DNA of 64,000 nucleotides from Deltaproteobacteria bacterium (GTDB lineage Bacteria; Desulfobacterota; Binatia; HRBIN30; CADEER01). This document shows, in pieces, positions 1 through 64,000 of the stretch (position 1 is the stretch's first letter; each line of letters starts with the position of its first letter). Location: positions 101,465 to 165,464 of the forward strand of contig JAJCZJ010000091.1 in assembly GCA_029262455.1 (NCBI GenBank), written 5' to 3'. The position numbers were made by a program, and so were the translations under genes. The notes under the pieces were generated by a model that had not been told where the DNA came from, did no database searches, and saw only the letters and a program-made list of their open reading frames with translations.

Positions 1-441
1 CTCTGCGAACGGTGCCGTGAAATCCCCAATCACGACCGCGATCGGATCCATGCCGATATCCGAATCATCCACCGCTTCGAAAGTGTCCGGGGCGCCAAAG
101 CTTCCGTCGCCGAGCCCAAGGTAGACACTGATCTCAGATAGGTCGGTGTCCAACGCGATCAGATCGATGCTGTCGTCGGCATCGATGTCGGCCAAGGCGA
201 AGGTGTTGTATCGGGGCACATCCAGAGCAGATTCTGTCCCGCTACTTCCATCATCAAGATCGATAACGAATTGCTCGATCACCTGTACGACCAAGACTCG
301 CACCGCTGTTGGGAGCGTCACCCCAGCGCTGCTGACCACGACGCCGACCAATCCGAGGACGACGGCCAACATTGCCGCATATCCGAACGTTCTCAATCTG
401 AATCTCACAGGCATCACCTCGACGACACTCCTCTCGGCCAT
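1..441 (-). CDS. FG-GAP/VCBS-repeat-like secreted or membrane-anchored protein, N-terminal part (truncated by left window edge)
   Basis: Continuous reading frame from ATG at 441 to position 1, absent from ORF track because it has no stop in the window; translation MAERSVVEVMPVRFRLRTFGYAAMLAVVLGLVGVVV...ALADIDADDSIDLIALDTDLSEISVYLGLGDGSFGAPDTF has a TM/signal segment and FG-GAP-like motif. Confidence 0.7.
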   Translation of the reverse strand, partial: MAERSVVEVMPVRFRLRTFGYAAMLAVVLGLVGVVVSSAGVTLPTAVRVLVVQVIEQFVIDLDDGSSGTESALDVPRYNTFALADIDADDSIDLIALDTDLSEISVYLGLGDGSFGAPDTFEAVDDSDIGMDPIAVVIGDFTAPFAE

Positions 442-649
442 GCCGGAATTTGTCAAGGCGCATTGGCTGGAGACGGACCAGCGCAAGCAGTTGCAATTGC
501 GGAGTCTTGAGATGATTGTCACTCGGTTTTCGGGCGCTGCCTCTAGCCGTTTCCGACAGCGAACCAAGATCAGTGTTGGAACCCTGATACGCGGGTGCAC
601 TAGGCTCGACCATTGACAGGTCCTGAGGACTTGTGCTCTTCGGGCGAAC

Positions 650-3256
650 ATGAACGCTGGCGACCCGACCCGAAGGAGAGCGCCTGGCGATGAGTCAAGA
701 AACACCGCCCTCATTCCCGCGCCATCTGCCTCCCGATTCATCGGCGTGCTACTTTTGGCGATCGTATTGATCGTTGACGTTGCGTCTGTTGATGCGGCGG
801 TCGGACGATGGACCAGTGCTGGCCCGCGCAGGGATCCGATCCGAGCAATCGCAATCAACCCGAGGATGTCCAGCACGGTTTATGCTGTGAGCGAGACAGT
901 TGGGCGACTCGGCAGGTCAGCCTTCCTCAGAACTGTAAACGCTGGCGAGAACTGGTCCACAGCGACTGAGGGACTGGCGGATCCGTTCGTACAAGCGCTC
1001 GCCATCGACCCAAATGCCGACGAGACCCTCTACGTCGGGACGGGCGACGGAGTTTTTAAGACTGTCAGTGGAGGCATGATGTGGAGGCCAGCCAATACGG
1101 GACTGCAAGGCACGTTGGTACTCTCGCTGTCGCTCGACGCGCAAACCCCGCAGACGCTGTTGGCCGGAACCAACGGCGACGGAGTATTCCGAACCGTCGA
1201 TGGGGGCGATTCGTGGGAGGCGTCAAGCCACGGCCTTACTTCCTCTGTTATTCATGCACTGGCCATCGCTCCTTCTCAGTCATCAACCGTTTATGCCGCC
1301 AGCCAGGGCGACGGAGTGTTTAAGAGCATTGACGGTGGGAGGAATTGGACGCCCTCAACCATAGGCATGGGGAACGCAGACGTTCGCGCCCTCGCAGCTG
1401 GAACGGCATCGACCGTCTACGCCGGGCTCGAGAATGGCGATGTCCACAAGACGGTGGACGGCGGGGACCTATGGGCCAACGCCAGCATTGGCCTTCCGGG
1501 AACCCCGATTCGATCCCTCTTCATTGATATTGGTAATCCGAACGTAATCTACGCCGGCACGTTTGGCTCAGGTGTCTATAGATCGATCGACGTCGGAGAA
1601 AACTGGAGCCAGCTGGGACGCGACCTCTCCATCCCGCTTGTAAACGCACTCGCGCAATCGGCAGACGGCCTCTATGCCGCGACAGAAGGTGGTGGGGTCT
1701 TCCGTTTCAATAGGAACGGCAGCGATTGGCAGACCCTGCGGCTTGGATTCGATACGATCGCGTTTGGAATCACTGTCGATCCGAGCGTCCCGACTACCGC
1801 GTACGTAGGAACTGCATTCGGTGGGGCGTTCAAGACTCTCGATGGGGGAAGAAGCTGGATTGCGATCAATCGCGGCCTGACCGACCCTTGGGTGTTGTCC
1901 TTCGCCGTTGACCCAAGCGACTCTGAGGTTGTGTACTGCGGCACCGAAATCGAGGGGATCTTCAAAAGCACCGACGGCGGGCTCGTATGGTCACAGCTTC
2001 CTGCGTCGCCAAGCAGGGGAGTCCGAGCACTCGCCGTCACCGGACCACCTATCAATCTGATCTATGCTGCCACCCAGGCAGGGACCGTCAACAGCGACGA
2101 AGGCGGACTCTACACGAGCGACGATGGAGGCAGCTCCTGGGAGCTGAGTCTAGAGTTCAACGCCCGAGCACTAGTCATCGATCCCACCGCTCGCGATACG
2201 GTCTACGTCGGTACCCGAACTCGTCCATACAAACGCACTGCGGCTTCAACAGAGTGGCACCCGATCGACCTCGGACTGTCGTCGAATCTTGCCGTCACGG
2301 CACTGACCCTCGACGCCAGCTCTACTTCGACTTTGTACGCAGGAGTCGCGAAGGGTGGCGAGCACATCGCGTTCAAGAGTGAGGATGGAGGCAACAACTG
2401 GATCGGCTTGACTGGCTTACCAGATACAAGCATCAACGGCCTCGCCGTCGACCAAACCAATCCCATGACTGTCTATGCGGGCTTCGAGGGGGGCGTACGG
2501 GAACCCAGCTTCCTTTTTCGGAGCGTCAACGGGGGCGAGACGTGGAGACCTTTCGATAGCGGAATTGAAGGAGTTCAGGTTCTCGCGATGTCTAGTACGC
2601 CGGGAAGCAGCAAGATCTACGCTGCAACAGATGATGGCGTTTTTACGTTTCAGGAAACCTGCCTTGACGACCTCGACTGCGTTGGAGACGAAGAGGTCTG
2701 TAGCGACGGAAACTGCGTATCTTTGGTACCAACTGCGACGCCGTCGGAGACCATGACGGCCGTGCCATCAACTACGCCTTCTCCGACGATCGCGTCCGTG
2801 GCGACCGCGACTTCGACTATGACCGCCACGCTGGTGGCGACCCAGACACAGACGCCCAGCGCATCGAACACGCCCCCCAGTGGCGGTCCGACGCACACGC
2901 GCACCGCCAACTCGACCGCCACTCTCACCGCTACAGCCGTCCAGACACCGACCAGAACTAGCGAGCCAGATGTCACCGCCACTGCGGAGTCAACGGCCAC
3001 TGCGCCCGTTCCTTCATCAACAGTGACTCCACTTTCAACACCCGAATTGGCCGGAGACTGCGACGATAATATGCGCGTGACAATCAGCGAGCTCATCAAA
3101 GGGGTCAACATAGCCCTGGATAGGGCGATGGATCCTGACTGTCTCCGGGCCTTCGACCGAGACTCAGACGGAGAGATCAGCATCAGCGAACTAATCCGTG
3201 CTGTGCGAGCAGCGCTGAGCACCAACGAGAGGCGGCCCGCCTTGATGATCTCGTGA
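650..3256 (+). CDS. Secreted BNR/Asp-box beta-propeller (sortilin/Ycf48-like) protein with TP-rich linker and C-terminal dockerin-like domain
   Basis: About 13 repeats of form ALAIDP..TVYAGT..GVF+S.DGG..W; S/T/P-rich linker; C-term GDCDDNMRVTISELIKGVNIAL...DRDSDGEISISELIRAVRAAL. Confidence 0.85.
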   Translation: MNAGDPTRRRAPGDESRNTALIPAPSASRFIGVLLLAIVLIVDVASVDAAVGRWTSAGPRRDPIRAIAINPRMSSTVYAVSETVGRLGRSAFLRTVNAGENWSTATEGLADPFVQALAIDPNADETLYVGTGDGVFKTVSGGMMWRPANTGLQGTLVLSLSLDAQTPQTLLAGTNGDGVFRTVDGGDSWEASSHGLTSSVIHALAIAPSQSSTVYAASQGDGVFKSIDGGRNWTPSTIGMGNADVRALAAGTASTVYAGLENGDVHKTVDGGDLWANASIGLPGTPIRSLFIDIGNPNVIYAGTFGSGVYRSIDVGENWSQLGRDLSIPLVNALAQSADGLYAATEGGGVFRFNRNGSDWQTLRLGFDTIAFGITVDPSVPTTAYVGTAFGGAFKTLDGGRSWIAINRGLTDPWVLSFAVDPSDSEVVYCGTEIEGIFKSTDGGLVWSQLPASPSRGVRALAVTGPPINLIYAATQAGTVNSDEGGLYTSDDGGSSWELSLEFNARALVIDPTARDTVYVGTRTRPYKRTAASTEWHPIDLGLSSNLAVTALTLDASSTSTLYAGVAKGGEHIAFKSEDGGNNWIGLTGLPDTSINGLAVDQTNPMTVYAGFEGGVREPSFLFRSVNGGETWRPFDSGIEGVQVLAMSSTPGSSKIYAATDDGVFTFQETCLDDLDCVGDEEVCSDGNCVSLVPTATPSETMTAVPSTTPSPTIASVATATSTMTATLVATQTQTPSASNTPPSGGPTHTRTANSTATLTATAVQTPTRTSEPDVTATAESTATAPVPSSTVTPLSTPELAGDCDDNMRVTISELIKGVNIALDRAMDPDCLRAFDRDSDGEISISELIRAVRAALSTNERRPALMIS
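3053..3217 (+). other. Dockerin-like double EF-hand module (copy A)
   Basis: GDCDDNMRVTISELIKGVNIALDRAMDPDCLRAFDRDSDGEISISELIRAVRAAL. Confidence 0.75.
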
Positions 3257-3383
3257 AGCACTCCCTGACTTTCCGGAGACCGAAACGTCAAGCGTCAATA
3301 CAGGCGCGCACGGCCCGGCTTGGGCTCACTAGTTTCAGCAGCTCATGCTGGGTCCGACACCAAGAGAAACGACCCCCATTGGA

Positions 3384-4658
3384 TCAGGGGCGGGAGTCTC
3401 GGGCGCTGCGAAGTCGAATCTGGTTGATCGCCGGCGCTATGATTTCGTCGCGCATCACTTGCTGTTGGAAATCAACGATCCCGCAGACAGCGTCGTTCGC
3501 CGCCTCGGGGACTACCCACGGCTCGAGATTCTCGAGAAACGGGATCAGCGCCAAGTCACCTCGGCGGCCCAACTCCTTGATCGCTTCGTACCGTGTGGAC
3601 CGAGTGCGTAACCACTCGTTGTCGGCCGCCATTTTCTTCAGCTCTTCGTCGGGCTTGCTGTTGATTTTCATGAGCTTCACATGGCTGAGGATGTTCCTTT
3701 TCTTCCCCCCGGCGGGCTCGCGCTCAGCGAGGGCCTCCAAAGTGGTGATGAGGTCTTCGTCCGCGAGGGTTTCCATTCCGCTCGTGCAACCCAAAGTTTC
3801 GCTGTGACGTCTCGTGGTATCGAGCTCTCGCAGAAACTCCCTGTATCCGTGCATTAACATCTCCCGCCCGGCCTGGTGTCCCCTGCGCGCCAAGGACGTT
3901 GCGGCCTGGCAACGCAGTCGCAGATTCAGCGACGAGTCCTCTGTGATCTCTCGTTGACTTTCCGTCGCCTCGGGTATGTCGAGACTTGCGATCGTCGTCG
4001 ATGCGATCGTGCGGATTGGTTCGTGCCGCGCCTTCATCAGTGTGCGCAAACCGGGCAAGGCCGCCTTCGCTTGCAATACCCTGATACCATAGGAGATCGC
4101 GCTGAGCTCTTTGGCCAGCAGGTGTACCTCCACGTCGGCGGCTTCCGGGGACACGCCGCGCGACTCGGCGACGACGACTTTCAGCCAGTCCAGCAAGACG
4201 GGAACGACATCGAGATTCAGCTGCCCGACTAGAAGCAATACGGCTGTACGCCGCGCATCGCTGGATTGCATCCTGGCGAACACCGCCGAATCTTCCGCCT
4301 GCGGCGGCGCGGTGGCCACCAGCCTGAGGAGCGCGGTGGTTGCAACGTCGTCATCGTCGCTGCGCAAGTCCGCGACGATGGTAGAGTCCCGTCCGTAAAT
4401 CAGCGCGACATCGTGACTGAGTCGGCACATCTGATCTCGCGTCGATTTGATTTCGTAGTGCAGTGGAGGATCGAACGGATCACACTTTGGCGGTATCTCG
4501 TCGGCTTCCAGGATGCCCGGTAGCGGGCATCCGACAGTCATCCATAGCCCGAGCCAAAGCGTTCGAAGACGTGGTAGCCAATCCCGTGTACGGCGAAGTC
4601 TGTTTGGCTTCAGAAGGGCGAGCACGCCCGGGGTCGTAATTCGAGCTTGTCGAGTCAT
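3384..4658 (-). CDS. HEAT-repeat-like secreted or lipoprotein hypothetical protein
   Basis: ORF to 4727, likely start MTRQARITTPG at 4658; hydrophobic segment then helical repeats with HEAT-like pattern (CQAATSLARRGHQAG..., YEAIKELGRRGDLALIPFLE). Confidence 0.55.
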   Translation of the reverse strand: MTRQARITTPGVLALLKPNRLRRTRDWLPRLRTLWLGLWMTVGCPLPGILEADEIPPKCDPFDPPLHYEIKSTRDQMCRLSHDVALIYGRDSTIVADLRSDDDDVATTALLRLVATAPPQAEDSAVFARMQSSDARRTAVLLLVGQLNLDVVPVLLDWLKVVVAESRGVSPEAADVEVHLLAKELSAISYGIRVLQAKAALPGLRTLMKARHEPIRTIASTTIASLDIPEATESQREITEDSSLNLRLRCQAATSLARRGHQAGREMLMHGYREFLRELDTTRRHSETLGCTSGMETLADEDLITTLEALAEREPAGGKKRNILSHVKLMKINSKPDEELKKMAADNEWLRTRSTRYEAIKELGRRGDLALIPFLENLEPWVVPEAANDAVCGIVDFQQQVMRDEIIAPAINQIRLRSARDSRP

Positions 4659-4895
4659 GTCCGATGATAGCGATTTAGTGCAGCCGTTCCACGCCAATCG
4701 ACGGGAAGGCCGGAAAGTTGCTGGCATCAGTTCCGGGCACCTCCGCGCTCACGTGCCGCCCAAGAGCAGGGGGCCTTGGACAGCCTGGATATTGTTGAAG
4801 AGGACGACGCTGCGGACTCCGATCCCTAAGAAAGCGTCGACGCGGGGCATCGTGAAGTGTTTGAAGGATGGCTCGCGCGGGACTACCATCCGGCG

Positions 4896-7800
4896 ATGCG
4901 GCTTTTTGTCCTGCTTGGAGTCGTTTTTCTTCTGACGCTACCGTCGGCGACTGATGCCGGCGAACGAACGATATCTGTGCGGGAAGTGCCGGGTCGGGCG
5001 GTGAGCGCCGGTGCGTCGCTGGTCGATCTGGTCGCCGATCGTGCGCTTTTGCTTGCGCAGCCCGATGGGGGCACCGATATCGAGATGCCGGCCGTCGGGG
5101 AGGAAGTCTACGCTCACCTTGTTTGGCGAGCCTTACGCATCCCTCCCGGCGGGGTTTCGGTCGACGTGGAGGCCAGGCTGGATGGTGCGAGGTTGTGTGG
5201 CGGTTCGGTAACGCCGACTGTGCTCAGTCAAACGACTTGGTGTTCGACGCCGTGGACGGTGACGGCCGGGGAGCATACGCTGGAGTGGGTGCTCGATCCT
5301 GGCGATGTCATTGTCGAGGAGTTCGAGTTCAATAATCGCGCCGAGCGCGTCTTTGTGTCGGCATCTGTTGCGACTCCAACGCCCCCGATCAATCCTTCAC
5401 CGGCTAGCCCGACGGGCACTCCGACGGGTACTCCCACGAGTACTCCCACGATTGCTGGATCGCTAAGTCCCAGTCCGACTTTCGCGCCGGGAGAATTCGA
5501 TGTGTTTAGCCGTGGCGATACCAATTGTAGCTTGACGCCGAGTGCCGCGGATGTCGTTGCGCAGGTCTTTGCGCTGGCTGATACTTCGGTCTGTGACAAC
5601 GACGATTGTGATCGCGACGGCGATCTCGACGAGGGGGATTTGGCTTGTGTTGCGAGTTGCCTGTTCGGCAAGTGCGCGGTGCCGCCCGGTGCTCCGCGAA
5701 TTCTGTCCGTCGAAGCCCTGAGCACCGCGGCGGTGCGGCCGCTGTCGTTGATTCGCGTCGTCGGGGTGAATCTCGGTGACTCTGAAGTGATCCTCGGAAT
5801 CAACGTCGGCGAACTCCGCGGCGATATCGTTAGCTTGGAAGGTCCCGACAGTGTCCTAGCGCTGATGCCCAATATCGAACCCGGAACGCGGGCTTTGACG
5901 GTTTTCGTGGGCGAGATCGAGAGCCCTCCGTTTGAGGTTGAGGTCGGGGCTGGGACTGCCATTGGGGATCCGGACACTCTCGACGACGTGGTCGATGGAG
6001 TAACGGCGTTGATCGAGATGGTGCTCGCGCTGGATACGACGGTGGAGTTTGGTCCAGCGGAGGAGCTGGTTTTGAGCGAACTCACCACGCTCGGTATCGA
6101 TCTCCCCGCCGCGGTAGCGCTGCTGCGTGACGGGTCGGGATTCACCGCTGAATTCAGCGCCGAGTTGGATCGTTTGATCGATTCATCCGGCACTCCCGAA
6201 CTATTGCGCGACAGCCTTACTAGCCTTGCAGGTGGAGGGACTGGGGCCGGAGTCGGCCCGAACGGGACGATCTTGGTGCAGGCTGGGCGAACTGCGGTTG
6301 CTGCGGGGCGAGTCGTCGCTGCCGCGGCTACGGCGGCAGCGCAAACGGCGGCTGCGACGCTCGACGCTGCATCGACTGCGACGGCAGGAGCTGCTGTGGG
6401 GGCAGTCGTCGCCGCGGCCGGCGCTGTCTTGGTAGTTGGTGCCGCTGGAGCTGTACTGATACAGGACGCGCCTATCGTCACGACGATCTTCCCGGCGATC
6501 GTACAACCTGGCGATCGGCTCACGGTGTTCGGTAGCAACCTCGGCGGATTTTTCGACCTTGAACCAAATCTCGTTCTGCGAAACCGAAACGGCCAGGAGA
6601 TCACCGTCTTCGAATCGATTGAGGTTGGAGACGATCTGCTCGGCTTCCGCGTCCCCGACGCTAGCGGCGCTTGTGGCCGCATGGATGTGTACCTCCGCGT
6701 TCCCTTCTTGGGGACGGCCTCACCGTTTTCCCGCTCAGTGCTTGTGCGGCAAGTCCTCGACGCCGCACCATCGGTTGTTTCTTCGCCTGCTGAGAATCAC
6801 ATTGATCTGGAAGTTCGAGCCGTTGTTGGATGCGAAGGCCGTTCCGTGGCGCGGTTTCGCGCCACGGAAGGAGAGATGCGGGATGCGCCGTTCACCCTCG
6901 TGGCCTCGGTGCTGAGTCGGAATCTCGTTCGTTATGGCCTGCGCAAGTTATATCCGGGTCGCTTCGCAGTGCGGCTCGATCATCTTTTCGATTTGCCCCT
7001 AGGGAGCTTCGGGTCGGAGCAGTTGATCGTTGATACCTCCCTGACCGACCTCGATCTCGTATGTCCTCGGGCCGTGCAAATGGGAGGGCCGGTCGCGCGC
7101 TGTAGGATCGACAACTTGTTTGAGGGGGGTCGCGGTGAGACTCGCTTCACAGTCGAAACAGTCGACGCTGGCGGTCTGCAGCCCGACAACATCTTGCGGA
7201 TTGCTCCCGACACTCAGCGCAGCGGCTTGCTGGCGGCACGTGGCCCAGGGAGGGTCCGAGTGTTGGCTGAGCTGCGCCGCGTCGACGGTGGTCTCGACCG
7301 CTTTGTCGGCCGTAGCCAGGAGGGGGTCGTCGTCGAGGTGCGAGACGAAATCCTACCAACGGTCAGGCTCGAGCGTAGTGCGGGTACGCCTGAGAATGTC
7401 GTCCCGGGGCAGACGATTCAGGTCTTGGCGAATGGTGAAGACAATCATTCGATCGCGGAGATCGAGCTCTTGGCGACGGGACCGATCGCCCCGCCGGACA
7501 CGATTCAGTTGTTTGACTGCAACCCAGTCTATCCGATCACAACGACGGGCGACTGCATGAATGTTTTCGCGCTGCCGGTAGTAACTGGAGTCGGTGACAC
7601 GATCGTCTTGACAGCAACCGCCATCGACGAATCCGGCAACCGCAGCACGCCCGCCGAGCTTGTCTTCGGCCTTTCGGCGGGGGACATCGGCGGCACTGTG
7701 TTCAACGCCCGCGGCGGCGATCCAATCCCGGGTGCGACCATCCAGCTCATCGCCGCTGGCGGCCAGATTGTCGGTGAGCTTGTCAGTGGTGGTGGAGGCT

Positions 7801-8654
7801 ATTTCTTCGGTGATGTCCCCGCGGGGCGGTACACGGTCCGCGCCTTCGCGGACGGCTTTCGCCCGGTCGATGAGTTGATCGATATCGCAGCTGACGATGA
7901 CGTCGATCTGCCACTGTTTCTCGAACCGCTTGACGGACCCGGTCGCTTGAGCGTTCGGGTGAACCGGCGCGAACCTGGCGGCACGATCACTCCTGTTGCG
8001 GCCGCCACAGTTACAGTCCTCGACCGCGACCTCTTCCCCCTGGCGCAGGCTGCTACCAATTTGGAAGGGGTCGCGGAGATCTCCGGCCTTCCGGTCGGCG
8101 AGTACGCCTGGCTAGCGGGTGGACCGGATCTAGCCCAAGGTCTAAGACGCTTTGACATCTCCGGCGGTGGCAGAGTGAGCGGCACCGCCGACCTATACGT
8201 CGCCAATCCCTCCTGTTCCAGCGAATTGAGCCACTTCAAGGTGACGTCCGGACGGATCCAATCCGGAAACCAACTCACCTTCTTTGATCTCGACGCCGAC
8301 GAAGTGTTCCAGCCGGGGACGCCGCGTCTCCTTCATTCCCCGGATGCGGCGGTCGTCTGTGTTACCGGCAATGCCGCGCGACCGACCATCGATTGGCACG
8401 GTCCCTGGGCAGACGCCATTCTCTCTCAATCCGTTGACCGGGTTCGCTTGATCCGGACTCCGATTGGCGGCAATCCGGCAACGCTCTTCGATCTGACGTC
8501 GGACGGTGCGATCAGTCCGCCCGTAGTTTACGGCGATACAAGCCAAGGTGTTGATATCGGACCGTTCGCCGATAGTACGCCACCCGACTTGGAATCCGGC
8601 GAAAACTATACGGTCAACGTCGACGGTATCGGGCTGCGCTTCGAACGAAGATAG
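4896..8654 (+). CDS. Large secreted multidomain protein: CARDB-like N-term, TP-rich linker, dockerin-like module, IPT/TIG-like domains, Ala-rich hydrophobic segment, carboxypeptidase-regulatory-like domain
   Basis: Signal peptide MRLFVLLGVVFLLTLPSATDAG; HTLEWVLDPGDVIVEEFEFNN (CARDB-like); PTGTPTGTPTSTPT linker; APIVTTIFPAIVQPGDRLTVFGSNLGG (TIG); GGTVFNARGGDPIPGATIQLI...GGGYFFGDVPAGRYTVRAFADGF (CarboxypepD_reg). Confidence 0.8.
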   Translation: MRLFVLLGVVFLLTLPSATDAGERTISVREVPGRAVSAGASLVDLVADRALLLAQPDGGTDIEMPAVGEEVYAHLVWRALRIPPGGVSVDVEARLDGARLCGGSVTPTVLSQTTWCSTPWTVTAGEHTLEWVLDPGDVIVEEFEFNNRAERVFVSASVATPTPPINPSPASPTGTPTGTPTSTPTIAGSLSPSPTFAPGEFDVFSRGDTNCSLTPSAADVVAQVFALADTSVCDNDDCDRDGDLDEGDLACVASCLFGKCAVPPGAPRILSVEALSTAAVRPLSLIRVVGVNLGDSEVILGINVGELRGDIVSLEGPDSVLALMPNIEPGTRALTVFVGEIESPPFEVEVGAGTAIGDPDTLDDVVDGVTALIEMVLALDTTVEFGPAEELVLSELTTLGIDLPAAVALLRDGSGFTAEFSAELDRLIDSSGTPELLRDSLTSLAGGGTGAGVGPNGTILVQAGRTAVAAGRVVAAAATAAAQTAAATLDAASTATAGAAVGAVVAAAGAVLVVGAAGAVLIQDAPIVTTIFPAIVQPGDRLTVFGSNLGGFFDLEPNLVLRNRNGQEITVFESIEVGDDLLGFRVPDASGACGRMDVYLRVPFLGTASPFSRSVLVRQVLDAAPSVVSSPAENHIDLEVRAVVGCEGRSVARFRATEGEMRDAPFTLVASVLSRNLVRYGLRKLYPGRFAVRLDHLFDLPLGSFGSEQLIVDTSLTDLDLVCPRAVQMGGPVARCRIDNLFEGGRGETRFTVETVDAGGLQPDNILRIAPDTQRSGLLAARGPGRVRVLAELRRVDGGLDRFVGRSQEGVVVEVRDEILPTVRLERSAGTPENVVPGQTIQVLANGEDNHSIAEIELLATGPIAPPDTIQLFDCNPVYPITTTGDCMNVFALPVVTGVGDTIVLTATAIDESGNRSTPAELVFGLSAGDIGGTVFNARGGDPIPGATIQLIAAGGQIVGELVSGGGGYFFGDVPAGRYTVRAFADGFRPVDELIDIAADDDVDLPLFLEPLDGPGRLSVRVNRREPGGTITPVAAATVTVLDRDLFPLAQAATNLEGVAEISGLPVGEYAWLAGGPDLAQGLRRFDISGGGRVSGTADLYVANPSCSSELSHFKVTSGRIQSGNQLTFFDLDADEVFQPGTPRLLHSPDAAVVCVTGNAARPTIDWHGPWADAILSQSVDRVRLIRTPIGGNPATLFDLTSDGAISPPVVYGDTSQGVDIGPFADSTPPDLESGENYTVNVDGIGLRFERR
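5511..5676 (+). other. Dockerin-like double EF-hand module (copy B, divergent)
   Basis: GDTNCSLTPSAADVVAQVFALADTSVCDNDDCDRDGDLDEGDLACVASCLFG. Confidence 0.6.
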
Positions 8655-8694
8655 GTTGGGTCGCGACCCGGTGACGAATTTTCTGGCTCAGGGC

Positions 8695-9165
8695 CTACGG
8701 TACCTTGCAAGCGCGAGGCGTGTCGTTTGGGCGCTCGAGAATGCGTCGCACGGCTGCTTCCACCGCGGCACGTGCCGCGGCGCTCACGTGTTCTTGATAG
8801 ATTGGGAATAGTTGACGCTCCTCAAAGCGGATGTGGCTTTCGAGAAGTTCCGCGAACGCGCCCAAGCGCGCGGCGCTAGCATCTAGGTTTGCCGCCATGT
8901 CGCGAAGTTGCCGGTGCTCATCTGACAACCGCTCCAGTTCCGCCCGGGCGTCTGTTGTGGCGGCCTGCAATGCGGGTACGACCGCTTCCTCTTCTGCCTC
9001 AAAGTGTGGCTCTAAGTCGCTGCGGAAGAATTCGACAGTGGCGCGCAGCTGGTCTGCGAGGCCCTCGCCGCCCCGTATCGCTTGACGAATCTCGAACACG
9101 CGCACCAGCCCGTGGTGGTGATCGTGGGACAGTGGTATTAGGCTGGCGTCGCGCCGTTGAACCAT
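8695..9165 (-). CDS. Hemerythrin/HHE-domain protein
   Basis: LSHDHHHGLVRVFEIRQA...HFEAEEEAVVPAL...ELLESHIRFEERQLFPIYQEH. Confidence 0.85.
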   Translation of the reverse strand: MVQRRDASLIPLSHDHHHGLVRVFEIRQAIRGGEGLADQLRATVEFFRSDLEPHFEAEEEAVVPALQAATTDARAELERLSDEHRQLRDMAANLDASAARLGAFAELLESHIRFEERQLFPIYQEHVSAAARAAVEAAVRRILERPNDTPRACKVP

Positions 9166-9234
9166 GGGATCAACTTAGCGCTGCATCTTGAATGACTCAA
9201 CACGGGAGCCGTGTGGTGATTGTCGCGCGTTCGC

Positions 9235-10887
9235 TTAGCCGTTGGCGACGGAGCGGAGTTTGGCTTGTGCCTTCAGTGGGAGCTGGACGCTGAACGTCGA
9301 ACCAATTCTGGGCTGGCTGTCGACTTTGATTGTGCCGCCAAGTGCATCGACGAGGCGACGCACAATGTACAGCCCGAGGCCGACGCCGCCTTCGTGATCG
9401 CTGACTTGGCGGAAAGGTTCGAAGATTGCGTCGATCTGCGAGGGCTCGAGGCCAGGTCCGCTGTCAGTGATGTCTACTCTGATGTTGTCCTCGTCGGTGC
9501 ATGCCTCGACGCGGATCGTTCCTTCCGGTGTGTATTTGATCGCGTTGTCGATGAGATTCTTGAGTACCATCTTGAGCTTGGTTCGATCGGTGTAGAGCGC
9601 GGGAAGGTTGGCAGCTGAATCCCAAACGACCTGCAGTCTGCGATTGCGAAGGATGGTGCTGGTTTCGTCCGCCAGCTCGCTGATCAGCGAGCCGATGTCA
9701 GTTTCGGTTCGCGTCAGGACGATGCCGACTTCGTCGTAACGACTGAGCTCGAGGGCTGTCGATACGATGGTCAGCAGGTCCTTGGCGTTGGTTTGCGCGC
9801 GCTCGATGAGTGCGGATTGATCCGGGGGCAAGGTGCCGCGATCGCCTTCGAGGAGCATGTCATTGTAGCCGATAATGACATTGAGGGGAGTGCGCAGCTC
9901 GTGCGACATGTTGGCGAGAAACTTTGTCTTGAAGCGATCGGCTTCTTCCAACTTTTCGCGCACGCGGCGGCGCTCGGTCACATCGGAGATGATTCCGCCG
10001 ACGCGATAGACGCGACCGGATTCGTCGCGAATCGGAAAACCGCGAACCCGAACCCAGCGCACCTCGCCGTCGGTCCGGCACACACGGAAGATCTCGGCGT
10101 CGTCGGCGGGGATAGAGTCGGGGACGGTGTCGTTCAGTGTCCCAAGGTAGCGATCTGATGCGCGCTGACGGTCTTCTGGGTGCACGAAATGTACGAGATC
10201 CTGGGCGACATCCCTGCCAGCTTCCAGGGTTCGCCCCAGCAACTGATGTGCGTGGGGATTGGCGTACAGGATGCTGCCGCTATTGGCCTCAATCAGGACG
10301 ATCAACTGTTGAGCGTTTTCGGCCAGCTCTCGAAAGCGCTCTTCGCTCTCTCGTCGCGCCAGCTCGGCTTCGTAGGCAGCATGTCGGTCGCGGCGAACGA
10401 CGCGCGCGGCGTGGATCGAGACCAATAGCATCGCGGTCAACGCTGTTGGGCCGTAGCCGAGTAGGGTTGCGAAGCCGTTTTGAATTCCCCACGGCAGTGC
10501 CATCGAGCCGAGCGCAAAAACGACGATTCCGGTTTGTGGAAGCGCGCCCCATGGCAGCATTGTGGCAGCGCCGACGACCGCCGCCAGCGAGACGAGCGGC
10601 GTGGTCGCGAACTCACCAGTGAAGACCTCCGAAACACCGTTCGCGCCGAGGCAAGCGCCGGCGACGAGTAGGCAGACGGTTGTCGCTGTGCGTTCCGGAG
10701 GCTTGCGGCGAATGACCCACGATCCAACCAGAACGGAGGCAAGCATTACCGCCTTCATTGTGTACAGCGGCCACAGGAGCTCGCCTGCTAGCCACAGGTC
10801 GGCGATCGAAAAGCCGATGATGAACGCCAAAGCGATTCGAAAGGCGAGCTGGATTCGTTCGAGGAGGAACGAATGGTTGTCTAGCAT
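9235..10887 (-). CDS. Membrane PAS-domain sensor histidine kinase
   Basis: N-term TM helices, PAS domain, HisKA FLANMSHELRTPLNVIIGYNDML, HATPase VDITDSGPGLEPSQIDAIFEPFRQ...GVGLGLYIVRRLVDALGGTI; longer ORF starts at 10962. Confidence 0.9.
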   Translation of the reverse strand: MLDNHSFLLERIQLAFRIALAFIIGFSIADLWLAGELLWPLYTMKAVMLASVLVGSWVIRRKPPERTATTVCLLVAGACLGANGVSEVFTGEFATTPLVSLAAVVGAATMLPWGALPQTGIVVFALGSMALPWGIQNGFATLLGYGPTALTAMLLVSIHAARVVRRDRHAAYEAELARRESEERFRELAENAQQLIVLIEANSGSILYANPHAHQLLGRTLEAGRDVAQDLVHFVHPEDRQRASDRYLGTLNDTVPDSIPADDAEIFRVCRTDGEVRWVRVRGFPIRDESGRVYRVGGIISDVTERRRVREKLEEADRFKTKFLANMSHELRTPLNVIIGYNDMLLEGDRGTLPPDQSALIERAQTNAKDLLTIVSTALELSRYDEVGIVLTRTETDIGSLISELADETSTILRNRRLQVVWDSAANLPALYTDRTKLKMVLKNLIDNAIKYTPEGTIRVEACTDEDNIRVDITDSGPGLEPSQIDAIFEPFRQVSDHEGGVGLGLYIVRRLVDALGGTIKVDSQPRIGSTFSVQLPLKAQAKLRSVANG

Positions 10888-11047
10888 GTTGGGGGAGAGG
10901 GGCTCCAAGGTTTCGTCCGTAGCCTGAGGAGGGCAGTGTACTACGGAAGAAGGGGCTACCAAGCGGTAGCTTTACGCAATGAGCGTCGCATTTCACTGAA
11001 ACAAGCGACTTGCTGGGTGAGATGACCTGTTGCCGATTGACTCCAGA

Positions 11048-11401
11048 CTAGCCGGTGAGTGGGACGGCTGTTTGCGTGCCCTTCGCCAGCATTCGGCCAT
11101 CGAGATCGTGCATGACGGCCTCGGCGAAAACGATGCGTCGGCCCTTTTTGGTGATCGCAGCGGAGACAACCACGACTTCCGCTGTCACCGGCCTGTGAAT
11201 CTCGGCGTGAATCGACGCCGTCGAAAACGACCCCCCGGCGGCGAAAGCCATGGTCATGTCGAGCATCGCGGTCACGATTCCGCCCTGCATGATACCGCCG
11301 GGTATCGTCAGCCGTGGGCGAGAGCGGAAGCGGAGTTTTGCGTGTCCCTCGTCCGACTCGAGGGTTTCTGGCTGAAATAGATCGAAGATTGTCTCGGTCA
11401 T
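11048..11401 (-). CDS. PaaI-family hotdog thioesterase
   Basis: GGIMQGGIVTAMLDMTMAFAAGG...TASIHAEIHRPVTAEVVVVSAAITKKGRRIVFAEAVMHD. Confidence 0.75.
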   Translation of the reverse strand: MTETIFDLFQPETLESDEGHAKLRFRSRPRLTIPGGIMQGGIVTAMLDMTMAFAAGGSFSTASIHAEIHRPVTAEVVVVSAAITKKGRRIVFAEAVMHDLDGRMLAKGTQTAVPLTG

Positions 11402-11487
11402 GGATCTCCCTAGGAGAGTTCGGTGTGTCCAGGGGCGGCGGCCAACCCATCTGTAGCGCTCGCTCGCTAGGTGCGCCAGGATAGGAC

Positions 11488-12702
11488 ATGAACACTGAGA
11501 TTCCGACTGCGTTCAGCCCCGGTCGTCTGGCGGGTTTGGAGTTGAAAAACCGTGTGATCAAGGCCGCCACATTCGAGGGCATGAGCCGTGGTGGTACACC
11601 GACTGAACAGCTCGTCGGCTTTCACCGTCGCCTCGCGCAGGGGGGAGTCGCGATGACGACGATCGCCTACTGTGCGGTTGAAGCCGACGGCCGGCTGAGC
11701 GATGACATGATGTACCTGCATGAAGGTATCGAAACGGAGTTGCGGCAGCTCGTTGGAGCAGTGCAGGCTGCAGGGGCCCGGGTCTCTGGTCAAATGGCGC
11801 ACTGTGGCAACTTCTCCAAGAACCGCCGGCTACAACGGCTGAAACGACCTCTTGGGCCATCGCGGCACTTCAATATGCTTGGCCTGCCCGCCGGAATCCC
11901 GATCGCTGGCGCGATGACGGCCGGCGACATCGATTACCTCGTCGGTGCCTATGGTGACGCAGCGCGGTTGATGAAACGCATTGGATTTGATGCGGCGGAG
12001 GTCCACTTTGGGCACGGGTACGCACTGAGCCAGTTTATCAGTCCCAGGACGAATCGTCGCACCGACGAGTACGGAGGGAGTCTCGAAAATCGTATGCGCT
12101 TGCCACTGCGTGTTCTTGCGGCGGTGCGCGATGCCGTGGGCTCCGACTTTCCAATCTTGGGCAAGATCAGTATGTGCGACGGCATCAAGGGCGGCGTGAG
12201 CTGGGATGAAGGCGTGGCCGTTGCGCAGGCCATCGACCGCGGCGGTGTCGACGCTCTTGTCACCAGCGCAGGCACCAGCAGCTTCAATCCGATGTTGATG
12301 TTCCACGGGCCGAGCATCGTGCGCGGAATGATCGAGGTGGAGAAGAACCCAATCGCCAAATTTGGCCTGCGGCTAGTCGGCCCGAAATTGTTTCGCGACT
12401 ATCCGTATAAGGAGTTGTATTTATTAGATCGGGCCAAACGCATTCGAGACTCAGTTCAGTGCTCCTTGGTTTACATCGGTGGGTGCGGGACGCTGGAGAG
12501 TATGGAGCGAGTCTTGGCGGAAGGGTTCGACTTCGTCCAGCTGGGGCGGCCGCTGATTCAGGACCCGGACTTCGTTCGCAAGGCGATGCAGGATCCGAGC
12601 TACGTGAACGGCTGTACGCACTGCAATCGCTGCGTCGCGCTCATCGACCACCCGGACGGGATTCGGTGCCCCGTCAACGAGGAAGCGGCGGCGCACGCCT
12701 AA
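11488..12702 (+). CDS. NADH:flavin oxidoreductase / old yellow enzyme family
   Basis: LKNRVIKAATFEGM...GFDAAEVHFGHGYALSQFISPRTNRRTDEYGGSLENR...FVQLGRPLIQDPDF...CTHCNRC. Confidence 0.92.
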   Translation: MNTEIPTAFSPGRLAGLELKNRVIKAATFEGMSRGGTPTEQLVGFHRRLAQGGVAMTTIAYCAVEADGRLSDDMMYLHEGIETELRQLVGAVQAAGARVSGQMAHCGNFSKNRRLQRLKRPLGPSRHFNMLGLPAGIPIAGAMTAGDIDYLVGAYGDAARLMKRIGFDAAEVHFGHGYALSQFISPRTNRRTDEYGGSLENRMRLPLRVLAAVRDAVGSDFPILGKISMCDGIKGGVSWDEGVAVAQAIDRGGVDALVTSAGTSSFNPMLMFHGPSIVRGMIEVEKNPIAKFGLRLVGPKLFRDYPYKELYLLDRAKRIRDSVQCSLVYIGGCGTLESMERVLAEGFDFVQLGRPLIQDPDFVRKAMQDPSYVNGCTHCNRCVALIDHPDGIRCPVNEEAAAHA

Positions 12703-12777
12703 CAGGTACAGCCTCGGCGTGTGACCGGGCTGCACCCGAGGGCGGTAGCCGCCTGCAGGTGAACCGAGCTTGGCCGG

Positions 12778-14193
12778 CTACGCGTTTGCGCGTGCGAGGT
12801 ATTGTAGGAACTCGCGTCGCGTTTTCGGGCCGTAAACGAAGTTGGTGCGGCTGTCGTCCATCCCGCCGAGCTCTTCGCGGATCTTGACGATTCCATCAGC
12901 TTCGATCGCGTTGCGTGTTTCGTTGACGTCTACACGGTAGAGGCGCGCGGCGTTGAGTCCGAGAATCTGTGCTTTGGCTTGGTCGGTTAGCTCCGGGTAG
13001 CCGAACTGCTCCTGCATTTGTGTGGAAATCTGCAGGTTCTTGAGGGCGTTGATCTGGAACTGTGGCGATCCCCACCAGATGGAATCGGTGCCCCAGATGA
13101 TATGGTCATAGCCGATTTCTTTGGCCATGGCGCCGATCAGGGCGGCCGCCCGGTCTGGAGCGGCAAGAAAAGTAGTTGCGAAGGTGCTGCCGATTTCGGC
13201 GTAGACGTTGCCTTGGCCGCGTACCTGTTTGAGAACTTCGATGAACTCGCTGTTGCCACCTTCATTGGGGAAGTAACCGGAATGGTAAGCGACAAAGTTC
13301 AATCGGGGCCAGTCCTTTGACGCCTTCGGGATGTCGCGTGCGCTTACGAAGCTATCGTCCATCCCGAACTGGAGGGGGAAGCCCTTGTGGACGTTGATCA
13401 TGCTGAGTCCGAGTCGCTCTACTTCCTCGAACATCGGATACGCGATCTCTTCATCGTCGAGGAACCATCCCGCGACCTGACCTTCGCCGTTCCCGGTGTA
13501 GGTCTTTACCGCGACAGCTCCGAGCTCTTTGACTTGGCGTTCCATGGATTCGATCGAAAGGATATTGGCTGCCGGTTTGAGCGGGTCGATCATCGCTTGC
13601 GACAGCGCTCGGTTTGATCCCGAAAGTTCGTTCACCATGTCGCGGGTTTGCGCCATGACTTCGGGTCCCATCGGCACTCCGTCGGGGACACCGCTGATCA
13701 CTCCCACCGCGGTTTCCGAGTCGACCCAGACCTCTTTGATCATATTGGCTTGCGAGAGATTCTGAAGCCGCTGTTCCGGTGGTAGGTTTCCCTCCAGGAA
13801 TCGCAGGCCTGCTAGGCCTGTTAGCCCGCCGAACACGTCGAGGTCGACATGGTGTAGCTGGACGTCCATGACGAAATATTCGGCTTCGAATAACCCCGCC
13901 GCGGCGTCTGGATCTTGGGTTTGCTCGAGCGTCACCGGAAGGACCGAGCTGTCGCCGGCATTCGCCAAGCCGTGCACCTGGTTCATCACCATGTAAGCGG
14001 TCGCAGTGCCGGCGGCGGTGCGCAGAAAGTCACGGCGCGACAGGCCGAGTTTCTTGGCGCGTTTGTCGGCTTCCTCGTCGAGGATGCGCATGACCTGTTT
14101 CTGTTTGTGGGACGGCGGTGGCGGCGACCATTCGCCGTTCGAAACTGGAGCCAGCGGAAAGGGAAGCCAGGGGATTAGTTCGGAGCCACTCAT
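12778..14193 (-). CDS. Tat-type amidohydrolase (amidohydrolase_2/ACMSD-like TIM barrel)
   Basis: SRRDFLRTAAG twin-arginine motif; MDVQLHHVDLD, ...AYHSGYFP..., IIWGTDSIWWGSPQFQINAL; start chosen at MSGSELIPW. Confidence 0.8.
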   Translation of the reverse strand: MSGSELIPWLPFPLAPVSNGEWSPPPPSHKQKQVMRILDEEADKRAKKLGLSRRDFLRTAAGTATAYMVMNQVHGLANAGDSSVLPVTLEQTQDPDAAAGLFEAEYFVMDVQLHHVDLDVFGGLTGLAGLRFLEGNLPPEQRLQNLSQANMIKEVWVDSETAVGVISGVPDGVPMGPEVMAQTRDMVNELSGSNRALSQAMIDPLKPAANILSIESMERQVKELGAVAVKTYTGNGEGQVAGWFLDDEEIAYPMFEEVERLGLSMINVHKGFPLQFGMDDSFVSARDIPKASKDWPRLNFVAYHSGYFPNEGGNSEFIEVLKQVRGQGNVYAEIGSTFATTFLAAPDRAAALIGAMAKEIGYDHIIWGTDSIWWGSPQFQINALKNLQISTQMQEQFGYPELTDQAKAQILGLNAARLYRVDVNETRNAIEADGIVKIREELGGMDDSRTNFVYGPKTRREFLQYLARANA

Positions 14194-14224
14194 TTTTTCA
14201 CCATGTGTGTTTGCTTTTGTGGTG

Positions 14225-15607
14225 TCAGCTGACCGGTGATGGACAGATGCTTGCGAGGGCCTCGCCGACGGCGCGGACCAACTCGTTGATCTCAACGCCG
14301 CCATTGCTGTTCACGTCGAGCAATGGACACTCGGCGGTCGCGGCCTGATTGAGGGCGATGCGAACCCCGACAATCAGCTCGTTGACGCGGACCACACCGT
14401 CCCCACTGCAGTCGCCGATGCAGTTTTTGAAACGCTGTGCAAAGATTGCAGAGGTTGAATTGTCAGCGAAGACGTTGCGCTTCTGCCAGACAACGATGTC
14501 GCCAGCGACATCGGTCGCGACATCGATACCGCGTCCAAGCGTGGAGAGAGCACCGTCGTTGCCGTCGCGATTGGAATTAGCGGTGAAGAGCCGATCATCG
14601 GGCGACCCTGGGGTGTGGCGCAGGCCGGCTACATCGAAGTCGAAACCGGAGCCTCTCGACCACGCGAGGAGGATGTTGTTGTTGGAGTCGGCTGCGACGG
14701 CCGGTGCTTCCATTCGTCCTTCGAAGCGGAGGGAGCGCGTGGTGACCGATCCGCCTCCTGTTTCCCCCAGGTCGATGGTTGCGAGTTCGAGCGTCGCTTC
14801 GTTGTCACTCAACGCAACCAGGAACCGTCCGTCTTGCATCGCGGCGGCGAATGGATGACGACCAGAATCATCTGGATTCGCGCTGCTGAGTCGGCGGACG
14901 TTGCTGGCGAGATCGCCGGTCGCAAACATCAACCTGGCGCGGATGTCCGTCTTGAGAGCGCTCTGCCTGTTGGTCCAGGCGATCAATTGCCGTCCGTCGG
15001 TGCCGCAGGCGATCACTGGCTCGCTCTGGCTCTCTGCGGTTTCGTTGTTGATGACGCGTTCGTCGCCGAGCGGGCTCGAGTCGGGGTTGTAGCGTTGGAG
15101 GTAGACCCCCGCACCGTCGCCGTCTTGCCCGAAGCTGTCCCAAACGACGACCGCCGCGCCGTCCGGTGCCGTGCACAGCCGCGGCCGGCGCTGATCGTCG
15201 GTCGTATAGGTGTTGACCTGAAACTCGTTTCCGGCGGGGGACCCGTCGGTGTTGAAGTTGCGAGCAAATACTCCGAGCGCGTCGCCGTCCTGGCCGCGCG
15301 ACTCCCAGACGACGAGGAAGCTGCCGTCGGCGCGGCAGGCAATGTCGGGTAGTTGTTGGTCGCCGTTGGTCTCCTGGTTGGCTTGGCTTGGTGCGTCTGT
15401 AGGTCGACCGTTGGAGTCCAGTTTCTGGATCGTAACATCGCGACCGTTTGCAGAACGCGACTCCCAGGCTGCGACGAAACCGTCCGGGGTTCGACAGACG
15501 CTGGGGTACGAATGGCTATCGCCATCGTCGGCGCTGATCTGGAAATCTGCTTGAGTGGGCGCCGCCCAAAGCAGGGTAGCGATCGCGATCGCGCTTCTTT
15601 GATTCAT
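14225..15607 (-). CDS. Secreted repeat protein (FVVAWESRG.DG-type repeats) with C-terminal dockerin-like domain
   Basis: Signal MNQRSAIAIATLLWAAPTQA; repeats GFVAAWESRSANGRD / FLVVWESRGQDGDALGVFARNFN / AVVVWDSFGQDGDGAGVYLQRYN; C-term GDCSGDGVVRVNELIVGVRIAL... Confidence 0.8.
   Translation of the reverse strand: MNQRSAIAIATLLWAAPTQADFQISADDGDSHSYPSVCRTPDGFVAAWESRSANGRDVTIQKLDSNGRPTDAPSQANQETNGDQQLPDIACRADGSFLVVWESRGQDGDALGVFARNFNTDGSPAGNEFQVNTYTTDDQRRPRLCTAPDGAAVVVWDSFGQDGDGAGVYLQRYNPDSSPLGDERVINNETAESQSEPVIACGTDGRQLIAWTNRQSALKTDIRARLMFATGDLASNVRRLSSANPDDSGRHPFAAAMQDGRFLVALSDNEATLELATIDLGETGGGSVTTRSLRFEGRMEAPAVAADSNNNILLAWSRGSGFDFDVAGLRHTPGSPDDRLFTANSNRDGNDGALSTLGRGIDVATDVAGDIVVWQKRNVFADNSTSAIFAQRFKNCIGDCSGDGVVRVNELIVGVRIALNQAATAECPLLDVNSNGGVEINELVRAVGEALASICPSPVS
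14243..14416 (-). other. Dockerin-like double EF-hand module (copy C)
   Basis: GDCSGDGVVRVNELIVGVRIALNQAATAECPLLDVNSNGGVEINELVRAVGEALAS. Confidence 0.75.
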
Positions 15608-15773
15608 CTTCGTGCCTCCGCCTGGTGGCACGCTATGGAGATTTGGACCGATCGGTCAAGGGTCACGGTGCGAGTCGTCGGGAATGGCGTGTGAACAGCT
15701 CTCTGCGTTGCCAAGACTTGTTGGGATGGAACGCGAGTGGCTTCTAGGCGGGCGCTGACGCATAGGCTAAGGC

Positions 15774-16295
15774 TTGGAGTCTGTGATCAGAATTGGCGAA
15801 CATAAGATTCGACCGTATGAGAGTAACGACGTCGGAGCGCTCGTGAAATACGGCAACAATGTGAAAGTCTGGCAGCACCTCCGAGACCGCTTTCCGCATC
15901 CGTACACGCGCGCGCATGCGATCGATTGGTTGCGGCATGTACGGCGACAAGAGCCGACTTGTGACTTTGCCATTGCCGCCGAGCTCGAATTGATTGGCGG
16001 TGTCGGGGTCCATGTGCAAGACGACGTGCATCGGCGGTCGGCGGAGATTGGCTATTGGTTGGGGGAGCCCTTCTGGGGACACGGCATAGCGACCCATGCG
16101 GTCGATGCGATGACCGACTATGCGTTTGCGACCTATCCGTTGGTGCGGATCTACGCCAACGTGTTTGAAGGGAATCCCGCGTCGGTACGAGTGCTCGAGA
16201 AGGTAGGCTACGAGTTCGAGGGGCGGTTGCGCAAAAGCGTCTATAAGGACGGGAAGCTGCTCGACCAACTGATCTATGGGATGGTGCGGTTGTAA
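15774..16295 (+). CDS. GNAT N-acetyltransferase (RimJ/RimL type)
   Basis: IGYWLGEPFWGHGIATHAVDAMTDYAF...RIYANVFEGNPASVRVLEKVGYEFEGRLRKSVYKDGKLLDQLIYGMV; apparent TTG start. Confidence 0.88.
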   Translation: MESVIRIGEHKIRPYESNDVGALVKYGNNVKVWQHLRDRFPHPYTRAHAIDWLRHVRRQEPTCDFAIAAELELIGGVGVHVQDDVHRRSAEIGYWLGEPFWGHGIATHAVDAMTDYAFATYPLVRIYANVFEGNPASVRVLEKVGYEFEGRLRKSVYKDGKLLDQLIYGMVRL

Positions 16296-16367
16296 TGGTG
16301 TTGGACGACTCCGAACGGAATATCCCCTGTTTCCCAAGGAGGGGGTGCTGGTTGCGGCGGTTGTCCG

Positions 16368-17423
16368 ATGCGTGAAGTAGCGGCCGATATTCGTGCGTGG
16401 CTCGAACGCGGCGAGCGGCTGGCGCTGGCGACGTTGGTTCACGTGCAACGTTCGGCGCCACGGTTGCCCGGGGCTCACTGCGCGGTTGCTGAGTCGGGCG
16501 CGATGGTTGGCGCGATCAGCGCCGGATGTGTCGAGAGCGACTTGATCGAATGGTCGCGATCAGTTGTGGCGGGTGGCTCGCCACGCGTCATTTCGTACGA
16601 CGTCGCCGACGCCGATGCGATGCGCATTGGACTTACTTGTGGAGGGATGATCGAGGTTCTCGTCGAGAGTTTGAGCGATCACGGCGGCGCGTGGGACAAG
16701 GTCCTCGATTGTATCGAACGCGACCAGGCGGTTGCATTGGCGGTGGCGGTCAGCCCGGATGATTTGCGCGGTCGTCGAATGTTTCTCACGGACGACACGG
16801 CTGGAACGATCGATCCCGCCGTCGATGCGGCGGTCGTTGAGGCGATGCGACAGCAATTGATCGTGGGCGGCAGTAGTAACTTGGAAGTCGATCGCGCCGG
16901 AGAACCGGTGCGGGTGTTCGTCGAGGCGGTCGCGCCGCCGCCGAGCTTGATCGTCATCGGAGCCACCCAGACGGCATTGCCACTGATTAGAATGGCTCAC
17001 GAGCTCGATTTCCACGTGACAGTGGTCGACCCGCGCGAAGTCTTCGCTGCTGCCGACCGACTGCAGGACGCCGATGAGGTGATTCGAGAGTGGCCGGATC
17101 GCGCCTTGGAGTCGATGCGCTTTGACGAGAACACTTACGTCGTCGCGTTGACCCACGATGAGAAATTCGACCTTCCGACCTTGCGCAAGGTGCTGCGCTC
17201 CGATGTCGGATACATCGGAGCGCTAGGCAGCCGACGTACGCATGCAAAGCGGCTCGAAAAGCTGCGCGAAGAGGGATTCACCGAAGCTGAGTTGGTTCGA
17301 ATTCACTCCCCCGTCGGGTTGGATTTGGGCGGGCGGGCTCCGGCAGAAATCGCATTGTCGGTCATTGCCGAGATTACGGCGATTCGTTATGGCCGCGCTC
17401 CGCGCATTCGGCCAGCCGAATGA
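16368..17423 (+). CDS. XdhC/CoxI family molybdenum-hydroxylase accessory protein
   Basis: LALATLVHVQRSAPRLPGAHCAV...GAISAGCVESDL...LIVIGATQTALPLIRMAHELDFHVTVVDPR...YIGALGSRRTHAKR. Confidence 0.9.
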   Translation: MREVAADIRAWLERGERLALATLVHVQRSAPRLPGAHCAVAESGAMVGAISAGCVESDLIEWSRSVVAGGSPRVISYDVADADAMRIGLTCGGMIEVLVESLSDHGGAWDKVLDCIERDQAVALAVAVSPDDLRGRRMFLTDDTAGTIDPAVDAAVVEAMRQQLIVGGSSNLEVDRAGEPVRVFVEAVAPPPSLIVIGATQTALPLIRMAHELDFHVTVVDPREVFAAADRLQDADEVIREWPDRALESMRFDENTYVVALTHDEKFDLPTLRKVLRSDVGYIGALGSRRTHAKRLEKLREEGFTEAELVRIHSPVGLDLGGRAPAEIALSVIAEITAIRYGRAPRIRPAE

Positions 17424-18022
17424 CATCGGTGTCGGGCGTTGTCCTAGCGGCTGGGCGCGGGACGCGCATGGGAGTGACGAAGCAATTGTTGCCCCTAGGC
17501 GGTCGGCCATTGTTGTCACATGTTCTCGACACCGCACTCGCCTCGACTCTCGACGACGTTGTCGTCGTTCTTGGTTACGAAGCGGCGGTGGTTCGCTCGA
17601 AGCTCTCATCGTACGAGAATCGGGTGAGATTTGTCGTCAATCAGAATCACGGCGAGGGACAATCACGTTCTCTGGCGGCCGGCCTCGATGCTCTGCATAA
17701 GGATACCGGCGCTGCTGTCGTGCTGCTCGGCGATCAGCCGACGATTGCCTGCGAAGCGATCAATGCGTTGGTGACCGCGTACCGAAGGCGGCCCGGGCTT
17801 GCGGCCCGGGCCGAGTACGACGCTGGTGTACTGGCGCACCCGACCTTGATTGCGCGGGTCCTGTGGGACGAAGTCCGGGCGGTGCAAGGCGACGTAGGGG
17901 CGCGGGAAGTTCTTCGGCTGCACGACAGCGCTGTGGTGCGAGTTCGCGTCGGCGGGGCAGCGCCACGTGATGTCGACACCGATGCAGATTACCAGAACCT
18001 CATCGCCAACGCGGATGGTTGA
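17420..18022 (+). CDS. MobA-like/MocA-family NTP transferase (molybdenum cofactor)
   Basis: VSGVVLAAGRGTRMGVTKQLLPLGGRPLLSHVLDTAL; ATGA overlap with XdhC gene. Confidence 0.88.
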   Translation: MTSVSGVVLAAGRGTRMGVTKQLLPLGGRPLLSHVLDTALASTLDDVVVVLGYEAAVVRSKLSSYENRVRFVVNQNHGEGQSRSLAAGLDALHKDTGAAVVLLGDQPTIACEAINALVTAYRRRPGLAARAEYDAGVLAHPTLIARVLWDEVRAVQGDVGAREVLRLHDSAVVRVRVGGAAPRDVDTDADYQNLIANADG

Positions 18023-18055
18023 CGCCCCGCAGGGCCGCCGATAAGGGCCATCTGT

Positions 18056-18715
18056 ATGTCGATTGAGATTCGCGAGAAGTTTGAGGTGGCCGCTCCGATC
18101 GAAAAAGTATGGCAGTTTTTCATGGACCCGAAGTTGGTGGCTCCGTGTTTGCCGGGCGCGAAGCTCGAGGAGGTCGTAGACGAGCGCAACTTTCTCGGCG
18201 GCGTGAAGATCAAGATCGGCGCGATCACGACGCAGTACAAAGGTAAGATTGAGCTTACGAACATCGACGAGGCCAGCCGCAAGGTTGAGATGGCTGCCGA
18301 AGGCCGTGAGACTAGCGGCGGAATGGCCAAGGCGCTGATCACGAGTACTCTGGTGCCGACCGCGAGCGGCGGTACTGAAGTCACTGTCCAGGCAACGGCG
18401 GATCTCACCGGCAAGGTGATGCAGGTCGGCAGTCGCATGATCGAAGGGGTTTCGAAACAACTCTTCGGGCAGTTTGCCAAGCGCTTGCGGAAGAAATTGG
18501 AGACCGAGGAAGCATCTGGAGTGGCAGCGGGCGAGGCAAGTGCTCCGGTCGCTTCGAAAGCGCCGGGAGCGGCTGAAGCCCCCGCGCAACCCGCCACAAC
18601 TCCGTCGCCGACACCGGGCGCGCAGGATGACGAGGAAGAAGCGTTGTCGATTCTTCCGCTGATCCTGCGGGCGATCTGGGATGCGATTGTTGGCCTTTTT
18701 CGCAAGCGCAGCTGA
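18056..18715 (+). CDS. CoxG-like SRPBCC family protein
   Basis: MSIEIREKFEVAAPIEKVWQFFMDPKLVAPCLPGAKLEEV...FLGGVKIKIGAITTQYKGKIELTNIDEASRKVEMAAEGRE. Confidence 0.9.
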   Translation: MSIEIREKFEVAAPIEKVWQFFMDPKLVAPCLPGAKLEEVVDERNFLGGVKIKIGAITTQYKGKIELTNIDEASRKVEMAAEGRETSGGMAKALITSTLVPTASGGTEVTVQATADLTGKVMQVGSRMIEGVSKQLFGQFAKRLRKKLETEEASGVAAGEASAPVASKAPGAAEAPAQPATTPSPTPGAQDDEEEALSILPLILRAIWDAIVGLFRKRS

Positions 18716-18876
18716 CTGAGCTGCCGAAGCGAGCCGGGTGACCTTTGGGGCTGCCGAACGGTACAGCGCTTCTCCAAGGGAGCACGTGTTCACCGGAGGC
18801 GGCGGGATCTGGTTCGAATATCGATTTTGTAAGTCACTGATATGAAATGAGAAACCCGCGCATGTCGGTACGGTTG

Positions 18877-18888
18877 AAACGATCGTTT
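18877..18888. promoter_or_regulatory. Perfect 12-bp palindrome AAACGATCGTTT upstream of CaiB/BaiF operon; candidate operator
   Basis: Self-complementary; AAACGnnCGTTT also at 30222-30233. Confidence 0.4.
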
Positions 18889-19002
18889 GGTTTGCGCTAC
18901 TAGCTACGGTTCGCACTCGCGAATAACGGATCTAGCTCCACGGCACATGCTCCGCGCCACCGATGTCTACGGACCGCAACAAGGCTCCGGTTTCTTGAAC
19001 CT

Positions 19003-20214
19003 ATGAACGATAGCAAAGCACTGGGAGACCTTTTGGTCGTCGAATTGGCCACGGAGCTGTGGTCAGCGATGGCCGGTTCGATGTTGGGTGACTTTGGCGC
19101 GACGGTTGTGTTGGTCGAGACGCCGGGTAGTGAGCGCATCGGCAATGGTGGCGAGCTGCCGCCCGCTGGGGGCTGCGACCATGAGGTCGAGCTCTCGCAT
19201 CGCAACAAGGAGAGCGTCGTCGTCGATACGGCTGCAGATGCCGGTCGCGAGGTTCTTCGTGAGCTGGTCGGCAAGGCCGATGTACTGCTCACCGATTGGC
19301 AGGAAGCAAAACTCGCGGCGCACGGCCTCGACTACGACTCCCTCGCTAAGACCAACCCGAAACTCATCTACGCACGTGGCAGCGGCTTTGGTCCGAAGGG
19401 GCCGGAGGCTGATCTGCCGGCGATCGATGAGCTGGCGGCAGCGCGCACCGGAATGATGCCGATCATGCAGCAGCCGGGGCAGCCTCCAGTCTACGCTGGG
19501 GCCGGTGTCATGTACACGGCGGTGATGCTTGCGTTGGGGATTTCGTTGGCGTTGCATCATCGCGACGAAACCGGCGAAGGGCAGGAAGTGGATGCGTCGC
19601 TTTACGCGAGCAATATGTACGGCGCGAGTCTCGACGTGCAGGCGTTCATCGCCATGGGGGGCGATCGCTTTCTGTCGCCAATCGACCGCATGGATGCCGG
19701 AAACCCGATGAGCGGAGTTCTCTATCCGTCGGCGGACACCAAATGGGTTTGTTTGACGATGCCCGATACAGGTCGTTGGTGGCCGGGACTGGCCAAGGTC
19801 GTTGGATTGGATGAGAACGACGAGCGTTTCAACACGCACGATAAGCGTTGCGGCGACAATCGGATTCTGATGATGGAAGTGTTGGAAGAGAAGTTTCGCT
19901 CCCAGCCTTCGGAGCACTGGAAGCGCGTGCTTACGGAGAATCAACTGTCGGCAGATGTCATTGAGGACTTCGATTACCCAACCAACGACCCGCAAGCGCT
20001 CCGCAACCGGTACATCATTGATGTCGAGCGTCCGGGTTTGGGCAAGGTTCAGTCGGTCGGATTTCCTATTTTCATGAGTGACAGCCCGGCGCGATTGGAT
20101 CGCCTGGCTCCGGGCCGAGGTCAGCACACGGCGCGAGTCCTGAGCGATGTCTTGGGTTACTCGGAGGATCGCATCAACGAGCTCGCCGAGAGTGGCGTGG
20201 TCAACCGGAGCTGA
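19003..20214 (+). CDS. CaiB/BaiF family III CoA-transferase-like protein (apparently lacks catalytic Asp)
   Basis: VVELATELWSAMAGSMLGDFGATVVLVETPGS...PGQPPVYAGAGVMYTAVMLALGISLALHHRDETGEGQEVDASLY. Confidence 0.88.
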   Translation: MNDSKALGDLLVVELATELWSAMAGSMLGDFGATVVLVETPGSERIGNGGELPPAGGCDHEVELSHRNKESVVVDTAADAGREVLRELVGKADVLLTDWQEAKLAAHGLDYDSLAKTNPKLIYARGSGFGPKGPEADLPAIDELAAARTGMMPIMQQPGQPPVYAGAGVMYTAVMLALGISLALHHRDETGEGQEVDASLYASNMYGASLDVQAFIAMGGDRFLSPIDRMDAGNPMSGVLYPSADTKWVCLTMPDTGRWWPGLAKVVGLDENDERFNTHDKRCGDNRILMMEVLEEKFRSQPSEHWKRVLTENQLSADVIEDFDYPTNDPQALRNRYIIDVERPGLGKVQSVGFPIFMSDSPARLDRLAPGRGQHTARVLSDVLGYSEDRINELAESGVVNRS

Positions 20215-20215
20215 C

Positions 20216-21424
20216 ATGGGCAATGCTCTCGAAGGAATCCGGGTTGTCGATCTCACGGTTTGGTTTCAAGGACCGGTCGCGGCGCAGCACCTTGCCGACT
20301 TCGGCGCGGAGGTCATCAAGGTCGAGCGCCCGAACGGCGGCGATCAGGGACGCGGTGTTCGCAGCATCAAAGCGCTGCCGGTTGCCGATTGGAACCAGTA
20401 CTTCCTGGTCATCAACCGCAACAAGAAGAGCATCGCCATCGATCTCAAGAAGGAATCGGGGCGCGAGATTCTCTATCGGCTGGTCGAGAAGTCGGATGTG
20501 TTCTTATCCAACATGGGCATCGAGCTGCTCGAAGGTTGGAACTTGGGCTACGACAAGTTGAGCGAGATCAACCCAAAGTTGGTCTATGCCACAAACACCG
20601 GCTACGGCCGCTTCGGTGCAGTGAATAAGCCGTCGTTTGACATGACCGTGCAGGCGCTTACTGGACTGATGGCGCGGCTCGGTGAGCCGGGGCAGCCGCC
20701 GATCTACCTCGGCATGGGGTCGGGCGATGCCTTTGGTGGCCTGATGTCGGCCTTGGCCATCATGATGGCCCTGCATCACCGGCGCCGTACCGGCAAGGGG
20801 CAGTGGGTCGACGCGTCCTTGTATGGAGCGCAGCTCTATCTCACTGGCCAGACGCTACAGGCGTACCTGGCGGGCGATCGGGATCGCGCCAAACAGCGCT
20901 CTCGACGGGACGTTGTGAACCCGCTGTGGAACGTCTACCAGGCGAGCGATCGTTGGTTGTTCGTTTGCGCACACAACAACGAGACTGGCTGGAAGAAGGT
21001 CTGCGGCGCAATGGGCGCATCCGAGCTGGCGAACGACGCGCGTTTTGCGAATGCGGATCTCCGACGCAGCAACGGTCCCGAATTGGTCGATGCGCTCGAC
21101 GCGGTTTTCGCACAGGGCGCTTCCGACGATTGGGTGAAGAAACTCCGGGCCAAGAATGTCCCGTCGAGCCCGGTGTGCAACTTGGCCGACCTCGCCGCTG
21201 ATCCACAGGCCTGGGAAAACGACTACTTCGTGAAAGCGCACTGCGAAGAAGTGCAACGCGAGGTAGACGTGCGCGGGCTGCCGATCGGCTTGCGCAAGAC
21301 TCCGGGAAGCGTGCGCACCCTTGGTCCCGAGTTGGCGCAGGATACCGAGCTGACGCTCAACATGTTGCTGGATTACTCGTGGGAAGAAATCGCCGAGCTC
21401 AAGGAAGCTGGCGTCATTCCATAG
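20216..21424 (+). CDS. CaiB/BaiF family III CoA-transferase
   Basis: IRVVDLTVWFQGPVAAQHLADFGAEVIKVERPNGGDQGR...PGQPPIYLGMGSGDAFGGLMSALAIMMALHHRRRTGKGQWVDASLY. Confidence 0.92.
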   Translation: MGNALEGIRVVDLTVWFQGPVAAQHLADFGAEVIKVERPNGGDQGRGVRSIKALPVADWNQYFLVINRNKKSIAIDLKKESGREILYRLVEKSDVFLSNMGIELLEGWNLGYDKLSEINPKLVYATNTGYGRFGAVNKPSFDMTVQALTGLMARLGEPGQPPIYLGMGSGDAFGGLMSALAIMMALHHRRRTGKGQWVDASLYGAQLYLTGQTLQAYLAGDRDRAKQRSRRDVVNPLWNVYQASDRWLFVCAHNNETGWKKVCGAMGASELANDARFANADLRRSNGPELVDALDAVFAQGASDDWVKKLRAKNVPSSPVCNLADLAADPQAWENDYFVKAHCEEVQREVDVRGLPIGLRKTPGSVRTLGPELAQDTELTLNMLLDYSWEEIAELKEAGVIP

Positions 21425-21427
21425 GAA

Positions 21428-21515
21428 CCGCAGATGAACGCTGATGAACGCAGATGGGTTTCTAGGATGTATGCGACGCCTGCACTGATCGGCGTTCACC
21501 AGCGTTCATCTGTGG
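21428..21515. repeat. GCAGATGAACGC-type inverted repeat/hairpin between two CaiB/BaiF genes
   Basis: ccgcagatgaacgctgatgaacgcagat ... atcggcgttcaccagcgttcatctgtgg; 25/28 complementary arms. Confidence 0.75.
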
Positions 21516-21531
21516 ATGAGTTCTTCTCGTA

Positions 21532-22770
21532 ATGGGCACGCCGCTCGGTCCGCTTGCCGGCCTACGTATTCTCGACATCTCCACCATGATGGCCGGTCCC
21601 TACGCCGGGACTTTGATGGGCGATATGGGAGCGGATGTCATCAAGGTCGAATCGCACTATGGCGACGAGAGTCGTCATCTCGGGCCATCGCGCGATGGGG
21701 AGCGATCCGCGTATCTCAGCCTGAACCGCAGTAAGCGCAGTCTTTGCCTCGATCTGCGAAAAGGCGAGTCGCAGGAAGTGTTTGCCCGGCTCGTGAAGTC
21801 GTCGGACATCATCGTGACCAATGTGCGCGAGCCGGCGCTGTCCAAGTTGCGCGTCGACTACGACAGTGTCGTCAAGCATCGCGAAGACATCGTGTGGATT
21901 GGCATTACGGCATTTGGGGCTGATGGCCCTTACGAAGGGCGGCCCGGGATCGACTTCCTGGCGCAAGGGTATGCCGGTCTGTTGGCGTTGAACGGAGATC
22001 CGGACGGAGATCCGGTACGCGTTACCGTTCCGTTGATCGATACTTTGACGTCGGTGCTGGCGACGACCGCGGCGCTGGCAGCGCTGCGTGTGCGTGACCA
22101 GACCGGCAAGGGCCAACGCGTCGATTTGTGTCTGCTCGATGCTTTGATTCATGCGCAGGCGGCGGGTCTGGGTAGTTATCTGATCACTGGCGAGGTGGTG
22201 CCGCGTACCGGCAATCGCAGCTTGTACTTTGCGCCTTCGGGTATCTATCCGACCAAGGATGGCAAGATGGCGGTGATCACATGCCCGGGGCAGAAGTTTT
22301 TCGCCAATCTCTGCACTGCAATGGAGCGCAAGTGGATCGACGAGGAGCGCTTCTCGACGGTCGATAACCGGTTGGCCAACCAAGACGAGCTCGATCGTAT
22401 CATTGGCGAGCGTACCGTGGACTTTGCGCGCGAGGAACTCGTGCAGCGGCTCGTCGACGCCGACGTGCTGACCGCCCCGATCAAGGAAGCGCCGGAAGTC
22501 GTCGAAGATCCGCAGGTGCGACACAATGGAATGATTCAGACCGTTGACCATCCCAAGCTCGGCGAGGTCGATGTGACGGGATTGCCTTTGCACTTTCACG
22601 GAACGCCCGGGGCGGTGCAGAGACATCCACCGATGCTGGGTGAGCATACCCAAGAGATATTGTCCGGCCTCGGATACTCCGACGAGGAGATCCGCGGGTT
22701 TGTCGAAACCAAGATTGCCGGCGAGTGGCCGGAAAGAATCCCCTCTCCCTCAGGGGGAGGGCCAAGGTGA
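21532..22770 (+). CDS. CaiB/BaiF family III CoA-transferase
   Basis: LRILDISTMMAGPYAGTLMGDMGADVIKVESHYGDESR...VTVPLIDTLTSVLATTAALAALRVRDQTGKGQRVDLCLLDA. Confidence 0.92.
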   Translation: MGTPLGPLAGLRILDISTMMAGPYAGTLMGDMGADVIKVESHYGDESRHLGPSRDGERSAYLSLNRSKRSLCLDLRKGESQEVFARLVKSSDIIVTNVREPALSKLRVDYDSVVKHREDIVWIGITAFGADGPYEGRPGIDFLAQGYAGLLALNGDPDGDPVRVTVPLIDTLTSVLATTAALAALRVRDQTGKGQRVDLCLLDALIHAQAAGLGSYLITGEVVPRTGNRSLYFAPSGIYPTKDGKMAVITCPGQKFFANLCTAMERKWIDEERFSTVDNRLANQDELDRIIGERTVDFAREELVQRLVDADVLTAPIKEAPEVVEDPQVRHNGMIQTVDHPKLGEVDVTGLPLHFHGTPGAVQRHPPMLGEHTQEILSGLGYSDEEIRGFVETKIAGEWPERIPSPSGGGPR

Positions 22771-22910
22771 GGGGATCGAAATGCCAACTCTCTTCTTGCC
22801 CTTGTGCCGCAAGGCCGTCCGTGCCCTTTCGAGAATGTGCCCTCACCTTTAATTTTCTCCCGCGAGCAATGCGGGAGACGGAGATTAGTGCGGGCTTCGC
22901 CCGATCATTT
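22736..22910 (+). repeat. Dispersed ~175-bp repeat element, copy 1
   Basis: gaatcccctctccctcagggggagggccaaggtgaggggatcgaaatgcc...ccctcaccttt...caatgcgggaga...cgggcttcgcccgatcattt; matches reverse complement of 31688-31860. Confidence 0.8.
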
Positions 22911-22975
22911 CCACTTTGACCGTTGATTTCGCGAGCCTTCCAACCCGAGACCTCCACTAGGAGTAGGACTTCAGC

Positions 22976-24529
22976 ATGAACACAGCCAACTTTGTCAGTA
23001 TCCCGGCTTCGATCTTTCCGGATCAGGAAATCCTCGTGTTTGCCGGCCGCCGATGGACCTACGGCCAACTGTGGCAGCGGGTGCAGCAGATTGGCAACGC
23101 GTTGCGCAGCACTGGCGTCGGTAGCGGCGATCGGGTCGCGGTGTTGCAGACGAACTCGGACGACTACGTCGCGAGTTATTTTGCGACGGCGCTGATTGGC
23201 GGCGTTTTTGTCCCGGTAAACTACCGCGCCAAGCCGATCGAGTTGAAGCACATCTTGACGACCGCGAAGACCAAGGTGCTCCTGACCGGTGATCGGTACG
23301 TTTCGTTGATCAACGAGCTGCGCAGCGACCTGCCGACCGTCGAAACCTACGTCGCGCTCGAGAGCGAGCAGGATGGCATGGTGCACTTTCCGAAGTTGTT
23401 GGAAGGTGCGTCTCCGGAATGCGAAGAGGCGGCGATCGACGATGCGGAAACGACGATCTTGATGTACACCAGCGGCACGACCTCATTGCCGAAGGGTGTC
23501 ATGCTGACCCACAATGAGTTCACGGCCTACGTTGTGAACAACGTCGAGATGGCAGACGGCACACCGCGTGGTACGGCTCTCCTGTCGGCGCCGCTGTACC
23601 ACATTGCTGGTGCAACCAATATAATGACGAGCTTGTTCACCGGCCGGAAACTGGTGGTGTTGCCGCAGTTCGATCCCAGCGATTGGCTGGCGGCGGCACA
23701 ACAGGAAGAAGTTACGCACGCCTTCGTCGTTCCTACGATGATGAAGATGGTCATCGACCACCCGAAATTTGCGGACTTCAAGCTCGATAGCATCACGAAC
23801 TTGTCATACGGCGGTGCGGCGATGCCGTTCCCGGTCATTCGGCGAGCGATTGAGAGATTCCCGCCCGGCGTGGGGTTCGTCAATGCATTTGGCCAGACGG
23901 AGACGACTTCGACCCTCACAATTCTCGGCCCGGATGATCACAAGCTCGACGGCAGCGAAGAAGAGGTTGCGCTACGTCTCAAGCGTCTGACCTCGATCGG
24001 GCGGCCGTTGCCGGACGTCGAGGTCAAGGTGGTTGATGATGAGGGGAACACCTTGCCGACGGGCGAGGTGGGCGAGATCTGGGTGAGCACGCCACGGCTG
24101 ATGAAGGGCTACGCCAACGACCAAGGTGGTGCCGACTCACCGGTTCGCGACGGCTGGCTGCCGACCCGTGACATGGGTTGGATCGATGAGGAAGGATACA
24201 TCTTCTTGGGCGGCCGCAAAGACGACATGATCATTCGCGGCGGCGAGAACATCGCGCCCGCCGAAGTCGAGGCCGTGCTGCAATCGCACCCGTGTGTTGA
24301 GGAAGCAGCGGTCATCGGCTTCAAGAACGAGGAGTGGGGCGAGCAGGTAGGCGCCATTATCGTTCTCAGGCCGGGGGAGAATGCCAGCGCGAAGGACCTG
24401 CAAGAGTACTGCCACCAGCAGATGGCCAGCTTCAAAAAGCCGGAGATTCTCCATTTTGTTGATGAACTGCCGAAGAACCAGATGGGCAAGGTGCTCAAGA
24501 CCGATCTCCGCAAGACCTACGACGCGTGA
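22976..24529 (+). CDS. Acyl-CoA synthetase (AMP-binding, class I adenylate-forming)
   Basis: TTILMYTSGTTSLPKGVMLTH; YGGAAMP; FGQTETT; RDMGWIDEEGYIFLGGRKDDMIIRGGENIAPAEVE; KNQMGKVLKTDLR. Confidence 0.95.
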   Translation: MNTANFVSIPASIFPDQEILVFAGRRWTYGQLWQRVQQIGNALRSTGVGSGDRVAVLQTNSDDYVASYFATALIGGVFVPVNYRAKPIELKHILTTAKTKVLLTGDRYVSLINELRSDLPTVETYVALESEQDGMVHFPKLLEGASPECEEAAIDDAETTILMYTSGTTSLPKGVMLTHNEFTAYVVNNVEMADGTPRGTALLSAPLYHIAGATNIMTSLFTGRKLVVLPQFDPSDWLAAAQQEEVTHAFVVPTMMKMVIDHPKFADFKLDSITNLSYGGAAMPFPVIRRAIERFPPGVGFVNAFGQTETTSTLTILGPDDHKLDGSEEEVALRLKRLTSIGRPLPDVEVKVVDDEGNTLPTGEVGEIWVSTPRLMKGYANDQGGADSPVRDGWLPTRDMGWIDEEGYIFLGGRKDDMIIRGGENIAPAEVEAVLQSHPCVEEAAVIGFKNEEWGEQVGAIIVLRPGENASAKDLQEYCHQQMASFKKPEILHFVDELPKNQMGKVLKTDLRKTYDA

Positions 24530-24721
24530 ATCTCGGGGTAGTTGCAGTACCAGTCCAGATGATTGCCGCGTTTCAAAGTGGACAACGGGGGCGGTTTGAA
24601 GCTGCTCGGTCTCGGCGCTAGACGGTATTCAGTGAAGCAGGTCTCCATCTCGACCGTAGGGACTGCGTATTGACCGTCCGGCACGAGTAGGCTTGATTGA
24701 GCTCTCCGGGAACTGCAGCAT

Positions 24722-26707
24722 GTGCGGATGATGAAAATTCTTCGGTCCGCAATCGGCATGGCGATGGTCATGACCTTAGTCTCCGGCTCTCAGGCCTTTG
24801 CTCAGGACGAATGTCAGAATGGTTCGTTCGACAGTACTTACGACCTGATTCAGAAGGCCATCTTCGAGAACAAGGGCTGCACAGCTGACGCTTGCCATGG
24901 CTCTGCCGCTGCCGGGGGACTCGTGCTGACGGCGGACGTTTCGTACGACAACTTGGTCAGTCAGCCGGCCGAGACGGTTCGAGACGACGACAAGTACCCG
25001 GGGCTCAGGCGGGTCGTCCCGTCCCAGAAAGATCAGAGCCTACTTTTCTTGAACCTGGCGGCGGGGAGCCTGCCCGATCGCTGGGAGGCTCCGCTGCGGG
25101 CGATGCCGCTTGGAGTCGACCCTCTTTCTCTCGACGAGCTCGAGGCGGTTCGTCAATGGATCGAAGCGGGTGCCTCGCGCGACGGGGTGGTGCCGGGTAC
25201 CGATGAGTTGCTCGATGCGTGTTTACCTCCGGCTGAGCCGATCGAGGTCGAACCTTTGGAGCCTCCGCTAGCGGGGACCGGCGTTCAGATCCGCAGCCCG
25301 AAGTGGATCTTGCCGGCGAATAGCGAGAACGAAGTCTGTTTCGCTGCGTACTATGACATCACGGATCAAGTGCCGAGCGAATTTCGTGGCCCGGATGGAA
25401 CGACCTTTCGCTACAAGAGTCAGCAGATTCGGCAGGATCCGCTCAGTCACCACTTGATTGTCGATCGCTACAACGGTGTCGCCGCGCTCGACGATCCGGC
25501 CTGGGGAACCTTTCGATGCCGCGGTGGTGCAAAGGATGGCGAGATCTGTCCTTCGACCGATCTGACGTTCTGTGGTGATGAGGGACTCTGCGGCACGGAT
25601 TGGAAGCGCGCGATTGCTTGCACGGGGTTTGGCCCACCGGATCAGGGTGCGGTGAACCAGTCGATGGTCATTATCCAGGAGGCCTCAGCCCAGCTCATCT
25701 TTCCTGCGGGAACGTTCCGCGAGGCGCCGCTCAAGGGCATGATGATATGGAACTCGCACGCCTTCAATCTCACTGACAAGGACGGCAAGATCGAAGCGTG
25801 GATGAACTTCGAGTTTGCTGCTCCGGACGAGCAAACCTGGCTCATGGAGCGTCTGTTCAACGTTAACAGCATCTTCGCGATGAACGTGCCGCCGTTTGAA
25901 GCGCAGGAAATCTGCCGGCATCACGTGTTTCCAGCCAACACGAAGCTCTATGAGCTGAGTTCGCACACCCACCAGCGCGGCAAGCGTTTCGACGTTTTTG
26001 AAGGACGCTACGAGTGTCAGGGCGGGGCAAGCGCGGGCGACCCCTGCAACCCAATGGCGGGTGACTCGATCGATCTTCCGGATCTCTGCTCGGGTGCGGT
26101 CTGTGGTGCTGTTGAGCCGGCTCCAATTGGGGATTGCGACGGCGACGGACGGGTCGGCATTCCCGATCTCATCACCTCCGTGAGTATCGCTTTGGACACG
26201 AGGCCGTTGTCGGCATGTCTGAGTAGCGACCCGGACGCCAGTGGTTCAGTGACGGTGGCGGAGTTGGTCAGAATGGTCAAAATCGCTCTAGCTGAACCGA
26301 CTTTTCGGGACCCAGAAGATGATTTCCTTTACAGCAATCTGGTCTACAACGACCCGACAGTGATTCTGTACGATCCGCCGAAGGCACTGGCCGACGAGAG
26401 AGGCAGCGCAGCCGCGCGCACGTTCACTTACTGTTCCCTATTCGACAACGGCTTCGGAGACCCGGCGGATGTGAAAACCTTCCGCGCCACCGACGATGGT
26501 CCCATGCCTTGTGCAAACCCGACCGGCTGCATCGAAGGACGCGTCAGCGCAAAGTGTGTCGGCGGATCCCAGGCGCAACGCGATACGAGTTGCGACAGCG
26601 CCCCCGGAGTGGGCGACGGCGTATGCGGCGGATGTACGGTGCGCGGTGGCGTTACGACCGAGGATGAAATGTACATCCTCATGGGAGCCTACTACGTCGA
26701 AGATTGA
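24722..26707 (+). CDS. Secreted protein with CX4CH cytochrome-like N-term, copper type II monooxygenase (PHM)-like region and inserted dockerin-like domain
   Basis: CTADACHGSAAAGGLVLTAD...MPLGVDPLSLDELEAVRQWIEAGA; YELSSHTHQRGKRFDVF (HxH..RGK); later FTYCSLFDNGFGDPADV; alternative ATG starts 24728/24731. Confidence 0.65.
   Translation: MRMMKILRSAIGMAMVMTLVSGSQAFAQDECQNGSFDSTYDLIQKAIFENKGCTADACHGSAAAGGLVLTADVSYDNLVSQPAETVRDDDKYPGLRRVVPSQKDQSLLFLNLAAGSLPDRWEAPLRAMPLGVDPLSLDELEAVRQWIEAGASRDGVVPGTDELLDACLPPAEPIEVEPLEPPLAGTGVQIRSPKWILPANSENEVCFAAYYDITDQVPSEFRGPDGTTFRYKSQQIRQDPLSHHLIVDRYNGVAALDDPAWGTFRCRGGAKDGEICPSTDLTFCGDEGLCGTDWKRAIACTGFGPPDQGAVNQSMVIIQEASAQLIFPAGTFREAPLKGMMIWNSHAFNLTDKDGKIEAWMNFEFAAPDEQTWLMERLFNVNSIFAMNVPPFEAQEICRHHVFPANTKLYELSSHTHQRGKRFDVFEGRYECQGGASAGDPCNPMAGDSIDLPDLCSGAVCGAVEPAPIGDCDGDGRVGIPDLITSVSIALDTRPLSACLSSDPDASGSVTVAELVRMVKIALAEPTFRDPEDDFLYSNLVYNDPTVILYDPPKALADERGSAAARTFTYCSLFDNGFGDPADVKTFRATDDGPMPCANPTGCIEGRVSAKCVGGSQAQRDTSCDSAPGVGDGVCGGCTVRGGVTTEDEMYILMGAYYVED
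26129..26295 (+). other. Dockerin-like double EF-hand module (copy D, internal insertion)
   Basis: GDCDGDGRVGIPDLITSVSIALDTRPLSACLSSDPDASGSVTVAELVRMVKIALAE. Confidence 0.75.
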
Positions 26708-26712
26708 CGACG

Positions 26713-26744
26713 CGCCGCCGCCCGCATCGATGCGGGCGGCGGCG
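26713..26744. terminator. Perfect 32-bp GC-rich palindrome between convergent genes; candidate bidirectional terminator
   Basis: CGCCGCCGCCCGCATCGATGCGGGCGGCGGCG is identical to its reverse complement. Confidence 0.6.
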
Positions 26745-26773
26745 ATATCGTTGAACGCGCGGTTGGCCCCGAC

Positions 26774-27658
26774 TTACTTTTTTTGTGAAGCCTCGTAGTC
26801 GTCCATGATCTTCTGGTGCGCATCGGCGTACTGCTCGCGGATGTCCCAGAACTTCGGTTTGCGTTTTTCCACGAACGCGTTGCCGCCCTCTTTACCTTCC
26901 GGGGTATCGAACCAATCGGGATAGTATTGGTTTGAGAGCGTCCCCATCTCGAGGTAACCGTCCATCTCTTGATCGAAGGATGCTTTGAGAATCTCGAGAC
27001 ATCCGGGGCTGAGTGCCAGCATCTCTTCTGACCACTTCAAGTACTCTGCTTCGAGGTCGTCGAGCGGGACGACGGTGTTGACCAGGCCCATCTCGAGCGC
27101 CTTCTCGGCCGGATAGCGGCGGCACAGCATCCAGATCTCGCGCGCCTTCTTGGCGCCGACGACCTTGGTCAAATACGGAACGAAAAATCCGTCGGCGGGA
27201 CTCGATACTCGGGGTCCGGCCTGTGCGAACACTGCGTTGTCCGCTGCGATCGTGAAGTCGCAGCAGTAGGCCATGTGGTTGTGGCCCCCGATGCAGTAGC
27301 CCTGCACCGCGGCGATGACAGGTTTGCGCGATTGGCGCAGCAGTCGATTGTGTGGGTAGCGAAAATAGAAGGCCTTGCGGAGGCCCCACTTCTCCCACTC
27401 GACGTCGCCGCCGGTGCCGAAGTTTTTTCCGCTGCCGGCGATGACGATGACACCGATCTTGGGGTCGTGGTTGGCGTCGTAGAACGCGCGAAACATCTGT
27501 TCGACCGTTTCGAGTGTCATTACATTGTAGCGGTCGGGCTTGTTGATCGTGACTCTGGCGACGCCACCCCCGAGCTCGTCGTGAAAGCACTTGTCGTAGA
27601 GGATTTCGTCGAAATCGAAGCCGTCTCCCTCGACGGTTTGCCATTTTGTCCATGCCAT
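26774..27658 (-). CDS. Enoyl-CoA hydratase/isomerase superfamily, MenB/BadI-like
   Basis: YNVMTLETVEQMFRAFYDANHDPKIGVIVIAGSGKNFGTGGDVEW...GYCIGGHNHMAYCCDFTIAADNAVFAQAGPRV...VVGAKKAREIWMLCRRYPAEKALEMGLVNTVVPLDDLE. Confidence 0.88.
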   Translation of the reverse strand: MAWTKWQTVEGDGFDFDEILYDKCFHDELGGGVARVTINKPDRYNVMTLETVEQMFRAFYDANHDPKIGVIVIAGSGKNFGTGGDVEWEKWGLRKAFYFRYPHNRLLRQSRKPVIAAVQGYCIGGHNHMAYCCDFTIAADNAVFAQAGPRVSSPADGFFVPYLTKVVGAKKAREIWMLCRRYPAEKALEMGLVNTVVPLDDLEAEYLKWSEEMLALSPGCLEILKASFDQEMDGYLEMGTLSNQYYPDWFDTPEGKEGGNAFVEKRKPKFWDIREQYADAHQKIMDDYEASQKK

Positions 27659-27824
27659 TTCTGAGAGAACTCCTTGGTTATCGTGGTCGCAGGTAAGTAC
27701 GAAGCGGACGAACGCGGCGCAAGGCCGCCCCAGGGCCGTCGAACGATGACCCGAATGGGACGATGGCAATCGATGGTTTGCTCCGAAGTCGAAAGATCGA
27801 CCAAGTCGGAAATTGCCCTTGACT

Positions 27825-27860
27825 GACATTCGTCAGTGACGTATGTCAGTGACGAATGTC
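27825..27860. promoter_or_regulatory. 36-bp imperfect palindrome, candidate TetR operator in divergent promoter region
   Basis: GACATTCGTCAGTGACGTATGTCAGTGACGAATGTC lies between divergent crotonase and TetR genes. Confidence 0.65.
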
Positions 27861-28467
27861 ACCGAACGTCGAAGGGGAACGGCTCGAAGAAGGCCGGAAG
27901 AGTCGCAACGAGCAACGGCTCGAGACGCGCAGCAGGTTGTTCGCTGCCTCGATGACAGAGTTTCGCCGGGTTGGTGTTCAAGCGACCCAAATTGAAGACA
28001 TCATTAGAGCCGCCGGCGTCGCGCGCGGGACGTTCTACAACCACTTCCCAACCAAAGAGCACGTATTGCTGGAGTATTTGGATCGTCTCCAGCAGGGAGC
28101 GGCGGCGCGATTGGCCGAGTGTACTGAGGAGGCGCCGCGTCCGTTTTTCAGGAACGCGGTCGACGTCTTGCTCGAAGTAGTGGCCAAGGAGGAGCCGACG
28201 ATTCTGCGGGAGGCACTTTCCGCAATCAGTCGGCACGTCGAGGAGATCGGCGACGGCGCCCCGCTCTATTCGGGGATGACCGAGTTTTTTGAAGCCGCGC
28301 AGGCGCGCGGCGACATTCGTTCCGACCTCACCCCGAGCGAGTTGTCGATAGCATTTTTGCCAGGCGTCTTCGGGTTGTTGTTGTTGCGCCTGGGAACCCC
28401 TGAATCGGAGTTGCGAGCGACCCTTCACCATGCGGTGGACGTGTTTGTTCGTGGAATCGCGCCCTAG
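27856..28467 (+). CDS. TetR/AcrR family transcriptional regulator
   Basis: TRSRLFAASMTEFRRVGVQATQIEDIIRAAGVARGTFYNHFPTKEHVLLEYL; true start may be slightly downstream. Confidence 0.92.
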   Translation: MSPNVEGERLEEGRKSRNEQRLETRSRLFAASMTEFRRVGVQATQIEDIIRAAGVARGTFYNHFPTKEHVLLEYLDRLQQGAAARLAECTEEAPRPFFRNAVDVLLEVVAKEEPTILREALSAISRHVEEIGDGAPLYSGMTEFFEAAQARGDIRSDLTPSELSIAFLPGVFGLLLLRLGTPESELRATLHHAVDVFVRGIAP

Positions 28468-28486
28468 CTGCGTTTGGAGATTGCCA

Positions 28487-29686
28487 ATGTACGACTTCAT
28501 GGACCCGACTGTAGACATCGATATCCAGCACGAGCAGCTGCGGAAGTTGCGCGCCGAGGCGCCAGTTTGGTGGGATGAGAAGAATGGCGCTTGGGTCGTC
28601 ACCAAGTACGACGATGTCCGTTACGTGTCGAAGAATTCCAAGATCTTCTGCAACCGTTTCGGTGTGACGATGCCGCAGGACACGGACATCTCGATGATCA
28701 CGATGGACGATCCCCTGCACGCGCAAAAGCGCTCCATCCTCAGCCGAGGATTTACTCCGCGGGTGGTGCAACACCAGGCGCAGCTTTGTCACCGGTTCAT
28801 GCAGGAGTCGATCGATGACGTGATCGAGAGGGGCGAATGTGACTTTGTCGAAGACATCGCCGTGCCTCTACCGATGCGGATCATCGCCCACATGGTCGGC
28901 TTCGACGACGCCGACCTCGGCGACTTTCGGCGTTGGACGGATACGATGTTCGAAGCGAACGGTTCGACCGAGGAAGCGGTGCTCCTAGCCGCGGGGGAAG
29001 CGTTTACGGAATTCACCGAGGTGATCGTTGCAGCGCTCGACGATCGCCGACGCAATCCCCGCGAAGACATGATCTCTGCGCTCGTGGCAGCCGAGTCGGA
29101 AGGGGTGTTGCAGGCCAGTGATGCGATGGCCGATGACGAACTCGTGATGTTCTGTGTGCTTCTCATCACCGCGGGCAATGAGACGACGCGCAATTCGATC
29201 TCGCGCGGTATGGAGACGCTGCTGAAGCATCCGGATTCGCTCGCTCGCTTGGCTGCTGATCCAACGCTGCTACCGAAAGCCGTCGAAGAGATTCTGCGCT
29301 ATACTTCGGTGTTGCGCTTTTTTAGGCGCACAGCGACCGAGGACACTGAGCTGCGTGGTCAGAAAATTCGCGAAGGTGACAAGGTAATCATTGTATACCC
29401 GTCCGCCAACCGCGACGAGGAAGTGTTTGACGATCCCTTCACGTTCAACATCGATCGTAACCCGAACGATCACGTTGCGTTCGGCTTCGGACCGCACTTC
29501 TGCTTGGGCGCGAACCTGGCGCGACTCGAGATGAAGATTGCCTTCGAGCACATTCTCAGCCGCATGCCTGACATCGACTTTGCTCCTAAAACGACGGTGA
29601 CTCCGGGCGTGACCGCTCTAACGCAAGGACTGGGACACTTCCCAGTAGCTTTTTCCCCGGGGAAGAAAATCCAGGCCGCCGCATGA
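28487..29686 (+). CDS. Cytochrome P450
   Basis: LLITAGNETTRNSISRGM; EEILRYTSVLRFFRRTATEDTEL; FGFGPHFCLGANLARLEMKI heme motif. Confidence 0.95.
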   Translation: MYDFMDPTVDIDIQHEQLRKLRAEAPVWWDEKNGAWVVTKYDDVRYVSKNSKIFCNRFGVTMPQDTDISMITMDDPLHAQKRSILSRGFTPRVVQHQAQLCHRFMQESIDDVIERGECDFVEDIAVPLPMRIIAHMVGFDDADLGDFRRWTDTMFEANGSTEEAVLLAAGEAFTEFTEVIVAALDDRRRNPREDMISALVAAESEGVLQASDAMADDELVMFCVLLITAGNETTRNSISRGMETLLKHPDSLARLAADPTLLPKAVEEILRYTSVLRFFRRTATEDTELRGQKIREGDKVIIVYPSANRDEEVFDDPFTFNIDRNPNDHVAFGFGPHFCLGANLARLEMKIAFEHILSRMPDIDFAPKTTVTPGVTALTQGLGHFPVAFSPGKKIQAAA

Positions 29687-29699
29687 TTGGGGCCGATTG

Positions 29700-30149
29700 A
29701 TGATTGCGGCTCTGATTGCACTGGTGGCGGCCGGCTGGACCCTGGCCACAGCCCGTGCCACCGGAACGGAACGATTGACCTACCCGGTCGTTCTGGCGGC
29801 GATGCCCTTCATCTACGTAGCCTTTGCTGGCTGGGGAGATCCGGACGCACTGGTCCCAGAATTGATTGCGACGATTCCCTTCGTAGCGGTCGGTGGGCTC
29901 TGTCTAGCCACTGGATTCTCTGGGTCCGCACTCATTTTGGCCGCCGGATGGCTCGGGCACGGGTTCTATGACTTGTACCATGACGCTTTCGTCGTGAATG
30001 CCGGAGTTCCGAGTTGGTACGCGCTGTTGTGCGGCGTTTATGACCTGGTCGTGGCGGGATATATCGTCTGGCTGAGCGGGCGTTTGCCGCGACGTGCCTG
30101 GGGAACCATGCCTCCTGCGGCGACCGCAGGCTGCCCGTCCGGAGTTTGA
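29700..30149 (+). CDS. Small integral membrane protein (DUF6010-like)
   Basis: Four to five hydrophobic helices; GWLGHGFYDLYHDAFVVNAGVPSWYALLCGVYDLVVAGYI. Confidence 0.6.
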   Translation: MIAALIALVAAGWTLATARATGTERLTYPVVLAAMPFIYVAFAGWGDPDALVPELIATIPFVAVGGLCLATGFSGSALILAAGWLGHGFYDLYHDAFVVNAGVPSWYALLCGVYDLVVAGYIVWLSGRLPRRAWGTMPPAATAGCPSGV

Positions 30150-30221
30150 TCCGCAGCCTCGTAGGAAACTCCAACTTTTCTGCCCTGCGAAGCCTTGTTC
30201 CGGTCGAGCTAGCACGTTATG

Positions 30222-30233
30222 AAACGTTCGTTT
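30222..30233. promoter_or_regulatory. AAACGTTCGTTT near-palindrome upstream of molybdenum hydroxylase operon; candidate operator
   Basis: AAACGnnCGTTT also at 18877-18888; here flanked by GCTAGC hexamers. Confidence 0.4.
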
Positions 30234-30271
30234 GGCTAGCCGATCCGGTTCCGAGGACCAAGAAATAATTC

Positions 30272-31150
30272 ATGAAGCCCGCGCCTTTTGAGTACTGTGC
30301 CCCCGAAGTCTTGACCGAGGCGGTCGAGGTCTTGGAGCAAAACGAGGGTGACGCCAAAGTTCTCTCTGGCGGACAGAGCCTGATGCCGCTGCTCAACATG
30401 CGCCTGGCGCGTCCCGAGGTGTTGGTCGACCTCGCGCGGATTCCCGAGCTGGACTACGTTCGCGAGGATCATGGCGCCCTGGTGATCGGTGCGATGACTC
30501 GGCAAAGAACCGTTGAGCTCGATCCGATGGTGCGCGAAAAACACCCGTTGGTCTACGAGGCTACGATCAATGTTGCCCACCCGCAGAACCGCAATCAGGG
30601 TACCTTCGGCGGCTCGGTGGCTCATGCCGACCCGTCAGCGGAGTACCCCGCGCTCGCAGTCGCACTGGGCGCTCAGTTCAAGGCGGTTGGGCCCGACGGC
30701 GAGCGGACGATTGATGCCGAAGACTTCTTTGTGACGTACCTGACGACGGACCTGGAGGGCGCGGAGATTCTCACCGAGGTGCGGATTCCTGCGCTGCCGG
30801 ACGGCGCGGCTTGGGCGTTTACCGAAGTGGCGCGACGACATGGTGACTACGCTCTGGCGGGCGCGACCTCGTACTTCACCCTGGGGGCCGATGGCAAGTG
30901 CGCGACGGCGCGGATTGTTGTGTTCGGTGTCGGCGGCACGCCAGTGCGGGCGAGCAAGGCGGAGCAAGCGATGATCGGCGAGGCGCCTAGTGCGGCTCTC
31001 TTCGCGTCCGTCGGCAAGGCAGTGCTCGACGACGTCGAAGAACCTCAGTCCGATGTTCACGCCAGTGCCGCTCAACGTCGTGCCATCGCAGGTGTCATGA
31101 CAGAGCGAGGGCTGGCCGACGCGGCGCGACGCGCGGGGATTGCAATCTGA
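30272..31150 (+). CDS. Molybdenum hydroxylase FAD-binding medium subunit (CoxM-like)
   Basis: LSGGQSLMPLLNMRLARPEVLVDLARI...AHPQNRNQGTFGGSVAHADPSAEYPALAVALGA. Confidence 0.93.
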   Translation: MKPAPFEYCAPEVLTEAVEVLEQNEGDAKVLSGGQSLMPLLNMRLARPEVLVDLARIPELDYVREDHGALVIGAMTRQRTVELDPMVREKHPLVYEATINVAHPQNRNQGTFGGSVAHADPSAEYPALAVALGAQFKAVGPDGERTIDAEDFFVTYLTTDLEGAEILTEVRIPALPDGAAWAFTEVARRHGDYALAGATSYFTLGADGKCATARIVVFGVGGTPVRASKAEQAMIGEAPSAALFASVGKAVLDDVEEPQSDVHASAAQRRAIAGVMTERGLADAARRAGIAI

Positions 31151-31151
31151 T

Positions 31152-31634
31152 ATGCCGACTCCAAGACAGATCAGTGTCACCGTAAACGGCACGGTGTATG
31201 AATCGACTGTTGAACCGCGGTTGACGCTTGCGGACTTTCTGCGGCACGAGCTGGCGCTCCCGGGAACGCACGTTGGTTGCGAGCACGGAGTTTGCGGTGC
31301 TTGCACGGTTCTGTGGAACGGTCGCGCTGTTCGTTCGTGCATCATGTTGGCGGTGCAGACCGACGGTACCGAGATCACGACAGTCGAGGGCCTCAGTAAA
31401 GACGGTGAACTGAACGCGATTCAGCAGGCGTTCGTAGAGGAGCACGGCCTGCAGTGCGGTTTCTGCACGCCGGGGTTCCTGATGACGATCACCGAGATGC
31501 TGGACCGTAATCCGGATCCGAGCGATGAGGAAATCTACGACTACCTCGGCGGTCAGATCTGCCGCTGCACCGGGTATCAAAGTATTCTGGCCGCGGTGCG
31601 CAACGCGATCGAGAAAAAGAAGGCGGCATCGTGA
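31152..31634 (+). CDS. Molybdenum hydroxylase [2Fe-2S] small subunit (CoxS-like)
   Basis: [49 protein letters not shown]. Confidence 0.95.
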
Positions 31635-31687
31635 TCTTTCTCGATGCAGCCAGTCCCCGGTCCTTGCGGGACTGTCGATTTTCTCGA

Positions 31688-31860
31688 AATGACGGGCAAA
31701 GCCCAACAAGATCTCTTCTCCCGCATTGCAGGTGGGAGAGGATGAAAGGTGAGGGTTCGTTCTTGAACGTGTGCGCGAAAGCACTGCGGCACAAGGGCAA
31801 GAAGGAAGTCGGCGTTTCGATCCCCTCACCCTGGCCCTCTCCCGGAGGGAGAGGGGATTC
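31688..31860 (-). repeat. Dispersed ~175-bp repeat element, copy 2 (inverted relative to copy 1)
   Basis: Reverse complement gaatcccctctccctccgggagagggccagggtgaggggatcgaaacgcc...cttcttgcccttgtgccgca...accctcaccttt...caatgcgggagaa...gggctttgcccgtcattt. Confidence 0.8.
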
Positions 31861-31980
31861 GGGTGGGTTGGTCGATGCGACTTGGCAATCTGCATTAATC
31901 GACAGTCTCCCAAGGAGGGGGGCAGGGGGTGGTCGAAGTTACTGTGCCGTTCCCGCTGTCGATTCGAGTCGGAGTTCCCA

Positions 31981-34389
31981 GTGACCAGTCGGATCCCCAA
32001 CAAGATCGCCGATTTGCCAAATTCGTCGCCTCGCTTCATCGGTCAGGAAGTCGAACGGGTCGAGGATCGCCAACTGGTGTCCGGAAAGACGGAGTTTATC
32101 GACAATGTTTCCCTGCCGGGAATGTTGCATTGCGCGATCCTGCGCAGCCCCAATGCGCACGCGAAGATTACTTCGATCGATACGTCGGCAGCGGAGAAAA
32201 TGCCGGGCGTCATCGCTATCATCACAGGCGAGGATGCGAAGCGCTGGACACAGCCGATGCAGACCGTCCCGGAAGGTTGGGGCACACTTTGCCTTGCGAC
32301 CGATCGTGTTCGATTTGTCGGTGAACCGGTTGTTGCGGTTGCAGCGACGAGCCGGTACATCGCCGAGGACGCGCTCGATGAGATTATCGTTGACTACGAT
32401 CCATTGCCGCCGGTTGCGGATACGCAGAAGGCCGCCGATGCGCCGCCGATTTACGACGAGCACGAGTCGAACGTGGTGTTCCAACGCAAGTTTACCTGGG
32501 GAGAGGTCGACGCGGCGTTCACTGACGCCGACAAGGTGCTGACCGACAAGTTCCGCTGGCATCGACTCGGGGCCAATCCGCTCGAATGCAACGGTGTCAT
32601 TACCGAATGGGACATCATTGACGGAACGGTGACGACCCGCGGTAGCTTTCAATCGCAGGTCAACATGGGCCTCCTGTCGGCCGGTGCGCTGGGTGTGCCG
32701 TCGAACCGGATGCGCGTCATCAGTCAGCCTCATGGGGGCAGCTTCGGTGGCAAGGGTGGGCCGCGTGGTACGATCATCACCGCGCTGCTCTCGCGTAAGG
32801 CCGGCGGCCGGCCGGTTAAGTGGATTGAAGACCGCATGGAGTACCTGGCAGGTGGCGCCGGTCAGTCGTGGGACAGGTTTTACGACGTCTCGTTGGCGCT
32901 CAAGACGGACGGGACGATTACCGGATTGCGTGTCGTCTTGCTCGATGATCTCGGTGCGAGTGCGGAAGGCTTCGGCGCGGTGAGTGCGGCAAAGCCGCTG
33001 GCTGCCTTCACGGGCCCGTACGCGATTCCGGTTGCCGAATACGACCTGACCTTGGTGGCGACGAACAAGCTCCCGCAAAGTCCATACCGCGGCATGGGAC
33101 CGCCTCCCCATAATTGGGCGCTCGAACAGATGGTCGACCTCGCCGCCGTCGAGTTGGGTCTCGACCCAGCGGAGATTCGACGCAAGAACTATATCCCCAA
33201 GAACGCGTTTCCCTACACGATCGCCAGCGGCAACGAGTACGACAGCGGGGACTATGAGGCCGCACTCGACGCGATTGTCGAAATGGCCGACTACAAGGCT
33301 CTGCGGCGCGAACAGGAAGAGGCGCGCGAGCAGGGACGTCACCTCGGCATCGGCCTGGTCAACACGATCGAGCCAGGGGTCTTCGACTGGAACGCTTACG
33401 CAATCGTCGGCAGCCAGCAGACCGGGGTCCCCGAAGGTGCCACCGTCGGGATCGACATCATGGGCAAGATCGTCGCCAAGGTCGGTTTTTCCTTGGAGGG
33501 CCAGGGCCAATACACCGTGATCTCGCAAGTCCTTGCCGACTACTTCAAGGTAGAGATGAGCGATGTCCGGGTCGTGCCGCAGGATTCACTCTCGGCTCCG
33601 CCGCATTTTGGTCCGGGCGGAAGTCGCCTTGGTGTTGCCATCACGGGTGCCGTGCTGGGCGCCGCCGATCGACTCCGCGAAAAGTTGATCCGGGTTGGCG
33701 CGAACTTGCTGCAGTCGCCGCCGGAGGCGCTCGAACTCAGCGACGGGATGATCCGTATCCCGGGCGTCGCCGAAGCACAGATCCCGGTCGCGCAAGTTGC
33801 TGCGACGATGCTGGCGCGCAGCGATCTACTTCCCGAAGGCATGGATCCGAATCCTGAGGCGACCTATGTCTGGACCGCCGCCGGGCGCACTCCGGCCGAC
33901 GATCAAGGGCGCGCGAAGAGCTATCTGACGGCGGCCAACGCGTGTCACTTGGTCCTGGTCGAGGTCGATACCGCCACTGGCATGGTCGAGATTCTGAAGT
34001 ATTTCATTGTCGATGACTGCGGAACACGACTGAATCCGGCGACCTGTGAGGGAATGACGCAGGGCGGAGTGGCGCAGGGAGTCGGTGCTGCGCTGCTCGA
34101 GGAGTACGTCTACGATGACGACGCTCAGCTACTGACATCGACCTTCATCGACTACCTGATTCCGACCATCTACGAAGTGCCGATGACGACGAAGAAGGCA
34201 CTCGTCACGCCGTCGCCGTACACACCCCTCGGAGCCAAGGGCATGGGCGAGGGGGCGATTCACACAACGCCTGCAGCAGTGATGTGCGCGATCAACGACG
34301 CGCTGCGTCCGCTCGGGGTCAAGGCCCATGAAGTTCCCGCCTCGCCGAGACGGCTGTGGACGTTGTTGCACGATCAATCCGTAGGCTGA
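31981..34389 (+). CDS. Molybdenum hydroxylase large (molybdopterin-binding) subunit
   Basis: GTG start; RFIGQEVERVEDRQLVSGKTEFIDNV; GGSFGGKGGPR; SPYRGMGPPPHNWALEQMVD; LGAKGMGEGAIHTTPAAVMCAINDAL. Confidence 0.92.
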   Translation: MTSRIPNKIADLPNSSPRFIGQEVERVEDRQLVSGKTEFIDNVSLPGMLHCAILRSPNAHAKITSIDTSAAEKMPGVIAIITGEDAKRWTQPMQTVPEGWGTLCLATDRVRFVGEPVVAVAATSRYIAEDALDEIIVDYDPLPPVADTQKAADAPPIYDEHESNVVFQRKFTWGEVDAAFTDADKVLTDKFRWHRLGANPLECNGVITEWDIIDGTVTTRGSFQSQVNMGLLSAGALGVPSNRMRVISQPHGGSFGGKGGPRGTIITALLSRKAGGRPVKWIEDRMEYLAGGAGQSWDRFYDVSLALKTDGTITGLRVVLLDDLGASAEGFGAVSAAKPLAAFTGPYAIPVAEYDLTLVATNKLPQSPYRGMGPPPHNWALEQMVDLAAVELGLDPAEIRRKNYIPKNAFPYTIASGNEYDSGDYEAALDAIVEMADYKALRREQEEAREQGRHLGIGLVNTIEPGVFDWNAYAIVGSQQTGVPEGATVGIDIMGKIVAKVGFSLEGQGQYTVISQVLADYFKVEMSDVRVVPQDSLSAPPHFGPGGSRLGVAITGAVLGAADRLREKLIRVGANLLQSPPEALELSDGMIRIPGVAEAQIPVAQVAATMLARSDLLPEGMDPNPEATYVWTAAGRTPADDQGRAKSYLTAANACHLVLVEVDTATGMVEILKYFIVDDCGTRLNPATCEGMTQGGVAQGVGAALLEEYVYDDDAQLLTSTFIDYLIPTIYEVPMTTKKALVTPSPYTPLGAKGMGEGAIHTTPAAVMCAINDALRPLGVKAHEVPASPRRLWTLLHDQSVG

Positions 34390-34476
34390 CGCGGACAACG
34401 CGTCTTCAAATAATCTCAATTGAACAACTGAACTTGCACGGCTTCGCCAAGATGACGCCGTGAAGAAGGGATTGTC

Positions 34477-35532
34477 ATGGCAGGAAAAGACCATTTCGTA
34501 GCCCTCTCCGAGTGTCACTTCATGAATCCCGAGTCGATGCATGAAATGTCCTACTACCCGGGGTTTGAGCAGTGGTGGAAGAGTATCGATGGTGTGATGC
34601 GGGCCTGGGGCGGCGGGCGAGACCTCGCAGGCGGCGATGCGATGCCCGAGCCGCGAGCGCACGCCTTGATCGAGTACATGGACAAGTTCGGCGTCGACGT
34701 CTGTTTCGCGCTGCGAGAATCCATGATGGACACGGCCGGCTATGCCACCTGCATGTCGACCAACGGATTCATCATGAAGGAGATCGAGCCCTATAAGGAT
34801 CGCATGTATCTCGAGTGCAACGTTGGCCCGGTACTGCGCCGCGGCGTCAAGCACGCGATCTGGGAGCTCGAGTATCTTTACAAGAACGAGAACGCCAAGC
34901 TGTGTAAAGTCTACGCGCCGGAAGATGCGCCGCTCAATGATCCCGGGATGTGGCCGTTCTATGAGAAGGCGCAGGAGCTAGGAGTTGCGCTGACCATCCA
35001 TACCGGAATGGCGTACGTCCTACCGCAGCCGACCAAGAACACTCTACCCCTGTTGCTCGACGATGTTTGTCTGGACTTTCCCGATCTGAAGGTCATCGCG
35101 TACCACATGGGCTGGCCGTACCATGAAGAATTGATGGGACTAGCGGGCAAACATCAGAATCTTTACCTGAGTTTGTCTGGAATCATTGGCTGGTTTGTCC
35201 ATGCCCCGTACCGCGGTTACCACATGATCGGCGAGGCCCTACAGTGGGTATCCGACGACAAGATCGTCATGGGCTGCGATCTGGCCTTTGACGACATGGG
35301 TGCAGCGGTCGACTATATCCGCAACTTCGAGATGCCCGAAGAGTTGCAGGAGAAGTGGGGCTACAAGACGCTCTCCGAGGAGTCGAAGGCTAAGATCCTC
35401 GGTAAGAACCTTGCCAAGCTAGCCGGAATCAAGCCGACCAAGCGCATCAAGAAAGACAAACCCGCCAAGAAGGTCGCAGCCAAGAAGGTGGCGAAGAAGG
35501 TCGCGAAGAAAGCGGCGAAAAAGAAACGCTAG
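34477..35532 (+). CDS. Amidohydrolase_2-like protein with ExH-type metal motif and Lys/Ala-rich histone H1-like C-terminal tail
   Basis: SECHFMNPES; LTIHTGMAYVLPQPTKNTLPLLLDDVCLDFPDLKVIAYHMGWPYHEELMGLA; MGCDLAFDDM; tail KPTKRIKKDKPAKKVAAKKVAKKVAKKAAKKKR. Confidence 0.82.
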   Translation: MAGKDHFVALSECHFMNPESMHEMSYYPGFEQWWKSIDGVMRAWGGGRDLAGGDAMPEPRAHALIEYMDKFGVDVCFALRESMMDTAGYATCMSTNGFIMKEIEPYKDRMYLECNVGPVLRRGVKHAIWELEYLYKNENAKLCKVYAPEDAPLNDPGMWPFYEKAQELGVALTIHTGMAYVLPQPTKNTLPLLLDDVCLDFPDLKVIAYHMGWPYHEELMGLAGKHQNLYLSLSGIIGWFVHAPYRGYHMIGEALQWVSDDKIVMGCDLAFDDMGAAVDYIRNFEMPEELQEKWGYKTLSEESKAKILGKNLAKLAGIKPTKRIKKDKPAKKVAAKKVAKKVAKKAAKKKR

Positions 35533-35548
35533 CACTCTTCCTGGACAC

Positions 35549-35692
35549 GGGGAGAGGGGGAGTCTCCTGCCGAGCCGCGTGGGAACAGCGAGCACGGCTC
35601 GGCAGTAGCCTCGCAATGCGAGACAAGAAGGTAGTTGGCGGATTGATCCCCTCACCTAGCACTCTCCGGGAGGAGAGGGGATCTTTTTCGCT
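35549..35692. repeat. Composite intergenic repeat: 11-bp perfect stem CTGCCGAGCCG/CGGCTCGGCAG plus partial dispersed-element motif
   Basis: ctcctgccgagccgcgtgggaacagcgagcacggctcggcag followed by gatcccctcacctagcactctccgggaggagaggggatc. Confidence 0.6.
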
Positions 35693-35697
35693 CAAAG

Positions 35698-36867
35698 ATG
35701 ATGAATTTGAAAGACAAGGCCTGCATCGTCGGGATCGGCGAGACTCCGTACGTGCGCAAGCCGGGCTCTGGACTGACGCAACTCGGTCTCCAGTTGCTGG
35801 CGGCGAGGCGTGCGGTCGACGACGCAGGCGTTTCGCTCAAGGACGTTGATGGTTTGATGCCGTTTCCGAACCTCGGCAATGCCGAGGAGTTCGCCGCGAA
35901 CCTGGGTATCGAGAATCTGCGCTTCGCGACTACGGTCCACACTGGTGGCGCGGCGCCGGTGGCTTCGTTGCGGATTGCGGCGATGGCGGTGTGTTGCGGC
36001 GCTGCGAATGCAGTCCTGATTCCAGCTGGGTGGAACGGCTACTCGGGTAGCCGGGCACGGCAAACGGTCTCGCAGGATGTATCGTCCCTTCCAGGTGGCG
36101 GCATCGCGCGTGACTACTACTTGCCGTTCGGACTCACGGCGCCGCCGCAGTGGTATTCGTTGATGGCGCGTCGGCACATGCACGATTTCGGCACGACCGC
36201 CGAACAGCTCGGCGCGATTGCCGTCGCAATGCGTAAACATGCGCAACTCAATCCCAACGCGGTGATGCACGGCAAGCCGATGACACTCGACGACTACATG
36301 GCTTCTCCGATGATTACGGATCCGTACCGTCTTTTCGACTGTTGCCTCGAGACGGACGGCGCCGCCGCGGTGTTGGTGACGACGACGGAGCGTGCGCGCG
36401 ACCTTGGCAAAAAGCCAGTTTCGATCATGGGCGTCGCCTCGGGGCAGCCCTATCCCGCCGACGAGATCACGAATCGAAAAGACATCTTCCAAACCGGACT
36501 CACGATCGCCGCGCCCGAGGCGTTTGCCGCAGCCGGTGTAAAGCCGAAGGATATCGACTTCGCAGAGATTTACGATTGCTTCACCTTCGAAGTGTTACAA
36601 CAGCTCGAAGAGACCGGTTTTTGCGAGCGTGGCGGCGGTGGGGCGTTCGTCGAAGGTGGCCGCATCGAGATTGGTGGAGAGCTGCCGGTCAATACGCACG
36701 GCGGTTTGCTCTCTGAAGCGCACGTGCTCGGTATGAACCACATCGTCGAAGCGGTGAAGCAGTTGCGGGGTGAAGCTGGTGATCGACAAGTCGCAGAGGC
36801 GGAGCTTGGTGTTGTCACCGGATGGGGTGACTTCGGCGACGGCAGCTTGGCGATTCTCAGGAACTAG
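35698..36867 (+). CDS. Thiolase-like / lipid-transfer protein (SCP-x/Ltp2-like)
   Basis: ACIVGIGETPYVRKPGSG; DIDFAEIYDCFTFEVLQQLEETGFCERGGGGAFVEGG; ELPVNTHGGLLSEAHVLGMNHIVEAV. Confidence 0.88.
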   Translation: MMNLKDKACIVGIGETPYVRKPGSGLTQLGLQLLAARRAVDDAGVSLKDVDGLMPFPNLGNAEEFAANLGIENLRFATTVHTGGAAPVASLRIAAMAVCCGAANAVLIPAGWNGYSGSRARQTVSQDVSSLPGGGIARDYYLPFGLTAPPQWYSLMARRHMHDFGTTAEQLGAIAVAMRKHAQLNPNAVMHGKPMTLDDYMASPMITDPYRLFDCCLETDGAAAVLVTTTERARDLGKKPVSIMGVASGQPYPADEITNRKDIFQTGLTIAAPEAFAAAGVKPKDIDFAEIYDCFTFEVLQQLEETGFCERGGGGAFVEGGRIEIGGELPVNTHGGLLSEAHVLGMNHIVEAVKQLRGEAGDRQVAEAELGVVTGWGDFGDGSLAILRN

Positions 36868-36873
36868 GCCGAG

Positions 36874-37281
36874 ATGAGTGAATACAAAAAACCCCTGCCC
36901 GAGCTCGATGGTCTGACCGCGGAGTTCTACGGTTGGTGCAAGAAGGGCGAACTGCGGTTCCAACGATGCCTGAGCTGCAACGGATGGCGTCATGTACCGC
37001 GAGAGATGTGTCCCGAGTGTGCATCAACGGATTGGGAGTGGCAGCGATCATCCGGCAAGGGGAAAATCTTCACCTGGACGGTCGCTGAACGTCCGATGCA
37101 TCCCGGATTTGCCGACGCAGCCCCGTACGCACCGGTCGTCGTAGAATTGGAAGAAGGCGTCCGGGTCCTGACCGAGATGACCGACTGCATGCCGTCCGAC
37201 CTGGTCATCGACATGCCAGTAGAGGTCACCTTCGAAGCCGTGACCCCCGAAGTAACTTTGCCGAAATTCAAAAAGAGCTAA
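36874..37281 (+). CDS. DUF35/OB-fold Zn-ribbon protein, partner of the thiolase-like protein
   Basis: LRFQRCLSCNGWRHVPREMCPECASTDWEWQRSSGKGKIFTWTVAERPMHPGF. Confidence 0.9.
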   Translation: MSEYKKPLPELDGLTAEFYGWCKKGELRFQRCLSCNGWRHVPREMCPECASTDWEWQRSSGKGKIFTWTVAERPMHPGFADAAPYAPVVVELEEGVRVLTEMTDCMPSDLVIDMPVEVTFEAVTPEVTLPKFKKS

Positions 37282-37422
37282 CCGCAGATGAACGCAGAAA
37301 AGCGCTGATTCTTTATCGGCGCGGCCGCGACGACATCCGGCAGCCGAATATCTGCGGTTAACAGCGTTCACCCGCGGTTTGAAACTAGTTCCACCGCTAT
37401 TCGCATGAACTCTGGAGGTCCC

Positions 37423-38205
37423 ATGAGCAATCTCAATCTTCCCGACACGTTCACGTACGAAAAGCGCGACAAGATTGCGATCATGACAATCAACCGTCCG
37501 GACGCGATGAACGCCTTTACGGCAGACATGCTGCGCGGCATGGATGCCGCGTTCGATGACTTCCAGCAGGATGACGGTCTCTGGGTGGCGATCCTTACCG
37601 CTGCTGGTGAGAAGGCCTTTTCGGCTGGTATGGACCTCAAAGAAGCCATTCCGATGCTGCAGAGCGGTGACGAAATGGGCTATGAGGACCACACGAAACG
37701 GCCGTTCTCTGACGTATTCAAGCCGATCATCGGTGCGGTGAATGGTTTTTGCATCGCAGGCGGGATGGAGTTCCTGCAGGGAACCGATATTCGCATTGCG
37801 GCCGAAACCGCGACCTTTGGCCTTGGGGAAGTGCGTTGGGGCATTATCCCGACCGGCGGCTCGCACGTGCGTCTGCCGCGGCAGATTCCATGGGCGATCG
37901 CGATGGAGATGTTGCTATCCGGAAAGAACTTAAGTGCGCAACGAGCGTACGACATTGGTTTGATCAATGAAATTGTACCTGCCGAAAAGCTGATGGAGTC
38001 GGCAATCAAGTGGGCAGAAACGATCTGCAAGAACGGCCCGCTGGCAGTGCGTACGGCGAAGGAAATCGCGGTGCGTGCTTTGTCTCTCGAGTCCGGCTTT
38101 GTCCTCGAGAAAGCTCTCGGCGCGCGCGTGATGCAGTCGGAGGATGCTAAGGAGGGGCCTCGCGCCTTCGCCGAGAAGCGCAAGCCGAAGTATACGGGCA
38201 AGTAG
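37423..38205 (+). CDS. Enoyl-CoA hydratase/isomerase family
   Basis: IMTINRPDAMNAFTADMLRGMDAAFDDF...GEKAFSAGMDLKEA...GAVNGFCIAGGMEFLQGTDIRIAAETATFGLGEVRWGIIP. Confidence 0.93.
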   Translation: MSNLNLPDTFTYEKRDKIAIMTINRPDAMNAFTADMLRGMDAAFDDFQQDDGLWVAILTAAGEKAFSAGMDLKEAIPMLQSGDEMGYEDHTKRPFSDVFKPIIGAVNGFCIAGGMEFLQGTDIRIAAETATFGLGEVRWGIIPTGGSHVRLPRQIPWAIAMEMLLSGKNLSAQRAYDIGLINEIVPAEKLMESAIKWAETICKNGPLAVRTAKEIAVRALSLESGFVLEKALGARVMQSEDAKEGPRAFAEKRKPKYTGK

Positions 38206-38249
38206 CGGGCGGTGCGGGTAGCTTCGCGGGGCTACCACGAGGGGGCGAG

Positions 38250-39173
38250 ATGAAGTTTGCACTCGGAATGCCTGGTTTGATTCTTTACCCACCGTTGGTC
38301 GGGCCTTGGGAGGCAGACGCGTCGCCGCGAGATCTCGTCGGTATTGCTCAGCGTGCTGACGAGCTGGGTTTCGACATGCTCACAATATCCGAGCATATCG
38401 TCATGCCGGAGAAGATGGCCGGCGCGATGGGCCGGCGCTTTCCCGATTCTTTGGTTGCGGCGTCGGTGTTGGCGGGCGCCACACAGCGCATCAAGATGCT
38501 GACTTATGTCTTGGTGCTTCCGTTTCGCAATCCTGTCGTATTGGCCAAGCAGGTGGCGACAGTTGATTTCATGTCTGATGGTCGCTTTGTCCTGGGCGTC
38601 GGCATTGGCCATACGCGCGCCGAGTTTAATGCGATTGGCGTTCCATTTGAGCACCGCGGCTCGCGATCAAACGAGTACATCGAGGCGATGAAAGAGCTTT
38701 GGACCAGTAACTCGCCGAAGTTCAAGGGCGACTTCGTCGAGTTCGCAGAGATTGCGTTCGATCCGAAGCCGGTGCAAAAGCCGCATCCCCCGTTGATGGT
38801 CGGTGGCAATTCCAAGCCCGCCATGCGGCGCGCTGCCAAGTACGGAGACGGCTGGCTGCCGTGGTTGATCAAGCGTGAGGATCTACCGGATTGCCTGGAC
38901 TACGTCCGCTCGCAACCGAACTCGCGGGCGAACGATCCAGGGTTTGAGGTCGTGTTGCCGATTAGCGAGTACAAGGTCGAGGACTACTCTCACAGGGAAC
39001 TTGGTGAGACTACAGTGCCGGCCTCGACGCAGCATATGATCGACGAAGTTGGCCGTCATAGGGAAGCCGGAGTGACAGTGACGCAAGTCGCGCCGCCGAA
39101 AACCAGGAGCGGTGAGCACTTCATCGAGTGGATCGAGTGGTTTGCTCGGGATGTGATGCCGGAGTTTCAGTGA
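38250..39173 (+). CDS. LLM-class (luciferase-like, F420-type) oxidoreductase
   Basis: RADELGFDMLTISEHIVMPEKM...IKMLTYVLVLPFRNPVVLAKQVATVDFMSDGRFVLGVGIGHTRAEFNAIGVPFEHRGSRSNEYIEAMKELW. Confidence 0.93.
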   Translation: MKFALGMPGLILYPPLVGPWEADASPRDLVGIAQRADELGFDMLTISEHIVMPEKMAGAMGRRFPDSLVAASVLAGATQRIKMLTYVLVLPFRNPVVLAKQVATVDFMSDGRFVLGVGIGHTRAEFNAIGVPFEHRGSRSNEYIEAMKELWTSNSPKFKGDFVEFAEIAFDPKPVQKPHPPLMVGGNSKPAMRRAAKYGDGWLPWLIKREDLPDCLDYVRSQPNSRANDPGFEVVLPISEYKVEDYSHRELGETTVPASTQHMIDEVGRHREAGVTVTQVAPPKTRSGEHFIEWIEWFARDVMPEFQ

Positions 39174-39216
39174 GTTGCTGCGAGCTGGCAGATGTCACGG
39201 CTCGGCCGCGGGCGAA

Positions 39217-39480
39217 CCCAGCCCGACCGACGGCCAGAACCAGACCGCTGGTGAACACCGAGGCTGGGCCGGGACTTGGCCACGGATGAACAATGGTAAA
39301 ACTAGCCCGGCCATTGGCCGGAACCAAACCGCTGATGAACGCTGGTGAACGGTGAGGCTACGAACGACCCGACCAACCGCCTCACTAATCACTAATTCCA
39401 TGGCTGAACCCTGATGAACACGGATCTTCCGTGCCGCATAAACTCTTCGCGCGCCGCGCAGAAACGACATCTTTGTTACA
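39217..39480. repeat. Repeat-rich intergenic region with imperfect tandem AGCCCGrCC...GAACCArACCGCTGrTGAACrC...GAGGCT units
   Basis: 39217-39265 and 39301-39359 share agcccg.cc...ggcc.gaacca.accgctg.tgaac...gaggct. Confidence 0.55.
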
Positions 39481-39581
39481 CAGATTTGAGTGCCAATGAC
39501 TGGGGCTGCCGTCGTGGGTTTGCGGGAGTGAAGGCGCGCTATTGTGTACGGTGGCTCCGTGATTTGTGATTGGGAGGTTCA

Positions 39582-40007
39582 ATGGCCAAAACCGCGGAGC
39601 TCAAAACAAAACCGAGTCGTCAGAGTGTGTCGGCCTTTGTGTCTGCAGTCGAAGACGTCCAACGGCGCAAGGACTGTAGCGAGTTGTTGGCGTTGATGAA
39701 GGAAGTGACCGGCGAGAGGCCGACGATGTGGGGTGATAGCATCGTCGGCTTCGGCACATATCACTACAAGTACGAGAGCGGTCGAGAGGGCGATTGGTTC
39801 GTCACTGGATTTTCCCCGCGCAAGCGTGACTTGAGCATTTACATCATACCCGGTTTTGCCCCATACGAGTCATTGATGCAGGAGCTCGGCAAGTTTCGCC
39901 TCGGGAAATCATGTCTGTACGTCAAGAAACTCGATGATTTGGATCGCCCGACTCTACGCAAACTCGTTGCTCGTTCGGTTGCGGATATGGGCCGGAAGTA
40001 CGGGTGA
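39582..40007 (+). CDS. DUF1801 (YdhG/YjhG-like) domain protein
   Basis: RRKDCSELLALMKEVTGERPTMWGDSIVGFGTYHYKYESGREGDWFVTGFSPRKRDLSIYI. Confidence 0.88.
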   Translation: MAKTAELKTKPSRQSVSAFVSAVEDVQRRKDCSELLALMKEVTGERPTMWGDSIVGFGTYHYKYESGREGDWFVTGFSPRKRDLSIYIIPGFAPYESLMQELGKFRLGKSCLYVKKLDDLDRPTLRKLVARSVADMGRKYG

Positions 40008-40137
40008 CCCGGCCGCACGAATTACGCGCGTTAGAAAAATGGGGTTGCGGGGTGTACTTCTATCTAGTGTGGCTGCGCCTCGGCCGAACAAGAGATTTGC
40101 GAATGAGGCTAAGTTTTTTGAATTGTGGGGTTCCGGC

Positions 40138-40689
40138 ATGAGTCGATTGATTTTGCATCTGTGCTTCCTTTTGGCCATCGTGGCTCCGGTTGCGGCCGAA
40201 GATCTAGAGGTTGGCGAGGCTGCCGAACCTATTGCGGGAACCTTGGATGTCGAACAGGTTCAATCTGACGTGCGCGACCTTCTCGATGCGTCTTATGGCG
40301 GCGATGTCGAGGTCGCGCTTCGGCTGACCCATCCGGTGTTGATCAAGGCGCTCGGCGGTCGGGGGGATGCACGCAAGAGCTTCACGACAGCGATTGAGCG
40401 CGTGAAGAGCTTGGGCCTGAAAGTCCAGAGCTTCGAATTCTCAGGGGCGACTTCGTTCGTAGCGGGGAATGACGAGCGCCTCTATGCAATTGTCCCGACG
40501 CGGGTGATCGTGTCGGCCGGTGCAAAGAAATTGGTGAGTCGGAATTTCCAGATCGGTGTGCGCGAGGAAGAGGGTGGTGCTTGGACCTACATCGAGGGCT
40601 CAAAGTTCGACGCGGCGATCCGTGCGGAACACTTCGATGACTTTCCGGAGGAGTACAAGTTCCCAAAGACCTCGCGTGTCTTGCAGTAA
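40138..40689 (+). CDS. Secreted hypothetical protein
   Basis: Signal peptide MSRLILHLCFLLAIVAPVAAED; VQSDVRDLLDASYGGDVEVALRLTHPVLIKALGG. Confidence 0.7.
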   Translation: MSRLILHLCFLLAIVAPVAAEDLEVGEAAEPIAGTLDVEQVQSDVRDLLDASYGGDVEVALRLTHPVLIKALGGRGDARKSFTTAIERVKSLGLKVQSFEFSGATSFVAGNDERLYAIVPTRVIVSAGAKKLVSRNFQIGVREEEGGAWTYIEGSKFDAAIRAEHFDDFPEEYKFPKTSRVLQ

Positions 40690-40765
40690 CGGCTCGTAAC
40701 AAACACGAGGTCTTCCCGGCAATCCGCTCTCTGTGGGCATTGCTGTGGATAGGAGGTTTGGAGCG

Positions 40766-41086
40766 ATGTCCCCAGAGTATGTCGATTATGTCGTCGAGCA
40801 GATGCAGGAGTCGCGGGATGTTACGACGCGTAAGATGTTTGGCGGACTCGGCATTTATGTTCGCGGAACGTTTTGCGCCATCGTCGGGTCCTCGGATCGA
40901 TTCTACTTGCGGGTAGGACCGAGCAACGTTGACGACTTCAAGGAACGGGGGATGAAGAAGTTTCCCGGTGGCAAGGGCAAGGGGATGCCTTACTATGAGG
41001 TGCCGGAGGACGTATTGGAAGATTCCTCGATCCTCAAGGACTGGGTGACGAAGGCTCGTTTGGCTGCCATCGAGGCCAAGAAGTAG
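40766..41086 (+). CDS. TfoX N-terminal-domain protein
   Basis: DYVVEQMQESRDVTTRKMFGGLGIYVRGTFCAIVGSSDRFYLRVGPSNVDDFKERGMKKF. Confidence 0.88.
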   Translation: MSPEYVDYVVEQMQESRDVTTRKMFGGLGIYVRGTFCAIVGSSDRFYLRVGPSNVDDFKERGMKKFPGGKGKGMPYYEVPEDVLEDSSILKDWVTKARLAAIEAKK

Positions 41087-41110
41087 CTGATTGCCGACTT
41101 GCGCGACCCG

Positions 41111-42115
41111 CTACGGGAGCTTCCAAAGGCCGATACGTGAGTCCCAGAGCCCGGCAGCGATATAGACACTGTCGGGCGAGAGGGCAACAGATTGAACAAT
41201 TTGCTCTTGCCGCGCATTTGCCAGCTCACGATCGTTTTCGATGTCCCATACGACGATGTTGCCGCGTTCGTCACCACTGGCTAGCGTCTTGCCGTCGCTG
41301 GCCAGAGCCAGGGCCCGGACCCAGTAGGTGCTAAAGCGTTCGCGCTTGAAGACGGGCTTCAGGTCTGACGACCAAACCTGAACGCCGCCCTTCGCGCCAG
41401 CTTGTGTTCCTGCGGCCAGCCGCTTTCCACGCTGCGAAAGCGCGATGCCCCACACCCCGGCGTTGGCCGCGGTCCCATCTTGAGCTGTGCTCGAGAGTTT
41501 CTTTCCAGCGCGAGTATTCCATACTTCTAGGCGCGTGCGATGGGAGTCGCTGTAGGTTCCTTCGGCAGCGGCCAGGACGGTGCCGTCCCCGGAAAAGGCG
41601 AGTCCGTTTCTCACCTCCATTTTGGTCGGCAGTGTTCTGAAAAGATCGCCGGTATTGATGTTCCAAACCTCGACCTTTCGATCTCCGGTGGTCAGAGCAA
41701 CGACGGTGCCGCGTCCATTGACGGCACCGCGAACGTACTTTCCGGCGGTGACGACTTTTCGCGTTTGGTTTGAAAGTTGGACGAGGGCGATCTGATTGCC
41801 AGACTCACGCAAGAGCAAGGAGTCTATGTCTGGGGCGAAAGCGCAGATTTCGGTCGTATGGAGATCTGTCGGGGTAAATTTCCCGTCCATGCTGGCAAGG
41901 ATGACTTTGCCGTCGGAGCGGCAGCCTACGAGTCCTCGTCCCTGTGACCTGAACCATAGTTGCACCAAAACGCCGTCCGGCCGCTGATCCGTTGGCGTAG
42001 GGCCGGGCTCGCCGAAAAGACCCACTTCCTGCAGCGCTACGCCGTCGCCGAACTCTCGAGCCTGGCAAGCGTTGATGGGAATCAAGAGTGCGAGTAGGAG
42101 TGCGAGGCGATTCAT
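41111..42115 (-). CDS. Secreted WD40-like beta-propeller protein
   Basis: Signal MNRLALLLALLIPINACQA; repeats such as VRALALASDGKTLASGDERGNIVVWDIENDRELANARQEQIVQSVALSPDSVYIAAGLWDSRIGLWKL. Confidence 0.85.
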   Translation of the reverse strand: MNRLALLLALLIPINACQAREFGDGVALQEVGLFGEPGPTPTDQRPDGVLVQLWFRSQGRGLVGCRSDGKVILASMDGKFTPTDLHTTEICAFAPDIDSLLLRESGNQIALVQLSNQTRKVVTAGKYVRGAVNGRGTVVALTTGDRKVEVWNINTGDLFRTLPTKMEVRNGLAFSGDGTVLAAAEGTYSDSHRTRLEVWNTRAGKKLSSTAQDGTAANAGVWGIALSQRGKRLAAGTQAGAKGGVQVWSSDLKPVFKRERFSTYWVRALALASDGKTLASGDERGNIVVWDIENDRELANARQEQIVQSVALSPDSVYIAAGLWDSRIGLWKLP

Positions 42116-42218
42116 CTGTTCAAGCTGAAGGGTTCTCCGAGAACTTCAAGCTCGACAGTCGATCCAACTGTTCGCTTGCCGCAGCCAGCTTCCCCGACCG
42201 AGGAGGGAGAATTCTTGA

Positions 42219-43439
42219 TCAGAAGATGATCTCGTCGGCGATCAACTTGTCGTATCGATCGGGTGCGATTTCGAGGATTTCTTTGAAGACGTGATCGTTG
42301 TCGCGTCCCATGACCGGCCCGGGTTCGACGGCGGCTTCGGTGCGGCTGGTCTTCACGTAAGCGCCGTAGATCGTCTCTTTGAAGCCGAGCGGGTGTGTAA
42401 CTTCGATGTACGTTCCGCGTGCTTTGTAGTGGGGGTCATCCAAAAGGTCTCCGACATTCAAGACCGGTGCCGCCGCGACCCCTGCACCCTGTAGCTTTTC
42501 GGCCAGATCGCGGTCGTCGTGGTGTCTTGTCCATTCAGCTAGCTGCGAGTGCAGGGCCTCAATGTTCGTTACGCGTGCTTGCAGCGATTCAAAGTCGGGT
42601 TGGCTCGTCCAGGCGGGATCGCCCATCACGGACCGAAGACCGTTCCACTCGTCGTCGGTAAGCACGGCAATGCTGATCCATCGATCGTCGCCGGAGCACG
42701 GAAAGACGCCGTGCGGCGCTGCGGCGGCCAGCGGGTGACGATTGCCGATCGGGCCGGCATTGCGCCCGTTGAGCGCATAATCCATAAACGCCGGACCGAC
42801 CATGTGCATGACTGCTTCCTGCTGCGAGTAGTCGATGTGTTGGCCCTCACCGGTGCGGTCGCGGTGGCGCAGCGCGGCGATCACCGGAAAGGCGCCGAGG
42901 ATGCCGTTGTAGGGATCTGAGTAGGCGTTTTCGACAGGGATGGGCGGGCCGCCTGTGTAGCCGGTCAAGCTATCGAGTCCAGTCAGGCTGGTCAGACTCA
43001 GTCCATAGGTCCGGACGCTTTTCATCGGCCCGTCGAGGCCGGCAGCGGGCATCGAGAACATGATCGTATCGGGTCTCTCGGCCCGCAAAGTTTCGTAGCC
43101 GCAGCCGATCCGATCCATGGCGCCGGGGCCGAAGTTCTCGATGACGACATCGCATTTGGCTGCGAGGTTACGAGCGATCGCTTGCGCTTCTGGTTTCTTG
43201 AGATTGAGAGTTACGCTGCCGTTACCAGCCCAACATGCGTGATTCGAAAGTGAGCGATCGGGGCCGGGTTCGCCGCCGCCAAATGGTGGCAGCTTCCGAG
43301 TCAAATCGATGCGCGCTTTCGATTCGATCTTGTAGACCTCGGCTCCGAGGAAGGCCAGAGTCTGACCCGTCACCGGACCAGCCCAAACCCATCCAAAGTT
43401 GGCAACACGAATTCCTTTGAGAGGAAGATTCTTAGGCAT
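42219..43439 (-). CDS. CaiB/BaiF family III CoA-transferase
   Basis: IRVANFGWVWAGPVTGQTLAFLGAEVYKIESKAR...PIPVENAYSDPYNGILGAFPVIAALRHRDRTGEGQHIDYSQQEA. Confidence 0.92.
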   Translation of the reverse strand: MPKNLPLKGIRVANFGWVWAGPVTGQTLAFLGAEVYKIESKARIDLTRKLPPFGGGEPGPDRSLSNHACWAGNGSVTLNLKKPEAQAIARNLAAKCDVVIENFGPGAMDRIGCGYETLRAERPDTIMFSMPAAGLDGPMKSVRTYGLSLTSLTGLDSLTGYTGGPPIPVENAYSDPYNGILGAFPVIAALRHRDRTGEGQHIDYSQQEAVMHMVGPAFMDYALNGRNAGPIGNRHPLAAAAPHGVFPCSGDDRWISIAVLTDDEWNGLRSVMGDPAWTSQPDFESLQARVTNIEALHSQLAEWTRHHDDRDLAEKLQGAGVAAAPVLNVGDLLDDPHYKARGTYIEVTHPLGFKETIYGAYVKTSRTEAAVEPGPVMGRDNDHVFKEILEIAPDRYDKLIADEIIF

Positions 43440-43454
43440 GTCGGTTTTCCGTTC

Positions 43455-43555
43455 GATTGGTTTGATGCGCAGATGACGCGGATCCAAAGCCGCGCGGTGG
43501 GCGGAGAAGGCCCGAAAGCCCGTTTGTGTCGATCTGCGTCATCTGCGGATGAAGA
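43455..43555. repeat. GCAGATGACGC-type inverted repeat between two CaiB/BaiF genes
   Basis: gcgcagatgacgcggatc ... gatctgcgtcatctgcgg. Confidence 0.65.
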
Positions 43556-43564
43556 AGTCCCTTG

Positions 43565-44770
43565 TCAGATGATGCCGTCGCTGCGTAGCTGAGCGATGTC
43601 GTCGGCGGACTTGCCGAGTTCTCCATAGACTTCGTCGTTGTGTTGGCCGAGTAGCGGTGCCGGGCTCTGCGGACCGCCGGGACAGGCCGGCATCTTGAAT
43701 GGTGCTCCCAGGTTGCGGATTTTTCCAGCGACCGGGTGGTCTTGTTCGACGATGTAGCCGCGGCTCTGGAGGTGTTCGTGTTCGGCGGCTTCGCCGACGG
43801 TGAAGACAGCAGACACCGGCACGCCATTGGCTTGGCAACGCTCCATGATCTCCATCTTGCCGTGTTCCATGGTCCACTGTTCGATGAGTGGATACATTGC
43901 GTCGGAATTCTGGGCGCGACTGAACATGTCCTGGAAGATGTCCATCTGCATCCACTCGGGATCGCCCATGGTCTTGGCAAGACCGTTCCACTGTGCCGTC
44001 TCGAGACAGAGAATCCATACGTGTCCGTCCTTGCAAGGCATGATCGTCGCGGGAGCACCGAGAGACATGCCCACCCCGGTGCGTTTGTCGAACTTGCCAT
44101 CTTGTGCGAAGGCGCCGATGTTTTGCCCGCCGACAAACGACGCCGCGATCGCCTCGGCGCAGGAAACATCGACGTGTTGTCCGCCACCGGCGTTGTCACG
44201 ACCGTAGATCGCCGCCAGACCCCACGATGCGGCGGCGACCGCACCGAAGTAGTCTCCGGAAAACGTGCCGTGCTCGAGTGGAGACTCACCCGGACGACCG
44301 CAGTAGCGGCTGCTGGCCCCGGTGAGGTGGTAGGCGTTGAGGTCGTAGCCGTTCCACTCGCTGTACGGGCCGGTCTGACCGAACGGCGTGATTGAGATCA
44401 TGACCAATCCCGGATTGATCTTCTCGAGTTCTGAGTACGCGAGTCCCCAGCCGCGCATTCGCTTCGGCAGGTTGTTCTCGATGAGCGCATCCGCGTCGGC
44501 GACCAACTCGAGGAAGAGGGAGCGACCGCCGTCTTCTTCGAGATTGAGGGTAACCGATTTTTTGGAAGTGTTGACGAACAAATGAAGGCCGCTCTTTTCG
44601 GGGTCGGGTTCATCGTCGGGGAAGGGCCCCCAGGTCCGTGCAACGTCGCCCTCAGGTGGCTCGACTTTGATTACGTCGGCGCCGAAGTCGGCGAACAACT
44701 TTGCGCAATACGGCGCCGACACCATTTGGCCGAGCTCGACGATTTTGATTCCATCCAGTGCTCCGGGCAT
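43565..44770 (-). CDS. CaiB/BaiF family III CoA-transferase
   Basis: IKIVELGQMVSAPYCAKLFADFGADVIKVEPPEGDVAR...GTFSGDYFGAVAAASWGLAAIYGRDNAGGGQHVDVSCAEA. Confidence 0.92.
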   Translation of the reverse strand: MPGALDGIKIVELGQMVSAPYCAKLFADFGADVIKVEPPEGDVARTWGPFPDDEPDPEKSGLHLFVNTSKKSVTLNLEEDGGRSLFLELVADADALIENNLPKRMRGWGLAYSELEKINPGLVMISITPFGQTGPYSEWNGYDLNAYHLTGASSRYCGRPGESPLEHGTFSGDYFGAVAAASWGLAAIYGRDNAGGGQHVDVSCAEAIAASFVGGQNIGAFAQDGKFDKRTGVGMSLGAPATIMPCKDGHVWILCLETAQWNGLAKTMGDPEWMQMDIFQDMFSRAQNSDAMYPLIEQWTMEHGKMEIMERCQANGVPVSAVFTVGEAAEHEHLQSRGYIVEQDHPVAGKIRNLGAPFKMPACPGGPQSPAPLLGQHNDEVYGELGKSADDIAQLRSDGII

Positions 44771-44834
44771 CCGATTCTCCTAGTGCACGAGGCGGTGAAG
44801 GTCCAGTTGTGGGTGTTTGCCTGCCCGCATCGTA

Positions 44835-44916
44835 GATAACAAGAATTGGTTATCGAACCTATCGAAAATGGCATTATCGTGACGAGCAAGGTTAAACCTT
44901 GACTTCACCTGAGGTG
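44835..44916. promoter_or_regulatory. Cluster of three short palindromes upstream of minus-strand CaiB/BaiF operon
   Basis: GATAAC-n8-GTTATC (44835-44854), CAAGGTTAAACCTTG (44887-44901), CACCTGAGGTG (44906-44916). Confidence 0.45.
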
Positions 44917-45131
44917 CGAGACTATCGAGCACGCCATCGGACGGTCGGAACTGAGGAGAGACGCTGGGTGAACCCGACACGCTTGCATCAACTTTGGAGT
45001 GCACTGCATCCTATGTATAGGAGCGTACCGAAAGTGCGCGGCATATCTGAGCGAGCGTACAGATAGACTTCGAGACGGACCGAGGGGAACGCGAGTGATG
45101 TTAGCTGCACCGAGTCGTTGGGGCCTTCCGC

Positions 45132-45860
45132 GTGAATGAAGAAGTGACGGTGGCCGAGCGTGGCGATTGGCACGGCCCTACGTCGGCGAGAGCCGTCCTT
45201 GTCTCGCTGTTGGTAGCCGTGCTCTTGGCTACACCTGTCTTGGGACAGGGGCCCGGGTGTTGTGGTGATCTGAACGATGACGGTCGTGTTGGCGTTGCGG
45301 AGCTCGTATCCCTGGTGAAGGTGGTGCTCGGCCAAGATGAAGTCGCGTTTTCATCTGTTGGAAACTGCGGCGAGCTGAACCGAGTGGGAGGGCGGGTCTC
45401 GGTCGCGGTGCTGCAGCGCTCTGTGGTTTCGGCGCTCCGCGGCTGCGGGCGCTGTGTGTTCCCATTGAACGATATGCCGATGGAGTGCACTTTTCGCGCC
45501 CAGTTGTGGTTCACCACTGGGGAGGTCGAGGTGGGGTGGGCTCGGTTGACTAACGGTCTCGTGGCGATGAATCCAGACGACGTCTCTGATGGATTTTCCC
45601 ACCATATTTTCTTCGGTGGTCTCATCGTCGAAGGAGTATTGGACCGGAAGTACATCACCAGAACGGGCTTCGATGGTTTTCTGCAAGTTGTTCCGTGGTA
45701 TCGGGATACCGGCACCACGGCGGTAGGTGAAGTTGCTTTGGCCGATGGCGGCCGGCGGCTCGCTTTGGAATTCACGGAACCCCAGTGGCAGATGGAGCGC
45801 CTCGAAGGCTTTTTTGACGAGGAATGTCAGTGGTCCGTGCAGATTGGAGGTTGTTTATGA
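45132..45860 (+). CDS. Small secreted protein with N-terminal dockerin-like module
   Basis: Signal-like ARAVLVSLLVAVLLATPVLGQG then CCGDLNDDGRVGVAELVSLVKVVLGQ. Confidence 0.7.
   Translation: MNEEVTVAERGDWHGPTSARAVLVSLLVAVLLATPVLGQGPGCCGDLNDDGRVGVAELVSLVKVVLGQDEVAFSSVGNCGELNRVGGRVSVAVLQRSVVSALRGCGRCVFPLNDMPMECTFRAQLWFTTGEVEVGWARLTNGLVAMNPDDVSDGFSHHIFFGGLIVEGVLDRKYITRTGFDGFLQVVPWYRDTGTTAVGEVALADGGRRLALEFTEPQWQMERLEGFFDEECQWSVQIGGCL
45264..45450 (+). other. Dockerin-like double EF-hand module (copy E, second hand degenerate)
   Basis: GDLNDDGRVGVAELVSLVKVVLGQDEVAFSSVGNCGELNRVGGRVSVAVLQRSVVSALRGC. Confidence 0.6.
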
Positions 45861-46051
45861 AGTGGACGGTCTTTGCGGTTTCATCAGTTTTCGTTTTGGC
45901 GGGGTGGCCAGGTGATGCGCATGGTGGGACAGTTACCGTTGAGCCTCCCGCATATCTTACTAGAGGGGTTGGGCTCGAGAACGCGACGGAGAAGGAATAT
46001 CGCGAGGCTCTGCGTGGCCATGGCTCTTTGCCCCCAGCGCTGAGTGACTGA
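45857..46051 (+). CDS. 64-aa secreted microprotein, translationally coupled to upstream gene
   Basis: MKWTVFAVSSVFVLAGWPGDAHGGTVTVEPPAYLTRGVGLENATEKEYREALRGHGSLPPALSD; ATG overlaps upstream stop (ATGA). Confidence 0.55.
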   Translation: MKWTVFAVSSVFVLAGWPGDAHGGTVTVEPPAYLTRGVGLENATEKEYREALRGHGSLPPALSD

Positions 46052-46064
46052 TTAGGTTCGGTTC

Positions 46065-46820
46065 GTGTATCCCTTTGTTGCGAATGTCTCGACGTACAGC
46101 GTCGTGTTGGCTCTGGCGGTTCTCGTCGGCACGGCGGTGTCAATTGGCATCGCCAGTCGCCGAGGAGTGCTCAACGCGAATGTTGCGTGGGGACTTGCCT
46201 TGGTCGCTCTCTTTAGTGTGCTCGGGGCGAAGTTTCATGGGGTGATCGAACGTGGTGGCAACTTTGGGACTTTCAGCGCCGAGCTCAGTGCCGGATATCG
46301 GTATCAGGGTGGTGTCCTTGGCGCTGGTTTGGGAGTCTTGCTACTTCGCGGGCGGCTAGGGGGCTTGAGTCCCCTAGCCCTCGCCGATGTAATGACGCCG
46401 GGGATTGGCGTGGCGATGGCGTTCGTCAGGATTGGTTGCCTGCTGAACGGATGCTGCTCGGGGAAGGTCTGCTCACTGCCATGGGCCATTACATTTCCGG
46501 CGAATAGCCAAGTTTTCAACACGCATCTGCGGCACGGAATCCTCGAATCGTCGGCGGCTTCCAGCCTGGCCGTTCATCCCCTTCAAGCCTACTTCGGCCT
46601 CTACTCGCTGAGCCTTGCCGCTCTGTCGCTTTGGTTGCTTGATCGAAAGCGTTTCGACGGCCAGGTTTTCTTGGTGTACCTGACCGCAGCCGGTCTCGGA
46701 AAATTTGTGCTGGAGTCTTTCAGGTTCACGACCATCCCGGTGGTCCAGCAGGCTGCCCTGGTGGTCGGGGTGCTGGGCTTGGTGACCTTGGTCGCCATTC
46801 GGGCGCGCAGCGCGCGCTAG
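46065..46820 (+). CDS. Prolipoprotein diacylglyceryl transferase (Lgt)-like membrane protein
   Basis: Multiple TM helices; ADVMTPGIGVAMAFVRIGCLLNGCCSGKVCSLPWAITFP...HPLQAYFGLYSL; probable GTG start. Confidence 0.78.
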   Translation: MYPFVANVSTYSVVLALAVLVGTAVSIGIASRRGVLNANVAWGLALVALFSVLGAKFHGVIERGGNFGTFSAELSAGYRYQGGVLGAGLGVLLLRGRLGGLSPLALADVMTPGIGVAMAFVRIGCLLNGCCSGKVCSLPWAITFPANSQVFNTHLRHGILESSAASSLAVHPLQAYFGLYSLSLAALSLWLLDRKRFDGQVFLVYLTAAGLGKFVLESFRFTTIPVVQQAALVVGVLGLVTLVAIRARSAR

Positions 46821-46829
46821 TTGCGAGAA

Positions 46830-46854
46830 GAGCTCGCGTATTCTGGGCGAGCTC
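46830..46854. terminator. Hairpin GAGCTCGC-n9-GCGAGCTC between convergent genes
   Basis: Perfect 8-bp stem in 35-bp convergent intergenic gap. Confidence 0.5.
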
Positions 46855-46855
46855 G

Positions 46856-48229
46856 TTAGGCACTGTTGTGGTGGCGCCACTCACGGAAGTGGGCCATCGC
46901 AGGCTCGGTACACACGGTGTCGATGCCGCTTGATGCGCAGGCAACCGCGAAGTCTTCAATCGGTGCCGATATAGGTTCTGTCTCGTTGGGGTCCTTGGCC
47001 AGGTCAAAGTGTGTCGGCCCGTCGTGACGAAGAATGACTTTGTCGGCCCCCCCGATCCCGGCGACGAGGTTTTGGCGGTAGCGCTCTGCTGCGTGTGTAG
47101 CGTGCGGCGAGAAGAAGTGTTCGGCGATCGCGATTGGGTGGCGCTGTCGATAGTTGCTGTCGAGGATCGTGTCTTGCCAGGTGTGACCGAGCGTGGCGGC
47201 GCGCATCAAACCGAAGAGATCCTTGGTACTGACGATGTCCTCGACTGGTGCCGGCGCGATTCCTGGATGGTGCACATGCAGGGGGACATGCAAGTGTGTT
47301 TGCCACACCGATGAGTCGTGCAAGTACAGTCCATGATCGCCGAATGCTTCCCCGTGGTCGCTGGTGATGATGACCAGGGTGTCCTCGAGTGCACCCATTG
47401 CCTCGAGCGCTGCGTAAAACTCGGACAGCTTGTCGGACATCATCTCGACTGCATCGACATAGCGGTCGATCAGCAGTTGACGGTTTCTTTCTGAGAGTTT
47501 GAAATCTGGTGCTAGATAGGCGTGCCCCCCGAGCCGCGGAAGCACGAAGGGCATGCGGACCGCCTCTGCGAATCCGTTTCGGGCTAAGAGCGGGCGGATC
47601 ATCGATTTTTCGACGGGCGGGTAGGGTGCGTGCACGTCGTAGAGGTTGGCGAAAATGAAGAAGGGTTTCTTCTGGACGCGAAGAGATCGAATGCGATCGA
47701 TCACAATTCCGAGTGCTTCACGGTCTGCTGGGACGGTGGCTCGGGCGAAGTTGGCAAGGAACTCTCGGTTGTCTCGCTGAAGCGGATGAAAGAATCCGGT
47801 CGTTTCGATCTGCCTTCGAAACCGTGGCTTCGTGAGGGCAAGGACGACCGACATCACGTTGAGGCCCTTCAAATCCGATAGCACCAGGGTGTTGTGTTGG
47901 AACCCGCGGGTGACACCCGGCATCGTTCCATCAAAAATCGAGTTGCGGGTGACCAGCTCTGTATGAAATCCCTCTTTCGCCAGAAGCTCGGCGATCGTGG
48001 GTGAATCCCCGCGATATCCCATGGTTTGAAGGTGGGCTTCGTGCTGCGAGGGGAGGAGGCCCGTAAACATGCTCATGTGAGTCGGTAAGGTCCAACACTC
48101 GGTCGCATAAGCTTTCTGAAAAGTATGAGTGCGTGACGCTACTTTCTCGAAAAAGTTCTGTCGCTTGCTTCCCGCACTCAGCGCGAAGTCGGCCCGGAGA
48201 GAGTCTACGACGATAAGGCAGCAATTCAT
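46856..48229 (-). CDS. Sulfatase-superfamily (alkaline-phosphatase fold) hydrolase
   Basis: CLIVVDSLRADF; CWTLPTHMSMFTGLLPSQHEAH; LVIITSDHGEAFGDHGLYLHDSSVWQTHLHVPL. Confidence 0.9.
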   Translation of the reverse strand: MNCCLIVVDSLRADFALSAGSKRQNFFEKVASRTHTFQKAYATECWTLPTHMSMFTGLLPSQHEAHLQTMGYRGDSPTIAELLAKEGFHTELVTRNSIFDGTMPGVTRGFQHNTLVLSDLKGLNVMSVVLALTKPRFRRQIETTGFFHPLQRDNREFLANFARATVPADREALGIVIDRIRSLRVQKKPFFIFANLYDVHAPYPPVEKSMIRPLLARNGFAEAVRMPFVLPRLGGHAYLAPDFKLSERNRQLLIDRYVDAVEMMSDKLSEFYAALEAMGALEDTLVIITSDHGEAFGDHGLYLHDSSVWQTHLHVPLHVHHPGIAPAPVEDIVSTKDLFGLMRAATLGHTWQDTILDSNYRQRHPIAIAEHFFSPHATHAAERYRQNLVAGIGGADKVILRHDGPTHFDLAKDPNETEPISAPIEDFAVACASSGIDTVCTEPAMAHFREWRHHNSA

Positions 48230-48388
48230 TTATTTCATTCCGTCCAGCTTGTGTTATGGCCACCGTCGCCGGGTTGGGCCGGATGCTCGGGAGTTCGTGC
48301 GGGGTATCGTGGACATGCCGGCGCTTCGGTGATTTGTGGCGGCGTGCTACCGAAGAGAAGGTTGGGAGTCTCGTCCGGGCGGGGCTCT

Positions 48389-48832
48389 ATGAGAAAAAGG
48401 AGCACAAGAATGCCAGCGAGCGCAATCCTTTTGCCTGTCTTTGTATTGGGTCTCCTGTCGGTTGTTATGTTTGTCTGGATGGTGGCGACGCGGATTCCGG
48501 CAATGAGCAAAGCCGGCATCGATGCGCAAGAAGCGTGGGACACGTCGGCGCTGAAGATGTCCCTTCCGCAGAAAGTCTCTCAGGTAGCCGACAACTACAA
48601 TCACCTCTTCGAGCAGCCGACCTTGTTTTACGCGGTGGCGATTTCGATCGCGGTGCTCGGGCACGTCGATTCGCTGCATGTGCAGTGCGCATGGGCCTTC
48701 ACAATATTGCGGGTCGCTCATTCATTCGTGCAGGCCACCATCAATATTGTCAATATTCGATTTACCCTATTCCTACTTTCTTGGATTGCGCTGGCGACCA
48801 TGATCGTTCGCGAAGTGATCGCGCTGATCTGA
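48389..48832 (+). CDS. MAPEG-family membrane protein
   Basis: VFVLGLLSVVMFVWMVATRIPAM...VADNYNHLFEQPTLFYAVAISIAVLGHVDSLHVQCAWAFTILRVAHSFVQATINIVNIRFTLFLLSW. Confidence 0.82.
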   Translation: MRKRSTRMPASAILLPVFVLGLLSVVMFVWMVATRIPAMSKAGIDAQEAWDTSALKMSLPQKVSQVADNYNHLFEQPTLFYAVAISIAVLGHVDSLHVQCAWAFTILRVAHSFVQATINIVNIRFTLFLLSWIALATMIVREVIALI

Positions 48833-48875
48833 GCCCTGAGGAACGCTGAGCTTTTGGCGACTTTTTTCGACTCCT

Positions 48876-51014
48876 GTGAATACAATGGATAGCGGCCTGT
48901 TGCGCTGGATCGGAGTAGTTTCGATAGGACTGCTTTTTCTGGTGTTGTTGATCCAGAACCCGGTAACGATCTATGTCGGCAATCCCAACGAGGTCGTGAT
49001 CTCGTTGGTCGCTGCTCTGCTTGTGCTGATCCCGCTCTCCGCGTGTTTCATATTGATCGGCTTGGCTCCACTCTTCTTGCTTTGCGGGACGGGGCTCCAT
49101 GCGTACTCGTTTGCAGCGCTCGCCAGTAGCCTTGGCGTCTGGATCTACAGCAACTTCGTGCGGCTCGATGTCGGCGTTTTGGACGGGCAACGGCTCAACC
49201 TGGACTTCGGGTGGACGACGTACTTGTTGGAGGGGGTGACGCTTCTGTTGGGTGTCCTTGTCCTTTATTGGGCATTCCGCCGCTGGCCGAAGGTGCTGAG
49301 AGACTTTGTTTTCTTGCTCGGCGCCGTGGTCTTGCTTTCCTCGCTTGCCAGCGTTGTAACCACGCCGTTCTCTTTCGGAACCCTCGACAGCTCTGATCGC
49401 GCCCCGATCTATCGCTTCTCGCCGGACAAGAATCTTCTCATCGTTCTGATGGACACGTTTCAGTCCGACGTGTTCGCGGAGTTGGTGAAAGCTGACGCAG
49501 CGCTCGAGACGCGCTTCGACGGATTCACTTTTTTCCCGGACAACCTGGGTTCGGCGCCGACCACCTATCTGACCATGCCATCGCTGCATTCTGGGGCGGA
49601 CTACGACTCCGGCACGATGCTGAAGGATTTCTATGAGCAGAACGTAGAGCGGGGCTCGTTCCTCAACGCATTGTCTGATGCTGGTCACGAAGTGGTCCTG
49701 GTTGGGCCGCGAACATTTGGATGCCCAGAGAAGACCGATCTGTGTTTGGAGGTAGAGGAGGTTCTCAAGAGCCGAGCGAGCGTGACGTTGCACGAAGTGG
49801 CCGGTTTGGTCGACTTGTCATTGTTTCGCGCAGTGCCGTTTGTTTTCAAGTCGTTTGTTTATCGCAACGGAGCTTGGTGGTTGCGCTCGATTCAGGAACG
49901 TTCGAACCATTTCGTCGTGTTGAGCAATCGACTACTCGGCGAGTTCTCCGAGCGGGCGAGTGTGAAGTCATCGCGGCCGACGACCAAGTTCCTGCACTTG
50001 ATGAACACCCACCCGCCGTTCGTCATGGACGACGATTGCGGTTACCGAAGCTACGGGCGGATCGATTCGCGCGCTGCGATGAGCGTCCAGGCACGCTGTG
50101 CCGTCGACGAATTCACCGATACGCTGGAGCAACTGAAAAGGATTGGAGTCTACGATCAGACAGCGATCATGCTGATCGCGGATACGGGTTCGGGTGCGCG
50201 CAACCTTGGTAGCACTTACATGGGCAGCGACGGTCGGCCGAGTTATGCCGGGGCCGGGCTCGTCGGTGGAGCCAATCCGATCCTGCTGGTCAAGCCGTTG
50301 GGTGCGCGGGGCAAACTGAAGACCTCAGATGCGAGAGTCCAGGTGCGCGACATCGCCGCGACGGTTTGCGAGATGCTCGGTGATTGCGAGGGATTTCCGG
50401 GGACCTCGGTCTTCGCGGATAGCGCGGAGCGCAGGGCGCGGCGGGTGTACAGTTACTTTGTCTGGAAGAATACCTACCTCGGTCTCGACTACATCCCTGG
50501 TCTGGTTCAGTACCCGGTCGAGGGTCCACTTTGGGAGCTGGCCTCGTGGCCCGAGGCGGCGCGCCCGCTGTTGCGACTTGGCCAGCCTTTCGATTTCGCG
50601 AAGACTTCACAGTCAGCGGTCTATCGCGAGCAGGGCTGGGGCGGAATGGTCGATCATGGAACCTGGACCGATGGTCCGGAGGCGGTGGTTAGCTTCGAGC
50701 GTCGCGAGATCCGCGGCGCCCTCGACCTGTGGATCCGGGCGCAGGCGCGCGTCGGAGCGATCCATCCGCAGCAGCAGGTCGAGGTCTACGCCAACGATCA
50801 CCTGCTCGGCGAGTGGACGTTAACGAATTGGCAAGCTCCCGAGGAGCGGACCTTCCGCATCCCTTCGGGAGTCGTAGCGAGCGCGGATCGGCTGGTGATC
50901 AAGTTCCGAATGCTGTCACCGTTTAAGACAGTCGACGAAGACGAACATCGAATCAGTCGCCAACGCGAGCTCGGCCTCAGGCTCGATCAGCTGCGCTTTG
51001 ACCCAGTCAGCTGA
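48876..51014 (+). CDS. Membrane-anchored sulfatase/LTA-synthase-like protein
   Basis: N-terminal TM helices; KNLLIVLMDTFQSDVFAEL; TTYLTMPSLHSGADYDSG; FLHLMNTHPPFVMDDDC; AIMLIADTGSGARN. Confidence 0.8.
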   Translation: MNTMDSGLLRWIGVVSIGLLFLVLLIQNPVTIYVGNPNEVVISLVAALLVLIPLSACFILIGLAPLFLLCGTGLHAYSFAALASSLGVWIYSNFVRLDVGVLDGQRLNLDFGWTTYLLEGVTLLLGVLVLYWAFRRWPKVLRDFVFLLGAVVLLSSLASVVTTPFSFGTLDSSDRAPIYRFSPDKNLLIVLMDTFQSDVFAELVKADAALETRFDGFTFFPDNLGSAPTTYLTMPSLHSGADYDSGTMLKDFYEQNVERGSFLNALSDAGHEVVLVGPRTFGCPEKTDLCLEVEEVLKSRASVTLHEVAGLVDLSLFRAVPFVFKSFVYRNGAWWLRSIQERSNHFVVLSNRLLGEFSERASVKSSRPTTKFLHLMNTHPPFVMDDDCGYRSYGRIDSRAAMSVQARCAVDEFTDTLEQLKRIGVYDQTAIMLIADTGSGARNLGSTYMGSDGRPSYAGAGLVGGANPILLVKPLGARGKLKTSDARVQVRDIAATVCEMLGDCEGFPGTSVFADSAERRARRVYSYFVWKNTYLGLDYIPGLVQYPVEGPLWELASWPEAARPLLRLGQPFDFAKTSQSAVYREQGWGGMVDHGTWTDGPEAVVSFERREIRGALDLWIRAQARVGAIHPQQQVEVYANDHLLGEWTLTNWQAPEERTFRIPSGVVASADRLVIKFRMLSPFKTVDEDEHRISRQRELGLRLDQLRFDPVS

Positions 51015-51064
51015 GCATCGGACAAGAGAAGATCCGACCGAGCCGACACGCTTGAGAACGACGA

Positions 51065-52357
51065 TCACTTTGCCGCGAGCTGATCGCGAATCTCCAGGTC
51101 GTGCGGCAGGTTTCGTGCGGCGAGGTAGAACATCAAGACGCCGCTCGATGCGATGACGCCGACGACCAGCATTGCGTAGCGAAGTCCGTCGTCGCCGTAG
51201 GTCTGGGAGAAAATGTCGCTCAAGTAACCGGCGGTCAATGGACCCATGCCGAGCCCGATCAGGTTGAGCACGAAAAATAGGATCGACGAGGTCAGGGCGC
51301 GCATGGCCGGCGGAACCAGCTCGTGCGAGATGGCGAGGGCGGGGCCGAGGTAGGTGTTGATGAGGATGGTCACGCCGAACATGAGGGCGATCACGACCGG
51401 TGTGTTGTCGAGCAGCAGGTACGGAACACTCAACGGTACGGCCAGTAGCCCGGCGATCGCCGGGATCCAGAGATACCAGCGCCTGTCGGTGCTTCCGAAG
51501 CGGTCGGCGAGGTATCCGCCCAACAGAGTCCCGATAATGCCGCCGCCGCCGCCGAACACCGCCAGGAGGAGCCCTAGAGTGCTTCCTTCGATTCCGTGGC
51601 TGCGGGCCAGGAAAGATGGGGTGAAGTTGCCGTTGCCGTAACCCGCGAAGGCGGTCATGCCGGCCCCTGCAGCGAGGTACCAGAACGATCGAAATCCAGT
51701 CAGGACTTTGAGAGTCTCTTGGAGGGTTGGCTTGTACGCCGCCTGCTCCGCGGTTTCCCATCGCCCACGTTGCGGCTCTTTCACGGTAAGGAAAAACCCA
51801 GTGGCGAAGACGATTCCTGGCAGGCCCACGACCATGAACGCCGCTCGCCAGCCAAACATTTGATCGATCGTCCCGCCGACGATGAAGCCGACGAAAATTC
51901 CGATGTGCACGCCGCTCGAGTAGATGGATAGCGCCGTCGCTCGCTTCTCCGGGGGATAGTAGTCGCTGATCATCGCGTGCGCTGGCGGGCTGCCACCGGC
52001 CTCGCCGATGCCGACGCCGATTCTTGCGAGCAGCAGCTGCGTGTAGTTCTGGGCCAGTCCCGACATCGCGGTGAGCGCGCTCCAGACGGTGACGGCGAGT
52101 GCGACGATGTTGCGGCGGTTGCCGCGATCGGCCCAGTAGGCGATGGGGATGCCGGCCGTGATGTAGACGAGCGCGAACGAGAACCCACTGAGCAGCCCCA
52201 GCTGTGCATCGCTCAGGCCCATATCGGCTTTGATGGACTCCTGCAGAATGACCAGGATCTGTCGATCGATGAAGTTGAACATGTACGCGACCGTCAGCAT
52301 CGTCAGTGCGTAGGTTGCCCCCTCGACGGGTGCCGTGTTTGTCCCGGTCTTGTTCAT
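51065..52357 (-). CDS. MFS transporter
   Basis: YMFNFIDRQILVILQESIKADMGLSDAQLGLLSGFSFALVYITAGIPIAYWADRGNRRN; 12 TM pattern. Confidence 0.93.
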   Translation of the reverse strand: MNKTGTNTAPVEGATYALTMLTVAYMFNFIDRQILVILQESIKADMGLSDAQLGLLSGFSFALVYITAGIPIAYWADRGNRRNIVALAVTVWSALTAMSGLAQNYTQLLLARIGVGIGEAGGSPPAHAMISDYYPPEKRATALSIYSSGVHIGIFVGFIVGGTIDQMFGWRAAFMVVGLPGIVFATGFFLTVKEPQRGRWETAEQAAYKPTLQETLKVLTGFRSFWYLAAGAGMTAFAGYGNGNFTPSFLARSHGIEGSTLGLLLAVFGGGGGIIGTLLGGYLADRFGSTDRRWYLWIPAIAGLLAVPLSVPYLLLDNTPVVIALMFGVTILINTYLGPALAISHELVPPAMRALTSSILFFVLNLIGLGMGPLTAGYLSDIFSQTYGDDGLRYAMLVVGVIASSGVLMFYLAARNLPHDLEIRDQLAAK

Positions 52358-52502
52358 CTTCTCCCCCGCGTTGGCCGGAAACCCAATTGGCCTGCCCGCC
52401 GGCTATCCATATGGTATTCCGCGCTGAGAATGACAGCCCAGAAACAAGATCGGCCGGCAAGCGCGAAGCTTACCGGCCGATTCTTTGATGATTTGGGTGG
52501 CG

Positions 52503-55500
52503 TTAGCCGATCGGCGGTGCCGGGCACAAAGCTGGCGCGGCAGTCTTGCGCTCCGCCTTGAACTTGTCCCTCTTGTCGTTCTTGGCTGGGCTGGGTGGGT
52601 TGCCGCTAGTTTTGGCGCGCGCTTCGGCGCACCATTCGATGGTCGTGCCGAGGCTCAGACGCACCGCGATGTTGCCCTGCGATGGTTCGTCGAGATCGTA
52701 GGCGAAGTTGGCCTTGCCGCCCTTGATGACGAGCTTGTCGCTCTTGAGGTTGACCAGTTTGATCGGCGCGTTGGCACTGGTGTCTTTAAACTTGTAACCG
52801 CTGCTGCCCGAGTTGCTCCATCCGGTCGACGGCAGCGAGATGGTGGTGAACTCACCACTGCCGTTCGTGTTGTAGACATGCAACGTCGCGCCGCCGCTGG
52901 TCGGGTCGCCGGCCGCACCGAACGCCGGTGGCACGATGCGGTTGGCCTGTGGATCTTTCTTGGTTGCCGACTTGAAGCGGAACTTGCGCTTGTTCGGGTC
53001 TGTTGGGGCCTGGGTGTCGTCTTTGAAAGTAAGCGTGGTGGTCGCCACCGAGACCGTCTGAGCGCCGCCCGGGATACTCAGGGTGTCCGCCGGGTTGCTG
53101 CCGGCGACAGTTTCGTCGGTATCGAAGAAGCCGTCTTCGTCGCGATCAATTCCCATGCGAGCGCCGAGTCCCGGCGGGACGCAGGTGTAGGTTGCGTCGG
53201 CGGCGGCGCTGGTGCCGGCGGACAGGCCAACGACGAATGAAGTCGTAAAGATCGGTTCCGAAGACAAATCGCTGCGCCACTGGTTGCTGCCGAGGTAGAG
53301 CGCGCCGCGCGGCACACCGTTGAAGACGCCTTTGCTGATCAGCTCGCAATCGCCGGCGTCGGCTTGCGCTACCAGGAGTGCGTGCCGGGCGTGGACGTCC
53401 CCGTTGGAGAAATTCTCTGGGGTGATGGTCAGCTGCTGTCCGACGATCGGTGCCAGGCCGGCGTCGAGGGTCAGCATGAACTCTTCGACCTCGCGGCGCA
53501 GTGCGTCTTGCTCGGCCGGTGTCCCGGGGAAGTTGAAGACGTTGGCACTGACGAAGCGGAAGAGAGTGTCGATGCCGCCGTCGTGCAGCACACCGAATCC
53601 GCGTACCTGGTCGCCCGTGAAGCCGCCGCCGGGTATGCCACCGGCGGTCGGCATGCCGAACATCCCGACCTTCTGGTACATGTTGCGCAGGTGCGGGACC
53701 TTGAACTCCTGCGTCTCACCTTCGAAGGTCGATCGGCCGTCACCGCCGAAGAAGCCAGCATTCAAATCGACCGTATGGCAGGTGTTGCAGGTAGATCCAC
53801 CGTCGGTCGGGGTATTGAAGTAGAAAAACTCGCCGTCGGCGAAATCGCCGTTGGACAAGCCCTGTTTCCAATACGTCTGCTGTGAGTCGTTGAGAGCTTT
53901 CAGCGGATTGGGCGGATACTGCATAGTCAGCACGAAGTCGGTGAAGCGTTGCATCTCCTCCGTCTCGAGCTGTGCGTCGCGGCCCAGTAAGCCTGGGAAG
54001 GCTCCGTTGAACTCTTTGAACGCCAAGTCCTCGTCGAGGGGGTCCTCGCCGCTGGCCCCGCCAGTGCGATCACCGCGCCAGTGCATGGGGCCGTGGTTCG
54101 CCATGCCGCGCAGACTCTGGGTCGTCATCGGTCCCTTCAGTGGATGGAAGTCGTTTCCGGGTCCGCCCGACACGAAGGGATTGGGATTCGGGAACGTCGT
54201 GCCCTCAGGGTCTCCCAAGTCCCAGGCGAGACTGTCGAAGTCGCCGAAGATGTGACAGCTGGCGCACGCTGAGTCGCCGTGGCCGGAAGTACGAAGTGCG
54301 TCGTAGAGAAAACGCCGCCCACCTTGCACCAGTGCGGGCGAAGGGTCGAAGCGCAGGGAGATTGTGTCACTGACCGCGGAAATGCCGAGGTCGACGACGT
54401 TGAGGCGCTGCGTAAAGCGGCTCATGACGTAAAGGCGATTGCGCGCCTCGTCGAGGATGACTCCACTCGGACCTCCCCCGACGTCGATCGATTGGCGCAT
54501 GATAGGGCCGGCGCCTTCGATCATCGCGGTCGGTAAGACGGCTACCTTCTCGGAGCCGAAGGCGACGACGTAGACGGTTGTTCCCGCGCTAGAGAATGCG
54601 AGGTCGAGCGGAAACGCCAGAGTTTGCTCGATTTCGTCCTCATCGCCCGGGACGACCAAGTAGTCGATATGATCGTTGAGGTGTCGCGGCGTAACGGTGG
54701 TCCCGTCGATGATCGAGATACGGCTCTCGGCGATGTGGCCTTTGACTCCCTGGGTCAACGCGCCTTCGATCGGGTCCATGCCCTCGAAGCGAACGTGGTT
54801 CCGCGCCTCCAAGTTTGTCACATACACTTTGCCGTTGGCGGGGTTCACGGCCATGTTGAATATGATCGTGCCGACGTCCGAAATTGAGTCGATGACGCTG
54901 CCGGTGTCCGCGTCGATACGAAAGACATCGAAGTCAGGCAGATCGAAGCGCACCACCGACGACCAGTCCTGATCGAGCTCATCGCGCCATTCTCCGGAGA
55001 CCGGATCGAATTTGACGATCAGCCCGGTGTTGGGCGGCGTTGGGTAGTTGCCGGTCGGGTCGGCGGGTTTGTTCGGTGTTGCGCCGGCTGTGACCACCGG
55101 CTCGAGCACGGTCGTGGTACGACTGCCGGAGTGAAAACCTGCAGCGTACAGCGTTGCACCGTCGGGGCTAACAGCCAAGGCGCGGGGGGTATCGGCGAAC
55201 AAGGTAATGATGGAGATGGGCGTTGCGATCGGCCCGGAGCCAGGAGCATCGGCATCGAAGATCCAGACATCGGCTCGGCCGATTCCTTCTGTGGTGATCT
55301 GCGGATTGCCTGGACGGTTCTGACCGCGGTGAGCGGCCGTGACGAAGGCACGATCGAAGCTGCTACCGCCGAAGACGATGTCGCGCGGTTCGTCGCCGAC
55401 GTAGAGAGTGTTGGCGACGTGAGACAACGTGACATCGGCGGCATCGATTTCGACAATGCTGATACTGTCCGAGAGATGGTTGACGACCCAAACTTCTACG

Positions 55501-55769
55501 TCACCACTGCCATTCGTGCGAGCGGCGACGGCCACAGGCTCGAGTCCGACTTGTACTTCGGCAGCGAGTGCAAGTGTCGAACCGACGACGTCAAAGATCG
55601 CCAATCGGTTGTCCGGCGTATTGACCGCGTACACTCGGTCGCCGCTCGGGTCCATTGCCAGCGGCCGAACGTGGCCACTTTCAAAGTTGACGAACGATTG
55701 CCCCAGGGCAGCCGTCGACAAGAACGCCGCGACCAAGATGCCGCTCATCGAGCGAATCAGTGTTTGCAT
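52503..55769 (-). CDS. YVTN-type beta-propeller fused to di-heme cytochrome c peroxidase/MauG-like domain
   Basis: HVRPLAMDPSGDRVYAVNTPDNRLAIFDVVG propeller; DSACASCHIFGDFDS and STCNTCHTVDLNAGFF heme motifs; C-term domain. Confidence 0.85.
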   Translation of the reverse strand: MQTLIRSMSGILVAAFLSTAALGQSFVNFESGHVRPLAMDPSGDRVYAVNTPDNRLAIFDVVGSTLALAAEVQVGLEPVAVAARTNGSGDVEVWVVNHLSDSISIVEIDAADVTLSHVANTLYVGDEPRDIVFGGSSFDRAFVTAAHRGQNRPGNPQITTEGIGRADVWIFDADAPGSGPIATPISIITLFADTPRALAVSPDGATLYAAGFHSGSRTTTVLEPVVTAGATPNKPADPTGNYPTPPNTGLIVKFDPVSGEWRDELDQDWSSVVRFDLPDFDVFRIDADTGSVIDSISDVGTIIFNMAVNPANGKVYVTNLEARNHVRFEGMDPIEGALTQGVKGHIAESRISIIDGTTVTPRHLNDHIDYLVVPGDEDEIEQTLAFPLDLAFSSAGTTVYVVAFGSEKVAVLPTAMIEGAGPIMRQSIDVGGGPSGVILDEARNRLYVMSRFTQRLNVVDLGISAVSDTISLRFDPSPALVQGGRRFLYDALRTSGHGDSACASCHIFGDFDSLAWDLGDPEGTTFPNPNPFVSGGPGNDFHPLKGPMTTQSLRGMANHGPMHWRGDRTGGASGEDPLDEDLAFKEFNGAFPGLLGRDAQLETEEMQRFTDFVLTMQYPPNPLKALNDSQQTYWKQGLSNGDFADGEFFYFNTPTDGGSTCNTCHTVDLNAGFFGGDGRSTFEGETQEFKVPHLRNMYQKVGMFGMPTAGGIPGGGFTGDQVRGFGVLHDGGIDTLFRFVSANVFNFPGTPAEQDALRREVEEFMLTLDAGLAPIVGQQLTITPENFSNGDVHARHALLVAQADAGDCELISKGVFNGVPRGALYLGSNQWRSDLSSEPIFTTSFVVGLSAGTSAAADATYTCVPPGLGARMGIDRDEDGFFDTDETVAGSNPADTLSIPGGAQTVSVATTTLTFKDDTQAPTDPNKRKFRFKSATKKDPQANRIVPPAFGAAGDPTSGGATLHVYNTNGSGEFTTISLPSTGWSNSGSSGYKFKDTSANAPIKLVNLKSDKLVIKGGKANFAYDLDEPSQGNIAVRLSLGTTIEWCAEARAKTSGNPPSPAKNDKRDKFKAERKTAAPALCPAPPIG

Positions 55770-55955
55770 GTAAGTTCCCCTCTCGAGCCCCTTGGCGAAC
55801 CCACCTGGCTCACCGAATGTCCATGAGCATGGCAGGCCTGAGGGTCCGCCGTCAATGTTTTTTGGGCGTTCGCCGCCAATAATTGGACGAAGTAGGCTCG
55901 AGCGTAGACAGATGTGAGCAACGGGCGGTTACGGTTTGTTCAATCTTCGTGCAGC

Positions 55956-58433
55956 CTAGAAGAACGCGCGCAGTGTGAAGCCCCATTGGAGCGGGGGGCC
56001 GTTGATGACGCCGTAACCGCTGGTGATTGGAGTGTCGATCCCGACGACGGCGTACTTTTCGTCGAGCGTATTCTGGCTCCAGAGAGCGAATTGCCAACGT
56101 CCCCCGTCGTCCTCGATGCCGGCGCGGAGGTTCAGGAGATGGGTTGGGCCCTGTGTGAGGTTAGGCTCCAGGTCCTGAGCTAGGTAGATGAAGTCGCGGT
56201 AACTGTACTCCAATCGCAAACGGCCGAGCAGGGGTGCATCGAAAAAACCGAAGTCACTCAACTCGTTGATGTACTGCGTGAAGAAACTCGATGTCCACCG
56301 CGGTGCGTTGTCGAGCTGCCGGCCGGCGAGATCCTGTTCGCAAAAAGCAGGGGTGCTTGGGTCGCTGTTTGCGAGTCGGGCCGCCCAGGTCTGGTCGGCC
56401 GTACAAGGAGAGTTGGGAAACGTGTCGTATTCGGCGATGTTCCAGCCCAATGCCGCACCGATGACAGTCGTTTCATGTGGAGCCAGGAACATGTCCGCTT
56501 CGAGGCCAGCGCTCGTGAGTTTGCCTGCGTTGGTTACGGTAAGCGCGGTTCCATCGAAACCCTGTGCCTGAAACTCATCGTAGATCGTGTAGAAGCCGGT
56601 GATGTTGGCGGTCAACATTCGGTCCAGCCAGGTCGTTCGCGCCCCGAGCTCGAAGTCCGTCGCCTCCTCGTCTTCGAATCTCGTGCTGACGCCCTCAGGT
56701 GTCCGCTGCTGGTTGAAGCCGCCGGACTTGAAACCGCGCGCGAATTTACCGAAAAGCATTGCGTCTTCGGTCACGTTGTAGTGCAAGACGGCCATCGGCG
56801 AGACGTTGTACACAGCGAGGGGTTCCTCGTTCAGGATGCGATCGGGGCCAAACGGGCCTGCGTCGATCTTGAGGGTCGCGATCTGGCTCCCGTCTTGCGC
56901 CTTTCGCTCGTGTGTTCCACGGACGCCGACAGTCAGGCTCCACTCGTCGTTGAAGTGGTACGTGCCTTGTCCAAAGAGAGCGTAGCTCCATGTGCGGTGG
57001 GTGTTCGTATCTCGGTTGAAGGCTTCACCGTTCTCGTCGGCGGTGAGGTCGAGGACTAACCCGACCGGCGACCCTACTGCCCGCCATTCTGGCAAGACGC
57101 TGATTTTCCCCAGGGTCAAATCCTTCTGGAAATAGTGGTAGGCGCCGATGACGTACTCGAAGTCTTCGCCTCCGGGCGAGACGAGCTGAATTTCAGTGGA
57201 CCATTGGTAGAACTTCTCGTCGGTCTCCAGGAGAATCGCGTCGTAGCCTGAGAAGTCTCCATCGAGAAGGGAGTCGGAATCGAAGCGGCGATGGCCGGTG
57301 AGCCATTTGATCGAGTGCTCTCCGATATCGTAGTTGAGCTCGGTCGAGATCCCCCAATAGCGAGTAGAATTTCTTGTGTCGGCGTCCGCGTCGACGATTC
57401 GGTCAAACGGGTCGACGACGGCTGGCAACGGGCGGCCGGTCGACTCGGCGAGTGACCCGAGGAACAACTCCTCCGGTGCATCGAAAGGGCCAAAGGTGAC
57501 GTCGAGACTCGGGGGTCCCTGGTAGGTGACGATGTCAGGCGCGCAGCAAGTGTTCTGGCTAGTCCCGTAGTCGGCGGAGAGCAAGAACTCGAGGTTGTCG
57601 CTGACGTCAAATAGGGTGCGCCAGCGGAAGCCGTTGGTGTCGGCGTCATTGCGACCGCCTCCGGAGAGGTTCCTGTCGAAGAAACCGCGCCTCGTGACGT
57701 AGCCGGCAATCCGGGTTGCGATACGGTCGTCGAAGATCGGCAAGTTGATCCAGCCTCGTAGCTCATGTTGGTTGTACTTCCCATAGACCACCTCGAGCAT
57801 CGCCGCGCGATCATCGAAATCGGGCTTCTTTGTGGTGATGTTGAAGGCCCCAGCAGCGGTGTTCTTGCCGAAGAGGGTTCCTTGTGGCCCGCGCAGAACC
57901 TCGATCCGTTCGATGTCGAGGAGCCCAGCACCGGCGGCTAGCCCGGTCCGCCCTTGGTAGATCCCGTCGATGAAAACGCCGACGGCGGCGTCGATACCGG
58001 CGTTGCTTTGGTCGGCTCCGATGCCGCGGATTCGAATCGCTGTGCTGCGGGTATCGACGATCGGGTTGACCGACACGTTGGGTGCGTACTGTTGGATCCC
58101 GCCGAACTCCGTCAGGCCGGAGTCCTGAACGAACTCTGAGGTGAGCGCAGTGACCGAGATTGGGACTTCCTGAATGTTTTGCTCGCGCTTTTGCGCGGTG
58201 ATGACGATTTCCTCGACACGGCCGCGCGAACGCGGTGCGGTACTTTCTTCGGCTTCGTAGCCGGCGTCCTCCTCGGCGCCTTCGTCGTCCTGACCGATTG
58301 CCATCGTTGCCAGGCTCAGACTTGTGAAAATGGCGGCCGCAATGGCGAGGAATCCTGCGCGTCGCGTCGCCGTGAGCGACTGTCGATCTCGCAGATCTCC
58401 CTCAAGATTGTTACAGGTTCTTGGACTCCCCAT
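55956..58433 (-). CDS. TonB-dependent outer membrane receptor
   Basis: VEEIVITAQKREQNIQEVPISVTALTSEFVQDSGLTEFGGIQQYAPNVSV; plug IERIEVLRGPQGTLFGKNTAAGAFNITTKKP; C-term GPPLQWGFTLRAFF. Confidence 0.95.
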   Translation of the reverse strand: MGSPRTCNNLEGDLRDRQSLTATRRAGFLAIAAAIFTSLSLATMAIGQDDEGAEEDAGYEAEESTAPRSRGRVEEIVITAQKREQNIQEVPISVTALTSEFVQDSGLTEFGGIQQYAPNVSVNPIVDTRSTAIRIRGIGADQSNAGIDAAVGVFIDGIYQGRTGLAAGAGLLDIERIEVLRGPQGTLFGKNTAAGAFNITTKKPDFDDRAAMLEVVYGKYNQHELRGWINLPIFDDRIATRIAGYVTRRGFFDRNLSGGGRNDADTNGFRWRTLFDVSDNLEFLLSADYGTSQNTCCAPDIVTYQGPPSLDVTFGPFDAPEELFLGSLAESTGRPLPAVVDPFDRIVDADADTRNSTRYWGISTELNYDIGEHSIKWLTGHRRFDSDSLLDGDFSGYDAILLETDEKFYQWSTEIQLVSPGGEDFEYVIGAYHYFQKDLTLGKISVLPEWRAVGSPVGLVLDLTADENGEAFNRDTNTHRTWSYALFGQGTYHFNDEWSLTVGVRGTHERKAQDGSQIATLKIDAGPFGPDRILNEEPLAVYNVSPMAVLHYNVTEDAMLFGKFARGFKSGGFNQQRTPEGVSTRFEDEEATDFELGARTTWLDRMLTANITGFYTIYDEFQAQGFDGTALTVTNAGKLTSAGLEADMFLAPHETTVIGAALGWNIAEYDTFPNSPCTADQTWAARLANSDPSTPAFCEQDLAGRQLDNAPRWTSSFFTQYINELSDFGFFDAPLLGRLRLEYSYRDFIYLAQDLEPNLTQGPTHLLNLRAGIEDDGGRWQFALWSQNTLDEKYAVVGIDTPITSGYGVINGPPLQWGFTLRAFF

Positions 58434-58490
58434 CGAAACTCCCCTTCAAATCCACGCCATTTCCGCGCCTTGACTTTTCAGCGGGCTGAC

Positions 58491-58510
58491 CGTAGTGACG
58501 ACTCACTACG
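58491..58510. promoter_or_regulatory. Palindrome CGTAGTGA-CGAC-TCACTACG directly abutting TetR start codon; candidate autoregulatory operator
   Basis: Perfect 8-bp arms; ends at 58510, ATG at 58511; lies in TonB-receptor/TetR divergent gap. Confidence 0.7.
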
Positions 58511-59194
58511 ATGTCAACCGATCGAGTTACCAGGGCTGTAGAGCCCCGTTCGCGCGCCAAACGAATGCCGGCGAACGAGCGGCGCCAACAAGTACTCGAC
58601 GCTGCCGAAGCGGTGTTTTCGGTCAACAGCTACCGCGATGTCGGGACAGCGGGAGTCGCGGCCGAAGCGGGCGTTTCGGAGCCCACTCTCTATCGCTACT
58701 TCGACAGCAAGCGCGATCTGTACCTGGCGATGCTGGATCGCAATGCCAAGCGACTGCTTGCCGGCTGGCGGCGACTCGCTGAGGAGAGCCCGTCGGCGAT
58801 GGGCGGCATTACGGCGATTGGTATCCAGTACTATACCCAGCTCAAGGAAGACCCTTCGCAGTTCTTGTTGCGTGCGCGGTCGCTACTGGAGACCGGCGAC
58901 GAGATGGTTGCCGACCATGCGCGCAAGGTTTTCTGGGAAACGTTCGAGTTTATTGAAGGGATCTACAGGCGGGCCCGGGACGCGGGGGAGATTGCCGCCG
59001 ACACGGATGTCAGGGCCCAAGCTTGGCTCTTCATGTCGATGGGCGGATTACTCGATCAATTTCTGCTGATGGGATTGGATCCGCCCGAGCTCGACGAGCT
59101 GGCGCGGATGATGGCCTTGGTGGGACCGCCGGTCGTTGCCGGTGCGCGGGTTCCCCCGCCTGCTGCCAAGCCGCTGGAGAACAAGAGTCGATGA
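58511..59194 (+). CDS. TetR/AcrR family transcriptional regulator
   Basis: RRQQVLDAAEAVFSVNSYRDVGTAGVAAEAGVSEPTLYRYFDSKRDLYLAML. Confidence 0.93.
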   Translation: MSTDRVTRAVEPRSRAKRMPANERRQQVLDAAEAVFSVNSYRDVGTAGVAAEAGVSEPTLYRYFDSKRDLYLAMLDRNAKRLLAGWRRLAEESPSAMGGITAIGIQYYTQLKEDPSQFLLRARSLLETGDEMVADHARKVFWETFEFIEGIYRRARDAGEIAADTDVRAQAWLFMSMGGLLDQFLLMGLDPPELDELARMMALVGPPVVAGARVPPPAAKPLENKSR

Positions 59195-60225
59195 GCGAGC
59201 GCATCAATCGCCAGGTCTTGTTGCGTGCCCATCCGGTGGGCGCACCCCGTGACACGGACTTCGAGTGTGTCGAAACTTCGTTGCCTGCGTTGGGCGACGG
59301 CGAGTTTCTCCTGCGCAATTTGTATCTCTCTTTGGACGCTGGATTTCGTCAGTGGATGAATGAAGGTGCCGGAGACGGATACTTGCCGGCGATGGAACTC
59401 GACGAGCCGGTCATGGGGCTGGTGCTCGGGAGGGTCGAGGAGTCGAACCATCCGCTCTACGCTGTCGGTGATCTGCTGATGTGCCGGAGCCGCTGGGAAG
59501 AGTTTTCGATCGCCGACGGCTCCGACTATATGTCGAAGTTGGCGCCCGATCCGGAGATCTCACCTTCTTGCTATCTCGGCATCCTCGGGCCAACCGGCCT
59601 GACAGCGTACTTCGGGCTGCGCGACGTTGGTCGCGTGCAGCCGGGTGAAACCGTGCTGATCAGCACAGCGGCCGGCGCGGTTGGCTCGACGGCGGCGCAG
59701 ATCGCGAAGATCCGAGGCGCGCGCGTCGTCGGAATGACCAGCACCGATGAGAAGTGCAAGTGGCTGACTGATTTTCTCGGATTGGACGCGGCGATCAACT
59801 ATCGCGCTGCGGGCGGAGTCGAGGCCGGGATTGCACAGCACTGCCCGCAGGGAGTCGACGTCTACTTCGACAACGTCGGAGGCGAGACGCTGGACACAGT
59901 GCTGGCCCACTTGAACGAGCGCGCCCGGGTGGCGCTCTCCGGTGCCGTGTCGACCTACAACACGTCCGAGCCGGTCCCCGGCCCTTTCAACATGTTCAAG
60001 GTGATCACGCAGCGCGCCATCCTGCAGGGCTTCATGGTCACGGACTACGTCGAAGAATACCCGGCGGCGATCGAGGAGATGACCGGATGGCTGAAGTCCG
60101 GCCAGCTGAAGAATGCTGAGGAAGTCGCGATTGGTATCGAGAACACCGGGCCGGCATTTTGCCGAATGTTTGCCGGAGGCAATCGCGGCAAGCTGGTCGT
60201 GCGCCTGACGGAGAATGAGGGATGA
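59191..60225 (+). CDS. MDR-family NADP-dependent oxidoreductase
   Basis: INRQVLLRAHPVGAPRDTDFECVE; LGILGPTGLTAYFGLRDVGRVQPGETVLISTAAGAVGSTAAQIAKIRGARVVGMTSTDEK; DVYFDNVGGE. Confidence 0.93.
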   Translation: MSERINRQVLLRAHPVGAPRDTDFECVETSLPALGDGEFLLRNLYLSLDAGFRQWMNEGAGDGYLPAMELDEPVMGLVLGRVEESNHPLYAVGDLLMCRSRWEEFSIADGSDYMSKLAPDPEISPSCYLGILGPTGLTAYFGLRDVGRVQPGETVLISTAAGAVGSTAAQIAKIRGARVVGMTSTDEKCKWLTDFLGLDAAINYRAAGGVEAGIAQHCPQGVDVYFDNVGGETLDTVLAHLNERARVALSGAVSTYNTSEPVPGPFNMFKVITQRAILQGFMVTDYVEEYPAAIEEMTGWLKSGQLKNAEEVAIGIENTGPAFCRMFAGGNRGKLVVRLTENEG

Positions 60226-60671
60226 GCGTTTCCGACCGTACCCTCGAGTATCTTCTCGACCATCACGACGTGTGCAACCTGCTCTACCGTTATGCGCAGG
60301 CCCTCGATGAAAAGAACTGGGAACTGCTCGCTACCTGCTTCACGCCGGATGCAGTCGCGCTCTACGGAGAGGTGCTGGGTCGCAAGGATGGTTTCGAGGC
60401 GATCCGAGAAACCTGTCGCAGTGCACTGGGCAAGTTGGATTCGAGCCAGCACATTATCTCTAACCCGGAGATTGAAATCGACGGCGACCGCGCGACTTCG
60501 CGATGTTATGTTCACGCCCAACACACCAAGGCCGGAACGCCCGGTGGCGACAACATGATCATCGGCGGGACGTACCTCGACGAGATCGTCCGCACAGCGG
60601 ATGGTTGGCGCATCCAGCAGCGCGAGTTGCGGTTTCTGTGGCAAGAGGGGAACCAGGCGATTCTCGGCTAA
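60222..60671 (+). CDS. SnoaL-like/NTF2-fold protein
   Basis: DHHDVCNLLYRYAQALDEKNWELLATCFTPDAVALYGEVLGRKDGFEAI...CYVHAQHTKAG. Confidence 0.88.
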   Translation: MSVSDRTLEYLLDHHDVCNLLYRYAQALDEKNWELLATCFTPDAVALYGEVLGRKDGFEAIRETCRSALGKLDSSQHIISNPEIEIDGDRATSRCYVHAQHTKAGTPGGDNMIIGGTYLDEIVRTADGWRIQQRELRFLWQEGNQAILG

Positions 60672-60701
60672 CGAGAGTCTTATTCCTTGGGGACGCAACC
60701 G

Positions 60702-61196
60702 ATGCCGGTCACGAACTACGAGAAGGTCGACGTATATCCGCTCGAGCCGGAGGTGCAGGAGCAACTCCTGAGCGAGCAAAACGAGTGTGTCTTCTGCTGG
60801 GGCACCCGCGATCATTGGCCGATCGGCATGGTCATGAGTTACGTCTGGAAGGATGGGCGGTTTTGGCTGACGGCGGCGAAACAGCGGGCGCGGATCGCCG
60901 CGTTGCGGCGCGACAATCGTGTGTCGCTCGCGATTACGAGCGTTGGCACGAGCTTGGGGCCGGCAAAGACAGTCACCGTCAAGGGGCGATGCAATCTGCT
61001 CGATGATCGGGAGACCAAGGACTGGTTCTACCCTGCGCTCGCCAGCGCCATCGTCCCCGGCAGTGACAAAGGGAAGCTGGCGTTTCAGTCGATGCTGGAT
61101 TCGCCGAACCGTGTAATTTTCGAGGTCGTTCCCGAAAAATGGTTCTCCTTTGACTCGATAAAGATGATGGAAGACTCGCTCTTCCCGAAAGTGTGA
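60702..61196 (+). CDS. Pyridoxamine 5'-phosphate oxidase-family protein (PPOX-fold)
   Basis: NECVFCWGTRDHWPIGMVMSYVWKDGRFWLTAAKQRARIAALRRDNRVSLAITSVGTSLGPAKTVTVKGRC. Confidence 0.85.
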   Translation: MPVTNYEKVDVYPLEPEVQEQLLSEQNECVFCWGTRDHWPIGMVMSYVWKDGRFWLTAAKQRARIAALRRDNRVSLAITSVGTSLGPAKTVTVKGRCNLLDDRETKDWFYPALASAIVPGSDKGKLAFQSMLDSPNRVIFEVVPEKWFSFDSIKMMEDSLFPKV

Positions 61197-61205
61197 AGGG
61201 CAACG

Positions 61206-62027
61206 ATGCAAGATCTCGCGGGTAAGGTAGCCGTCATCACCGGCGGCGGTTCGGGGATCGGTCGCGGTATGGCGCATGCTTTTGCCGCGGCCGGAATGCA
61301 CGTCGCGATCGGCGATATTGAACTAGCGGCTGGGGAACGCGTTCAACGAGAGGTCGAAGAGATGGGGATTTCTTCGATAGCCGCGAAACTCGATGTCGCC
61401 GACCGCGACGCGGTCGGGAGCTTTGCCGACAAAGTCTTTGACAAATTCGGCGAGGTGCACCTGCTTTGTAACAACGCTGGCGTCGTCACCTTCGATCTGA
61501 TGGACGATACCAGCGACGCTGATTGGCGCTGGGTCATATCGGTCAATCTCGAAGGCGTGATCAACGGGATCCAGGCGTTCATGCCGCGGATGAAGGCGCA
61601 AGCCGGTGAAAAGCACATCGTCAACACCGCATCGATCGCCGGGATCGGGCCGCACGAAGGGATTGCTCCGTACGTCGCCACGAAATACGGCGTGGTCGGG
61701 ATCTCCGAGACGCTGCATGCCGAACGCGAACATCACGGCATCGGATCTTCGGTCCTTTGCCCCGGCAACGTCCATACACAGATCGTCGCCAGTGGGCGCA
61801 ATCGACAAGACGATGTCGGTGGTCCGGACAGTCGTGTGCACCCCGACGTCCAGGAGCAGATCTCGGCTGGAATGGATCCGATGGAAGTCGGGCGCATCGT
61901 TCGCCAAGCGGTGATCGATGATGATCTCTACATCTTCACCCACCCGGATACGCGGGAGATCGCCGAGAAGCGTTTTGCAGCGATCCTTGCCGCTTTCGAC
62001 AAGTGCGCGGCTCGTAGCGCCTCGTAA
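61206..62027 (+). CDS. Short-chain dehydrogenase/reductase
   Basis: GKVAVITGGGSGIGRGMAHAFAAAGMHVAIGDIEL; LCNNAGV; YVATKYGVVGISETLHAE. Confidence 0.95.
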   Translation: MQDLAGKVAVITGGGSGIGRGMAHAFAAAGMHVAIGDIELAAGERVQREVEEMGISSIAAKLDVADRDAVGSFADKVFDKFGEVHLLCNNAGVVTFDLMDDTSDADWRWVISVNLEGVINGIQAFMPRMKAQAGEKHIVNTASIAGIGPHEGIAPYVATKYGVVGISETLHAEREHHGIGSSVLCPGNVHTQIVASGRNRQDDVGGPDSRVHPDVQEQISAGMDPMEVGRIVRQAVIDDDLYIFTHPDTREIAEKRFAAILAAFDKCAARSAS

Positions 62028-62057
62028 ATCGACGCTTCACTCTGAGGAGAAGTACGC

Positions 62058-63458
62058 ATGTCCTACCGAATGTTGATCGACGGCGCCCTCGTCGACGCGA
62101 CTGCGACAGACGATGTCATCAACCCGGCAACCGCGGAACCGTTTGAGAAGTGTCCGCGGGCAACGGCCGAGCAGGTTGACCAAGCAGTCGCTGCTGCCGT
62201 GCGCGCGTTCCCAGCGTGGCGCAAGGACGAGGCCGCGCGGCGTCGGGTATTGAATGAATGCGCGACGGCCATGCAGGCACGTGCGACCGACCTCGGCACA
62301 CTGTTGTCGCAGGAGCAGGGGAAATCCCTCGAGCAGGCGATCGGAGAAGTCTTTGGGGCCTCGATGTGGTTCGCCGGTTATGCCGCCATGGATACAGCGC
62401 CGGAGATCTTGCAGGACGACGACGACAAACGGATCCAAGTGATCCGCAAGCCACTCGGCGCGGTGGCAGCGATTACGCCGTGGAATTACCCGATCATTCT
62501 ATTGATCTTCAAGCTCGCACCGGCGCTGCTTGCGGGCAATACGGTTGTGGCGAAACCGTCTCCGTTTACTCCACTCAGCACACTGTTGCTCGGCGAGATC
62601 CTCAAGGACATCGTGCCGGCGGGCGTATTGAACATGGTTACGGGCGGCGCACATGTCGGCGCCGCTTTAACCGAACACCCGGACATTCGCAAGATCTCGT
62701 TTACCGGCGGCATCCCGACGGGCAAGAGAGTCATGGAGAGCGCCGCGTCCGACCTGAAGCGTGTCACTCTGGAACTGGGTGGCAACGATCCTGCGATCGT
62801 CTTGGAAGACGCCAATCCCGCCGATGTTGCCGAGGGGATTTTCTGGGCAGCGTTTCAGAACTCGGGGCAGCTCTGTATGGCAATCAAGCGCCTCTACGTG
62901 CCGGAGAATTTGCACGATCCGCTGGTCGAAGCGTTGGCCGAGCAGTGTCGTTCGGTCAAAGTCGGCGGCGGTCTGGAGGAGGGCACGCAGCTCGGGCCGC
63001 TCAACAACAAGGCGCAGTTCGACACGGTGCGCCGCATGGTCGACGACGCGGTGAAAGATGGCGCGAGTGTCGCTGTTGGCGGCGAACCGCTCAGCCGACC
63101 GGGGTACTTTTATCCGCCAACGCTCGTCACAAAAGCGCGGGGCGGGATGGAGCTGGTCGACGAGGAGCAATTTGGAACTGCCTTGCCGGTGATTCGCTAC
63201 CGCAACCTCGACGATGCGGTGCGACAGGCCAACGATTCGCACTACGGACTGAGCGCCTCGGTTTGGACGTCCGATGTGGCGCGCGGTGAAGCGATTGCGC
63301 GGGAGATCGATGCCGGCACGACCTGGGTCAACCAGCATTTCGATGTCAATCCGCTGGCACCGATGGGCGGCTTTCGTTGGAGCGGCATCGGACGCGAAAA
63401 TGGTCGCTGGGGATACGAGGGCTTCACCGAGGTCCAGGTGCTGAGCACAAAGAAGTAG
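62058..63458 (+). CDS. Aldehyde dehydrogenase family protein
   Basis: GAVAAITPWNYPIILLIFKLAPALLAGNTVVAKPSPFTPLSTL; RVTLELGGNDPAIVLEDA; FQNSGQLCMAIKRLYV. Confidence 0.95.
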   Translation: MSYRMLIDGALVDATATDDVINPATAEPFEKCPRATAEQVDQAVAAAVRAFPAWRKDEAARRRVLNECATAMQARATDLGTLLSQEQGKSLEQAIGEVFGASMWFAGYAAMDTAPEILQDDDDKRIQVIRKPLGAVAAITPWNYPIILLIFKLAPALLAGNTVVAKPSPFTPLSTLLLGEILKDIVPAGVLNMVTGGAHVGAALTEHPDIRKISFTGGIPTGKRVMESAASDLKRVTLELGGNDPAIVLEDANPADVAEGIFWAAFQNSGQLCMAIKRLYVPENLHDPLVEALAEQCRSVKVGGGLEEGTQLGPLNNKAQFDTVRRMVDDAVKDGASVAVGGEPLSRPGYFYPPTLVTKARGGMELVDEEQFGTALPVIRYRNLDDAVRQANDSHYGLSASVWTSDVARGEAIAREIDAGTTWVNQHFDVNPLAPMGGFRWSGIGRENGRWGYEGFTEVQVLSTKK

Positions 63459-63508
63459 GCGAGAGCGACGCCATCGCGGCGCGTCGAGTTGAGAGGACGA
63501 GGGCCGTC

Positions 63509-63871
63509 ATGTCGAAGATGATCGTCGAGAAGGATCGCTTCACGAATCGCGCGCAGGTGATGGAGGATATTCGCGACTCGGGCTACTGGCCGACGACCTT
63601 CATCTCCAAGCCATCGCCAGAGTTGCCGGTGCACTACCACAACCACGATATCCTCGGTTACGTCATTGAAGGCGAGACCTATCTGCTCGACGAAGATGGC
63701 ACGAGAATCGAGATTGGCCCAGGTGACCGATTGGTGATCCCGAAAGGAGCCTGGCACGCCGAGGGCGCGGTGCGCGAACGCGTCCTCTACATCGTGACGA
63801 CCCGTGACCCGATCCCACTCCTCGAGGCCGTAATGCCACAGGAGCCGAAAGGACCATTCCAGTCGTTCTGA
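63509..63871 (+). CDS. Cupin-domain protein
   Basis: LPVHYHNHDILGYVIEGETYLLDEDGTRIEIGPGDRLVIPKGAWHAEGAV. Confidence 0.85.
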   Translation: MSKMIVEKDRFTNRAQVMEDIRDSGYWPTTFISKPSPELPVHYHNHDILGYVIEGETYLLDEDGTRIEIGPGDRLVIPKGAWHAEGAVRERVLYIVTTRDPIPLLEAVMPQEPKGPFQSF

Positions 63872-63874
63872 TAC

Positions 63875-64000
63875 GGAGGGAGAGGCTCCTGCCGAGCCGC
63901 GTTACGGTGAGAATCTTACCCATGGAGGGAGAGGCTCCTGCCGAGCCGCGTTACGGTGAGAATCCTACCCATGGAGGGAGAGGCTCCTGCCGAGCCGCGT
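63875..64000 (+). repeat. 49-bp direct tandem repeat (at least 2.5 units), continuing past window edge
   Basis: ggagggagaggctcctgccgagccgcgttacggtgagaatcttacccat at 63875, 63924 and 63973 (partial); one C/T difference between complete units. Confidence 0.95.

Follow-up and report, generated by a model that had tools for sequence, protein, structure and literature searches.

Two adjacent CaiB/BaiF genes, found in a window of 64,000 nucleotides (the whole stretch of DNA that was analysed), most likely encode the two subunits of a single heterodimeric family III CoA-transferase that has one working site. We put the probability of this reading, which is drawn from sequence comparisons, at roughly 0.8. 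The pair is made up as follows.

19003..20214, + strand: gene 1, CaiB/BaiF (family III CoA-transferase) subunit lacking the catalytic Asp, 403 aa (PF02515, alignments)
19487..19528, + strand: segment of gene 1 where the nucleophile is missing, about VYAGAGVMYTAVML; its counterpart in gene 2 has two residues more (alignments)
20204..20218, + strand: junction of genes 1 and 2, with a putative Shine-Dalgarno sequence CGGAG, the TGA, one base (C) and the ATG at 20216-20218
20212-20214, + strand: stop codon TGA of gene 1 (read from the sequence)
20216..21424, + strand: gene 2, predicted catalytic CaiB/BaiF subunit, 402 aa, Asp171 corresponding to Frc Asp169 (PF02515, alignments)
20726..20728, + strand: codon of the predicted catalytic Asp171 of gene 2, GAT in GGGTCGGGCGATGCC (sequence, alignment)

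The start of gene 2 was taken as the ATG at 20216, the mechanical ORF start at 20147 being too early. The first-pass annotation had placed the two genes two bases apart; in fact, a single C separates stop from start. The CGGAG, which could plausibly serve gene 2 as its ribosome-binding site, sits within the 3′ end of gene 1, and we infer that translation of the two genes is coupled.

Both proteins matched the PF02515 profile over their whole length, at 243 bits for gene 1 and 364 bits for gene 2, against a curated cut-off of 23.3. A moderate-confidence model of gene 1, built from family sequences, aligned to family III structures with a TM of about 0.63-0.73 and a probability of 1.00. The least reliable stretches of the monomer model (pLDDT 75, pTM 0.67) were residues 138-167 and 200-231, perhaps because the partner is needed there, perhaps because the alignment is thin. 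No equivalog model reached its cut-off for either protein, and CaiB/BaiF also includes Mct and alpha-methylacyl-CoA racemase, so that another CaiB-type activity (intramolecular transfer, racemase, isomerase) carried by the same half-dead architecture has to be considered. The best solved relatives of gene 2 are nevertheless transferases of the succinyl-CoA:glutarate and formyl-CoA types, with racemases well behind, and we regard such an activity as unlikely, with a little weight left to it; it would leave the heterodimer reading unaffected.

In the alignment, Asp171 of gene 2 (GSGDAF) fell on Frc Asp169, and gene 1 showed a two-residue gap and a Val at that column. Both the lack of Asp and the shortening, reported in the first-pass annotation, were thus confirmed, and the segments it quoted are exact. 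It had also stated that the four other CaiB/BaiF proteins of the window keep the Asp, which the alignment bore out for gene 2 and for the following three.

21532..22770, + strand: third CaiB/BaiF gene, PLIDTL, Asp present; follows the pair in Binatota and at several other loci
42219-43487, − strand: CaiB/BaiF gene, AYSDPY, Asp present (alignment)
43565-44770, − strand: CaiB/BaiF gene, FSGDYF, Asp present (alignment)

The third gene was taken as a separate enzyme. The last two form a second pair (42219-44770, − strand), probably another heterodimer; at least four loci (L108, L109, L110, L114) have its two genes fused into one ORF of about 845 aa, and two orthologs of its first gene have Glu in place of Asp. 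The window's genome contains 29 CaiB matches.

We compared 28 orthologs of gene 1 with 28 of gene 2, from Binatota, Pseudomonadota and Myxococcota. The Asp column was occupied by Gln, Ala, Val, Pro or Ser in gene 1 orthologs, never by Asp (0/28), and by Asp in all 28 gene 2 orthologs. Compared with Frc and BbsF, which have the Asp at the nucleophile column, gene 1 lacks it, as BbsE does. No substitute conserved Asp was found at or beside this column in the 28 gene 1 orthologs. A candidate replacement, D142, was rejected, since gene 2 and most compared groups have it as a conserved residue too. Gene 1 is a family III protein by descent, but with the Asp absent from 28 of 28 orthologs it cannot on its own be called a CoA-transferase.

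Losses in gene 1 extend to the residues that hold CoA. In a model of MCT, Asn100 and Arg75 contact CoA (PMC9196870), and we took them as equivalents of the Asn at Frc position 96 and of the Lys75 position. At Frc 96, all 28 gene 1 orthologs have Asp (D98), against Asn in 85 of 85 sequences of the four other groups compared; this Asn is kept in every gene 2 ortholog (28/28). Lys75 is lost from gene 1 and kept in 26 of the 28 gene 2 orthologs. From its sequence, the own pocket of gene 1 would therefore be devoid of nucleophile and CoA contacts.

Family III proteins form an interlocked dimer in which each pocket is built from the large domain of one chain and the small domain of the other, the conserved Asp and several CoA contacts lying in the large domain (PMC9196870). 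We propose that the large domain of gene 2 would bind CoA and bear the nucleophilic Asp171, with the small domain of gene 1 closing this pocket. The other pocket, which combines the large domain of gene 1 with the small domain of gene 2 and lacks Asp and CoA-contact residues, would be vestigial. There would thus be one working site per dimer, and gene 1 would be required to complete it.

If only the Asp of gene 2 is working, conservation is expected in the large domain of gene 2 and the small domain of gene 1, and drift in the remaining two. Mean pairwise identity per column was 0.58 for the large and 0.64 for the small domain of gene 1, and 0.77 and 0.43, respectively, for gene 2. The third, Asp-bearing CaiB gave 0.72 and 0.61 by the same measure, and all the Asp-bearing groups compared had a better conserved large domain than gene 1. 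The interaction between gene and domain for the pair was 0.39, a value reached in 0 of 10,000 column permutations and in 3 of 285 circular shifts, and the crossed pattern was also present in Binatota alone and in Pseudomonadota alone. Two controls were run. BbsE/BbsF (7 ortholog pairs) went in the same direction with a weaker interaction of 0.21, and the window pair 43565/42219, both members of which mostly have the Asp, showed a milder crossed pattern (interaction 0.19). Crossed conservation may therefore be a mark of specialised heterodimers in general. Since a mostly Asp-bearing pair has a milder version of it, it is no proof of a dead site when taken alone, and the dead-site reading rests on the lost residues. 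The pattern of genes 1 and 2 agrees with a dimer in which one pocket is live and the other vestigial, the small domain of gene 1 apparently remaining under constraint.

The two genes also travel together. Gene 1 was detected in 16 of the 148 genomes of the window's class, a gene 2 ortholog (at least 59% identity) in the same 16, and gene 1 alone in none; a seventeenth gene 2 match in the class was a 44% paralog. In 15 of these 16 genomes the two genes lie side by side in unchanged order, the matches in the remaining one being on fragmented contigs. Among 17 related loci, 16 have orthologs of the pair or of gene 1; they belong to Binatota, Myxococcota and Pseudomonadota, including Aromatoleum, Azoarcus and Halieaceae. 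A phylum-wide sample yielded only 2 pair carriers among 297 genomes, and further carriers for the ortholog set were drawn from the window's class. In a Myxococcales genome (L016), genes 1 and 2 are joined in frame in one ORF by a short linker. Two irregular loci were noted along the way: at L003:9396-13406, gene 2, a shortened third CaiB and the acyl-CoA ligase lie in one ORF of about 1333 aa, either a real fusion or an assembly error, and a gene 2 ortholog (G368:C235:34488-35690) has two in-frame TAG codons inside the match.

Co-occurrence and fusion bear on the possibility that the two proteins form separate homodimers, gene 1 sharing no more than a transcript with gene 2 and acting independently as a CoA-binding or regulatory protein. 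Stand-alone CaiB proteins without the Asp are known: one from the window's genome (L122:7396-8664, G000:C85) and one from Aromatoleum toluclasticum (L123:7861-9099) have Leu or Ile at the Asp column and share a long common branch, and no CaiB gene lies directly beside either, so that no partner is apparent. This scheme is however at odds with the strict co-occurrence, the L016 fusion and the crossed conservation; in particular, the small domain of gene 2 drifts, although a gene 2 homodimer would need it in both pockets. We consider it very unlikely.

Alternatively, gene 1 could be catalytic by itself, using another acid as nucleophile. Two acids near its old pocket are invariant, D98 and E143 (28/28 each, the latter unique to gene 1); both align with pocket positions, and they are absent from all compared Asp-bearing groups. 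Yet both are off the nucleophile column, D98 replaces a CoA-holding residue, Lys75 is gone, the large domain is the least conserved when set against those of the Asp-bearing groups, and gene 1 was never seen without gene 2 in the genomes searched, which makes an autonomous gene 1 enzyme highly improbable. The two acids count at the same time against gene 1 being a pure relic, as a purely structural relic need not keep them. One may imagine that the old pocket was repurposed, D98 and E143 forming a new ligand or allosteric site coupled to the single working pocket; we find this quite unlikely. Finally, a decaying pseudogene or a sequencing error, for which the missing Asp and nothing beyond it could be invoked, is refuted by the orthologs, because the same loss is found in all 28 across several phyla and gene 1 evolves with a dN/dS of about 0.08-0.17, indicative of purifying selection. 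Judged from these sequences, the loss of Asp is not due to chance or error, and gene 1 is a conserved protein.

Returning to the heterodimer with one working site, the first-pass annotation had proposed gene 1 as a non-catalytic or regulatory subunit of an obligate heterodimer with gene 2. The obligate association is well backed by co-occurrence, conserved order, the L016 fusion, the residue losses and the BbsEF precedent. A non-catalytic role agrees with the loss of Asp and CoA contacts and with the same precedent. A regulatory one is not indicated, because the small domain is the best-kept part of gene 1, which fits its supplying half of the working pocket. From sequence data of this kind, we infer that the two proteins assemble and that the heterodimer transfers CoA.

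The half-dead two-subunit design itself is already known from toluene-degrading bacteria (BbsEF). As the earlier annotation stated, heteromeric family III enzymes are established: the layout is solved in PDB 9fn0/9fol, with BbsE lacking the Asp and a CoA adduct on D178 of BbsF. Our comparison was made from PDB titles and sequences; the title of 9fol gives a D178-CoA adduct, and D178 is the Asp of BbsF by residue count. BbsE of Aromatoleum toluclasticum, whose sequence is almost that of 9fn0 chain A, carries a Tyr at the Asp column. As with our pair, bbsE and bbsF are adjacent CaiB genes, the first without and the second with Asp, and both pairs show crossed conservation. The differences are that no bbs operon (BbsG, BbsH, BbsCD, BbsAB) surrounds genes 1 and 2, that gene 1 has a two-residue deletion and an Asp for the CoA-contact Asn, and that its pair's crossed conservation is about 2 times stronger, with samplings that differ. 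In a tree of 90 domains, the clades of gene 1 and gene 2 came out as sisters (100/97), apart from both BbsE and BbsF, and six changes of Asp state were forced by well-supported branches. By this phylogeny, the pair is not a member of BbsEF, which is the right precedent for design only. Since gene 1 is sister to gene 2 rather than to BbsE, its Asp appears to have been lost independently and this half-dead heterodimer to have arisen separately; the pair would stem from duplication of an Asp-bearing ancestor, followed by that loss.

Four other proteins of the window's genome (L042:3454-5925, L043:1177-3672, L044:746-3202 and L045:796-3015) have an N-terminal CaiB domain without Asp and a C-terminal one with it. 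They resemble our pair in joining an Asp-less to an Asp-bearing domain and differ in having both on one polypeptide. The tree places the N-terminal domains of L043, L044 and L045 in its BbsE-like part, that of L042 having been left out as too short. To SmtAB and SptAB/PhtSaSb the likeness is in their two-subunit description. SmtAB is a two-subunit family III enzyme. The same is true of SptAB/PhtSaSb, a succinyl-CoA:phthalate CoA-transferase (PMC11659651). The homodimeric Frc/YfdW, CaiB, human SUGCT and Mct share the fold, the Asp of gene 2 and pockets at the interface of large and small domains (PMC9196870); they differ in having identical chains, both with Asp, and gene 1 is about 21-25% identical to them in the fold search.

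The surroundings of the pair were also considered.

16368..18715, + strand: XdhC-like, MocA-like and CoxG-like molybdenum hydroxylase maturation genes, conserved neighbours
22976..24529, + strand: acyl-CoA ligase (AMP-forming), conserved neighbour in close relatives (NCBIfam PRK06187, above cut-off)
24722-26707, + strand: protein of 661 aa with no NCBIfam match, beside the cluster in a close relative too (74%, L001)
26774..27829, − strand: MenB/BadI-like crotonase (below equivalog cut-offs)
30272..36867, + strand: CoxM-, CoxS- and CoxL-like molybdenum hydroxylase subunits and a lipid-transfer/thiolase-type protein
34477-35532, + strand: ORF without assignment, after the CoxM-, CoxS- and CoxL-like genes

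The XdhC-like and MocA-like assignments are below curated cut-offs, and the CoxG-like gene, which has no family match, is presumably of that kind. The thiolase-type protein matches BbsB far below cut-off. Relatives of the crotonase lie directly 3′ of the pair in Aromatoleum/Azoarcus and Halieaceae, and the conserved neighbours, in varying combinations, also include old-yellow-enzyme-like and F420-dependent quinone reductase-like proteins. This neighbourhood suggests CoA-dependent breakdown of some cyclic compound, in which the pair would activate a carboxylic acid within a catabolic pathway using the molybdenum hydroxylase and crotonase. The molybdenum hydroxylase, crotonase and old-yellow-enzyme genes led us to consider steroid 2,3-seco, cyclohexanedione and polycyclic aromatic routes, for which literature searches returned no matching cluster.

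Taken with BbsEF, the pair indicates that half-dead heterodimers evolved on at least two occasions among family III CoA-transferases, the domains dividing the work in the same way each time. Crossed conservation between the two domains offers a hint, readable from sequence alone, to CaiB pairs that are obligate heterodimers; this is useful because CaiB genes are numerous and each is easily annotated as an enzyme complete in itself. The pair is also a marker of a catabolic neighbourhood, still uncharacterised, that is common to Binatota, Aromatoleum/Azoarcus and Halieaceae, groups with some cultured members.
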